Source: a virus. From it: 40,428 bases of DNA. The notes beneath the pieces were generated by a model that saw only the letters and a program-made list of their open reading frames with translations, had not been told where the DNA came from and ran no database searches. Both the position numbers and the translations under genes were made by a program. Each line of letters opens with the position of its first letter. Within the stretch, counting starts at the first letter, position 1. Where the stretch lies: the IMG/VR virus record IMGVR_UViG_3300010430_000174, positions 1 to 40,428 of that record; one strand, given 5' to 3'. This document shows, piece by piece, positions 1 to 40,428 of the stretch.

Positions 1-1362
1 CGCCATGACGCTCATGTTCATGCCGAGCTGGATGCGACCCATCGGTCCACGACGAGGCTGGGCGCCTCTTCGGTAGCCGATGCCCATGTGTTCAGCACCG
101 ACTTCAGCAGCTGTCTCGAGAGTAGTCGTGTACTTGCTACGGAGGTAGACGCCGGTGCGCCTCTTCATGGCGAGACGGTCGACAGCGATCTTCCCAGGAC
201 CCTGCTCGAGATCTTGGCGAGCGAGAGACTCTGCTCTCTTCAGAAGCCTCCGTTCAACATCGTCGGGCATGAAGATCGAAGTCGGGTGCTTGTCATGCCA
301 CTTGTCGAAGAGCTTGTTCTCCCAATGGGCTCGTCGAGCGGGGAATAGGCTAAAGGCAGCCTCTTCTCTAGCGGCTGCTCTCAGCTCACCAGAGAACAAG
401 ATGCCAGGAGCACGCATCTGGTGAGTGCTCTTCTCGAGGTTCGGGAAGAAGCCCGTCGCGAACATCTCAGGCGTAGTCGTCGGGACGATGACCCGGTTGC
501 CCCGCTGTGCTCTAGAGAGCTTTCGCTCGAAGCCTGCAGGTGTTGCAGCCGAGATCTTAACAGCCTTGACGCCAGTCCAACGTGCATGGCGCCCCATCTC
601 TGTCCGCATCTCTTCAGAGCCTTCGATACCTCTGAGGACCCGCTGAAGATGGCCGTAGCCTTCGACTGCCTCGCCGAGACTTCTCGACCATGCGGAGTGC
701 TGAGTGCGGCCTACACCAAGGACCTGAGCCGGAGCCTTGAGAATCCCCGAGGAGCGGTCGTAGTGCTGGAGGAGGGCGTCGAAGAGAGGATGCCCCTTGC
801 CGTATGAGACGCCCTGTCCGATGTAGGTGTGAATGGCACCCGGTGCGCTACCAGGGCCGAAGCCGATGTGCTGCGCAGTCATGCGCATCGTGTCATCGAC
901 GGCAGCCTTCATGGCTCTCATGCGCTCATGGACCGGGGCGCCTGTTGACCCCATCATCGATGTCGCTATCCGGTGCTTGATAGCTCTGCCGAAGGACATC
1001 GGAAGCTGACCGGCTGTCATCACCTCACGGGCGAAGCCGTACTTGACACCGCCCTTGTAGGCGATGCCTGGCGCCACAGACATCGGAAGCTCGACGCGCT
1101 GGGCACCGCGCACCATCGCGAGACCCATGAGTCCCTGGTGTGCCTTGCCTGCAGTCTCGAACTTGATACCGCTACCGATGAGATCCTGAGCGATGTCTGC
1201 TGCGTACGTCCCCTTGATACCCGGGGCATGCATCGCCTGCTCGGGTGTCAGTAGACGGACGTTGCGATCGATCGCTGTGGGAGTGAGCCCGGTAATCCCC
1301 TCGAACGGGTTGATGACCTTGCCCGGCTGAAGCTTCATTGCAGGGGGCAGCTCGCCTGTCAT
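1..1362 (-). CDS. large virion protein of unknown function, partial (C-terminus beyond left edge)
   Basis: The frame opens at an ATG (1362-1360) and runs 454 codons without a stop to the left edge, so the C-terminus is missing. The ATG overlaps the TGA of the 1523-residue gene before it (ATGA), which indicates coupled translation. The protein begins MTGELPPAMKLQPGK and is rich in Gly, Ala, Arg and Met, with many amphipathic helices but no signal peptide. I recognise no enzymatic motif. Its composition resembles the preceding large protein and the hydrophobic proteins near the large terminase gene. It follows the sheath, tube, chaperone and tape-measure-candidate genes, so a tail, baseplate or internal virion role is likely. 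That role is inferred from position only. Confidence 0.75.
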   Translation of the reverse strand, partial: MTGELPPAMKLQPGKVINPFEGITGLTPTAIDRNVRLLTPEQAMHAPGIKGTYAADIAQDLIGSGIKFETAGKAHQGLMGLAMVRGAQRVELPMSVAPGIAYKGGVKYGFAREVMTAGQLPMSFGRAIKHRIATSMMGSTGAPVHERMRAMKAAVDDTMRMTAQHIGFGPGSAPGAIHTYIGQGVSYGKGHPLFDALLQHYDRSSGILKAPAQVLGVGRTQHSAWSRSLGEAVEGYGHLQRVLRGIEGSEEMRTEMGRHARWTGVKAVKISAATPAGFERKLSRAQRGNRVIVPTTTPEMFATGFFPNLEKSTHQMRAPGILFSGELRAAAREEAAFSLFPARRAHWENKLFDKWHDKHPTSIFMPDDVERRLLKRAESLARQDLEQGPGKIAVDRLAMKRRTGVYLRSKYTTTLETAAEVGAEHMGIGYRRGAQPRRGPMGRIQLGMNMSVMA

Positions 1363-4300
1363 CTAAGGGCCTCACCAATTCCAGCCCTCATCCGGCTGAA
1401 CGTATCTCGGGTCATGTTCCAGTTCACGCCATGGCTAGGCCCGGTGCCGAAGCCGAATCTGACGTTCTGGAACCCAGCATCTGCCAGCTCCTTTTGTAGA
1501 TCCACGGACATTGAGGGGTCCATGTCGAAGCCGCTGAGATCTCCGACCGGGATAGGTAGGTTATCAAAAGCAGCTGCTCTTACGCGGTGTTCTGCAAAGA
1601 GGTCGAACTTGTGGATGTCTGCCGCCACGCTGTTGACACCAGAATCGATGAACTTGATCTTGATGGCGTCCATGGGGACGTCAGGGTGCCAGCCCGCCCA
1701 ACTGGCCTGGGGAAGGCTTCCCGTCTGAGAGAAGTACATGCCTGCCCGCTTGTCGGCGCTCATCCGGGCCATCTTCCTATACCCGGAGAAGAGGCGGTCT
1801 CCCTGCTCAGTAGCTCTGGCCATCACGGGCTTCAGATGCCGAGGCATGTAAGGGGTGACTTCCCGCTGGGCCTCCTCAGGCATATCCAGGAAGTGAAGGA
1901 AGTACGCTCGGTTGTTCCGGTCCATGGCCTTGAGAGCCTGGGCGGTGAAGGCCCATGAGGAGCGCTCTGAGAAGTTCAGGCCTGCGACCGTGCGACGCTT
2001 AGCGTCACGGTAGTACTCCGCAAGAGCAGGGTCTTCCATGGCCTGTGCACGTGACTCGAGGACCCGGGACTTCGTGTATGCGAAGTTGTCGAACCACTCC
2101 TTCATCTCGTACTCACGCTGGCGGAATCCAGGAACCTCAGTACCTGAGATCTGCCGAGCGACAGAGCCACCTCCGAAGATAGCCCCGGAGACAGTGCCCA
2201 TGAGAGCCCCTGCGATAGGATTGGAACCCAGGAGGTAACCAGCTGTAGCCCCGGAGGCAGCGGCCGTGAAGGGATCTCCAGCTGTAGCGTTGAAGTACTT
2301 GTGTCGAACGAAGGCCTTGTAGGGGCTGCGCCAGTCGGCGAACTCTTCACCCTGGACCTGGTACCTCTGGTAGTGCTCGATCGGAGAGAGCTGCTGCAGT
2401 CCTCCCTTCTCAGCGATCAGGGGACCGATGAGAGGGACCACATCTCCGACACGGGGAGCGAGATCGTGAGTCGCGACCTCCCAGAGTCCGCCGGCGACCT
2501 TCTCGAGTGCGTTGTATCTCTTCTCAGTTCCCTCAGGATCGGGGTCGGTGATAGTTCCTGTGAAGCGTCGATGAGCGAACTTGTAGCGCTCCATCTTCTG
2601 CTTCACCTGTGTTGTGGTGGTCTGGAACTTCTCGCTCCAGTGCACGTCCAGGACGCCAGACTTCTGCCAGCCCTCGACGATCGTCTTGTAGTGCTTGTAG
2701 GCCTCTGAGCTCGGCGCCACATCCGAGAGGATCATGAACCGGTCCATCGGGTCGTAGATACCAGGCGTGCCACTGTGCAGACGGTGAAGAGCTTCGTAGC
2801 CCTTGCCGGGAAGTCTGTACTCACCACCGCTGACACGAGCGTAGGGATCACCCACTGTGAAGTCGAAGCGGTTCGGCTGAGTCTGGTCCTTACGGAACCT
2901 CGATCTGACACCCGGTAGCCAGTCCGGCATCGCGTTCGGGACAGGGTTGTACCCCTGCTTGGAGTCCTGTGTCGGAACGAAGCGTCGGTAGAGCTCGGTC
3001 ATGCCGCCCATGCCACCGAGACTCGCGTCGTAGAAGGCGCGGCTTCTACTATCGATCAGGCTGTGCTTGGCGAGCTTGAACTCCCCATCTGTGCCATCGC
3101 CAGGCAGGTCGCTGAACAGGAACTTGTAGATACCTCCCAGCTCAGAGATCTTGTCGCCGAACCTACGGATACCACCGACCATCCCCTCTTCCTTGAGAGG
3201 AGCGCTTTGACCTATGGCCCCGTACCCGAGTCTCTGCCCTGCACCGATGGGAGCGTCGTACGGACCCTTCGACGACAAGATCTGCGCCATGCGCACCATC
3301 TTCTCGTAGTCGATGCCGGGAGTGTTGGGGTAGGGACGTGTCCTGGCATGCTTCTTAGCAAGATGGACATCACCTCCATGGACGATGCCTCCCTCTTGGA
3401 AGACACCCTTGATACCAAAGAGGTTGTGGAGAGTGGGAAGCCTAGAGACGGAGGAATAGTACTCACCCTTACTGCCGTACTGAGACTCAGTGAACCGGTA
3501 GTCGGAGAGCGCTCTCCTGGTCCAGTGCGGAGCGAAGTGATCGATCTGCCCACCCTCGAAGGGCTGACGGCCGAGCATCCACCATCTGCTCTTACGGATG
3601 GGGACAAGCTTCTGACCCTTGAACTCTGCGAGGGTCTCTTCAGCTGTAGTGGTCGAGTCACTGCCACCGACCAGGAGAGAAGTCGCGAGGCCGGCAGCTG
3701 CTCCGGCGAAGCCTCCAAGGGCTCCACCCGCCACCACCGGCGCCACTGTCCGACCCGTCCAGCTAACACCTGACTCGATCATCCCAGGGAAGAGATCTTC
3801 CATTCCCTTGAAGGAGCCTGTGATCCCGATGGCGTCTCTGACGTATGCACGGGCGAGCTGGAAGCCCTGGTACATCCGGATCGCCAGCTTCTTAGGACTG
3901 TCGTATCCTTCGGGGAGGACCATCCCGATCGTGCTCTCGAACAGGTAGTCCGCGTAGTTGGCATAGCCAAGCGTGGCGTGGAACGCTTCGTTCAGACCAT
4001 AGAGCTTGGCGACGTTGCCGGCTGTTGCTCCGAGGCCTCCAACGACCCCCTTCCCAACAGTGGGTCTAAACCCGACACCTGTCGTCCACCCAAGCAAGTC
4101 ATTAAGCCTGCTTGTCATGAAGTTGCCGATGTCGGTAACTGCCTCTGCAGTACCAGCGATACGAGCCTGCATCGTCGCGCCAGTACCCTGGGCTGCAAAG
4201 AACTCGATCGGAGACGTTGCCGTCTTGTGGTCCGCTGCTCTGATCCCAGTCTTGCCAGGACGTAGAGGATCTAGAGAGGGGACAGAAGCCCGTCGACCCT

Positions 4301-5930
4301 GCAGAGATGCAACAGTCGCATCTGTCGACTCGAAGGCGAGCCTCTCATCCAGCGGCTCGTCAAGGTGGGTCCTGGCTCTTGCGATGGCACCTCTGTCGCT
4401 CTTGCCGGCGTAGATCTTGATCTTCTCAGCTAGAGACAGGATCTCGGGGTTGCCGATTCCCTCAGACGCAAAGTCAAATGCCAGGGCAGAGTCAACAGGA
4501 GCTGTAAGCCCACCAGGTGCAGTCGTCGTCCCCTTCCAGAACCGAGGAGCACCGGCCTGAATGGGGTGGCGTCCTGCGATGAGCTGAGCCGTCTCCCTCT
4601 GGTGAGCCGCATAGCGGGTGCCGATGTTCCGCCCACCTACACCAAAGAGAGAGCCTCGAGGAGCTGACTCGAAGAGCTCAACCCCGGCTGCACCCTTGAT
4701 GACCGCGTCTCTCCGGCGGAGGGTGTCCCATGCCTGTCTCAGTACTGACTCAGAGGTCCGGAACTCACGGCCAACACCCGTGTAGTACTGGGCCTTCTGA
4801 CGAAGAGTTGCAGTGCCTTGCTCTACGGCTCTGGCGAGGTCAGGGGCGAGCTTGCCCTCGAGGTTCCCGTAGCGCTCTAGTCGAGCCCGGCCAACACCGC
4901 TCATCCGATGGAGAGCTACATTCTCTCCGACCTGGGTGAACGACGGCCTGCCAGGAACCTGGGCGTAGAGCCTCTTGCCAACAACAAAGTTGATGTCGGC
5001 ACTGGTCCGGACACCAGGGGCGATGTTGATGTCCGACCCAACCCGGCCTGCGAACTCACCCCGTCCGAGTCTCCGGAGGGGGTTCGCAATGAGATCGATC
5101 GGCCGGAAGCCAGTGAACGGAACCCGGAGCCCGGAGAGTACGTTGTATGCGCTCCGGGCAATCGTCGTCGGCTTCATGAAGCGCGTGTCGACGAAGCCAG
5201 GAATGTCACCTGCGAGATCTATGAAGAGGCCTCCGTGGCCTCTGGTCAGCGCCTGCCCTTCATGCAGGATTCCAGTCTCAACACCCTTCTCGATAGCTGC
5301 GACATTCCAGTCGCCGAGCTGTCGACGCATCACCTTGAAGTGATTGCTCTGCTGCTGCCTTGGCAGGCTGAGGTCTCGCATGATGTCGCCGACCGTTGCA
5401 GGTCGGAGACTAGAGAGCCCCGCTCGATCCAGGTTCTCGTAGCCCTCATCCTTCAGGCCCCGTCGGACCATCTTGAAGAGCTCGCGCTGGTGCGCCGCAT
5501 TGCCCCGGGTGTACGTCTTGCCTGTCTCGGTCTCAACCTGCTGGACAAGCTTCCACGCCTGGGTGAAGTCATCAACGAGCTCGACGCTCTTAGATCGAGC
5601 TGTCGCAGAGGCGCTGCCGAGGTAGTACTCCTTGAGGCCTTGGTAGAACTCGGCTACTGGCTTGCCGACAGCTCTCTTTGCGAACTGGCCAGTGTGATGA
5701 ATCCCACGCAGGACGTAGTCATCAGCGATGACTCTCTTGCCGAGGAACCATGCGCCGGCGGCAAGGCCACCGATCTTGAGGGCGTCCTCGAGCCAGCCAC
5801 TCTCCTCAGCATCTGCTGCTAGCTTCTGCCGGTCAGAGACCTCACGTACCGCTGCCCTGCGCCGGATGTATTCCAGCGTTCTAGAGTCGAGGCCCCGTTC
5901 TTCAGGGGTACGCGGAGGGAGGTCGGGCAC
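1359..5930 (-). CDS. very large virion protein; tail tape-measure or internal virion protein candidate
   Basis: This 1523-residue protein starts at a GTG (5930-5928) that shares one base with the TAG of the previous gene and has an AGGTGG-like ribosome site. It lies directly after sheath, tube and two chaperone-like genes, where contractile-tailed phages normally encode the tape measure. At least three membrane-like stretches are visible: residues about 51-65 (LKIGGLAAGAWFLGK), about 727-757 (glycine-zipper type, Gly/Ala-rich) and about 1220-1257 (also glycine-zipper type). Tape-measure proteins often carry such segments. Against the assignment, it lacks the long continuous coiled coil usual in tape measures and is Arg/Tyr/Gly-rich, so an injected internal virion protein is an alternative. 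No lysozyme or peptidase motif was seen. Confidence 0.6.
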   Translation of the reverse strand: MPDLPPRTPEERGLDSRTLEYIRRRAAVREVSDRQKLAADAEESGWLEDALKIGGLAAGAWFLGKRVIADDYVLRGIHHTGQFAKRAVGKPVAEFYQGLKEYYLGSASATARSKSVELVDDFTQAWKLVQQVETETGKTYTRGNAAHQRELFKMVRRGLKDEGYENLDRAGLSSLRPATVGDIMRDLSLPRQQQSNHFKVMRRQLGDWNVAAIEKGVETGILHEGQALTRGHGGLFIDLAGDIPGFVDTRFMKPTTIARSAYNVLSGLRVPFTGFRPIDLIANPLRRLGRGEFAGRVGSDINIAPGVRTSADINFVVGKRLYAQVPGRPSFTQVGENVALHRMSGVGRARLERYGNLEGKLAPDLARAVEQGTATLRQKAQYYTGVGREFRTSESVLRQAWDTLRRRDAVIKGAAGVELFESAPRGSLFGVGGRNIGTRYAAHQRETAQLIAGRHPIQAGAPRFWKGTTTAPGGLTAPVDSALAFDFASEGIGNPEILSLAEKIKIYAGKSDRGAIARARTHLDEPLDERLAFESTDATVASLQGRRASVPSLDPLRPGKTGIRAADHKTATSPIEFFAAQGTGATMQARIAGTAEAVTDIGNFMTSRLNDLLGWTTGVGFRPTVGKGVVGGLGATAGNVAKLYGLNEAFHATLGYANYADYLFESTIGMVLPEGYDSPKKLAIRMYQGFQLARAYVRDAIGITGSFKGMEDLFPGMIESGVSWTGRTVAPVVAGGALGGFAGAAAGLATSLLVGGSDSTTTAEETLAEFKGQKLVPIRKSRWWMLGRQPFEGGQIDHFAPHWTRRALSDYRFTESQYGSKGEYYSSVSRLPTLHNLFGIKGVFQEGGIVHGGDVHLAKKHARTRPYPNTPGIDYEKMVRMAQILSSKGPYDAPIGAGQRLGYGAIGQSAPLKEEGMVGGIRRFGDKISELGGIYKFLFSDLPGDGTDGEFKLAKHSLIDSRSRAFYDASLGGMGGMTELYRRFVPTQDSKQGYNPVPNAMPDWLPGVRSRFRKDQTQPNRFDFTVGDPYARVSGGEYRLPGKGYEALHRLHSGTPGIYDPMDRFMILSDVAPSSEAYKHYKTIVEGWQKSGVLDVHWSEKFQTTTTQVKQKMERYKFAHRRFTGTITDPDPEGTEKRYNALEKVAGGLWEVATHDLAPRVGDVVPLIGPLIAEKGGLQQLSPIEHYQRYQVQGEEFADWRSPYKAFVRHKYFNATAGDPFTAAASGATAGYLLGSNPIAGALMGTVSGAIFGGGSVARQISGTEVPGFRQREYEMKEWFDNFAYTKSRVLESRAQAMEDPALAEYYRDAKRRTVAGLNFSERSSWAFTAQALKAMDRNNRAYFLHFLDMPEEAQREVTPYMPRHLKPVMARATEQGDRLFSGYRKMARMSADKRAGMYFSQTGSLPQASWAGWHPDVPMDAIKIKFIDSGVNSVAADIHKFDLFAEHRVRAAAFDNLPIPVGDLSGFDMDPSMSVDLQKELADAGFQNVRFGFGTGPSHGVNWNMTRDTFSRMRAGIGEALR

Positions 5931-6775
5931 TAGCCACCTCGCCTTGCCCTAGAGGCAGCCATGCTGCCCTGGGACTCTGCCTCCCTGATTGCCGCCTTCC
6001 CTGCACGTCGCTCATTCGCGATGGCTCTGCGTTCTTCCTCAGGAATCTGAGCCCACGCAGCAGCCTCTTGACGCATCTTCTGGATGGCTGCAGCACGGCC
6101 ACCTTCAGACGTATCACCCATCATCTCCACGTCGCGCTGGGACGGCAGCTCGCTCGCATCGGGGATCCGGGTCTTTCTCTCAGTCGGTTCCTTCTTGGGG
6201 TTGAGGATGTCCTTGAGCGGGAACTCCTGCCCCAGGACCACCTCTGCAGCTCCCAGGAGACGGACTTGATCCAGCCAGGGGAGTTGCTGCAGCATGAAGG
6301 GATCATACCGTGGGAAGGCTTTACAGATGAAGGCCTCGGCTACGGCGTAGAGGCTGCCAGCCTCCTGGCGGCCCATCTCGAGACCACCCTCGAACGCCTT
6401 CACATCTCCGAAGCCTGAGACCTCAATGATGCGATCTCTGAGGCCTTCGAAGTGCCCGGGAGACGCCATCTGCAGGGGGTGTTTCATCCAGTTCTTGTTG
6501 GTCTGCGGCCAGAGGACCGCTTCCCGGATGACTGCCTCTGTGATGTCCCCGTGCTCTGAGTCGTTTGCGAAGGCGTCGAATTCGAACGCAGTGAGGGCCC
6601 GAAAGAGCACGTCGACCTGGTGTAGTTCGACGTGCTTCTTAGTCGGGCGACCTTCTGCGTCTCGAAGCTTCCGCTTGACGGTCTTCACCAGCGGGATACG
6701 CGAAGCGAAGATGTGACGGTACTTCTTACGAGCTCGTCGGGCAGCCTCTAGCAGCCTCGGATCGAGATCTTGCAC
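5930..6775 (-). CDS. tail assembly chaperone-like protein (second of a pair)
   Basis: The protein has 281 residues from a GTG (6775-6773), with no convincing ribosome site before it. It is in the same frame as the preceding gene, separated only by its TGA and two codons. Residues about 54-125 show a pattern shared with that gene: an aromatic/acidic LTAFEFDAF block, a helix ending in EAVLWP, then PGHFEGLRDRIIEVSGFG. This suggests the two are paralogues or functional partners. The C-terminal third is charged and Ala/Arg/Glu-rich. Two chaperone-like proteins placed between tube and tape measure are typical of long-tailed phages, where they coat the tape-measure protein before tube assembly. Function is inferred from order and pattern, not from a recognised family. 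Confidence 0.6.
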   Translation of the reverse strand: MQDLDPRLLEAARRARKKYRHIFASRIPLVKTVKRKLRDAEGRPTKKHVELHQVDVLFRALTAFEFDAFANDSEHGDITEAVIREAVLWPQTNKNWMKHPLQMASPGHFEGLRDRIIEVSGFGDVKAFEGGLEMGRQEAGSLYAVAEAFICKAFPRYDPFMLQQLPWLDQVRLLGAAEVVLGQEFPLKDILNPKKEPTERKTRIPDASELPSQRDVEMMGDTSEGGRAAAIQKMRQEAAAWAQIPEEERRAIANERRAGKAAIREAESQGSMAASRARRGG

Positions 6776-6781
6776 CGTCGA

Positions 6782-7363
6782 TCACAGCTTGATCGCGGGC
6801 GGCGGCTCCTGGAACCCAACCGCGAGCATCCAAGCTTCGTAGAGCTGGGTGACATCACCCGGCTGCAGGCGGATCACATCATCGTGGGTGAGCTTCGGAA
6901 GGATCGTGAACTTCTCGACGACCTTCTCTTCGATGACGCTCTTCATCTTGATGTCGATCTGACCCGGGTCCATCCCCTTCTCCGCCAGCTCCTGGCGCTT
7001 CTTGGGGACGTCACCCATGGCCTCGATGGTGAAGGCGTTCCACTCAAGGCGAGTGGTACCTCTCATCACGAAGCGGGTGTCGCCGATGATCAGAAAGTAG
7101 AGAGGCATGCCCTCGTAGGGGCCGGTCTTCAGCTGCTGAAGCTTCTGGACACCAGCAGGGATTTCAATCTCGAGTCCGGCTGCCTGCTCCCAAGTCAGGG
7201 AGAGGTGCGGGATCTTGTCATTCATCTTCCAGTCGGCATCAGGTGCGATACCGCAGGCTGCAAGCTCAGATCTCTTGCACTGCAGAGCGGAGATGAATTC
7301 ATCCTCCACCTGGGGAGGGGCCTCGGGGGCCGGGGCTGTTCCGGGGTTCTCAGTAGCTTCCAT
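6782..7363 (-). CDS. tail assembly chaperone-like protein (first of a pair)
   Basis: The protein has 193 residues from an ATG with an AGGAG 11 bases upstream. A Pro/Ala/Glu-rich N-terminus (about 25 residues) is followed by a globular domain. Residues about 101-184 contain TRLEWNAFTIEAMGDVP, a helix leading to KFTILP, then LQPGDVTQLYEAWMLAVGF. The order and spacing match those of the next gene. It ends ...AIKL-TGA, and two codons later the next gene's GTG begins in the same frame, so UGA readthrough would give one long fused protein. It lies after the tube genes and before the tape-measure candidate, matching the usual place of tail assembly chaperones. I do not recognise a named family. Confidence 0.65.
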   Translation of the reverse strand: MEATENPGTAPAPEAPPQVEDEFISALQCKRSELAACGIAPDADWKMNDKIPHLSLTWEQAAGLEIEIPAGVQKLQQLKTGPYEGMPLYFLIIGDTRFVMRGTTRLEWNAFTIEAMGDVPKKRQELAEKGMDPGQIDIKMKSVIEEKVVEKFTILPKLTHDDVIRLQPGDVTQLYEAWMLAVGFQEPPPAIKL

Positions 7364-7377
7364 GACGAGTCTTACTC

Positions 7378-8307
7378 CTAAGTAGCGATTGAAGGATTGC
7401 CATGGGTTCTGCCGAATGGATCAACATCGTATCTCTCATATTGGCTGCCAATCTGAGAGTGGATGCCGGTGTCATTCGAGGACAGCTCCTGCACGATCCG
7501 ACCTTCATAGCTTTCGACGATGCGCTCTACGTTACGAGCGACAAAGGGATAGATCTCGACTAGAGACGACCCTGACGAACCTAGATCTCCACTGGTAGTG
7601 GAAGCGTTCAGAACCTTCCGCCTACCAGTGAGATGGACGCCACGGACTCTCTCGCGAATCTTGTATCCTCTGCCCCACGTATCCTGGGCGCGGTTGTAAA
7701 CGATGTCAATGTTGAACCCTGCGCTACCTCCGGAGAAGTCCTCAGGGCTCATTTCTACGGGATCTGCGTACAACGCATCCCCGATATCGCCAGTGGAATT
7801 CACCCTCTCAGCATTTCCATAGAGTGCATCTAGGGTGTCTGAGATCCGGTCGAACTCACCATCAGTCGTGGCACGAGTGAGGCGCTCAATCCGGGCTGTA
7901 ACGCTCTCCTGGCGGAGCTCATTGATGAGGTCCACGAGGTGGGCGTGTGATCTGTTGTTGGGAGGAGGCGGATACTCAGCACCACTCTTCTGTCCGCGGA
8001 TCCTATCCACGGGAGAACGAAGCTGTGCCCTAAGGGCCTCGTCCTGGTCATAGACCTCGAGGGCCTTACGGCCGAGGGTCTTGCCGATGGCGTACATCAG
8101 GTAGCCGGGGAACCTGAAGTGAATCATCAAGCTGCCTGTCACGATGACCTTGCCGGCAGCCATGTCCGCGTAGTACTTCTGGTGGTACCCGTACAGAGGG
8201 ATCTTACGATGCTGGACGTCAACGTCGCATCGAAGGGTGTCGTCGACCCAGTGCTCGTTGATGAAGACCCTGGCATCACCGGCTGTGGGGTACTGTCCAG
8301 GCTGCAT
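7378..8307 (-). CDS. third tail tube-fold protein (baseplate or tube-initiator candidate)
   Basis: The protein has 309 residues; its ATG shares a base with the upstream TAA (TAATG) and is preceded by AGAGG. It follows two clear tube-like genes and keeps their architecture in degenerate form. An N-terminal block contains KIPLYGYHQKYY followed by VIVTGSLMIHFRF, equivalent to the G-x-R-x-I-x-GSM strand pair of the neighbours. Later strands include GFNIDIVYN and RVRGVHLTGRRKVLN. A long helical insert of roughly 100 residues separates the two halves, absent in the first tube protein. In contractile phages, extra tube-fold proteins form the tube-baseplate junction, so that role is inferred. The closest two genes are probable paralogues. 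Confidence 0.6.
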   Translation of the reverse strand: MQPGQYPTAGDARVFINEHWVDDTLRCDVDVQHRKIPLYGYHQKYYADMAAGKVIVTGSLMIHFRFPGYLMYAIGKTLGRKALEVYDQDEALRAQLRSPVDRIRGQKSGAEYPPPPNNRSHAHLVDLINELRQESVTARIERLTRATTDGEFDRISDTLDALYGNAERVNSTGDIGDALYADPVEMSPEDFSGGSAGFNIDIVYNRAQDTWGRGYKIRERVRGVHLTGRRKVLNASTTSGDLGSSGSSLVEIYPFVARNVERIVESYEGRIVQELSSNDTGIHSQIGSQYERYDVDPFGRTHGNPSIAT

Positions 8308-9143
8308 TACTGCCTCTGGTATTCAGGACCGAGCTCGATGCCCGCCCGTCTAAGAGTCTTGACAAGGATGTCTTGGATATCCGGGTCTAGTGCATTGAAG
8401 AACTCGGATGTCGGACCGTCAGCGAAGTACGGGTTGTCTCGCTTGTCAAGGTTCATCCGGCTGAGAGCAAGGTCGACCACCTTCTCGTTGGCGAAGACCC
8501 TCTCCATGAAGGTCATCGGGTCCTTGACTACCGGGAAGAAGTGCTCGGCGACGTAGGTGTACGTAGCTTCCGTCTTCAGGTCATGGATGGAGAAGGTCGT
8601 ACCGAAGTTGGTCAGGTGGACGCCGGCAAGGATGGCAGACGAGACAACTCCGTACTCATTGACTGCATTGATGACGACGTTGAACGGAGGGATCTGATCC
8701 ACATGCATCGGAGGGTTTCCTCCGTCTGCCGTGTTCAGGTTCTCTGCAGGGCTGACCTTGTACATCTCGGCGAAGACGTCTCTGTTAAACGACGTGAAGA
8801 CCATCGATCCACCGATGGTCCGCCCGCCTCGGGTGTACTCGTAGGCATGGGATTCACCCAAGCGTCGAATAGCAGAGACGCTCCTCGCCGAAGAGATGGA
8901 GAGAGTTTCCAGTTCGGCCCACAGTCGGACGGCCGGGAAGTCGTAGGTCTCCGGCAGACCCATGGTGCGCTTGAATGCCTCCCAGTTCGGAGGCTTGGGC
9001 ATCATGATGGAGCACTGGATGTCGACGCCGGTCATGGCATCGAGGATTAGAGGGGCAGATCCCCCTGTGACCTCAGGTGTGAGGCCAAGAGCCTGCAGGC
9101 CAGACTGCATCTGGTTCAGACGGTTGGCTGTGAGGTCAGGCAT
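8307..9143 (-). CDS. second tail tube-fold protein
   Basis: The protein has 278 residues. It matches the first tube protein along its length: RGGRTIGGSMVFTSFNRD corresponds to RGKRGIAGSMIFLVFDRS, and DQIPPFNVVINAVNEYG corresponds to DQIPPFNIVVSAANEYG. It ends with an extra helical tail of about 60 residues. The fold therefore appears to be the inner-tube beta barrel that stacks inside the contractile sheath. The ATG has no visible Shine-Dalgarno sequence; an 11-bp stem-loop lies just upstream instead, which may tune its translation relative to the main tube protein. It could be a minor tube protein, tube initiator or baseplate hub ring. Its length compared with the 232-residue neighbour suggests a specialised copy. 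Confidence 0.75.
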   Translation of the reverse strand: MPDLTANRLNQMQSGLQALGLTPEVTGGSAPLILDAMTGVDIQCSIMMPKPPNWEAFKRTMGLPETYDFPAVRLWAELETLSISSARSVSAIRRLGESHAYEYTRGGRTIGGSMVFTSFNRDVFAEMYKVSPAENLNTADGGNPPMHVDQIPPFNVVINAVNEYGVVSSAILAGVHLTNFGTTFSIHDLKTEATYTYVAEHFFPVVKDPMTFMERVFANEKVVDLALSRMNLDKRDNPYFADGPTSEFFNALDPDIQDILVKTLRRAGIELGPEYQRQ

Positions 9144-9151
9144 ATGAGAAT

Positions 9152-9187
9152 GGTAGCCGGGGACCTGATGGACGACCCCCGGCTACC
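9152..9187 (-). promoter_or_regulatory. GC-rich stem-loop between the first and second tube genes
   Basis: A perfect 11-bp inverted repeat (ggtagccgggg at 9152-9162, ccccggctacc at 9177-9187) encloses a 14-base loop. It sits in the 62-base gap after the first tube gene stop and ends 8 bases before the next ATG. There is no U-run after it in the transcribed direction, so it looks like an mRNA stability, processing or attenuation element more than a full terminator. Confidence 0.6.
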
Positions 9188-9205
9188 TTATTCACCTCGA
9201 GAAAG

Positions 9206-9904
9206 TTATGCAGAGCCGGGGCGGTTCTCATTCGGCAGAGCCTTCAGGAATTCACCGGACCTCGGGTCGCGGTAGTCCTGACGGTGCCAAGGCTTCAGAG
9301 AGGTCGCCACGAACGTGCAAGACTCGTCAGTCGTGATGTCATCGATCGACATACCCGAACCGCAGTTCATGATCTCGCACTGGTTAACTTCCATACGGGC
9401 CACATGGCCGTACTCGTTAGCAGCGGAGACTACGATGTTGAACGGGGGAATCTGATCGTGATACTTGGCAGAGGCGATGATCTTGCCGTACCCAGGTGCA
9501 TCGTGCTGGATGTCCTCAGTACCTGTCGTAACCGTGGTGCTAATCACACCAGAGGTATTGGACTCGAAGATCTTCTTTGTTCCGCCGTCGGATGTCTGGG
9601 TAGGAGAGACAACCCGGTCATCCTCGGTCTCCCACTGGTTGGCAACGAACCAGGCGGCCTTCTGCATGGACTGCAGAAGGGCCGACCGGTCGAAGACCAG
9701 GAAGATCATGGAGCCAGCGATGCCACGCTTACCCCGGCTGAAAGACCGGGGGTCCGCGCTACCCATGGTGTACAGCGGCGCCTTCTCGCGAGTCACGGTG
9801 TACGAAAGCCCCTGGATCTCTGCGATCAGGTAGCCACCGCACGTGACCTGCATATCCACGCCGCTAAACGAGTTGAAAGTCTGTCTGTAGGAAGTGTTAG
9901 CCAT
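9206..9904 (-). CDS. major tail tube protein
   Basis: The protein has 232 residues from an ATG with GGAG about 8 bases upstream, directly after the sheath gene. The sheath-then-tube order is a hallmark of contractile-tailed phages. The sequence shows the beta-strand-rich tube layout: an early GVDMQVTCGGYLIAEIQGLSY segment, REKAPLYTMG, RGKRGIAGSMIFLVFDRS, and DQIPPFNIVVSAANEYG near residue 150. Many copies stack into the rigid inner tube through which DNA passes. It is the shortest of three tandem tube-fold genes, which suggests it is the major one. A strong stem-loop follows its stop codon. The family name is inferred from gene order and pattern. Confidence 0.8.
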   Translation of the reverse strand: MANTSYRQTFNSFSGVDMQVTCGGYLIAEIQGLSYTVTREKAPLYTMGSADPRSFSRGKRGIAGSMIFLVFDRSALLQSMQKAAWFVANQWETEDDRVVSPTQTSDGGTKKIFESNTSGVISTTVTTGTEDIQHDAPGYGKIIASAKYHDQIPPFNIVVSAANEYGHVARMEVNQCEIMNCGSGMSIDDITTDESCTFVATSLKPWHRQDYRDPRSGEFLKALPNENRPGSA

Positions 9905-9922
9905 TAGTGGATCTCCAGGTCG

Positions 9923-11383
9923 TTAGACCGTGATGTCGCCGGGCTTCTGCTGCTGGAGGAAGGTCTTCACCTTCACCAGCTCGTGACCGATCTCCAGAGT
10001 CAGGTTGATCGTGAGCTCGCCCAGAACCTGCTCATCACCCGTAGAGGTAATGACCATTTGGAAGTTCTGGATAGCACCCGGCGCCTTCATCTTGTTCAGC
10101 CCGCTACGAACCTCCGCATCAAGCGCGACCACATGCTCGGGCGTGATGGGAAGACCGAGGAATCTCTCAGCCTTCTCACGCACAACATCGATGGCTGCGT
10201 GGGTGATGCGAACGGTCGCGAGACGGACGTAGTCCGACCGGGTGTACTTGCCGCCGTTGTAGGCAGCGGTCACACCGCTCTGGATTGCGAAGCCACCCGA
10301 ACGGTTGACCATCGAGACCATGCGGGCCTGCAGAAGAGTCTGCGCGACCGAGCTGGGAATGGCACGGCTGGTGCCGTAGCCACCGATGGCCTTGTTCGTA
10401 GTAGCGTGGTGAGGCGGAAGGGTCGTGATGAGGCCGGCGTAGCCAACTGCACCAGCAGACATTGCCTGGTAGGTCGTGTTCTCGGGTACACCGAAGAGGT
10501 TGGCGAGGTTCTGAGTCTCGTCATTCCTCGCACGAGCCAGGATGGCTGTGATGGAGATGTAGCTGCCACCATCGACGTTGACGCCGTTGACGTCCTTGGC
10601 GATGGCTCCAGCGGAGTCTCTTGCCCAGCCGTCGTACGTCGCGGAGATGTTCCCCGGAGTCGTCTCAACGGACCCCTGAAGGTGTCCATCCAGCTCGGTC
10701 TCCGTGGAGTGATCCACGAGTGCGCCCGTCTCAGCAGAGAGGTGATCCTCCCACTCACGGACGAAGGCCAGAGAGGGATCGTCGAACCAGACACCAGTGG
10801 TGTCAGGAGCGCCGGTCCACGACTCATCAGCCGCAGTCATCATGAGGGGCTTCACACCCAGCACGCCGATACAGGCATTGAACTCGGTGGTCGCCTGGAA
10901 CAGGAAATCACCGAGCTGTCTGCGGAAGCCAACCGTTCGCGTCGCGCCACCAGGGCTCGTCGCCGAAAGGGTTTCCTCGTCAGCATGGGCGCCCGGGATG
11001 ACAACCACGTCGAGAGGATGAAGCTTCAGCAGATCGTATGAAGTCTCGAGAGCATCGAAGCGATCGTTGGCCGCATACGAACCCAGGATCTCACCTGAGG
11101 CTGTAGCGATCTTGACTACTTCGAGGTTTGTAGCGCCGGATTCAACGGCCTCGGCCAGTGCCATGGAGAGCTCAGAGGGCGCTCCAGACGCGTGACGAAG
11201 AGCCCGCATAGCGAGCGGCACAGATGTGACCCTGACGGGATCGTTGATATCCAACGAGGTCGAGGTCGTAGTTCCCAGGATGGTGAGCTTCGTGCCCGGA
11301 GTGGGGGGCTCAACTCGGAGCCTCCCGTCCGCGACATCGACGGTCACACCAGGGAGAGTGTCTACGTTAGTGAACGCAACCAT
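9923..11383 (-). CDS. tail sheath protein
   Basis: The protein has 486 residues from an ATG with AGGAG 7 bases upstream. The N-terminal part opens with GVTVDVADGRLRVEPP and a TKLTILGTTTS strand, as in sheath proteins. The C-terminal region carries the conserved sheath core: a helix containing VRLATVRITHAAIDVVREK, the FLGLPITPEH stretch, a helix with LNKMKAPGAI and a final long strand pair. The C-terminal strands of sheath subunits interlock with neighbours around the tube. Position immediately before the tube genes supports the call. The length is in the normal range for compact sheath proteins. This gene identifies the phage as contractile-tailed. Confidence 0.9.
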   Translation of the reverse strand: MVAFTNVDTLPGVTVDVADGRLRVEPPTPGTKLTILGTTTSTSLDINDPVRVTSVPLAMRALRHASGAPSELSMALAEAVESGATNLEVVKIATASGEILGSYAANDRFDALETSYDLLKLHPLDVVVIPGAHADEETLSATSPGGATRTVGFRRQLGDFLFQATTEFNACIGVLGVKPLMMTAADESWTGAPDTTGVWFDDPSLAFVREWEDHLSAETGALVDHSTETELDGHLQGSVETTPGNISATYDGWARDSAGAIAKDVNGVNVDGGSYISITAILARARNDETQNLANLFGVPENTTYQAMSAGAVGYAGLITTLPPHHATTNKAIGGYGTSRAIPSSVAQTLLQARMVSMVNRSGGFAIQSGVTAAYNGGKYTRSDYVRLATVRITHAAIDVVREKAERFLGLPITPEHVVALDAEVRSGLNKMKAPGAIQNFQMVITSTGDEQVLGELTINLTLEIGHELVKVKTFLQQQKPGDITV

Positions 11384-11396
11384 TTGAATCTCCTGG

Positions 11397-12500
11397 TTAC
11401 TGGCTTAGGCCAGTAGAGGTGTCTGCGATGTCGAGTGTCATTGGAAGGTAATTCCCAGACTCGTCGTAAAAGGAGCCCGTGTATGGATTCGGTGCAAGCC
11501 ATTCACCCCTAGACGTGATTGCTTCCGGAGTCGAATCTTCTGTCCACGAGATACCCACATTCAAGTCGATATGTCTGATGTTACTTTCGCGGCGGACCTC
11601 TAGCTCCTCCAACCTGAAGTAGTACTGCACCGCTCGACCTGCTGCATCGAAACCTCTGCTCCGTCGTTTGACGTCGTCTTGGCTCCAAAACAGGATCTCA
11701 TTGATGCCGTTTATCTTCAGGGAAGGAATGTTCCTTGTCATGAAGTCCCGAAACCACCTTGCGAGATGGTCAGCGATCAGAGCTCGCGGGTGCCATGCTA
11801 CGTACTCGACAAGTGTATCCATCCACCATCCCGAAATCACAACGGACTGTTGAGGGGATTCTGGATCGATAAACACTTCTCGTACACGCGGCTTCAGCTG
11901 CGTTCTCTGACCAAAGGGCTTCGCGCCGATACTACCGGGACGTTGAGTCTTAAGCAAGTAGGTCACTGTCGGAACTACGACCTTAGACAGAGCGTTCCTG
12001 GTGTCTGCACCGGCTACGTCTTCACCCGGTGTAGGAGTGTCGGGCGAAGAGTCTTCCTCTTTGAACGCCACGAGATTCCTGTCCCGAGCGGCTCCCTTCC
12101 ACACCAGTTCCTGATGCGCAGTAGGAGCCTTATCAAGGTACACAAGCCCATTCCAGGGGATGCGATCGCGTCCGTCTGGAACGTGCTTGACTGTAAAGAC
12201 CTCATTCGTGCGGAGGTCGTAGAGCTCGTCGCCTCTCTCGGGACGACACCAGATGAAGGCATTGGCGAGGTGGATCAGCTTCTTGTTGGCTGCCTCGGGC
12301 CACGTCCAAAATGTCTGGTCTTCCTCCATGAAGAACTCGAGGACGTCCGGGAGCTCGGTCTCGAGGATGGTGGGACCGATGCTCACAGCCCTCATGGCGT
12401 TGGCTCGTTCGTCCAACACCTGGTAGAACTTCGGGTTCCCTGCCGAGTCTCGATAGGTCGTGATGACGGCTCGACCTGACCGCAGATTACGAAGGCCCAT
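11397..12500 (-). CDS. tail terminator or tail-completion candidate
   Basis: The protein has 367 residues; its ATG shares a base with the upstream TAA (TAATG) and has GGGAG upstream. It lies immediately before the sheath gene, where contractile phages encode the protein that caps the tail or joins it to the neck. The N-terminal 140 residues are beta-rich (GLRNLRSGRAVITTYRD at the start). A charged linker near residues 145-170 (about position 12040) follows. The C-terminal half has helical segments (WHPRALIADHLARWFRDFM) leading to mixed strands with RRESNIRHIDLNVGI. I recognise no named family, so the role rests on position. Confidence 0.55.
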   Translation of the reverse strand: MGLRNLRSGRAVITTYRDSAGNPKFYQVLDERANAMRAVSIGPTILETELPDVLEFFMEEDQTFWTWPEAANKKLIHLANAFIWCRPERGDELYDLRTNEVFTVKHVPDGRDRIPWNGLVYLDKAPTAHQELVWKGAARDRNLVAFKEEDSSPDTPTPGEDVAGADTRNALSKVVVPTVTYLLKTQRPGSIGAKPFGQRTQLKPRVREVFIDPESPQQSVVISGWWMDTLVEYVAWHPRALIADHLARWFRDFMTRNIPSLKINGINEILFWSQDDVKRRSRGFDAAGRAVQYYFRLEELEVRRESNIRHIDLNVGISWTEDSTPEAITSRGEWLAPNPYTGSFYDESGNYLPMTLDIADTSTGLSQ

Positions 12501-12970
12501 TAGTACTCGTCTCCCAGTGCGAGCTCTTGCACATAGACCTGGAAGAACTCGACTCTCCCTCCGAGTTCACGCATCTCATCGACGTCGAGGATGTCGTACT
12601 TCCGAACGATACGGAAGGGCTCGACCAAGCTCATGCTTCCGTCGGCGTGCTCTTCTTGTGCAAGCTCTAGAAGGAAGTCATGTCTCGCCGGCTTGATGCC
12701 ACTGCGAACATAGAACATAAGCAGAGGCTCGCCGATCTTCCCGAGAGCAGTCTCCTTCTCCCCTCGAGCGAAGAGCGTCCGCTTGCGGATCTCAATGAAG
12801 AAGTCCTGGTGCTTGTGGCCAGACCCCATGTTGTCCAGGTCTTCACCTTCCTCAGTACCAGGGTTGACATCGGAGCTGTGCCGGGTGCCAACGCGTCGAC
12901 GCAGAGCTGCCCAGTGACCCTTGCAGGACATCAGCTTGTCGAACTCTTCTCTGAGGTTGATCTCGGTCAC
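12500..12970 (-). CDS. head-closure or neck protein candidate
   Basis: The protein has 156 residues from a GTG (12970-12968) overlapping the TAG of the gene before. The layout resembles a phage connector group whose members have an N-terminal Cys-rich knuckle (GxGx near the middle of the domain), then a strand-rich body ending with an EPF-x-I...GGRVEFF-type segment. Here the body is clear (LVEPFRIVRKYDILDVD, then LGGRVEFFQVYVQEL), and MGSGHKHQDFFIEI matches the knuckle region. Only one Cys remains, so any metal site has been lost. It sits among neck-candidate genes between the fibre-like proteins and the sheath. The comparison is from memory of such proteins and is tentative. Confidence 0.5.
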   Translation of the reverse strand: MTEINLREEFDKLMSCKGHWAALRRRVGTRHSSDVNPGTEEGEDLDNMGSGHKHQDFFIEIRKRTLFARGEKETALGKIGEPLLMFYVRSGIKPARHDFLLELAQEEHADGSMSLVEPFRIVRKYDILDVDEMRELGGRVEFFQVYVQELALGDEY

Positions 12971-13347
12971 TAACAGTCTCTCTTCGGCGGTCCAGAGTCC
13001 CGCTTCTTAGGCAGGCCCGAGCTCAGTCTATCAAGCCCTCCACGCTTGCGTCGGTAGAGCTTGACGGGTGCTAGCTTGTAGACACCGTCCTTGCCCCTGA
13101 CCTCGAGCGTGGCCTCTCCAACGGGCTCCAGGCTCTCTGCATCAACGACCTGAGGTAGAGAGTCCGGGAGGACGCCCGGCAGGATCTCGATCACCCGGTT
13201 AGCTGCTTCACCATCCGCGGGGATGTGAGCGGGGAGGCCGTACTCGGGGTTCGGCTCATCCGTGATGATGACAGCGATCCCAAGGCCCCAAGTGGCAACC
13301 GGCTTACCCGGAAGGCCGAGATGGAAACAGGGACGCGGGAAGATCAC
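12970..13347 (-). CDS. small virion or neck protein, unknown
   Basis: The protein has 125 residues from a GTG that overlaps the TGA of the upstream gene by four bases (GTGA), with AGGAG 8 bases before it. The N-terminal 60 residues look like a compact beta/alpha fold (FHLGLPGKPVATWGLGIAV). A middle stretch is acidic, and the last 35 residues are strongly basic (KLYRRKRGGLDRL and KKRDSGPPKRDC), suggesting contact with DNA or an acidic partner. No family was recognised. Tight coupling with the two flanking genes supports a structural or assembly role in the neck region. Confidence 0.5.
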   Translation of the reverse strand: MIFPRPCFHLGLPGKPVATWGLGIAVIITDEPNPEYGLPAHIPADGEAANRVIEILPGVLPDSLPQVVDAESLEPVGEATLEVRGKDGVYKLAPVKLYRRKRGGLDRLSSGLPKKRDSGPPKRDC

Positions 13348-13997
13348 TCGAGACGCTCCTGACGCTCGGCTCCGCTACCTCGATAGGGGATCAGGCCCTG
13401 GTCGTCTTCATAGATCAGAGCCTCAAGAAGAACCGTGGTTCCGTCATCGTCGAAGATGATCATCTTGCCAGCATTCGGACCAGACTTGTAAGTGATCTTC
13501 CTGTTGCGAAGGATCTTGTTCACCATCGCCTGGTCGACTCGGATGAACCCAATGTCTGTCTGGATCGTAGCGACGTCAGCCTCGATGCCTAGAAGGGCTG
13601 CGCTCTCTGCCACTGTAAGACCGCTGACCCCAGTGACGACGAGACCAGCCGAGAGGTTGGGGAGAAGCGTAGGGCCAGTGAGGTTGCTGTAGATGTCCTG
13701 CATGTTGTGGTTCGCCCCGGTACACGAGACGATCCAGCCACCAGCAGGTGATACGGCGATGGTGTAAGGATCAAGGAACACGACACCTCGAGCGAAGGTG
13801 ATGCCCGAGATGACCTGCTCAGTGTTGTGGTCATGGGTGTAGGGCCACGCAGCACCTTCCGCCTGTTGGGCTTCAAGGTCTCTGAGGTCCAGACGCACCT
13901 GATCAATGTCGAGCTGGTACACACCCCCACCAAGCGCAGTCATGTAGGACTGCGGGATGGTGATTACGGAGGTGGGCCAGTCGACAGTGATCGGCAT
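13344..13997 (-). CDS. virion appendage protein (fibre/collar-like C-terminus)
   Basis: The protein has 217 residues. The N-terminal domain (about residues 1-120) is beta-rich. A helix near residues 130-160 (ESAALLGIEADVATIQTD) may be a short trimerising coil. The C-terminal part (KMIIFDDDGTTVLLEALIYED, then IPYRGSGAERQERLE) matches a strand-rich end I recall from many phage collar and tail-fibre proteins. The preceding gene ends TAA only three bases upstream, and there is no good ribosome site, so translation probably depends on reinitiation. It is likely a capsid or neck fibre. The target and exact location are unknown. Confidence 0.55.
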   Translation of the reverse strand: MPITVDWPTSVITIPQSYMTALGGGVYQLDIDQVRLDLRDLEAQQAEGAAWPYTHDHNTEQVISGITFARGVVFLDPYTIAVSPAGGWIVSCTGANHNMQDIYSNLTGPTLLPNLSAGLVVTGVSGLTVAESAALLGIEADVATIQTDIGFIRVDQAMVNKILRNRKITYKSGPNAGKMIIFDDDGTTVLLEALIYEDDQGLIPYRGSGAERQERLE

Positions 13998-14000
13998 TGG

Positions 14001-14312
14001 TTACACGGGGGAAGGTTCCGGGTCAGGGATGACCCAGCCGTTGGCCTTGCAGATCTCACGGACCCGCATGAGTTCTTCGAGCTCGTGCTTGCCGGCATCG
14101 TTGATGCGCTTGCCTAGCTCGATGTTCGAGAGCCTCGATGCTTCAAGCTGAGCCTCGAGGGATGAGATGGTGTTCTGGGCAACTTCATTGGCCTGGCCTA
14201 GCTGCTGGAACTGCTGGTCCATCAGCTCCGTGCCCCTTTGCATTGCCTTGTTGTCACTGAGCAGCTTGTGGCACCACTCTTCCCAGCTGATTCCATCGGG
14301 CTTCGTCGCCAT
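14001..14312 (-). CDS. small coiled-coil virion protein, unknown
   Basis: The protein has 103 residues from an ATG with a perfect AGGAGG about 8 bases upstream, one of the strongest ribosome sites in the window. It is almost wholly helical: an N-terminal GISWEEWCHKLLSDNK, then a heptad-like stretch (residues about 30-85, including QNTISSLEAQLEASRLSNIE), and a short Pro-rich tail (IPDPEPSPV). It sits between a large beta-rich virion protein and a fibre-like protein. It could be a chaperone or a trimerising linker for either. I recognise no family. Confidence 0.5.
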   Translation of the reverse strand: MATKPDGISWEEWCHKLLSDNKAMQRGTELMDQQFQQLGQANEVAQNTISSLEAQLEASRLSNIELGKRINDAGKHELEELMRVREICKANGWVIPDPEPSPV

Positions 14313-14324
14313 GATTTACTCCTC

Positions 14325-16181
14325 CTATTGGTCCAAGAGCATGGAGACCGTCAAGGATAGCCCGAGGGTGGTACTTACCTCATCGTTGATCGGGGATTGC
14401 TTGTAGAACGGCGAGGAGTCCATCTTTCGGACCCATCCCTCCACCGGCTGAGCCAAGGAGATCGACCGGGTATCCGTCACAATCCCGGAGGCATTGGTCA
14501 GACTATTGAAGTAGGCCCCAGTGATGGTGAGGCTGCCAGTAGCTGAGCCATTGGTACCCGTAACCACATAGGTGTAGGCATTGGCGGTAGTCACGGTGAT
14601 CTGGTGACAGCCGTTGTATCCCTCGCCCGTGTCCGCGCCCTCAAGCAGAACGAAGTCTCCTGTCGCCAACCCGTGAGATGTATGCGTGACAGTGATGAGG
14701 TTTCCACCTGTGCGGGCAGCACCGGTGATCGCCTGCTGATAGTGCATGTCCCCCGTGCCATCTGCGGCCACGAGAAGAACGCCGGCGTCCTCGATCGGGA
14801 GCTGGGTGGTGATGTCCAAGACCTCAATCTCAACCGTAACCGGGTCGATGACGAAGGTCACCGTGTCGGTGCCACGAACGATGTCGTAGGAGATCGTGCC
14901 AGTGCAACCAGACAGGTTGACGATCCAGTCTGTGTCGGAACCCTTGTCTCCGAAAAGGAGCGTCGCGCCATCGGTCTCGTCGGTGGCGTTCCAGTCAGTG
15001 CCGAACGCGATGTCTGTGAGAGTGATCTCTGTAGGTGTGCTCGACCCAAAGCTGATCGCGTGGTGAGCGTTCGCGCCCTGGCTAAACTCCATGTTGTCTA
15101 GGAGTCCGTCAGGATCAGTCGCCACGTTCCACACAAGCCCGGCACCATTTACTGCGACGGTGGGTTCGAGGATCTTCGTGCCGAGGAGGTTCGTCCCTGG
15201 CGCAGTCACTTCATTGCATGCGCGGAAGGTACAGGTGGTCACGTCCGCATCCACTGCGGCCAGGAAGTCGAACGTGTCCATTCCAATGAACTGACAGTTC
15301 GTGAAGAGGATGTCGCCCGACGTCTGGACAAAGACACCGCGAGGGTCAGTCCCTGTTCCCAGGGCCTTGATGATGATGTTGTCCCACTCGATGTTCGAGC
15401 TGGCGTTGATGACCTCGAAACGAGTGAAGCCCGGGGTGACGAACGGCGTGTCCCGAATGAAGATGACCTGGCCAGAGTCACGCATGTCGCAGAGCGTGCC
15501 GCTCGTACCGAGAGAGTGGAATCCCTGCACCCGGTACGTGCCGTCGCTGGTCGCTTCGATGATGCCGTATCGACGGATGTTGGCGTTCGAGTACGCTTCA
15601 GCTTTGGCAAACGTCTGATAGTCGGCCGTCTCGCCACCGGTCCAGTCGAGCTGGAATCGGCCGAAGCGAATGGCGTCGATGCCGAACGGTGAACCCTTGG
15701 TCGGTCCATTGGCGGTGACGTCTACACCACCACCGACCCAGTCGACGGTACCTGCTGCAGACGGAGACCCGTTCTGTCCCGTCTCCAGGCTGTTGTCGAA
15801 GTTCACGACCCACGGCACCCATGTCTCGAACAGCAGGGATGTTGCGTCACCAACCTCGAAGTACCAGTTCACCGACGTAGACGTGCCGACCATGACGCGC
15901 ATGCCGTTGGCACCGATGGCGTTGGGTACGTGGTAGATCTGCCAGACCATCACGGCTTCGTCGGTACCGACAGCCAGATCCACGGTGTTGTGGTCGTGCA
16001 TCATGCCTCTGAGGGCACTGGCCCAGGCGTTCTTCGACGCGCACTCTGCGTTCTGGATGAAGTAGTCAGTCTCGTCGTTCAGGCCTGCAGGGCCACCACC
16101 GAATGCTGAGAAGGTGCCATCCGTGGACGGCTCGAGCATCACGTCAGTCGTGTTGGCGATGGCCCATGCAGGAACGGCCAT
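14325..16181 (-). CDS. beta-rich virion/fibre protein with beta-helix-like and FCCH-like segments
   Basis: The protein has 618 residues; its ATG overlaps the upstream TAA and has GGAG nearby. The central part (residues about 260-345) has short alternating strands with SNIEWDNIIIKALG and GDILFTNCQFIG repeats, as in right-handed beta-helices. Residues about 487-558 hold a domain seen in many phage fibre proteins: LITVTHTSHGLATGDFVLLE, GYNGCHQITVTTANAYTYVV, GSATGS. It has been likened to the FCCH domain of ubiquitin-activating enzyme E1. The remainder is Thr/Gly/Asp-rich. A surface appendage on head or neck is likely. Host-binding or depolymerase activity is possible but not shown. Confidence 0.65.
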   Translation of the reverse strand: MAVPAWAIANTTDVMLEPSTDGTFSAFGGGPAGLNDETDYFIQNAECASKNAWASALRGMMHDHNTVDLAVGTDEAVMVWQIYHVPNAIGANGMRVMVGTSTSVNWYFEVGDATSLLFETWVPWVVNFDNSLETGQNGSPSAAGTVDWVGGGVDVTANGPTKGSPFGIDAIRFGRFQLDWTGGETADYQTFAKAEAYSNANIRRYGIIEATSDGTYRVQGFHSLGTSGTLCDMRDSGQVIFIRDTPFVTPGFTRFEVINASSNIEWDNIIIKALGTGTDPRGVFVQTSGDILFTNCQFIGMDTFDFLAAVDADVTTCTFRACNEVTAPGTNLLGTKILEPTVAVNGAGLVWNVATDPDGLLDNMEFSQGANAHHAISFGSSTPTEITLTDIAFGTDWNATDETDGATLLFGDKGSDTDWIVNLSGCTGTISYDIVRGTDTVTFVIDPVTVEIEVLDITTQLPIEDAGVLLVAADGTGDMHYQQAITGAARTGGNLITVTHTSHGLATGDFVLLEGADTGEGYNGCHQITVTTANAYTYVVTGTNGSATGSLTITGAYFNSLTNASGIVTDTRSISLAQPVEGWVRKMDSSPFYKQSPINDEVSTTLGLSLTVSMLLDQ

Positions 16182-16384
16182 TAGGAATACTCCGCATCAA
16201 GGGCGGCCTGCATCTGCTCAGTTGTGAACGTGAGGTCGACAGAGTCACCGAGAATCTGGCCGTCGTCGAGGTGAAGATCGCCGCAGGCGCAATAACAACT
16301 CTGGTGAGAGGTAGAGGCCTCACACCACATGACGGTACCGCAGCTAGAGCACTTGGCCCAGGACTGGAGGTTCGCGACTTCCAA
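16181..16384 (-). CDS. small Cys-rich, probably zinc-binding protein
   Basis: The protein has 67 residues and starts at a TTG (16384-16382) with GGAG 7 bases upstream; the ATG just before it is in another frame that stops after 17 codons. Cysteines are arranged as CSSC near residue 12 and CYCACG near residue 30, with a Cys between (MWCEA) and nearby His, consistent with one zinc ribbon. A short acidic C-terminal helix follows (TTEQMQAALDAEYS). It lies between two large beta-rich virion genes and overlaps the next by a TAATG-type junction. It could be an assembly helper for them. No family assigned. Confidence 0.6.
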   Translation of the reverse strand: MEVANLQSWAKCSSCGTVMWCEASTSHQSCYCACGDLHLDDGQILGDSVDLTFTTEQMQAALDAEYS

Positions 16385-16396
16385 GGCCCTTCTCCA

Positions 16397-18445
16397 TTAC
16401 GCGTCTGCGAGGCGGTTGATCTGAGACGAGCCTCCGCTAGACCCGAGAGAGGCCTGCTGGTCAATCGGCTTGATCGGGATGCCATCGCCAGCGGCACCAC
16501 CATCACGGACTCTAACCCACATGGTCATCGGGGTCGTAAAGACCGTGGTGTAGGTCGTGGGGTCAACTGTCACCGGCTTGTCGATCGGCATCACGATAAT
16601 CTCGCTGCCGGAAGCAGCTGTATCGTTACCAGAGAAGTCGTGCGAGGGAATCGTGTAGGTGGTCGTGCCGTTGGTGGCTGTGTACTCCAGGAAGACCCGC
16701 CGGTTGTCATCAACCGTGAGTCGCAGCCAGCCCGTAGCCGGTGTATTGGCCGGAACTGAGTTCACTGTGACTGTGGTGATCCCCGCGCCAACAAGGGCGC
16801 CATTGGTGGTGTCCTGTGCCCAGTTGAAGTCCGCGTTGGAGGCGTGCTTCTCGCCGACCATCAGATAGTCTTCGGAGGGCTTGACTCCATTGACCGAGAA
16901 GGTCACGGTGTTCGGGGCGGAGTTCGTGTCGCCGTCGAGGTCCACGACCGTCGTCGGGAAGGAGATATCGCTGGCCGCGAAGCCCACACCAAACGCACCG
17001 ATCATCGAGCCCACGTAGTTGCCGAGGAAGACCGGGGAGATCGTCTGGGCAACAATCGTTGCGTTCACATCAGCCGTTGCAGCCGATGTAATGCCGCGTA
17101 CCTCGAGGGTGTCGACCGGGGCCACACCAGTACGAAGCTGGATGTGATGCTCGAGCCCAGCGGTGTCGACGGCCAGCATGACACCGGAGCCACCACCCAG
17201 AGTCGGGTCGGCGACAGGAGTAGTCGTGTCCACAGCGGCTGTGACCCCAGACGCTGCACTCGGAGTGTTGTAGGAGCCGACGTCGTACTCGGTCATGACC
17301 TCGGTATCAACCGGGGTGATCGTGCCCGTGGTGTCATCGAGGGCTACGATCATCGTGGTCGTGCCGTTGTCGTACATGATCCGGCCGCCGTTGCCGCCCG
17401 TACCGAACCTGATGTAGTTACCCACGGTGAACGTACCGCCCGCCAGGGTGTCGTACGTAACCTGGGTCCCCCAGACGACATCCTCGCGCTCGTTGAACGT
17501 GCCCGAGAGGTTCTGGTAGATGTACGAGTGAGTGATGCCTCGGAAGAACTCACCGCCGATGGTGTCGATCGTCTTTGCGGAGCCCGTCTTGGTGGCTTCC
17601 TTGTAGTACTCCCACAGACCCTTGAGGCCGTCACCCGAGGTGTCGGCTCCATAGGTGTACTCAGAGTAGTAGGGCTGGACGCCGTTACCATCACCGATGT
17701 CAATCGTCTGGTATCCACCGGTCGGAGCGTTGGCCGTGCCACCACTGTTGACGACGTGGGTGTAGGCCGTGACCGTACCGAAGGCGGTGTCGTTCTGCGG
17801 GTCATCCACTGAGGAGACCGCGGCCACCGACTCACCCGTACCGAGGGTCACCTCGAAGGAGGCGTACGAGTCGAGGTAGTTGTGAATCTGGACGAGGACC
17901 TTGCTGCCATCGATCTTGGTGCCGCTGGTCGCAATCTTGACCTGGAAGCGGGCAAGCACACCAGTCGTCACGTTGCCATTGAAAGGCGAGGCCTGCGTAC
18001 CCCAGAAGGGCGCGGTGTCCGTGGTCGTGTACTGGTAGAGGTCCTTGTCCTGGATGACCATGATCTGAGTGTTGGTCTGCGCGACCGAACCCAGGATACT
18101 GAGAGCCCCCCAGGCCTCCCGTGTCGCCCCCGAGCCCTGAACCCAGGACGCACCATAGAGGTGCTCCATGGCTTCGTCGTCAAAGTTGTAGCGCGGACCA
18201 CCGTTGCCGGTGTGATCTTCGAGGTTGAAGATCTGGTCCGTCGTACGCGTCGACGCGATCAGCGAGGCCATGTCGATGATGTCGTTGTTGGCACCACCGG
18301 CAGCCTGCTGTTGCGAGGCCTTCAGCGAGAGCCAGCGATGGATCTCGAGACCTGTGTGAGTGGCTGCGGCATCGTTGAGGCCGACAAATCGGATGTCGCC
18401 GGTGATGAAGTTTACCGACCAATCGTCGTCGTGAACAGTCGCCAT
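16397..18445 (-). CDS. large beta-rich virion structural protein
   Basis: The protein has 682 residues from an ATG with GGAG about 8 bases upstream. It is Thr/Gly/Asp/Val-rich with few Lys, like secreted or surface virion proteins. The N-terminal 130 residues contain DWSVNFITGDIRFVGLND and a helix with EIHRWLSLKASQQQ. The middle holds many short strands, and the C-terminus is IPIKPIDQQASL plus a Ser/Gly-rich end. I recall similar large proteins in environmental tailed phages, usually called virion structural protein. It is preceded by the one good promoter in the window, which suggests separate or boosted expression. A head- or neck-decorating appendage is the best guess. Confidence 0.65.
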   Translation of the reverse strand: MATVHDDDWSVNFITGDIRFVGLNDAAATHTGLEIHRWLSLKASQQQAAGGANNDIIDMASLIASTRTTDQIFNLEDHTGNGGPRYNFDDEAMEHLYGASWVQGSGATREAWGALSILGSVAQTNTQIMVIQDKDLYQYTTTDTAPFWGTQASPFNGNVTTGVLARFQVKIATSGTKIDGSKVLVQIHNYLDSYASFEVTLGTGESVAAVSSVDDPQNDTAFGTVTAYTHVVNSGGTANAPTGGYQTIDIGDGNGVQPYYSEYTYGADTSGDGLKGLWEYYKEATKTGSAKTIDTIGGEFFRGITHSYIYQNLSGTFNEREDVVWGTQVTYDTLAGGTFTVGNYIRFGTGGNGGRIMYDNGTTTMIVALDDTTGTITPVDTEVMTEYDVGSYNTPSAASGVTAAVDTTTPVADPTLGGGSGVMLAVDTAGLEHHIQLRTGVAPVDTLEVRGITSAATADVNATIVAQTISPVFLGNYVGSMIGAFGVGFAASDISFPTTVVDLDGDTNSAPNTVTFSVNGVKPSEDYLMVGEKHASNADFNWAQDTTNGALVGAGITTVTVNSVPANTPATGWLRLTVDDNRRVFLEYTATNGTTTYTIPSHDFSGNDTAASGSEIIVMPIDKPVTVDPTTYTTVFTTPMTMWVRVRDGGAAGDGIPIKPIDQQASLGSSGGSSQINRLADA

Positions 18446-18482
18446 GGGTTACTCCGAAGCTCTGACTACAAGGGGTTGTCGA

Positions 18483-18511
18483 ATTATAGACAAGCCCCCG
18501 AAAGCAGTCCA
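18483..18511 (-). promoter_or_regulatory. sigma70-type promoter upstream of the 682-residue virion gene
   Basis: On the minus strand TGGACT (18511-18506) and a perfect TATAAT (18488-18483) are separated by exactly 17 bases. This lies in the largest gap of the window (98 bases) and gives a leader of roughly 30 bases before the GGAG/ATG of the next gene. A host-type RNA polymerase would be expected to use it. Confidence 0.6.
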
Positions 18512-18543
18512 GGCCGTGATTTTGTCTTCACCGGGTGGAGAAG

Positions 18544-19407
18544 CTATTTCTCTCCCCCGTTAGGTTTCGTGCTGATCATTCCGAGCTTCACTAGTCGCCC
18601 TCTGATCTCATCGTCGAATTCGCCGCTCTTGATGGCGGTAGAGATACACGTCCGCGTCTGCGCAGCGAGCTGCTCAGGCGTCTGGTTGTAGCCCTTTTGC
18701 TTGTGGTCTTGTGCACGGCGCCACTGTGTGTAGCCGGCCATCAGAGTGCCCAGGATGCCGGCGATCAAACCGGCCAGTCCCTCTCCGTTGCTCTCCCCCG
18801 TCTCAGGGTTCTTGCCAGTGAACTCGCGGATGGTGCCTTGAACCTCTGTGAGGATCTCTTCCACCTTCGCAATCAGCTTGAGCACTTCCTTGACGACTGT
18901 AGCGAAGTGCTCCTGCCCCTTCTCGACCGCCCCACTGATTGACTCCGACATGTTCAAGATCGGGAGGATCAGCGCGGTGATCTGAGCCAGGGTCTCCTGT
19001 ACGAAGACCCTGAGCTCAGTGAAGACCTGGTCGATGCGTGCCTCTGCTGCCTTGTCACCCTCCTTGATAACTGTCAGAGCTGCAGCTTCGACCTGCGTGA
19101 TGCGTTCCTCAAGCTTGGCCTCGAGAGCAGTGACGTCCTCGTTGAATTCCTCACGCAGCTTGGACACCTCAGTAGAGGTCTCCGTCAACGCCCCTGAGTA
19201 TTCATCTCGGAACTCACCGATTGCCGCTGTCATCTCTTGCTTCGCACTAGTGACAGACTGATCAATCCGGTCGAGAGCTCGACTGGTTGAGGCCTCCGTG
19301 CTTGCAATCACCCGGTCTGCTTCATCCCCTGCTCGGGTGATGGAACCCTGGCAGCTTGTGAAGACTGTCAGGCAACCGATGGCGATGAGAGCGACAGCGA
19401 AACGCAT
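18544..19407 (-). CDS. predicted lipoprotein with long coiled coil and C-terminal membrane helix
   Basis: The protein has 287 residues from an ATG with AGGAA upstream. Residues 1-19 form a lipoprotein-type signal (MRFAVALIAIGCLTVFTSC) with Cys19 as the lipidation candidate; Phe at -3 is less usual. Residues about 25-190 are almost wholly helical and charged, a long coiled coil (for example TEVSKLREEFNEDVTALEAK). A Gly-rich hydrophobic helix follows near residue 210-232 (GLAGLIAGILGTLMAGY), then a basic C-terminus. This could bridge two membranes or the wall, like a spanin, or act in superinfection exclusion. It is third of three consecutive lipoproteins. Function is not established. Confidence 0.65.
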   Translation of the reverse strand: MRFAVALIAIGCLTVFTSCQGSITRAGDEADRVIASTEASTSRALDRIDQSVTSAKQEMTAAIGEFRDEYSGALTETSTEVSKLREEFNEDVTALEAKLEERITQVEAAALTVIKEGDKAAEARIDQVFTELRVFVQETLAQITALILPILNMSESISGAVEKGQEHFATVVKEVLKLIAKVEEILTEVQGTIREFTGKNPETGESNGEGLAGLIAGILGTLMAGYTQWRRAQDHKQKGYNQTPEQLAAQTRTCISTAIKSGEFDDEIRGRLVKLGMISTKPNGGEK

Positions 19408-19409
19408 CG

Positions 19410-19757
19410 TTACTTCCTACGGATAACGGTCTTCCCACCATCGAGAACAACGGGGGCACCTCTGCTATAGCCCAGGGGAATCGCACCGGGTGCGTTCTGG
19501 ACTGTGACAGTTGCTTCAGGCTCGAGGAGGATGTCGAGGTGGGGCTCGGCCGGATACTGCGCAGTCACAGTAGCCTTGCCTTTGATGACGTAGGGCTGGG
19601 TGATAGGTGTCTCGCTGCCGACAGGACCAGACATGGCCTGTACGCCAGCTTCACCGTCCACCCACCCCACAGCCTTGTAGTTCGTTCCGCTGCATGCTGA
19701 AAGGCACACTGAGAGCAGGAGGAGTCCGAGAAGGCCTCCGAGTCGATTGAGTCGCAT
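19410..19757 (-). CDS. predicted small lipoprotein (overlaps previous lipoprotein gene)
   Basis: The protein has 115 residues from an ATG with AAGGA about 9 bases upstream. The signal peptide is strong: MRLNRLGGLLGLLLLSVCLSACSG with lipobox LSAC. The mature domain is beta-rich and contains PYVIKG, resembling PYIIKG near the start of the preceding lipoprotein. Its first 107 bases overlap the end of that gene in another frame, an arrangement reminiscent of overlapping spanin genes. However, both products here have lipoprotein signals, so a classical Rz/Rz1 pair is not supported. It is two bases from the next lipoprotein gene. Role unknown. Confidence 0.65.
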   Translation of the reverse strand: MRLNRLGGLLGLLLLSVCLSACSGTNYKAVGWVDGEAGVQAMSGPVGSETPITQPYVIKGKATVTAQYPAEPHLDILLEPEATVTVQNAPGAIPLGYSRGAPVVLDGGKTVIRRK

Positions 19758-20037
19758 AGGTCTTTTCCTTATATTCTGGGACGAAGATCGGACGAACGGC
19801 GCCCGACCTCAGAGAGATCAGCTTACCTGACAGGAACGTACCGATGATCGGAATAGGCTCGAGGAACGGGAACGCGATCGAAGCCTCGTACCCGTAGAAG
19901 ATCTCCTCTTCCCGGTACCCCTCGATGAAGATGGCCGCGTCTTCCGGCCCCTTGATGATGTACGGCTCCTCGTTGGTCTTCACGCTCGAGCACCCCATGA
20001 GGAGGGAGGCCAGGAGGAGAGCCGACAGGCACCTCAT
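19651..20037 (-). CDS. predicted lipoprotein
   Basis: The protein has 128 residues; its ATG shares a base with the upstream TGA (TGATG), so translation is probably coupled. Signal peptide MRCLSALLLASLLMGCSS has lipobox LMGC. The mature part starts with EEPYIIKGPEDAAIFIEG and a hydrophobic, Pro-rich middle (FPFLEPIPIIGTFLSGK). The last 36 or so residues come from DNA shared with the next lipoprotein gene, and their Arg/Pro/Gln-rich sequence looks like passenger translation. A shorter functional domain with a tolerated tail is likely. It marks the start of a three-lipoprotein run inside an otherwise structural block. Confidence 0.6.
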   Translation of the reverse strand: MRCLSALLLASLLMGCSSVKTNEEPYIIKGPEDAAIFIEGYREEEIFYGYEASIAFPFLEPIPIIGTFLSGKLISLRSGAVRPIFVPEYKEKTYATQSTRRPSRTPPALSVPFSMQRNELQGCGVGGR

Positions 20038-21452
20038 CAGTAGGCCCGGTGAGCGGTGATAGCTCCAGCGGCCTGGAACCGCTCGAGAGCGGAGTTGGCC
20101 ACGTTCGAAGGAACCGCCACGTTGTTGTAGACCAGCTCAGCCCGCCAGAGCCTCTCACGGAAGTACCCTCTGGAGGGCTCCAGGGGGTCTCTACGGCTCT
20201 TGACTCCGACCTCGGGCATCTCGGTCAGATAGTACCAGACCTGGTTCTTGAGCTGCGCACAGTCCTCCTGGAGCCTCGTGAGGCCGAAGGGCCTGACGGC
20301 CCCGGATGTGGCCGAGTACTGGATCTTGAGGTCACCCAGGGTCTTGGAGGTACCCGAGAGGAGGGCGCTCTGCATCTTGAGGTCCTCCCAGATGCTGAGG
20401 GAGGTCTCACAGCGGACCAGCTTCTTGTAGTAGATGCTGGCCTCGACGATGTCGATACGCCAGTTGAACTGCTGGATCAGGTCCATGGAGTTCTGCCAGA
20501 TCCGGAGTCCGATGAAGCTGTCGGGGACGTCCTTCGTGGCTACGGATCCGACCTCGTGCCTGGCAGCTCTGACGCTGACCCAATCAGGCCAGGGCTCAGA
20601 GCAGGCGAACCAGACAAAGTCATCACCCAGGAACCCGCCATCAGAGTCGGCGAGCTCTTCGCCGAGGATGACAGTCACACAGGTGTTCTTAGGGAGGCTT
20701 CCCGTGTAGTCATAGAACAGATAGTTCCCAGACGTCGACCATGCTCCGCTGGACGGAAAGTCGAACAGAGTAGGATCCAGAAACCCCGCCGCTCCGCCAG
20801 TGTAGTCCTCCGTCTGAAACTTGAAGTAGTGCTCCAGGTCTCCGCCTAGACCCAAGTCCGATTCTGCGGCGAGGAGTTCACCCTCGTCGTAGAAAGCTTC
20901 GAACTCGATCTCGACGTTTGCTGCAACACTCGTCCCGTCTAGGTCCTTGTTGAACCGGAACTGGAACTGTCCTTGATCTACCGGGAAGCCAAAAGCGTTA
21001 TGTCTCGGCTTCGTGCTGATGATCGAGAGAGGGGTCGCACCGCCAATGACGGTCGTGACCTCACCGGGGAGATTCAAGTCCCCTGTGATCTCTTCGATGC
21101 TGGTCTCTGTCTGAGTACCTGTTGAGAAGGTGATCTGGATAGAGACCGCAAGAGGCAAGCCACCACTCTCGATCGAGGTGGTGGTCACGTCGGCTCCAAG
21201 GACGACGACCTTGTAGGTCGACTCCGGGATCATCAACGTGACTGGGGTGACGCGAACGATGCGCCCTGCTGGATCCAGGGCGACAACCGTATCGATCACC
21301 TCGTTTATCTCCTCGCTCCGGAGTAGAACCGTCTGCGAGGAAACCGAGTCTGTGTCTAGCACCTGATCGAAGGTCAGCGTAACGACCTGGTTCAGGGCTA
21401 CGTCAACTGCCGCATTCGCGGGGTCACTGATCTGCAGCAGCGGGGCGGGCAT
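20037..21452 (-). CDS. neck/adaptor candidate with N-terminal Ig-like domain(s)
   Basis: The protein has 471 residues from an ATG (TAATG overlap) with AGGAG 8 bases upstream. Residues about 5-110 match the bacterial Ig-like pattern of the Big_5/SbsA type: ISDPANAAVDVALNQVVTLT, FDQVLDTDSVS, IVRVTP. A second such domain is likely near residues 145-240 (ISTKPRHNAFGFPVDQGQF, FNKDLDG). The last 180 residues are helical (WRIDIVEASIYYKKLVRCE, SGTSKTLGDLKIQYS), resembling helical head-tail adaptor proteins in style. The combination suggests a connector that also displays Ig-like domains on the outside. Position two genes after the capsid gene fits. The exact role is inferred. Confidence 0.6.
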   Translation of the reverse strand: MPAPLLQISDPANAAVDVALNQVVTLTFDQVLDTDSVSSQTVLLRSEEINEVIDTVVALDPAGRIVRVTPVTLMIPESTYKVVVLGADVTTTSIESGGLPLAVSIQITFSTGTQTETSIEEITGDLNLPGEVTTVIGGATPLSIISTKPRHNAFGFPVDQGQFQFRFNKDLDGTSVAANVEIEFEAFYDEGELLAAESDLGLGGDLEHYFKFQTEDYTGGAAGFLDPTLFDFPSSGAWSTSGNYLFYDYTGSLPKNTCVTVILGEELADSDGGFLGDDFVWFACSEPWPDWVSVRAARHEVGSVATKDVPDSFIGLRIWQNSMDLIQQFNWRIDIVEASIYYKKLVRCETSLSIWEDLKMQSALLSGTSKTLGDLKIQYSATSGAVRPFGLTRLQEDCAQLKNQVWYYLTEMPEVGVKSRRDPLEPSRGYFRERLWRAELVYNNVAVPSNVANSALERFQAAGAITAHRAY

Positions 21453-22063
21453 TAGAAGAGCTCCTCGAGCTCCTTCTCACTGACGGTCTCGACCTGAGGA
21501 GCGGCACCAGACTCACGAAGGGCTTCAACGTCCTTCTGGCCTGGCTCCTTCGTGAAGAGAACCTTCTGCTGACCACCTGCCTCATCAGAGATCTCGGTGA
21601 TACCGCCGGTTCTGTCCAGCGCTCTCATGAACCAGTTGATGATGTCATCTCGACACTGGGACTCGGCCTCGTGCTCGACAACCAGTCTCATCAGCTGGCT
21701 AAGAGTTACTCCATCGAGCTTCGGAAGGTATTCCTTCTGGACCTTCACAAAGGTCCCACTCAGCTCTTTCACATCGGTGACTTGGTCAATGAGAGCGAAG
21801 ACTTCTTCGACCTTGACTGTGGGTGCCTTCTCCGGCAGGCCGATAGGCCTCGAGGAAAGCGTGATGAGGCCGTGGTCAAGAGCCCTACGCAGCATTGCAA
21901 GGGACTCAGGGCTGATGTCAGCGGGCACGACTCCTGTCGGACTCTTGGGGCTCAGCATGAACCCAGGGACCCCTAGGACGGGTTGGCGCTGCAGATTGAT
22001 CGAGACGGTAGCACCAGGCTCTACCGTGTCGGCGTCAATCGTAGTGCCGAGGGGACTACTCAT
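21452..22063 (-). CDS. unknown protein next to the capsid gene
   Basis: The protein has 203 residues with a perfect AGGAGG before its ATG, though that site lies inside a small hairpin (see the stem-loop at 22069-22113). The N-terminal 40 residues look unstructured and Pro-rich; residues about 50-150 are helical (PESLAMLRRALDHGLITL, then LSQLMRLVVEHEAESQCRDD). The C-terminus is acidic and ends EKELEELF, a tail often used to bind a partner. It sits between the capsid gene and the neck candidate, so head completion, chaperone or connector roles are possible. I recognise no family. Confidence 0.55.
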   Translation of the reverse strand: MSSPLGTTIDADTVEPGATVSINLQRQPVLGVPGFMLSPKSPTGVVPADISPESLAMLRRALDHGLITLSSRPIGLPEKAPTVKVEEVFALIDQVTDVKELSGTFVKVQKEYLPKLDGVTLSQLMRLVVEHEAESQCRDDIINWFMRALDRTGGITEISDEAGGQQKVLFTKEPGQKDVEALRESGAAPQVETVSEKELEELF

Positions 22064-22068
22064 TTGTT

Positions 22069-22113
22069 CCTCCTAAAAGGAGGGGCCGCGAGGAGGGAGG
22101 TCCCCGCGGCCCC
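22069..22113 (-). terminator. stem-loop / attenuator after the capsid gene, overlapping a sequestered ribosome site
   Basis: In the 77-base gap after the capsid gene, a 9-bp GC stem (ggggccgcg 22082-22090, cgcggcccc 22105-22113) is followed in the transcribed direction by TCCTTTTAGG, a weak intrinsic-terminator shape. A second hairpin (cctcct 22069-22074, aggagg 22078-22083, loop of 3) pairs the AGGAGG ribosome site of the next gene. The two stems share two bases and may compete. Confidence 0.6.
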
Positions 22114-22140
22114 AAAGACCTAACTTTGACTGGTCAGAGA

Positions 22141-23604
22141 CTAGCTCTGCTCAGCGCCCAGCTCAGGCGTCACGCCTGTCGGGAGGGCACCAGTCCCAGC
22201 TTCCCAGGTCATCTTGTCTTCGTAGTCGTAGCTGCGACCCACGATGACGTTCTTGGCCGTCCGGATTGCCTTGCCATCATTCATGATGTTGATGGCGTAG
22301 CGCTCGCGGATCTTGACCTTGACGATGTCCCGCTCGGGATCCGTCCACTGGTCGGTGGTCGGTTCCTCGTTCACCGAGAGGAGACCCAGCTCGTTCGTAT
22401 CGCAGAGGATCAGGTCCGTCGCGCTCGTCGTCCCGTTGAACGGGATGAACGGGCTGACGATGATCCGCAGCGGGTACGGGAACATGCCGGGCACGTCGGT
22501 GTACGTGGTCTGGACCTGCTCGGGGTCGGACACGAAGGTCTGATGGTTCAGACCCTGCGACTGACCCGAACCGGACCATTCCTTGACCGTCGCGACATCG
22601 CCCTTGTACGTCGACCAGATCTGCTTGGGTCCCTGGGAGTAAGCCCAGTTACGCATCACAGGGTCCTGAGCGAAGATCGACCACGCCATGGGGTTGCAGA
22701 GGATCGCGTTCGGGATGAACCCGTCGTTGATCATCGCAGCGTACATGTCGTGGAGATCCTGCAGCGAGAACGTCCCGTTCAACAGACCCGCCTGGTTGCG
22801 CCCGGATGTCCAGGTGCCGGCCAGATCGAAGTTGTCGTAGTGGTTCGAACCCTGACTCAGGATGTGGTCAGCGACCTTCTGTTCCTTCCACCGCTGGAGG
22901 GCTACGCCCGCAGCACGCAGATGCATGGACATCACGTCGAACAGCGAGTAGCGAAGCATCTCTTCCGTGAAACGGACGGAGATACCAGACTTCCCGATGG
23001 TCGCGGTGACCGTGCCTGCGTACTCGAACTGGCCTTCCGGGTAGGGGTCGCCTTCCGCCAGGTCCAAGCTACCGGCAGCGTACGAAGACACTGCGGGAAT
23101 CAAGAGACCCTGAGCGGGGTTGTCGAACCGAACCTTGGTGAGAAGGGGCGTCAGTGTCGAGACGATCTCCTGCGGCTCACGCACCAGAGTGGCGATGACG
23201 CGGGGGATCAGGTAGGGGTTATCCCAGTAGAAGGCGCCATCGCGGAACGCGAAGTCGTCCTTCTCCAGCTTGCCGTCGCGGAACTGCCGCATCCGGCCAC
23301 GGTCGTTGTCGACCAGCTGGTCCCAGGTAACCTTCTTGTTGGGCGAGGCCGGCGAGTAACCGTTACGCTTCCAGCAATCCAGCATGCGCTGGAACCGGAC
23401 ATCGTGGTCACGCGGCTTAGGAGCACGGGCGGCCAGGCCACGGTCTTCGAGCTGACGCTCGACCATGTCCTTTGCTACCTGTTCGACGTAGTCGTCGAAC
23501 TCGCTGCCGATCTGCTTAAAGATCTGGACAGTCTGCGAGCGCTCCGCCTCGTCCGTGATCTTGCCCAGGACGTTGTCCTGGAAATAGTCAGCGAACTTAG
23601 ACAT
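22141..23604 (-). CDS. major capsid protein
   Basis: The protein has 487 residues, with an AGGGA-like site before its ATG. It follows portal, protease-scaffold and decoration-candidate genes, the normal place of the HK97-fold capsid protein. The N-terminal 110 residues are helical and charged (QIGSEFDDYVEQVAKDMVER) and could be a scaffold-like delta region removed in maturation. Then come fold features: an E-loop-like strand region near SYAAGSLDLAEGD and TVTATIGKSGISVRFTEEML, a spine-like helix SLFDVMSMHLRAAGVALQRW, and P-domain strands such as FIPNAILCNPMAW. It forms the icosahedral shell. A GC-rich stem-loop directly after its stop may limit downstream transcription. The call rests on order plus this pattern. 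Confidence 0.8.
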   Translation of the reverse strand: MSKFADYFQDNVLGKITDEAERSQTVQIFKQIGSEFDDYVEQVAKDMVERQLEDRGLAARAPKPRDHDVRFQRMLDCWKRNGYSPASPNKKVTWDQLVDNDRGRMRQFRDGKLEKDDFAFRDGAFYWDNPYLIPRVIATLVREPQEIVSTLTPLLTKVRFDNPAQGLLIPAVSSYAAGSLDLAEGDPYPEGQFEYAGTVTATIGKSGISVRFTEEMLRYSLFDVMSMHLRAAGVALQRWKEQKVADHILSQGSNHYDNFDLAGTWTSGRNQAGLLNGTFSLQDLHDMYAAMINDGFIPNAILCNPMAWSIFAQDPVMRNWAYSQGPKQIWSTYKGDVATVKEWSGSGQSQGLNHQTFVSDPEQVQTTYTDVPGMFPYPLRIIVSPFIPFNGTTSATDLILCDTNELGLLSVNEEPTTDQWTDPERDIVKVKIRERYAINIMNDGKAIRTAKNVIVGRSYDYEDKMTWEAGTGALPTGVTPELGAEQS

Positions 23605-23634
23605 TTGATTCTTTCCCTTTCTTAGAGCGTCGCA

Positions 23635-24594
23635 CTAGACGCCGATCACGCCGATGGAAACGTCGATTTCCCAGTAGTCGCCCGACCCATCGGAGAGAGC
23701 GAACGTCTGAGAAGCCAGAGCACCCTGCGTGGCAGAGCCCTGAAGGCCCAGCCCCGGGACAGTCTGTACGCGAGCCAGCGTGTCGTAGTCCTGATCCGAG
23801 TTGACATTCGTCAGCGTGACATTCGCTGCGAGGTCAGCAGAAAGGACAGTTGCAGCCGTACCGGTTGCGATCCGTCGACGGTCAACGCAGCGGCCCACAA
23901 TGAAGGGGACCATTGCCACGGTGGCACCAGTCGGGTCGAAGCGCTTCCAGCGACCAGGGTAGGAGGTAGCCGGCACTGTCGGGTCGTGATCGCCCGCTGT
24001 GTCGGAAACCTGGACGAGGTCACCAGGCTGGATCAAGACCTCTTCGGCCGTCATGCACGGGATGCGCAGCTGGCGGCCTCTGGTCAGGACGTTGATCTTG
24101 GTCTGGTAACGAAGGTTGCGGAACTGAAGCTGGGTAGCTTCGCACCACACGGGTTCCTGGACCACACCCAGCGGAATGGTCTGAGCCACGGTGACCGTCG
24201 ACGTACCAGCGGCGCTCAGGAGGGAGCTACCGGTTCCATCGGCGTCGTAGATCGAGCCGTAGCGGCCCGAGTTGACGTCGATGCTTGTCGTAACGATCTC
24301 GTAGCCAGCCGCACTCGCGTGGGCAGGGACAAGGATCCCCGGCTTCTCGTCCGTGAAGGCAGAGAGAGCCGAATGGTCGCGGGTGTTCAGAACACCAACG
24401 ATAGTACCGGGGTACATCACGACCGGGATCTGACGAACTTCATCCTCCTTGATACGGGGGAGGAACTTCGCCGGACGAGCCTGGTCGAGGTTCAGAGAGT
24501 GGTCATAGGCGCAGGTACCGATTCTGTTCCAGAACGGGTACCTCTCCGACCGCCCACCAAACGGTGTGAAGAAAGGCGTGCTCGGTTCGGGCAT
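23635..24594 (-). CDS. capsid decoration/stabilising protein candidate
   Basis: The protein has 319 residues from an ATG with GAGGA upstream. It lies immediately before the capsid gene, where many phages encode a decoration protein that trims capsomers. It begins MPEPSTPFFTPFGGRSERYP and is beta-rich and Val/Thr-rich throughout. Segments such as TAEEVLIQPGDLVQVSDTAG and PGRWKRFDPTGATVAMVPFI form short-barrel-like strands, and there are few helices. No signal peptide. The role is inferred from position and composition; I do not recognise a named family. Two Cys and a Cys-Val-Asp-Arg-Arg segment have no obvious metal-site spacing. Confidence 0.6.
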   Translation of the reverse strand: MPEPSTPFFTPFGGRSERYPFWNRIGTCAYDHSLNLDQARPAKFLPRIKEDEVRQIPVVMYPGTIVGVLNTRDHSALSAFTDEKPGILVPAHASAAGYEIVTTSIDVNSGRYGSIYDADGTGSSLLSAAGTSTVTVAQTIPLGVVQEPVWCEATQLQFRNLRYQTKINVLTRGRQLRIPCMTAEEVLIQPGDLVQVSDTAGDHDPTVPATSYPGRWKRFDPTGATVAMVPFIVGRCVDRRRIATGTAATVLSADLAANVTLTNVNSDQDYDTLARVQTVPGLGLQGSATQGALASQTFALSDGSGDYWEIDVSIGVIGV

Positions 24595-24623
24595 TTGTAA
24601 ATCCTCAGTGCGTTAGGGACAGG

Positions 24624-26840
24624 CTACATCAGGTCAGCCGGGTCCGTGTCCTTTGTGGGCTCAGGCTTCTTGTCCAGATCTTCCTGGTTACGAGTAACCG
24701 TACGGGGATCAGGAGTCGTCGCGTCAGTCACCTTGGGATCGACACCCTTGTCGGGTGTGTGGACCTTGGCCTGAAGGGCTTCGGCGAATGCCGTCCCCTC
24801 ATCCTTGGTAGCGTCGGAAATGGAGTCGGAAGAACGCTCGGCGAGAGTCTCGCCGTATCGTTCGATCTTCTCGAAAGTATCCAGGTCAGCAGTGTCGGCA
24901 TGGCCGGCAACGCTGCGCATGAGTGCAAGGTTCCGAGCGCGAAGGGAATGCCCCTCGGCCTTGAACTTGTTTGCACTCTCAGTCATGTCCGTCAGCTCTT
25001 GCTGAATACGGTCACGGTCTGACTGGAGGTCCTTCTTTTCCTGTGCAAGCGTCGCGATCTGATCCGTCAGGATCTTCAGCGAGGCAGCGTCGGGAGTGGA
25101 TGCCGGAGCTCCGCCGGCACCATCAGTGGTCTTGTTTTCCACTTCGGAGTTCTCCATTGAGAGTTGGCCGGTTTCGCTTCCGTCATAATCAAACACCGCC
25201 GACTTGCTCGCGACCTTGTCAAGGATGGCCTGCTTCATCGCAGGGGTACCCTTGTAACGTCCGATCAGACGACGCGCCGCCATGACATGGGCGCAGTCCG
25301 GGATAGGGAAAGTACGGCCGGGGCCGCAATACGTTTGAGACTTAAGCTTCCCGCGTTCCTTTGCACTGAGCTGCTTATCGGCTGCCAGTTCGCTCCAGTA
25401 ATCATCCGAATCGATCGCGTCCGTATAGCGGTCAATGAGGGTGATCACGTCGTCGAAACCTGGCACTGTCTGCGCATCACGCTCAAGGACAACACTCACA
25501 TCGTGGACGTGGTTGTCGCCTCTATCTGCGTCTCGCGTCTTGCCTGACCAAGCATCCGCATCAATCTTCTTTACCCCGAACTCGATACCATGCCCGTGCT
25601 GGACAGGGGCGTCGCCCTCATGGACGTACGTACCCTCAGTCCACCCGCGCATGACCTTGTCTTTAAGGTCGAGGTGAAGATAGAGCGTATGGAAGTGACC
25701 GTCTCCCGGATCGGGAGTCGTCACACCGCGGATGTAGGCGACCATCTCGCCCTGGACGAAAGACACGTCCTGGACGTTGAGTTCCTCATCCGACTTGAGC
25801 AGGCCTGAAGCCAATAGGCCCTTCGCAATGTGGGCTAGAGCAAAGCCCTCGTCATCAAGCAAGTCCGTTTCCTTGACACTATCCTCTACCGGCCAGCCCG
25901 TGAAGGTGTCGTCAGTAGATCCAGCGCCTGCCTTAGACAGGTTGCCTTCAATTTGAGCGACATCTTCTGGGGTGAGTGGGCTAGCAGCGGGAATAGCGAC
26001 CTGAATCCGGCGCTTGATAGAGTTGCCACCACTAGGGATGACATCCCGCTCACCCTCTGTAAGGGTCAGCGGGGTGATCGTCCCCGAGGCGGAGTCCTGT
26101 AGGGCAAACCGAGGCTGGACGTCTGGCGACCAAACCTGCGAATCCCAGCCGGAGCTCACGCAATCTTCCATCTTCATGTTCTGAACGACTGCTCGAGGCT
26201 GAGCGGGGTCATTCACTACTGAGACTTCCTTGTAGAACATCTGTCCTGTGACGAAGTAGCACTCTACGTCGTCCGAGTCCTCTACCTCGTACTTCTGCCC
26301 AGGCCGGTGCTCACACCAGCCATCCTGCATCATGTTTGTACCACAAACAGTGCAGATAGCCTGGGGGCTGTAGAACGACGTAGAGAGAGTCAAGTACTCC
26401 TTGTTGAGGAACTTCTCGATCGCAGCGCTGTCGGTAATGCGCATTCCGAGAGTAGTGACGCCAGAGCCCTCAGCACCGTTCCGTGCCGGCTCAATGTAGT
26501 CCTCGAAGAAGGAGTCGCCAGACTTGAGGGCCTGGAAGGATGCCTTGACCACGCGGCCGATGGGATCCTGGCTCGAGTCGTGGTGAAGGAGAACAGGCTT
26601 GTTGAAGTGGCTGATGCCGCCGTGTGCCTGGTCCGTCCAGGTCCGGGTGCCTTCCTGCATGTGCTGGCCCGGGTACACCCGGCCGTTCAGGAGGTAGCCC
26701 GAGTACGTCGCCGGAGAGTCGACGAGTAGAGACACTCTCTTCCCGCTCTCCTTCGAAACGTCTTCGAAGAAGTTGGCGGCGTCACTGCGCAGCTGTAGAT
26801 CGGCGAGGCCAACCCAGTCTTGGAAGATTAGTTCAGGCAT
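24624..26840 (-). CDS. prohead protease fused to scaffold-like coiled coil
   Basis: Start chosen at the ATG 26840-26838 (MPELIFQDWV), which overlaps the portal stop by eight bases; a longer reading from 26915 would run 83 bases into the portal gene and adds 25 residues unlike the rest. The product has 738 residues. Residues about 37-215 look like a phage prohead protease: GYLLNGRVYP, KPVLLHHD (His86/87) with PIGRV, and LTLSTSF with Ser153 as nucleophile candidate. A Cys/His cluster (Cys163, Cys166, Cys176, His178) may bind zinc. Residues 375-450 are His-rich, and 503-530 (YCGPGRTFPIPDCAH) resemble a domain common in such proteins, which I believe is DUF6582. Residues 586-640 form a coiled coil. 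It probably cleaves scaffold and itself during head maturation. Confidence 0.75.
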   Translation of the reverse strand: MPELIFQDWVGLADLQLRSDAANFFEDVSKESGKRVSLLVDSPATYSGYLLNGRVYPGQHMQEGTRTWTDQAHGGISHFNKPVLLHHDSSQDPIGRVVKASFQALKSGDSFFEDYIEPARNGAEGSGVTTLGMRITDSAAIEKFLNKEYLTLSTSFYSPQAICTVCGTNMMQDGWCEHRPGQKYEVEDSDDVECYFVTGQMFYKEVSVVNDPAQPRAVVQNMKMEDCVSSGWDSQVWSPDVQPRFALQDSASGTITPLTLTEGERDVIPSGGNSIKRRIQVAIPAASPLTPEDVAQIEGNLSKAGAGSTDDTFTGWPVEDSVKETDLLDDEGFALAHIAKGLLASGLLKSDEELNVQDVSFVQGEMVAYIRGVTTPDPGDGHFHTLYLHLDLKDKVMRGWTEGTYVHEGDAPVQHGHGIEFGVKKIDADAWSGKTRDADRGDNHVHDVSVVLERDAQTVPGFDDVITLIDRYTDAIDSDDYWSELAADKQLSAKERGKLKSQTYCGPGRTFPIPDCAHVMAARRLIGRYKGTPAMKQAILDKVASKSAVFDYDGSETGQLSMENSEVENKTTDGAGGAPASTPDAASLKILTDQIATLAQEKKDLQSDRDRIQQELTDMTESANKFKAEGHSLRARNLALMRSVAGHADTADLDTFEKIERYGETLAERSSDSISDATKDEGTAFAEALQAKVHTPDKGVDPKVTDATTPDPRTVTRNQEDLDKKPEPTKDTDPADLM

Positions 26841-29058
26841 CGGTAGTCCCCGACTTACGTGTCTCGATCTTGATACCGCCCTCGCAGTTATCAAGAAACA
26901 CGGGGTTTGCCACAAGGCTCAGAATCAGAGTCTCATCATTCAAAGGGATCTCTCGCGACTTGTCATCCGGAACGATCATAGTTACGTGATCCGAACCAGC
27001 GTCTTTCAGTGCTTCGAGATATCCAAGGTGATAGGCGCCGTTGATTCCGCGGTCGAGCTTTCGAGTCAGAAGAACATCAACAACCTCGAGAGCCGGACGC
27101 ACCTGGGTAGGTGACGCCTTGTTCTCAAAGCGGCCGTCCTTAGGACTGATGCCAGCCGAAATCATAAGACTCTTCTCGAAGCGGTGCAAGTCCCGCTGGC
27201 GGAATGTTTCGAGGTAGGTTCTCATGAGGGACCGGGTCTTAAGAGGAGGTACTGAAGCTTCAGGGGGTGAAGCCTCTCTGTATCCATCTTCCCAAGCATC
27301 AATGAATGCCGGCGTCGCTACCCTCGAGATTTCCTTCGTCGCCTCAGTAACGATCTCCCTCATGTCGTGCTGGAGGCCGGTTCCAACACATTCGTGATGC
27401 TCCTTGATGACTTGATCACCGCAGAGCTCTAGGATCCGAGCCAGGTCGTTCTTGGCCACTCGAGGCTTAGTGGCAGACTTCCCATGCTGGTTCGAGGGCT
27501 GGGTTGCAGAGCTCGAACGCTTCGAAGCCTTCGCACCAGAAGCCTTTGCCTTGGCACCTCCACCCCCAGATGCACCACCCCCACCAGCGCCGGCGACAGG
27601 CTTGGGCTTTGCCTTCTCGATCTCGATGCTGTTCTTGGTCTCGGCTTCCATGAGCGGGATGAGGTGCTTGTTGAGGAACAGTCCCTCTTCCTCGCTGTCC
27701 GAAATCTCGTCCCTCTCGAGGTACTCCAACCGGAGCTCTTCGCGGGTGATACCACCCTGAACATAGAGATTGAGGCCGTGGGTCTCCTGGGCACGCTGGG
27801 CTTCAGCGTCGATCGGAGGCCAGGAGAACACCACCCTGTTGTCGGGGTTGACGTTGTAGTCACCCTCCATCTGGAGAATGCGGAAGAACTTCATGTTGAG
27901 GTATGCAGCAATGACCTGCTGGACCTCGGTGCATGCGTCTACAAGCACCTGAGACATGACCTGGGCAGTCCCTCGGTTGGAGGTGTCTCCTCTACCGAGG
28001 TCTACCTCAGAGACTCTGAGCCCGCTCAGCACACGTGCTTCGTAGTGCTGGATGTAGGGCTTCAGATCGAAGAGTTCCCCATCCTGACCAACGAGGACCA
28101 CTTCGTGGCGGTGGGTCGTTACAACGAAGCCCTCCTGGCTAAGCTCTTCCAGCTTGCCGTGCGCCATGCGGACCTCTGAGATGGGGGTCCCGCTTGCAGG
28201 GTCTACGGTGACCTCTGCCGGGAACTTGTCGTTGCCGACTTTCCAATGGAGAAGCGGGAACGCGAACTTGTGTCCTACATGCTCGGCCAGCATCTCCAGC
28301 TTACGGAGAGCCTTGATGTCCTCCATCGTGGGGATGATGAAAGGCGTGCCGAAGGAGTAGCCGTCCTTGAGGGCTGTCGTCACATGGACTACGTCGTGGT
28401 GCTGCCAGATCTTCTTCTTCTGGTTCCCAGGCACCTCTTGAACGTAGGCATAGGGGCGCCCACTTGCATTCTGGCGGACCTTGACTGTTGCTGGGTCCGG
28501 GATGGAGATCGCAGAGATGGGGTTGAGCTTCTTGCCCCACATCTTGATTCGATGTCCTGTCGAGCGCATGGGGTCTCTCGAGAAGACCCAGTAACCATTC
28601 GAGGTCACTACTGTGTTGCGGACGAGTGATCGAAGCATGTCCTCGAAGGGCCTGTCGGAGATGATCTCGATCTCTTCGAGCCGGCGCTTCATGTACTTGA
28701 CAGCCTCAGGGTCTTTGCCCTTCAGCCGGTAGCCGTTCTTCATGATCATCTCGACGTGGCGATCCACGGAGACACGGAAGTACGACTCGAGGTCCTGGAA
28801 CTTGATGACCTCGGTGAGGTCGTAGACAGGGGCAACTTCATCGCCGGCAGTACGCCTGGACGAGAGCATCTTCTGCTTACCCGTCTGGAGAGTGAGATCC
28901 CGCTTACCGGGGCGTCTCTTCTCCTTGACGGCCGTGCCGAACTCACCAGGGGAGGATGTCGGAGATCTCGTGATCGAGGTCTTCAGGTCGGAGAGGTCCA
29001 ATGAGAGACCTTCCAGGGCCTTCTCAGTCCTTGTCTTCCAGAGGCCGAACCAGGCCAT
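26833..29058 (-). CDS. portal protein with long C-terminal extension
   Basis: The protein has 741 residues; its ATG shares a base with the preceding TGA. Residues about 70-480 have portal character: VIKFQDLESYFRVSVDRHVE early, NPISAISIPDPATVKV and WQHHDVVHVTTALKDGYSFG (a typical portal segment with a G-x-P follow-up), and ALRKLEMLAEHVGHKF near the stem. It forms the dodecameric vertex ring through which DNA passes. After a Gly/Ala/Ser-rich linker near residues 485-520, a further 220-residue helical domain follows that I cannot assign; a head-morphogenesis (MuF-like) fusion is possible but its signature is not clear. Order between terminase and protease supports the call. Confidence 0.8.
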   Translation of the reverse strand: MAWFGLWKTRTEKALEGLSLDLSDLKTSITRSPTSSPGEFGTAVKEKRRPGKRDLTLQTGKQKMLSSRRTAGDEVAPVYDLTEVIKFQDLESYFRVSVDRHVEMIMKNGYRLKGKDPEAVKYMKRRLEEIEIISDRPFEDMLRSLVRNTVVTSNGYWVFSRDPMRSTGHRIKMWGKKLNPISAISIPDPATVKVRQNASGRPYAYVQEVPGNQKKKIWQHHDVVHVTTALKDGYSFGTPFIIPTMEDIKALRKLEMLAEHVGHKFAFPLLHWKVGNDKFPAEVTVDPASGTPISEVRMAHGKLEELSQEGFVVTTHRHEVVLVGQDGELFDLKPYIQHYEARVLSGLRVSEVDLGRGDTSNRGTAQVMSQVLVDACTEVQQVIAAYLNMKFFRILQMEGDYNVNPDNRVVFSWPPIDAEAQRAQETHGLNLYVQGGITREELRLEYLERDEISDSEEEGLFLNKHLIPLMEAETKNSIEIEKAKPKPVAGAGGGGASGGGGAKAKASGAKASKRSSSATQPSNQHGKSATKPRVAKNDLARILELCGDQVIKEHHECVGTGLQHDMREIVTEATKEISRVATPAFIDAWEDGYREASPPEASVPPLKTRSLMRTYLETFRQRDLHRFEKSLMISAGISPKDGRFENKASPTQVRPALEVVDVLLTRKLDRGINGAYHLGYLEALKDAGSDHVTMIVPDDKSREIPLNDETLILSLVANPVFLDNCEGGIKIETRKSGTTDA

Positions 29059-30980
29059 CAGGCATCCTCTCTAATGATCGCGTTCAGGACAGCATCGGGA
29101 ACGATACCGAGGCAGAACTTACGGTAGTTCTCAACGGTCACCTGTTGCTCCTGACTGCTGATCTCAGTTCCTGGTGCTGGGATCGATCTTTGACCGTGAC
29201 CTCTTTCGATGGCCATCTCACCAGGAAAGAACTTTTCTACCACCTCGGGCGGTAGTTTCAATGGACGCGGCATGTTGTCGAAGAAGTTGTCATCTTCACC
29301 CGGATCAGGTAGCGGGTCAACTCCGTCGCCTGTCCCGGACCCATCATCAGCGCAATACTCCACGGTTGCGAGGATTCTGTCAAGGATAGTGAGGATGACC
29401 CGGGCCCTGCGGAGGTCGTACATCGTGCCCCAGCGGAGGAACATCTCTCCTCCCTCTTCCTCGAGGCCGACCATGAACTTACGAACGAGGCTGAAGAGCT
29501 GCTCACGGAAGAACTGGATAGCCTGCTGGATCATCTGCAGCAAGTCCCAGATGAAGGGGCAGTAGGTCAAGTCCTCCATGACGTCCGGGTCGAAGCTGAT
29601 AGTCCACTGAGCAACGTCGTCGATGATGTTGTCGAAGGCCCGGTGGATGTGGGCAATGATCTCGTTCTGGATGCTTCGAATGGCCCAGTTTAGAACCCCT
29701 CGAGGAGACATGACCGTGAGCGTGAGCCCGTTCTGCATCACGCCGATAGAGACCGCAATGATGTCTCTGATCTTCTGAATGCGCTGAACGTCGTTGGTCT
29801 TCACCATGAATCTAGCGAAGCAACAGAGGACGTCTAGGGCAAACCCGCTGGTCATGACTCCAGCGATGGCATTGATGTTGCGGTCGGCGATTGAGGTCCC
29901 TTGAACCAGAGATCGGTAGTAAGCCGTCGAGATCGTCGATGAGTCCGGATACTCAATCCGAACTCTCCTCCCTGTCCCGAAGGGATTGGGGAAGAGGTTC
30001 GGGACACCAGGGGTCTCGTGATACACGGAGGTTTCGTACTCGAGGATCGTGCGGTGTCCTTCTGAGTACTGATGTGAGTGGTAGTACGAGGTGACGATCT
30101 GCTCTCGGGTGTCCCTGAGGTCTCTGTAGGCCACCCAGGCCTCGTACCCGTCAGGCTGTCGAGTGATGTAGTTGTCGGCGTACGCAGTGATCACCATAGG
30201 GTCTGTCGCGCCCTGGATCTCCTTGAGCTGTCTGTGCATGCCGTCGCTCTCGACTAGGCGCCTTGCCTGAGCGAGGATCTCACTCCCAGGCAGAGGGAAG
30301 TTGAATGAAGGCTGGTTGACGGCGAAGAGGACCACGTCCTCCTGCATCCCAAGGATCAGCATCATCGCAGCCATTGAGATAGCGATACGGAGCTGAATAG
30401 GTCCGACCTCAGACCCTGCAGGCTGCTTAGCAGCACATGCCTCTTGGTGCTCGATACCCTGGTGTTGTCCGATCAGCTGGTTCAGCAGGAGCCAGAGAAG
30501 CCAGGGCTCCATGCTAAGGAGGAACTCGTCCCACTTAGAGAGTCCGCCTCCACCTCCACGCATGTGCTTCTTGATCTTGAACGCGTCGGTACTGGCGTCA
30601 CCGGTGAACTCACCAACGATCTCGAACTTCAGCTTCCGAGAGCGGCGTACCTGCTCGTCGTACATCTGCTTGTAGATGTCAAAGGAGATAGTGCTGCCAT
30701 CAGACTTGTCTCCTCCACCCATTTGGCGACGTACAGCATCTCTGACACGCACAGCGTCGATGTCGACTGGGATGGAGAGCTTCTCAGCTAGAGGCTTCAC
30801 CTCTCTGATCAGAGCTGTCGCCTTGTTGGCCACGTAAGCCTGGTAGTCGAAGAGATCTCTGAGGTCTGCGTCCGTGATCTCTTCGTTGCTCCCATCCGGG
30901 ACGTCTCGATCGACGTTCTCTAGTTCGCGGATGGTACGGAAGCGTTTGGCTTCCGCAGGCTCGTTTTGGAAAGGCTTCAC
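29058..30980 (-). CDS. unknown 640-residue protein between terminase and portal
   Basis: The protein starts at a GTG overlapping the terminase TGA by four bases (GTGA), and its stop overlaps the portal ATG, so it is fully coupled into the packaging genes. The first 140 residues are charged and helical; a Gly-run (RGGGGGLSKW near residue 145) follows. Residues about 158-170 (EPWLLWLLLNQLI) and 196-220 (LRIAISMAAMMLILGM) are strongly hydrophobic, like membrane or buried helices. Further helices with Trp/Ile/Phe (CPFIWDLLQMIQQAIQFF) lie near residue 470-490. The C-terminus is Pro/Asp-rich. I recognise no family. A large conserved-looking gene here could be a portal accessory or internal protein. 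Confidence 0.7.
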   Translation of the reverse strand: MKPFQNEPAEAKRFRTIRELENVDRDVPDGSNEEITDADLRDLFDYQAYVANKATALIREVKPLAEKLSIPVDIDAVRVRDAVRRQMGGGDKSDGSTISFDIYKQMYDEQVRRSRKLKFEIVGEFTGDASTDAFKIKKHMRGGGGGLSKWDEFLLSMEPWLLWLLLNQLIGQHQGIEHQEACAAKQPAGSEVGPIQLRIAISMAAMMLILGMQEDVVLFAVNQPSFNFPLPGSEILAQARRLVESDGMHRQLKEIQGATDPMVITAYADNYITRQPDGYEAWVAYRDLRDTREQIVTSYYHSHQYSEGHRTILEYETSVYHETPGVPNLFPNPFGTGRRVRIEYPDSSTISTAYYRSLVQGTSIADRNINAIAGVMTSGFALDVLCCFARFMVKTNDVQRIQKIRDIIAVSIGVMQNGLTLTVMSPRGVLNWAIRSIQNEIIAHIHRAFDNIIDDVAQWTISFDPDVMEDLTYCPFIWDLLQMIQQAIQFFREQLFSLVRKFMVGLEEEGGEMFLRWGTMYDLRRARVILTILDRILATVEYCADDGSGTGDGVDPLPDPGEDDNFFDNMPRPLKLPPEVVEKFFPGEMAIERGHGQRSIPAPGTEISSQEQQVTVENYRKFCLGIVPDAVLNAIIREDA

Positions 30981-33082
30981 GGTGAGATGCGCCTCGGAGA
31001 ACCTCTGAAGCCACTACGCAGGGGGTTCCTACCCGACTTACCCTTAGTCTTGTACCCATTCATGGTCTGCATGAATTCCACGATCTCTGAGGTGTACTCT
31101 TCCTGCCCAGAACCAGTTCCGGTGCTCCTACCTGGCGCAAGCTCCTCCCGAAGCTTCTGAAACTCCTGTCTACGAGCCTTCCGGGCTTGCTCCAAGGACT
31201 TTCCAGGATACCTGTTCTCCAGGTCATCCGGATCCGTCCCTACAGGAGTGAGCCCAACATACATGTCACTGACTGGCTTGTAGTCATTGAATTCAGAGAA
31301 GTTGACAGCGAATCCCATGACCGCTAGTGCGAGTGCCGTGAGAGTGTGCTCGTAACCCTGTGTGTACCGAGGGTGACCCTGCGGCGAGTACTTCTCGACT
31401 CTGAACTCTCTCATCTGCTGGACAAGACCGACCTCGAGGTACGCGAGCTCAGACTCAATCAGGGCAACGGTTGTGTCTTCGTGTGCCGGCAGGACAAGCT
31501 GTCCAGAGGAGATCCATCCAGCAAGGAGGTCGATCATGAAGGGCTTCGCGTGCTTCTTAACTACGAGTGAAGCATTGCGCGGATCCCTGAACTCCACCTT
31601 CTCGGACATGTTCACTGCTACGAGTCTCTTGGCGTAGTTGAGCTGAGCAGCAGGCTGCTGCTTGTCGATACGGTGTAGGAGCTCGACCTGGGTCGCGCCA
31701 TAGCCTTCGTCGACGTAGACGTAGTCACAGCCCCATTTCTTGTCCATGAGGACCACCGCTTCAACGCCGGCGATCTGTGTGAACTCCTGCGGTCGGATGA
31801 TCTGCTTGTCGACTACAGCCGCTCGAGCCCCCTTCTTACGCTTGGGGTCGATCTCCACCACCACGAGGTGCGTTCCTGTGAGCTTGTTCCAGTCGACTCC
31901 AAGGATGTAGATACGGTCCTTGTGCCTCTGCATCTGGTCGTAGTCATACTGGCGAAGGGCACTATCCAGGTCGGACTGTCTGAAGACACCCTCTGTGGGA
32001 GTGCCGAACTCAGCATTGAACTCACGGTCGTAACCAGACTGTGAGTACATGGACTTGAAGAAGTTCTCAGCCCTAGGAGTCCACCGAGGGCTCTCCTTGG
32101 AGATGAACCAGAACTCCTTGAAGCCCTGTCTTTTGTCTGTGCAGACCGTGTGGAACTTAGACCTGGCTCCAGTGGGTGTCGTCGACATCCACATGCGCAC
32201 CCGCTGGTTTGAGGACAGCACAGCGAAGATGGCTTCGATGTCCTCATCGGCCATGTAGTCGATCTCATCGAAACCAATGGCATCCGCGTCCTGACCACGA
32301 ATCTTGTCAGAGCGGGCACCCGTCTTACGACCTGAGGAGAAGCCTCGAACAACAGAGCCGTTGTAGAACTCAATCTCCCAGTAAGGAGACTTTCTGACGG
32401 CCTTCACGGAGGCCCTCATGTTGTGAGACCTGCCGATGAAGTCTTCGATGTTGTCGAAGATCTTCTTCACCTGCGCCTCGTAAGGGCAGATGATCAGGTA
32501 CTCGAACTTGGTCTGGACGTAGCCATCCTTGAAGAAGCAAGAGTAGAGAATGTCCCAGCAGAGGACTGTCGTCTTCCCTACGCGTCTGCCGGCCCTGGCT
32601 GCCTTCCAGAGGTTCGAACACCTCATCATGTCGGCCTGATACCAGTCAGCCCGCATGTTGAATTCGTACTCAATCCAAGCAACAGGATCGATGCCGATCC
32701 GATACTGCTTGATCTCCTCCTCGTCCATCCCAGACTGCGCTAGGTCCTCGTCGGTGATCGAGGCTCCTCGCCATGTCTTGTCGCCCTTACAGGGCATCTG
32801 CCATTCACCCTTGTCGAACAGCTTCTCATTGGCAAGCCGGTCGTAGTAGTGGACGCAGCGCTTACAGAAGTGCTCGTCGGGCCCCGCCATGTAAGGGTCC
32901 CCATCCCGGTTCAGGATGAGCGTCCCGTCCTCCTCGAACTGCTGCCTGCCGATGGGCGAGTACCCGTTCTTGATGTAGTCGTTCTCGGGGATGTACGATG
33001 TAGACGCAACGACAGCCTCAGCCTCTCGAGGCTCAAGCCATTGCCTCTGGGGTGCGGCGAGGGGGTCTACTGAGTCGGTCAT
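30977..33082 (-). CDS. terL: terminase large subunit (ATPase and nuclease)
   Basis: The protein has 701 residues; its ATG overlaps the upstream TGA (ATGA). The ATPase motor is clear: Walker A ARAGRRVGKTTV (Lys170), Walker B AIGFDEIDYM (Asp272, Glu273), and the coupling motif MSTTPTG near residue 299. The nuclease domain shows GVDWN (Asp397), YVDEGYG (Asp458/Glu459) and a final helix YEHTLTALALAVMG. In that last helix the usual Asp of the metal site is not where I would expect it. An N-terminal knuckle with Cys73, Cys76 and Cys98 may bind zinc. The enzyme cuts concatemeric DNA and pumps it into the procapsid at the portal. No intein or frameshift is present. Confidence 0.93.
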   Translation of the reverse strand: MTDSVDPLAAPQRQWLEPREAEAVVASTSYIPENDYIKNGYSPIGRQQFEEDGTLILNRDGDPYMAGPDEHFCKRCVHYYDRLANEKLFDKGEWQMPCKGDKTWRGASITDEDLAQSGMDEEEIKQYRIGIDPVAWIEYEFNMRADWYQADMMRCSNLWKAARAGRRVGKTTVLCWDILYSCFFKDGYVQTKFEYLIICPYEAQVKKIFDNIEDFIGRSHNMRASVKAVRKSPYWEIEFYNGSVVRGFSSGRKTGARSDKIRGQDADAIGFDEIDYMADEDIEAIFAVLSSNQRVRMWMSTTPTGARSKFHTVCTDKRQGFKEFWFISKESPRWTPRAENFFKSMYSQSGYDREFNAEFGTPTEGVFRQSDLDSALRQYDYDQMQRHKDRIYILGVDWNKLTGTHLVVVEIDPKRKKGARAAVVDKQIIRPQEFTQIAGVEAVVLMDKKWGCDYVYVDEGYGATQVELLHRIDKQQPAAQLNYAKRLVAVNMSEKVEFRDPRNASLVVKKHAKPFMIDLLAGWISSGQLVLPAHEDTTVALIESELAYLEVGLVQQMREFRVEKYSPQGHPRYTQGYEHTLTALALAVMGFAVNFSEFNDYKPVSDMYVGLTPVGTDPDDLENRYPGKSLEQARKARRQEFQKLREELAPGRSTGTGSGQEEYTSEIVEFMQTMNGYKTKGKSGRNPLRSGFRGSPRRISP

Positions 33083-33855
33083 CTATAGTGCATCATCGAG
33101 GCTTCATTGCCCAAGACAGCCCTCGTAGAGAGATGGCTGTTGTGGATTGCCTGGATAGCGCGGGCCCTCTGTGTTTGTGCGCTTCTAGTGTCTACGAACT
33201 CCTCGCCGAGTTCAATGTCTCGGCGGTGGTACTTCTTGAGGCCGGGCTCGTAGTCGGCGATTGACTTCGCGATCATAGTGCCGGCGAAGAACCCAAGCTC
33301 TAGCGACGCAGAGATCCAGACCATCCGAGACATGGCCTTGAAGTTCCGCCAGACTGAAGTTCTCGTTGCGAACTGAGCACCGTACTTCGCCCGGACTTGG
33401 TGATGGCTTTGAATCTCGCCCCTGATACCACCAGGGAGCGCTCCTCCGCCTGCGGCCTGGTTCATGAGCGCAGGGCTTCGCATCGTCCGATTGACAGCAT
33501 CTCTCGCGTTGAGGTTCGCGTGCCCTCTCCCTGTCCGGCCTGCATCTCTCATCGATCGATAGGCGTCGCCACGTGGAGAGTAGTGAGGGTTCGGAGATGA
33601 CGCACCAGTCTGGAAGCCACCAGGGCCGTGAGCCGGCTGCCTGTGATAGTTCCGGAAAGCCGCCCCTCGAGCGTCTGCGGGGAGGCCTATTGCTGTGTCC
33701 AGAGATGTCATAATAGCCTTACGGCTATTGAACATCTTGTGGCCCATCTCCAGACCCATCCAGCCAAAGACGAACCCCAAGTTGTGGAACATCGGGGGCT
33801 CGAACTTAGACTCTTCCTGGGCGGGCTCCCAGAAGTCGTAGGGTCCTCTTGCCAT
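33079..33855 (-). CDS. Arg/Gly/His-rich hydrophobic protein, possible internal virion protein
   Basis: The protein has 258 residues from an ATG with AGGAAG upstream, directly before the terminase. A hydrophobic N-terminal segment (FHNLGFVFGWMGLEMG, residues about 23-38) is followed by a Arg/Gly/Ser/His-rich, low-order middle (residues 65-150), then a helix with VWISASLELGFFAGTMIAKS. It lacks a signal peptide. Its composition matches the two proteins further upstream and the large proteins at the left end. Such proteins could be packaged in the head and ejected with DNA. That is an inference; no family was recognised. Confidence 0.6.
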   Translation of the reverse strand: MARGPYDFWEPAQEESKFEPPMFHNLGFVFGWMGLEMGHKMFNSRKAIMTSLDTAIGLPADARGAAFRNYHRQPAHGPGGFQTGASSPNPHYSPRGDAYRSMRDAGRTGRGHANLNARDAVNRTMRSPALMNQAAGGGALPGGIRGEIQSHHQVRAKYGAQFATRTSVWRNFKAMSRMVWISASLELGFFAGTMIAKSIADYEPGLKKYHRRDIELGEEFVDTRSAQTQRARAIQAIHNSHLSTRAVLGNEASMMHYR

Positions 33856-34004
33856 TACTTCTTCTTCCTATCGAACACCATCAACTGGAGGGTGTGAGCA
33901 GGACCGTCTTCAGGGAACGGCTGTCGACACTCGTATGTAATCGTGCCGTTCTTAGCGACCCTCTTAATAGGGTCCTTCCCGCAGACAGGACACTTGATGG
34001 ACAT
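33855..34004 (-). CDS. 49-residue zinc-ribbon-like protein
   Basis: A short frame fills the gap between two hydrophobic-protein genes exactly: ATG at 34004-34002 (sharing a base with the upstream TAA) and TAA at 33857-33855 overlapping the next ATG. An AGGA lies 10 bases upstream. The protein starts MSIKCPVCGKDP and has a third Cys in TYECRQPF and a His further on (PAHTLQ), consistent with one small zinc-binding knuckle. The C-terminus is basic (FDRKKK). Perfect overlap at both ends is good evidence that it is translated. Role unknown, possibly nucleic-acid binding. Confidence 0.7.
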   Translation of the reverse strand: MSIKCPVCGKDPIKRVAKNGTITYECRQPFPEDGPAHTLQLMVFDRKKK

Positions 34005-35413
34005 TACTTGATCTTCCTTGAGTGCGACCTGTGCAGCGAGAGAGTAAGGTTCGGACCGTAGTTACGGGTCGGACCTCGAGGCATCATGCTGATACCGGCT
34101 CCCCAGTTGACAGGGTCTACCCCAGGGGTGCTCCCACCTCTCATCTCGCCACGTGCTCGCCTGTTGTGAGCAGAAGCTTCATTGACGATGCCAGCAAAGA
34201 TGCCGACACCTGTTGCTCCGGCATAGATAGGAGCTCGACCATCACGGTTGAGGATCTTCTTCCTCTTCAGCATGTTCCGACCTGAGGGGATCGAGGCGAC
34301 TCCAGGGATTCCAATTCGACCCGGGTAACGAGAGGCTGCGATCTCGCCGATTGTTCCTCCGGGAATGGTCCATCCGGGGTGAACAATCTCACCCATGGTT
34401 GCGCCGCGGATACCTGCAGACATCGGGAGTTTCGCCCCCGCCTGTCGGCCGATGTTGAGAGCAGCCTTGAAGGGCATTGACGCGACTCCGGCTGCTGTAC
34501 GTGCTACGCCGACTCCAATCATGCCGCCGTACCCAACGCCTCTGAGCCCCATCCTCGTCAGCTGGAAGGCCGCGAGGGGAGTACCGATTACTGTCTGAGC
34601 TGCCATTCGGGCAGTGCCGAGTGCCGCCATCCCTGCAAGCTTCGCCCCGCCCTGATAGAGAGAGCCCTTCCCGAAGAAGTTGAAGGGACGCATAGCAGAT
34701 TCGTAGACGCTGCCTTGGATTCCTCCAGGAGCCTCTGCGCCCATCGCCTGACGACGCTGACCGTAGCGTGTACGCCGATCAAAGCTACCGTCCCGGTTTG
34801 TTCTCTGTCCCGATCGTGCAGAGCTGCTGCGCTCTCTCCCTATATACGGACGCTGGCGTGCACCAACGAACTGACCGCCAGCTGTACGCCCTCTACCAGG
34901 AGGCCGAGCGTTCCGGGCCCCTCTGGGAAGATTGTCAATCGAGCTCCACACTCCAGTGTCTCTTCTGAGACTGGGATCGAGCATGCCCCGGACCTGTGCA
35001 GTCGAGTGACCACTAGGTCCAGTCATGTAGTGCATCTTGTTGCCGCGCATACGGCCAGCAGCAGAGAGACCAGACCCGACGATCCCTCGAGCACCTGTGC
35101 GATAGGCTCCGACCCGCAACCCGAAGGAAGCTAGCCCCATCGCAGTCTGCATGAAGCCGCCCTGCTCTTGTCCCCAACGAGACTCAGAGATCTGATCGAT
35201 GATGTTTGCACCACCGAATTTGGCGCCCATGATGACCGACGCCTTACCCATAGACGCATAGCGCAGGCTAGAGCCGTAGAGCGCGGACTTCAGAGTTCCA
35301 CCGACGACTCCGCCGACGGTCGGTGAGACGAGGTTGGCTCCAAGATTAGTGACACCTGCACCAGCGCGGCCCATGCCGCCGAAGATCTTGGAGAAGGCCA
35401 TCGGGATTCCCAT
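34004..35413 (-). CDS. Gly/Arg-rich glycine-zipper protein, possible internal virion protein
   Basis: The protein has 469 residues; its ATG overlaps the upstream TAA. A second in-frame ATG four codons later (MAFSKIFGG) is an alternative start, and neither has a strong ribosome site. The ends of the protein contain alternating small-residue helices (VVGGTLKSALYGSSL; GVGYGGMIGVGVARTAAGVA; IYAGATGVGIFAGIV) typical of glycine-zipper membrane insertion. Residues about 150-225 are Arg/Ser/Gly-rich and probably disordered. No enzymatic motif. It may pack in the capsid and enter membranes at infection. That role is a guess from composition and neighbours. Confidence 0.6.
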   Translation of the reverse strand: MGIPMAFSKIFGGMGRAGAGVTNLGANLVSPTVGGVVGGTLKSALYGSSLRYASMGKASVIMGAKFGGANIIDQISESRWGQEQGGFMQTAMGLASFGLRVGAYRTGARGIVGSGLSAAGRMRGNKMHYMTGPSGHSTAQVRGMLDPSLRRDTGVWSSIDNLPRGARNARPPGRGRTAGGQFVGARQRPYIGRERSSSARSGQRTNRDGSFDRRTRYGQRRQAMGAEAPGGIQGSVYESAMRPFNFFGKGSLYQGGAKLAGMAALGTARMAAQTVIGTPLAAFQLTRMGLRGVGYGGMIGVGVARTAAGVASMPFKAALNIGRQAGAKLPMSAGIRGATMGEIVHPGWTIPGGTIGEIAASRYPGRIGIPGVASIPSGRNMLKRKKILNRDGRAPIYAGATGVGIFAGIVNEASAHNRRARGEMRGGSTPGVDPVNWGAGISMMPRGPTRNYGPNLTLSLHRSHSRKIK

Positions 35414-36009
35414 TAGAAGGGACCGATCTGATCACCACCTCTTAGGGCATTGATCGTTGAGTAGCCGAAGAGGGCGGCTGCGCCGACCGTCCCGGCCTTG
35501 CCTCCGAATCTAGACATGCCGGCGCCGACGCCGAGTGTCATACCTCCTGAAAGGGCAGACCTCCCTACGTTGGAGATGGGGTTCTCGCCGATCGTCATGT
35601 CAAGGGCTGCACCACCACCGATGATTCCGGGGATGCCTATTCGAGACATCATCCGTCTGCGCTGAAGCTGCTTGAGCTGGTCGCCTGTCCTCCAGCCAGA
35701 ACTGCCCTCCATCATGTCTGAGAAGTTCTTGCCGGTGAAGTAGTCGCCAAGGGTGTAGTTGCCCTTCACCTTGCTCGCCTGCTGAGACCCGTACTCGAAC
35801 ATGCTCTGGGTCCCGCCCCAGAAGCCTTCGCCTGTTTCGAGAACAGCATCCTGACGCCACGATCGACTAGGCACATTACGACCGAACGATGTCCGAAGCT
35901 TCTGACGGGCTTCTGACTCGGCGAGGTCGATCGGAGAGAGGTGCGAGAGCTGCTTCCGGACAAACCGGCCGAGCTTGCCTCCCATGTAGTCGCGCATTCC
36001 TGCGATCAT
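35413..36009 (-). CDS. basic, Gly-rich hydrophobic protein, possible internal virion protein
   Basis: The protein has 198 residues from an ATG with GGAGG about 7 bases upstream; the next gene's ATG overlaps its stop. The N-terminal half is basic and helical (MGGKLGRFVRKQLSHLSPID). The C-terminal third is made of Gly-rich hydrophobic helices (RIGIPGIIGGGAALDM; LSGGMTLGVGAGMSRFGG; TVGAAALFGYSTINAL). It shares this style with the 469- and 258-residue proteins, forming a group of three. No motif was recognised. The run of such genes between the terminase subunits is unusual. Confidence 0.6.
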   Translation of the reverse strand: MIAGMRDYMGGKLGRFVRKQLSHLSPIDLAESEARQKLRTSFGRNVPSRSWRQDAVLETGEGFWGGTQSMFEYGSQQASKVKGNYTLGDYFTGKNFSDMMEGSSGWRTGDQLKQLQRRRMMSRIGIPGIIGGGAALDMTIGENPISNVGRSALSGGMTLGVGAGMSRFGGKAGTVGAAALFGYSTINALRGGDQIGPF

Positions 36010-39000
36010 TAGGCCCCTCCGTGGATGGACGAGTGGTACTGGCGTTCAGCATGACTGACGACAGGTTTTTGTCTACCCCTATACGTTCTGGGCACCGTGG
36101 GGTGAAAGTGGAGCTGAGTCCCCTGATCTCTCAGCTTTGAGCGGTTTGCGACGTCAGGTCTCGAGGCGTGCGTTCCGAGTCCTGCGTGTCCGTGAGTGAG
36201 CGGAATGCAGCCCGTTCTGGGTCGACCACCCTTGGTGTCCTTCTTGTCGACTGCATCCCAGCTGAAGCTCTGCTCGCCCTCGGGTCCTGTGCCTTCACTC
36301 TGGATTCTCGGTCCAGGCTGCGAGTCCAGGATCTCAGGTGTTCTACCTCTGCGAGGTGCGTACTGAGCCCGGTCAAGGTTCACGGACTTGTGCGTGATCT
36401 GAGGCTGGGGACCATTCACCAAAGTGGGAGGTCCAGGGTCAACTCCCTCGAGCTCTCTAGGCTCCAGCATCCTTCGCGGAGGAGCGATCTGAGGCATCGG
36501 GTCATGTCCGTCTGTCGTAGACATCCCTGACCTGGCAATGTTCTCCGTGGCCTCATCTAGGAGGTTGTGCTTACCAGCTACGGCTTCGGCAGGAGGAGGA
36601 GCCTTCTCGTTGTCTCTGCCAGACGAGTAGACAGAGAGGTTGGAGAACGGCATCTCTGAGGGCTCAATGCCATGAGGTCCTGCCCAGTCCGAGGACGGCT
36701 GGCGGATACCCTCAATGAAGGACGTCGTTCTCTCTTCCTTCTCTCTGTTGTGACTTCCCAGGAAGTACCCGACCGTCAAGAGCGCGGCTGCAGTCTTAAG
36801 GACTCCACCCTTCCCCTCGAGTCCGTTGAGACCCTTCCACTTACGCCCCTGTCGAGCAGCTTGCTTCTCGGCTGCTCTGGCGTGCACGTCGTCAACACCT
36901 GCAGCGCCTACGTAGTCATGGGCCAGCTGCGTAGCTCGACGGGCATTTTGAGAGTCTGCGTACTCGTTCTCAAGCTTGTTCCAGACATGGGTCTGCTCGT
37001 CGTTCTGAAGGACCCGGGCCATGTCCTCTTCAGCGATGGCCGCGATCTTGACGTCGTAGAAGCCCTGGTGTCCCTGGCTTGTAACGATGTCCTGTTTGGC
37101 AGCTGTCTCCATGAAGGCCTGGTACCTCTGCGCGTTCGCAGCGGGGATGCCTAGCTCCTCATGGTGCTCAGCCATGATCTCGACGACGTCTCCGAGGCGT
37201 CCGCCTAGACCGAAGGCAAAGGGACTCTGGACGCCCGCCATCGGGACGCCCATGTTCATACCTACTAGCTGGCCATACTTCTTGGTGTCACCGAATAGAG
37301 AGATGTGCGTGTCATCTGCCGTCCGATACCACTGGTTCATCATCTCGACATCAGACATCGGCTGACTGATGACCTGTCCGGCGTCGTCCATCTTCCAAGG
37401 TCCAGCGACGAAGGATTCTTCCTTGGCAGCTGCTTCTCTCAGGATCGTCATGAAGTCTGTGGCTTGGTCAGTTCCAGAGAGCCTGTTGGCCCACCTAGAC
37501 GCATGACTCTCGGCTGCCTTGAACTCGTTGCCTGTAAGGTTCTGAGCGTCGAGCCATCCGAGCATCCGCTGCCGGACCTTGTCGTACTTGAGGTCGTCCA
37601 CCAGCTCGCGGAGAGGCTGGTTGTACTTGATGACCCCGTAGTGCCTGCCACCCTTGGTGATCTCGTGAGGCGCGAAGTCAATGATCTCACGACCAACAGC
37701 AGCCTTGAGCTTGGCCCGGTCGGTGATCTGAGTGCTGTAGGCCTCGTCTGCCCACATGCGGTTGAAGCGGATCTCGTGGAGTGAGGTCCCGACCTCTAGA
37801 GGCTGGACCTTGCCCGTCCGCACCAGGTCGGAGACCTCTGTGTGGCCGGACTCGTAGATCGCCCGCATAAGAGTCGTAAAGTCGTAGTCGACATTCCACG
37901 CGGCAATCGTGATTCCGTGATCAGCGTTCTTCCAGTGTGAGACAAGAGCGCCGGCAACGTCCTTAAACGAGGTGTAAGCGGCCTTTCCACCCCTCTTGCT
38001 CTCGAGAGCCTCAAGCAGGACTCGTCGGGCTCCTGTGTTCGGAACGCTTTGGTGAACTCTGGTAGCAGGATCCCAGAGCCCCTTGGGCTGGCTGTTGCTG
38101 CCGTAAGAGTCCGGGCTTGCGGACATGGCGTTGATCGCCTTGTCGACCTTGGCGTTCTTGCGACCAGCCTGCAGATCGGCCATGTCGGCATCAGTGAAGT
38201 CGTTTAGGAGAGCTTCGTCAAAGGTGCCTGACAGCCAGGTGTGGATGTGGAGTCCGTCGGCCCCATCAACAATCCCAGAGCGATAGCTGAACCCGCCATT
38301 CTTGATAGCGGACGCAGGCGCATATGCGACCTCGGAGATGCGCAGCGGATCAAACGGACTACGACGCTTCCGTAGCCACTTACCAGAAGCTACGTCATAG
38401 GTCTCAGAGAAGGTGGTGAGACCCTGGGCCTCGATGTCCAGGTATGCGACCTGGTGAGGCTTCCACTGCCCTTGGCTTCGCCCACCGGGGAAGTCCGGAG
38501 GATGAGGCTTCATCACATCCCACTTAGGCATGTGAGGAGCGTGGCCACCCATCGGGGGCCTGATACCGAGCTGCTTAAGGTCTCGTTCGGTGATCTTCCT
38601 TACAGCACCTGGGTCGATGACCTGGAGGTGGCCTCCGTGCCAGCCGAGGTTACGGCCACCTGTGTCCCAGAAGACGTGACCTTGTTTGGCGAGCTGTACA
38701 TGTAGGTTGAGAACGGCCTCGGACTCGAGGTTGATACCACGTGCAACTTTAGCTCTCGGCAGGACCTCAAGGACCCAGGGGTCCTTACCAGGTGTCTGCC
38801 AGGTCTTTGTCTTGAATGCCTGGAGCATGCCCCGGAGCTTGGGCCTCGAGAGAGGTGACCCAGGGATCATCCCCATCTGGCCGAATCTCAATACACGGTC
38901 GCCGAACTGATACGCAACAGCTTCTTGCCCAGCAGCAAGGGGCTTGATCCCCGGGATCCGTGCGGCGAAGCTTCGTACCGCCTTGATACCCGCAGGGTCG

Positions 39001-39830
39001 CCCTGAAGGTGTCTGAAGAGGCTGCTTGCCGTCCCTTCTTCTCCCAGCCACATCGGAACATCGTGTCCCTCGCGGCGGAGCCAAGTAGGAAGGCCAGCGA
39101 GCTCGTCGAGCCCTTCACGGATCCGGTGGAAGTAAGAGGTACGCCCACCCGGGAAGTCATAGACCGGGTGGCGCTTCATCGCCTCGAACTGGCCAGGGCT
39201 GGTCGGATAGGACCGACGGATGCCCTGCCAGCCGATAGAGGCAGACTTGCCCGTGAACGCCTGCAGGCGCCACATGTGATGCTGGTGGCTGTTCCTGTTC
39301 TGGCGGCCGGTGTCGTAGCTTGAGACCTCAGCAGCCTGGACGTTCAGGAAACGGACGTCGCCATAGACACCGAGGCTGAGAGTGTCAGCATCGACGATGT
39401 CAATGGCATCTCTACCAAAGGTCCCCAACACGTTTGCGGCAGGAGAGCGGGTTGCCTGGTCGTAGAAGTGAACTGGACCAGGAGCTTGTCCGCCCCACTT
39501 GCCCCGGCGTTGCGTCTGGGCTTCCAGCTGTGCTGCTGAGAACTTGGAGTGGAAGCGAGTGGACCTTCCGAAGTCCGTGTTGTAGCTCGAGTAGCCTGCT
39601 CGGATCAGCTCCTCGTTGAGGTTGACCTCACCCTCAGGAGTCTGAACGATGATGTAGGCCAGCCGGCGATTGTAGAGATCTCGGCTCTGCCTATGAGTGT
39701 CGATCTCGAGGCGGATGTTCTCGGCGTTCGCGAGGATCTTCTGTACGAACGCTCGAGCTTCTTCGCCCTCTCCACCCACACCGGGGCGTGAGATCTCCCC
39801 TCCAGTGAGCATGTCATAGAGGTGACGCAT
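36009..39830 (-). CDS. multidomain enzyme: permuted SNase-like, kinase-like and DnaQ-like exonuclease segments
   Basis: The protein has 1273 residues; its ATG directly follows a TAG and has GAGGT 7 bases upstream. Residues 20-113 match the C-terminal half of staphylococcal nuclease (GEEARAFVQKIL, DLYNRRLAYI with Arg55, NEELIRAGY). Residues 137-172 match its N-terminal half (VDADTLSL with Asp149; VRFLNVQAAE with Arg160, Glu168), so the order is permuted. Residues 296-412 look kinase-like: GQEAVAYQFGDRVLRFG, FWDTGGRNLGW (Asp389, Asn394) and VIDPGA (Asp406). Residues 460-800 show DnaQ-like motifs AYLDIEAQG (Asp464, Glu466) and WNVDYD (Asn646, Asp650); the third motif near His776 lacks its usual Asp. 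A membrane-like helix (1010-1025) precedes a Pro-rich tail. Role unknown; DNA processing at packaging or on entry is possible. Confidence 0.8.
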   Translation of the reverse strand: MRHLYDMLTGGEISRPGVGGEGEEARAFVQKILANAENIRLEIDTHRQSRDLYNRRLAYIIVQTPEGEVNLNEELIRAGYSSYNTDFGRSTRFHSKFSAAQLEAQTQRRGKWGGQAPGPVHFYDQATRSPAANVLGTFGRDAIDIVDADTLSLGVYGDVRFLNVQAAEVSSYDTGRQNRNSHQHHMWRLQAFTGKSASIGWQGIRRSYPTSPGQFEAMKRHPVYDFPGGRTSYFHRIREGLDELAGLPTWLRREGHDVPMWLGEEGTASSLFRHLQGDPAGIKAVRSFAARIPGIKPLAAGQEAVAYQFGDRVLRFGQMGMIPGSPLSRPKLRGMLQAFKTKTWQTPGKDPWVLEVLPRAKVARGINLESEAVLNLHVQLAKQGHVFWDTGGRNLGWHGGHLQVIDPGAVRKITERDLKQLGIRPPMGGHAPHMPKWDVMKPHPPDFPGGRSQGQWKPHQVAYLDIEAQGLTTFSETYDVASGKWLRKRRSPFDPLRISEVAYAPASAIKNGGFSYRSGIVDGADGLHIHTWLSGTFDEALLNDFTDADMADLQAGRKNAKVDKAINAMSASPDSYGSNSQPKGLWDPATRVHQSVPNTGARRVLLEALESKRGGKAAYTSFKDVAGALVSHWKNADHGITIAAWNVDYDFTTLMRAIYESGHTEVSDLVRTGKVQPLEVGTSLHEIRFNRMWADEAYSTQITDRAKLKAAVGREIIDFAPHEITKGGRHYGVIKYNQPLRELVDDLKYDKVRQRMLGWLDAQNLTGNEFKAAESHASRWANRLSGTDQATDFMTILREAAAKEESFVAGPWKMDDAGQVISQPMSDVEMMNQWYRTADDTHISLFGDTKKYGQLVGMNMGVPMAGVQSPFAFGLGGRLGDVVEIMAEHHEELGIPAANAQRYQAFMETAAKQDIVTSQGHQGFYDVKIAAIAEEDMARVLQNDEQTHVWNKLENEYADSQNARRATQLAHDYVGAAGVDDVHARAAEKQAARQGRKWKGLNGLEGKGGVLKTAAALLTVGYFLGSHNREKEERTTSFIEGIRQPSSDWAGPHGIEPSEMPFSNLSVYSSGRDNEKAPPPAEAVAGKHNLLDEATENIARSGMSTTDGHDPMPQIAPPRRMLEPRELEGVDPGPPTLVNGPQPQITHKSVNLDRAQYAPRRGRTPEILDSQPGPRIQSEGTGPEGEQSFSWDAVDKKDTKGGRPRTGCIPLTHGHAGLGTHASRPDVANRSKLRDQGTQLHFHPTVPRTYRGRQKPVVSHAERQYHSSIHGGA

Positions 39831-39923
39831 CTACGACCTCGGGAGCATGGTGAGCAGCTTGTAGAACTCGCTAGGAGTCCTGGTCTTGAGGAGGAGTTTC
39901 TTTTGGCGGTCTGTTACCGCCAT
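39831..39923 (-). CDS. possible 30-residue peptide before the multidomain gene
   Basis: An ATG at 39923-39921 opens a frame of 30 codons (MAVTDRQKKLLLKTRTPSEF at the start) ending TAG exactly next to the ATG of the 1273-residue gene. It overlaps the end of the small-terminase candidate in another frame. There is no clear ribosome site, and no motif. It may be translated by coupling or may only be a remnant. Confidence 0.25.
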   Translation of the reverse strand: MAVTDRQKKLLLKTRTPSEFYKLLTMLPRS

Positions 39924-40428
39924 CTTCGGGACGATAGTGTGGAGAGCTCTCACCGGCGCCGAGATTGAGAGTTTTGAAGGAGAAGGCGTCTCCGGCATTA
40001 TCTTTCTCCGTCTGCTCAGCGAGCCTGTTGAGTTCTGCAGCCTTTGCCTGTGCGGCAGCGGCCTGAGTCGACGGATCCTGCCAGCCAAGCTTGCCGGCTT
40101 CGACCTTAGCACGCGGGGTTGCAAGCAGTTCCTTGAGCTTACGGAGGATGGAGGAGCCCTGCTTGTTCATGAAGTCCAAGACCGGGTGAACCTTCCTGAC
40201 CTCGATCGGGTCGCCTCTCTGGTTCACTCCGATGATGTCTGTCGTCATGACCTCAGGCTCCTCGGAGAGGTGCCAGGCCACACGCATCTGAATCACCATG
40301 TCCATGGCCAGGAGGCCCAGGAGGGACCTCACAGGGATGAAGTCAGGGTGAGCCTCGTCTACCTGATAGGCCAGCATGAAGTCGTGGATCCAGAGATCCT
40401 TGGTCATCTCTTCGACAGGGCAGTCTTC
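39871..40428 (-). CDS. terminase small subunit candidate (P27-like), N-terminus at right edge
   Basis: The frame is open from the TAG at 39873-39871 to the right edge. An ATG at 40407 would give 178 residues but has no ribosome site, and the upstream codons (EDCPVEE before it) look coding, so the true start probably lies outside the window. Helices DFIPVRSLLGLLAMDMVIQM and then GVNQRGDPIEVRKVHP, LRKLKELLATPRAKVEAGKL resemble P27-family small terminases, which end their core with an L..TP..R motif after a conserved HP. The C-terminus is Ala/Glu- and Pro-rich. The protein recognises phage DNA for packaging. It is well separated from the large subunit gene, which is unusual. Confidence 0.6.
   Translation of the reverse strand, partial: EDCPVEEMTKDLWIHDFMLAYQVDEAHPDFIPVRSLLGLLAMDMVIQMRVAWHLSEEPEVMTTDIIGVNQRGDPIEVRKVHPVLDFMNKQGSSILRKLKELLATPRAKVEAGKLGWQDPSTQAAAAQAKAAELNRLAEQTEKDNAGDAFSFKTLNLGAGESSPHYRPEDGGNRPPKETPPQDQDS

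Follow-up and report, generated by a model that had tools for sequence, protein, structure and literature searches.

A TerL-linked phage protein combining nuclease and kinase-like segments, proposed as a modular protein of the polyvalent type

Polyvalent proteins of phages and plasmids carry disparate effector domains in one chain and are encoded near virion genes (Iyer et al. 2017, PMC5512222). Such chains are conceived of as being delivered with the DNA, and PMC5512222 describes kinases among them that lack the C-terminal subdomain. The protein examined here, P0001, is like them in having several unrelated effector domains, in its place among virion genes, and in a kinase that ends after the active-site core, but is unlike them in having neither a Kinase-PolyVal match nor any of the typical partners, such as a metallopeptidase; PMC5512222 does not mention SNase or KfrB by name. 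Zeta-toxin/KfrB proteins of Burkholderia conjugative plasmids (e.g. WP_011695087.1) contain a homologous kinase-like segment, with ~32–36% identity to P0001 and placed between the zeta toxin and the KfrB domain, but have no SNase or exonuclease. Exonuclease proteins encoded upstream of the large terminase subunit (TerL) gene in 0305phi8-36-like phages (relatives L012, L008, L013, and L019, and ME3 gp11) share this location and the exonuclease motifs with P0001, and the first three also share a weakly hydrophobic anchor with it, whereas all four relatives carry a C-terminal PD-(D/E)XK nuclease where P0001 has an SNase and lack a kinase segment of the P0001 type. Upstream of TerL in L029, a single 793-aa protein unites exonuclease motifs with an anchor and an SNase, as P0001 does; the L029 SNase, however, is ordinary in order and located at the C-terminus, and there is no kinase-like part. 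The original prediction held that no standard phage enzyme is known to have this set of domains. No described protein with the exact set was found in the libraries and papers searched, but the kind is already known, polyvalent proteins with truncated kinases having been described (PMC5512222).

Viral record IMGVR_UViG_3300010430_000174 is a 40,428-base fragment, and the window analysed is this whole stretch of DNA. Its TerL, portal protein, and major capsid protein match those of Moorella phage MTATph1, Acinetobacter phage ME3, and Bacillus phage KLEB27-3 (~25–31% identity where tblastn was run), and the annotation of ME3 links that phage to Bacillus phage 0305phi8-36; the fragment is therefore taken to come from an uncultured phage distantly related to the 0305phi8-36/ME3 lineage of large myoviruses. 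In the direction of transcription the gene order is a partial ORF, P0001, ORFs of 198, 469, and 258 aa, TerL, an ORF of 640 aa, and portal. P0001 with all its segments, its partial upstream ORF, the 258-aa neighbour, TerL, and portal are encoded on the minus strand. P0001 had been placed between the terminase genes; TerL (30977–33082) is identified with certainty (phrog_2, E = 2.9e-30; 31% identity to Moorella phage MTATph1), whereas the partial ORF (39871–40428) is a possible small terminase subunit with a weak PHROG match (phrog_9231, E = 0.0035). The portal protein (26833–29058) matches phrog_9232 (E = 3.1e-34). The 258-aa neighbour (33079–33855), which is found upstream of TerL in relatives too, has a conserved C-terminus, IHNSHLSTRAVLGNEASMMH, and similar C-termini are common to the small proteins just upstream of TerL in L003, L012, L036, and L038. 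The TerL stretch encoded by a second IMG/VR contig, L002, which bears another sample number, is identical; this virus, or a near twin of it, has thus been assembled two times.

P0001 is a complete ORF of 1273 aa (36009–39830) in a single frame throughout, with an ATG start preceded by GAGG and an in-frame TAG immediately upstream. Because GC content by codon position is steady to approximately residue 1100, no frameshift is indicated; it drifts over the last 170 residues, which are of low complexity. Searches for relatives of the whole protein returned none among phages at E ≤ 0.001 and none in viral_contigs, and P0001 was seen in one virus.

Residues 15–112 (39495–39788) can be assigned with certainty by sequence comparison to the C-terminal two-thirds of an SNase fold. 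The Pfam SNase profile (PF00565) matches residues 22–112 with 36.8 bits against a cut-off of 21 (E = 5.8e-9; profile positions 23–105 of 107), and solved staphylococcal nucleases match residues 15–112 in a PDB search (2.2e-5). The nuclease had been called permuted, and by eye a lookalike of the missing N-terminal half does follow the C-terminal part at residues 140–170 (39321–39413), with DADT at 147–150 and VRFLNVQAAE at 159–168; strands in this stretch of the model are of low confidence. The putative half alone had no Pfam match, and when it was moved ahead of the C-terminal half the Pfam score gained only 0.9 bit over the reversed control. The catalytic set used for comparison was D21, R35, D40, E43, and R87 of staphylococcal nuclease, and the position of the metal ligand D40 is, by eye, Q165 in the putative half. 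A circular permutation is plausible and, if right, would entail the replacement of D40 by Q165.

The kinase-like segment (residues 292–417; 38580–38957) is well supported. In tblastn searches against plasmids, residues 246–439 match Burkholderia plasmid proteins (best E = 9e-4); the segment occurs on 104 plasmids, 90 of them predicted to be conjugative. When the plasmid-type sequences alone were made into a profile, P0001 was its only match among 1732 ORFs (E = 1.2e-9); since those sequences had been found with P0001, the tblastn figure is the unbiased one. The signature reads FWD389TGGRN394 ... VID406PG, and D389, N394, and D406 are invariant among the aligned homologues. The kinase signatures originally predicted at residues 296–412 are thus confirmed, residue numbers included, by independent homologues and a kinase-like model. 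In all homologues aligned, the strand-3 Lys position is occupied by Arg (R315 in P0001), a substitution known in some phosphotransferases. An AlphaFold model, with pLDDT of ~53–83 across the kinase-like part and ~68–83 for residues 351–420, has an order of strands and helices resembling a kinase N-lobe and active-site core, and a kinase-like fold was what Foldseek returned: the best 50 matches of the model were all kinase-fold proteins, with Rio2 at the top (E = 6.4e-5). VIA-align Z scores reached only 7.3, a range that can be reached by chance according to the tool's own warning, and the argument for a kinase is therefore made from motif, homology, and Foldseek jointly. On the strength of the model, the N-lobe/active-site core fold is probable. 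The domain stops ~20 residues past DPG, and the C-lobe is missing. Neither Kinase-PolyVal (PF18762) nor the APH phosphotransferases (PF01636) matched P0001 at E ≤ 10. A scan with the segment found none in viral_contigs and three Burkholderia loci in genome_contigs. Ten related records, mainly fragments, lack it; only junction peptides match there, in the record of L012.

These junction peptides, DVMKPHxx(x)FPGGR, flank the kinase-like segment at residues 212–236 (39123–39197; EAMKRHPVYDFPGGR) and 434–458 (38457–38531; WDVMKPHPPDFPGGR). Both copies of P0001 together gave E = 3.7e-11 in the leave-protein-out profile. L012 has two copies of the peptide as well, and L038 one; leave-protein-out tests gave E values of 3e-8 or better. 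Homology between the middle of L012 and L038 could not be shown beyond the junction.

Residues 460–800 (37431–38453) are likely, on sequence grounds, to form a DnaQ-like (3′-5′) exonuclease. Motif I (D465 and E467, in the context YLDIEAQG starting at residue 463) and motif II (N646 and D650) do not vary between P0001 and the two relatives nearest to it, L012 and L008; motif II had been predicted at these positions, and motif I was found one residue on from the D464/E466 first given. A candidate motif III, H776...D792, has stretched spacing. P0001 itself matched none of the exonuclease profiles searched, including PF00929 and phrog_192, whereas its relatives do match: L013, L014, L015, and L019 exceed the Pfam exonuclease cut-offs at the same place, and phrog_192 matches L013 (9.1e-14), L015 (2.1e-10), L019 (2.2e-5), and ME3 gp11 (1.8e-5). 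A profile of P0001 and L012 finds L008 at E = 9e-7. The profile-profile score of the P0001 segment against the exonucleases of its relatives is weak, 2 of 200 shuffles scoring higher and the reversed control almost as high; there was no exonuclease among the PDB matches of the exonuclease profile, and the AlphaFold model of residues 432–1075 (pLDDT 33) is unreliable.

Beyond the exonuclease-like segment, residues 801–1000 (36831–37430) have no assigned fold and no reliable model and are shared with L012. They are followed at residues 1005–1075 (36606–36818) by the anchor, a weakly hydrophobic segment with the motif EGIRxP...GIxPS...SGRD. A membrane-like helix had been predicted here; the hydrophobic segment, which peaks at residues 1008–1026, and the motif after it are conserved among relatives, but its mean Kyte-Doolittle value of only 1.2 is weak for a transmembrane helix. 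The anchor is common to six proteins encoded upstream of TerL (P0001, L008, L012, L013, L029, and L045), with a motif of the form GIxPS...F.SGR[DN]. In leave-one-out tests it was recovered at E = 1.3e-5 for P0001, 0.006 for L008, and 0.03 for L045, and whole-protein E values for L012, L013, and L029 were ~5e-8 or better. When viral_contigs was scanned for the exonuclease and anchor, only the contig of L012 was returned. The C-terminal tail with KLRDQ (residues 1227–1273; 36012–36152) resembles, for P0001 at motif level, the tails of L012, L013, L014, L015, L019, and L038. Leave-one-out tests confirmed the RDQ tail in L014 and L015 and, less clearly, in L019; because it did not hold for P0001, L012, L013, and L038, the tail was not used as proof. 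Designed “Cake” proteins among the PDB matches were set aside, no stretch passing alone.

A scan based on TerL gave 80 loci, and across the relatives different modules (SNase, Cas4-like PD-(D/E)XK nuclease, or protein kinase) are swapped on a common chassis of exonuclease and weakly hydrophobic anchor. The module after the anchor is a PD-(D/E)XK nuclease in L008, L012, and L013, an ordinary SNase in L029 (3.4e-9), and a protein kinase domain in L045 (Pfam, 3.3e-4). The Cas4-like nucleases of L012, L008, and L013, and that of L019, which accompanies an exonuclease, match phrog_1706 at 1.1e-9 to 5.1e-16. P0001 has no recognisable module after the anchor, and its SNase and kinase-like parts lie on the N-terminal side. 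The TerL-linked protein with the anchor motif at L045:1-2334 has the kinase signatures GAGSFGKAF, HADIAGRN, and DWG. Apart from the stand-alone SNases of the group, an SNase domain was also seen within an ORF of 1977 aa in a related large phage (L097, in the record of L043).

P0001 fits the polyvalent concept because disparate enzymes are joined in one chain, the gene stands among packaging and head genes, modules are swapped among relatives, and the kinase-like segment has a tie to conjugative plasmids. Our preferred reading, to which we give about even credence, is that a large myovirus related to 0305phi8-36/ME3 makes P0001 as a modular protein of the polyvalent type and probably carries it in the virion. 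The constant part, or chassis, would consist of the probable DnaQ-like 3′-5′ exonuclease, the anchor, and, at motif level, the C-terminal tail, on which an SNase-type nuclease and, between the two junction peptides, a truncated protein-kinase-like segment would be mounted. The protein would enter the cell together with the phage DNA or directly behind it; there its nuclease parts may degrade or process DNA and its kinase-like segment may phosphorylate a host target; we infer packaging, injection, activities, and targets alike. The original proposal of a polyfunctional DNA-processing or injected anti-host protein is in part borne out, by the nuclease, kinase-like, and probable exonuclease parts, by membership in a TerL-linked shuffling family, and by the kinase homologues on conjugative plasmids. 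More tentatively, the family could be a cassette system in which effector modules are inserted at DVMKPHxx(x)FPGGR junctions of a TerL-linked exonuclease chassis with an anchor and a partly common tail, the tail or anchor serving as the address for virion loading. Next to their packaging genes, large phages encode numerous proteins that are still uncharacterised. A family in which nuclease and kinase modules are exchanged on a constant frame would help to show how such phages load enzymes into their particles; the common anchor, junction, and tail peptides are testable candidates for loading signals, and one kinase-like segment connects a phage protein with effectors encoded on conjugative plasmids.

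The main rival, since the swapped modules are mostly nucleases and the TerL-adjacent exonuclease is the most constant element, is that P0001 is not injected but acts in the producing cell, as a packaging-associated protein that trims, clears, or degrades DNA at the TerL complex. The proximity of the gene to the TerL region and the recurrence of an exonuclease next to TerL across the lineage speak for such a role, but it leaves both the kinase segments and the anchor unexplained, and related phages have stand-alone SNases at other places; we consider the packaging role possible, though somewhat doubtful. It is less likely, and indeed rather improbable, that P0001 serves the virion as a structural or scaffolding protein whose degenerate kinase-like and SNase parts act as binding modules. 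Two active sites do look altered, with Gln (by eye) at the D40 position of the SNase and Arg for the strand-3 Lys of the kinase, and the missing C-lobe and the long low-complexity C-terminal region would suit such a role; D389, N394, and D406 are nevertheless kept, as are the acidic residues of the exonuclease, and relatives have recognisable versions of the modules (the SNase of L029, the Cas4-like nuclease of L019, and the kinase of L045). That an assembly or gene-calling artefact fused unrelated genes is very improbable and already largely refuted, for although the exact domain order is carried by one virus only, the frame is single and open with steady codon-position GC, and L012 is colinear with P0001 from junction 2 through the anchor.

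Some further features of the window and of related loci were observed. A 1523-aa ORF at 1359–5930 is related to ME3 gp35, annotated as a virion structural protein (E = 1.5e-21). The TerL gene at L003:517-2916 appears to carry an intein after GRRVGK, in the Walker A region; an intein in the TerL homologue of BtI1 has been mentioned (PMC2147016). At 18544–20037 of the window, three successive ORFs, two of them overlapping, start with lipoprotein-like signal sequences and may include a spanin pair, which would fit a Gram-negative host.

Follow-up and report, generated by a model that had tools for sequence, protein, structure and literature searches.

A candidate circularly permuted staphylococcal nuclease at the start of a large modular protein in a phage packaging region

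Staphylococcal nuclease (SNase) is a classic protein-folding model. Laboratory work has produced or proposed domain-swapped and permuted designs of SNase (PMC5347425), and in the limited collection of literature searched we found no description of a permuted SNase of natural origin. Among phages, the BtI1 hub of the 0305phi8-36 lineage carries an SNase, and the occurrence of SNase in virion proteins of this lineage is already known (PMC2147016). In the portions of Iyer et al. 2017 (PMC5512222) considered here, polyvalent proteins are described as large phage proteins that mix unlike enzymatic modules, kinases included, and they are predicted to be packaged and injected.

The window, that is, the whole stretch of 40,428 nucleotides analysed here (IMGVR_UViG_3300010430_000174), is a phage fragment whose terminase has relatives in Moorella phage MTATph1, Bacillus phage KLEB27-3 and Acinetobacter phage ME3. 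Its packaging region encodes a 1273-residue protein in the slot between a gene resembling the terminase small subunit (TerS) and the gene of the large subunit (TerL). We consider it probable that this is a modular slot protein of the polyvalent type, in which the N-terminal module is one circularly permuted SNase closing in cis and the protein is probably delivered. Nature seems here to have rewired the well-studied SNase fold. The preliminary description of the locus had called such an arrangement new in a phage packaging region; its novelty stands as regards a natural permuted SNase in the literature searched, but SNase in normal order was already known in hub proteins of relatives (PMC2147016).

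Two nuclease segments in reversed coding order

The gene and its SNase-related segments are as follows.

36009-39830, minus strand: 1273-residue multidomain protein P0001 (ORF list), between the TerS-like gene and TerL
39831-39840, minus strand: in-frame TAG directly 5' of the ATG, with GAGG (sequence)
39492-39773, minus strand: SNase C-terminal half, residues 20-113, helix 1 to helix 3 (Pfam, PDB, AF2, Foldseek)
39435-39491, minus strand: joint between the halves, 19 residues (114-132), without a copy of the module linker
39315-39434, minus strand: putative SNase N-terminal half, residues 133-172, with Asp147, Asp149, Arg160, Gln165 and Glu168 (profile tests, AF2 with permuted alignment)

Residues 22-112 are homologous to the C-terminal half of SNase. 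They matched positions 23-105/107 of the Pfam SNase family (PF00565) at E=5.8e-9 with the whole protein as query, the match with residues 1-200 as query reaching E=2.8e-10, and the PF00565 score of 36.8 bits against a cut-off of 21 was contributed by the C-half only. The solved S. aureus nuclease was matched by phmmer (E=1.8e-6), positions 66-149/151 of NCBIfam EcnA were matched by the same segment (E=2.8e-8), and the best Foldseek match to the AlphaFold (AF2) model of this half was SNase.

The second segment is more divergent. Residues 145-168 (IVDADTLSLGVYGDVRFLNVQAAE) align with the DGDT...VRLxGIDTPE segment of SNase. When PF00565 was searched in native and permuted order, as had been proposed earlier, the C-half was matched but permutation added almost nothing to the score, probably because PF00565 covers little of the N-half, and custom SNase profiles were therefore built from 61 normal-order sequences. 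The full-length custom profile gave 6.5 bits on residues 114-217, a score reached by 7 of 20,000 shuffles, and the N-half-only profile gave 2.6 bits on the second segment alone (185 of 20,000 shuffles) versus 35-56 bits for true N-halves left out of the model. Setting residues 131-176 before residues 15-116 raised the SNase profile score to 61.8 bits, compared with 52.5 bits for the first half alone and 54.4 bits in native order. With half 2 shuffled and placed ahead of half 1 the score was 51.4 +/- 0.7 bits, and 61.8 bits was reached in 4 of 20,000 shuffles; when 1010 other windows were taken from the 1273-residue protein, none scored as high. N-half fragments of normal SNases fell on residues 140-172 in MAFFT alignments, with a placement that varied with how the fragments were cut. 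The assignment of residues 133-172 as a divergent SNase N-half thus has good, although not overwhelming, support from these comparisons.

In the alignments, the Arg35/Glu43/Arg87 triad of SNase corresponds to Arg160/Glu168/Arg55, and the Asp21 and Asp40 positions to Asp149 and Gln165, respectively. DADT stands in place of DGDT, as in the SNase of genome G007, and AAE is found where SNase has TPE. Among the SNases sampled, the Asp40 position is Asn in 27 and Gln in one, a tail protein of KLEB27-3. Considering that Asn is common and Gln present in these SNase sequences, Gln at the Asp40 position may be compatible with activity. The preliminary description had read the C-half match first and the N-half match second, with these five residue correspondences and an R-to-E spacing of 8; the order agrees with the Pfam match and the in-context score, the correspondences and spacing were correct, and both halves have profile support, that of the second being weak when it is taken alone.

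The coding order of the SNase halves is reversed in the 1273-residue protein. A GAGG ribosome-binding-like motif lies 6 nt 5' of the ATG, and the TAG immediately 5' of this ATG makes an earlier start in the same frame impossible, so that no extension could hold a normal N-half. A six-frame scan found no N-half other than residues 133-172. A normal-order N-half upstream or in a different frame was ruled out by the TAG and the scan together, and with the halves reversed, we regard the module as a permuted SNase variant and not an ordinary PF00565 member.

No second permuted SNase was present in the collections searched, and the arrangement is seen in one sequence only. Direct searches of viral contigs and whole-protein tblastn against phage genomes yielded no relative of the 1273-residue protein, and among some 165 SNase matches across 160 genomes none was in permuted order. 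Nine matches to the C-half only were inspected, and the N-half, where found, was upstream. The permuted order was also sought with a degenerate DNA pattern, limited in reach by its fixed spacing and preference for some codons; it gave one match in viral contigs and six in genome contigs, none of which was an in-frame permuted SNase by eye. Every SNase-bearing relative found has the halves in normal order.

Predicted folding and competing explanations

We compared AF2 models from different alignments. With C-half homologs only, the first half was mostly at pLDDT 70-92 (pTM 0.51) and residues beyond 115 were not confident (pLDDT about 26-36). When unpaired homologs of both halves were supplied in permuted order, which biases the model, residues 21-118 and 133-170 became mostly confident, with block mean pLDDT of 74-94 (21-110) and 79-91 (131-170) and a pTM of 0.66. 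Strands were predicted at 133-138, 144-147, 150-152, 158-161 and 164-166, and the first of these falls outside the supplied N-half fragments. The first half superimposed on solved SNase with an rmsd of about 1.9 Å with the N-half rows versus 3.3 Å without them (92-95 columns); Foldseek alignments are sequential and unable to trace a permutation. Structure prediction, as suggested in the preliminary description, gave two confident halves when N-half homologs were supplied, but not a confident half 2 otherwise. Joint folding of the two SNase segments is supported, not proven, by these models.

In the reading we prefer, residues 1-215 would be a single SNase domain with circularly permuted coding order, in which helix 1 to helix 3 are encoded first and strands 1 to 3 afterwards, and the 19-residue joint would bridge the natural SNase termini. 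The halves would close in cis into one OB-barrel carrying the Arg160/Arg55/Glu168 triad, with Asp149 as the one certain metal ligand, and the barrel may cut nucleic acid in a metal-dependent manner. Polyvalent proteins suggest by analogy that it is probably packed into the virion and delivered along with the phage DNA; its nuclease, kinase-like and exonuclease-like modules might then act on nucleic acid and proteins of the host.

It is unlikely that the region is instead a decayed SNase, in which a truncated C-half remnant is followed by residues that resemble an N-half by chance and the whole has a structural or binding role but no nuclease activity. The low score of half 2 alone, the changes of Asp40 to Gln and TPE to AAE, and the absence of a fold at residues 133-172 in the model without N-half rows would be expected from decay, whereas the in-context score (p about 2e-4), the correctly positioned Asp149, Arg160 and Glu168, and the Arg55 and core positions retained in the C-half would not; the Asp40 position also varies among the sampled SNases, as described above. 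An exchange of two half-domains between chains, in a dimer or with another chain, in place of closure in cis, seems to us quite unlikely, as the 19-residue joint should suffice for cis closure and both halves are confident in the single-chain model at pTM 0.66, although half 1 by itself is not expected to make a barrel and engineered SNase domain swapping has been published (PMC5347425). Very unlikely, in our view, is a functional permutation in which the joint at residues 114-132 makes a split nuclease switched by cutting, dimerisation or unfolding during tail delivery; if true, the phage would be spared digestion of its own packaged DNA. An assembly artefact of the metagenome, with pieces joined or reordered at the 5' end of the gene, is scarcely credible: residues 1-460 were found in one contig only, but the frame of 1273 residues is uninterrupted and has a ribosome-binding-like site, GC is similar across the gene segments (0.57-0.66), and the TerS-like gene directly upstream occupies the same place as in L110 and L014.

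A slot of varied modules between terminase genes

Beyond the permuted SNase, the 1273-residue protein contains the following regions.

39141-39185, minus strand: module linker copy 1, residues 216-230, EAMKRHPVYDFPGGR (motif scan)
38520-39125, minus strand: tentative kinase-like region, residues 236-437 (motifs read in sequence, hhalign)
38475-38519, minus strand: module linker copy 2, residues 438-452, DVMKPHPPDFPGGRS (motif scan)
37521-38453, minus strand: DEDD-exonuclease-like region, residues 460-770, LDIEAQGL ... AWNVDYDFTTL (L110 homology; family by motif only)
36609-36809, minus strand: conserved hydrophobic stretch (1008-1026) and PFSN-x-S-x-x-x-SG motif (to 1074)

The motif scan placed one FPGGR linker after the SNase module and one after the kinase-like region; none lies between the SNase halves, which favours one SNase module. 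A similar motif occurs in the slot protein of L014. Alignment of residues 236-437 to the kinase modules of L017, L019 and L028 by hhalign followed the expected diagonal, but at E=0.27. No useful match to a solved structure (PDB) came from profile searches with the exonuclease-like region. The hydrophobic stretch and PFSN motif are kept in L009 and L110. Several unlike enzymatic modules may be combined in one polypeptide, of which the SNase half is certain, the exonuclease-like region is assigned by motif and homology, and the kinase-like assignment is weak.

The slot is bordered by the following genes.

39871-40407, minus strand: TerS-like gene, upstream border (phrog_9231 terminase small subunit, E=0.005)
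35413-36009, 34004-35413 and 33079-33855, minus strand: three Gly/Ala-rich genes between the slot gene and TerL
30977-33082, minus strand: terminase large subunit, downstream border (phrog_2, E=2.9e-30; Pfam Terminase_6N)

Portal and major head protein genes are also present nearby, in agreement with the earlier placement of the gene in a phage packaging region. Homologs of the TerS-like gene occur in L011 and L014 and in about 30 loci, the Gly/Ala-rich genes have homologs in L009, and the one at 33079 has them in most loci having upstream sequence. The order of TerS-like gene, large protein, small Gly/Ala-rich genes and TerL is kept in about 30 relatives, and the slot is thus conserved.

The contents of the slot differ among relatives. 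The slot protein of L110 carries a normal-order SNase; that of L044 is exonuclease-like, with a weak DEDDh match (E=0.009); that of L028 (3417-7781) combines exonuclease-like, DnaJ and Bud32-like kinase modules with a repeated IEGL/FGSG linker; that of L017 (2950-5646) has a kinase and a different repeated linker; and that of L009 (1-1425) has a weak Cas4-like nuclease match (E=0.005). With its neighbours conserved, the slot in this large-phage lineage appears to swap modules of nuclease, exonuclease-like, kinase-like and DnaJ-like kinds, and new delivered enzymes could therefore be sought there.

Several further observations were made in the window and its relatives. L019:1-2334 is, together with the slot proteins of L028, L017, L009 and L110, among the large modular slot proteins with exchanged modules, and the linkers that join these modules are repeated and particular to each phage group. 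In G007 (C1:12017-12361; L093), a normal-order SNase lies in a 1839-residue protein downstream of the terminase, preceded by a copy of the IEGL...FGSG linker seen in L028 and followed by a similar linker-like stretch. MTATph1 27546-30680 (L090) encodes a protein of roughly 1950 residues with a seemingly degenerate normal-order SNase without catalytic motifs. The TerL genes of L003 (535-2922) and L111 (11979-14981) look intein-interrupted. L002 (IMGVR_UViG_3300010392_001917) is identical to the window terminase over residues 176-701 and ends short of the SNase gene, and the 1523-residue protein at 1359-5930 of the window had no PHROG match.

Comparison with known systems

Compared with the SNase family (PF00565), the 1273-residue protein shares half 1 over 91 residues and the equivalents of Arg35, Arg87, Glu43 and Asp21, and differs in its reversed halves, Gln for Asp40, AAE for TPE and far larger chain. 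The BtI1 hub, ME3 gp037 and MTATph1 CDS0032 likewise have an SNase within a giant protein of related phages, but in normal order, and these proteins belong to the baseplate hub or tail region instead of the slot beside the terminase. With the polyvalent proteins the 1273-residue protein shares its large size and, putatively, its unlike modules, and in the portions of that source (PMC5512222) considered here we found neither a permuted SNase nor an exchange of nuclease modules in a fixed slot between TerS and TerL.

Another close case is L110 (IMGVR_UViG_3300020219_000074), which shares the exonuclease-like core, hydrophobic stretch, PFSN motif, tail and gene neighbours; residues 464-1074 matched L110:3598-6060 by BLASTP at E=3e-33, in addition to the conserved tail. 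In contrast, the L110 protein lacks the N-terminal modules and has its SNase near the C-terminus, in normal order and with Asp40 kept. The two proteins are homologous, so that homologs here differ both in the end that carries SNase and in the order of its halves; the two SNase sequences are not close, which suggests separate acquisition. Derivation of the permuted SNase from the L110 or G007 copy was unsupported, its C-half being nearest to other SNases. If true, a natural permuted SNase alongside a homolog with normal order would show how a fold comes to be rewired in nature.
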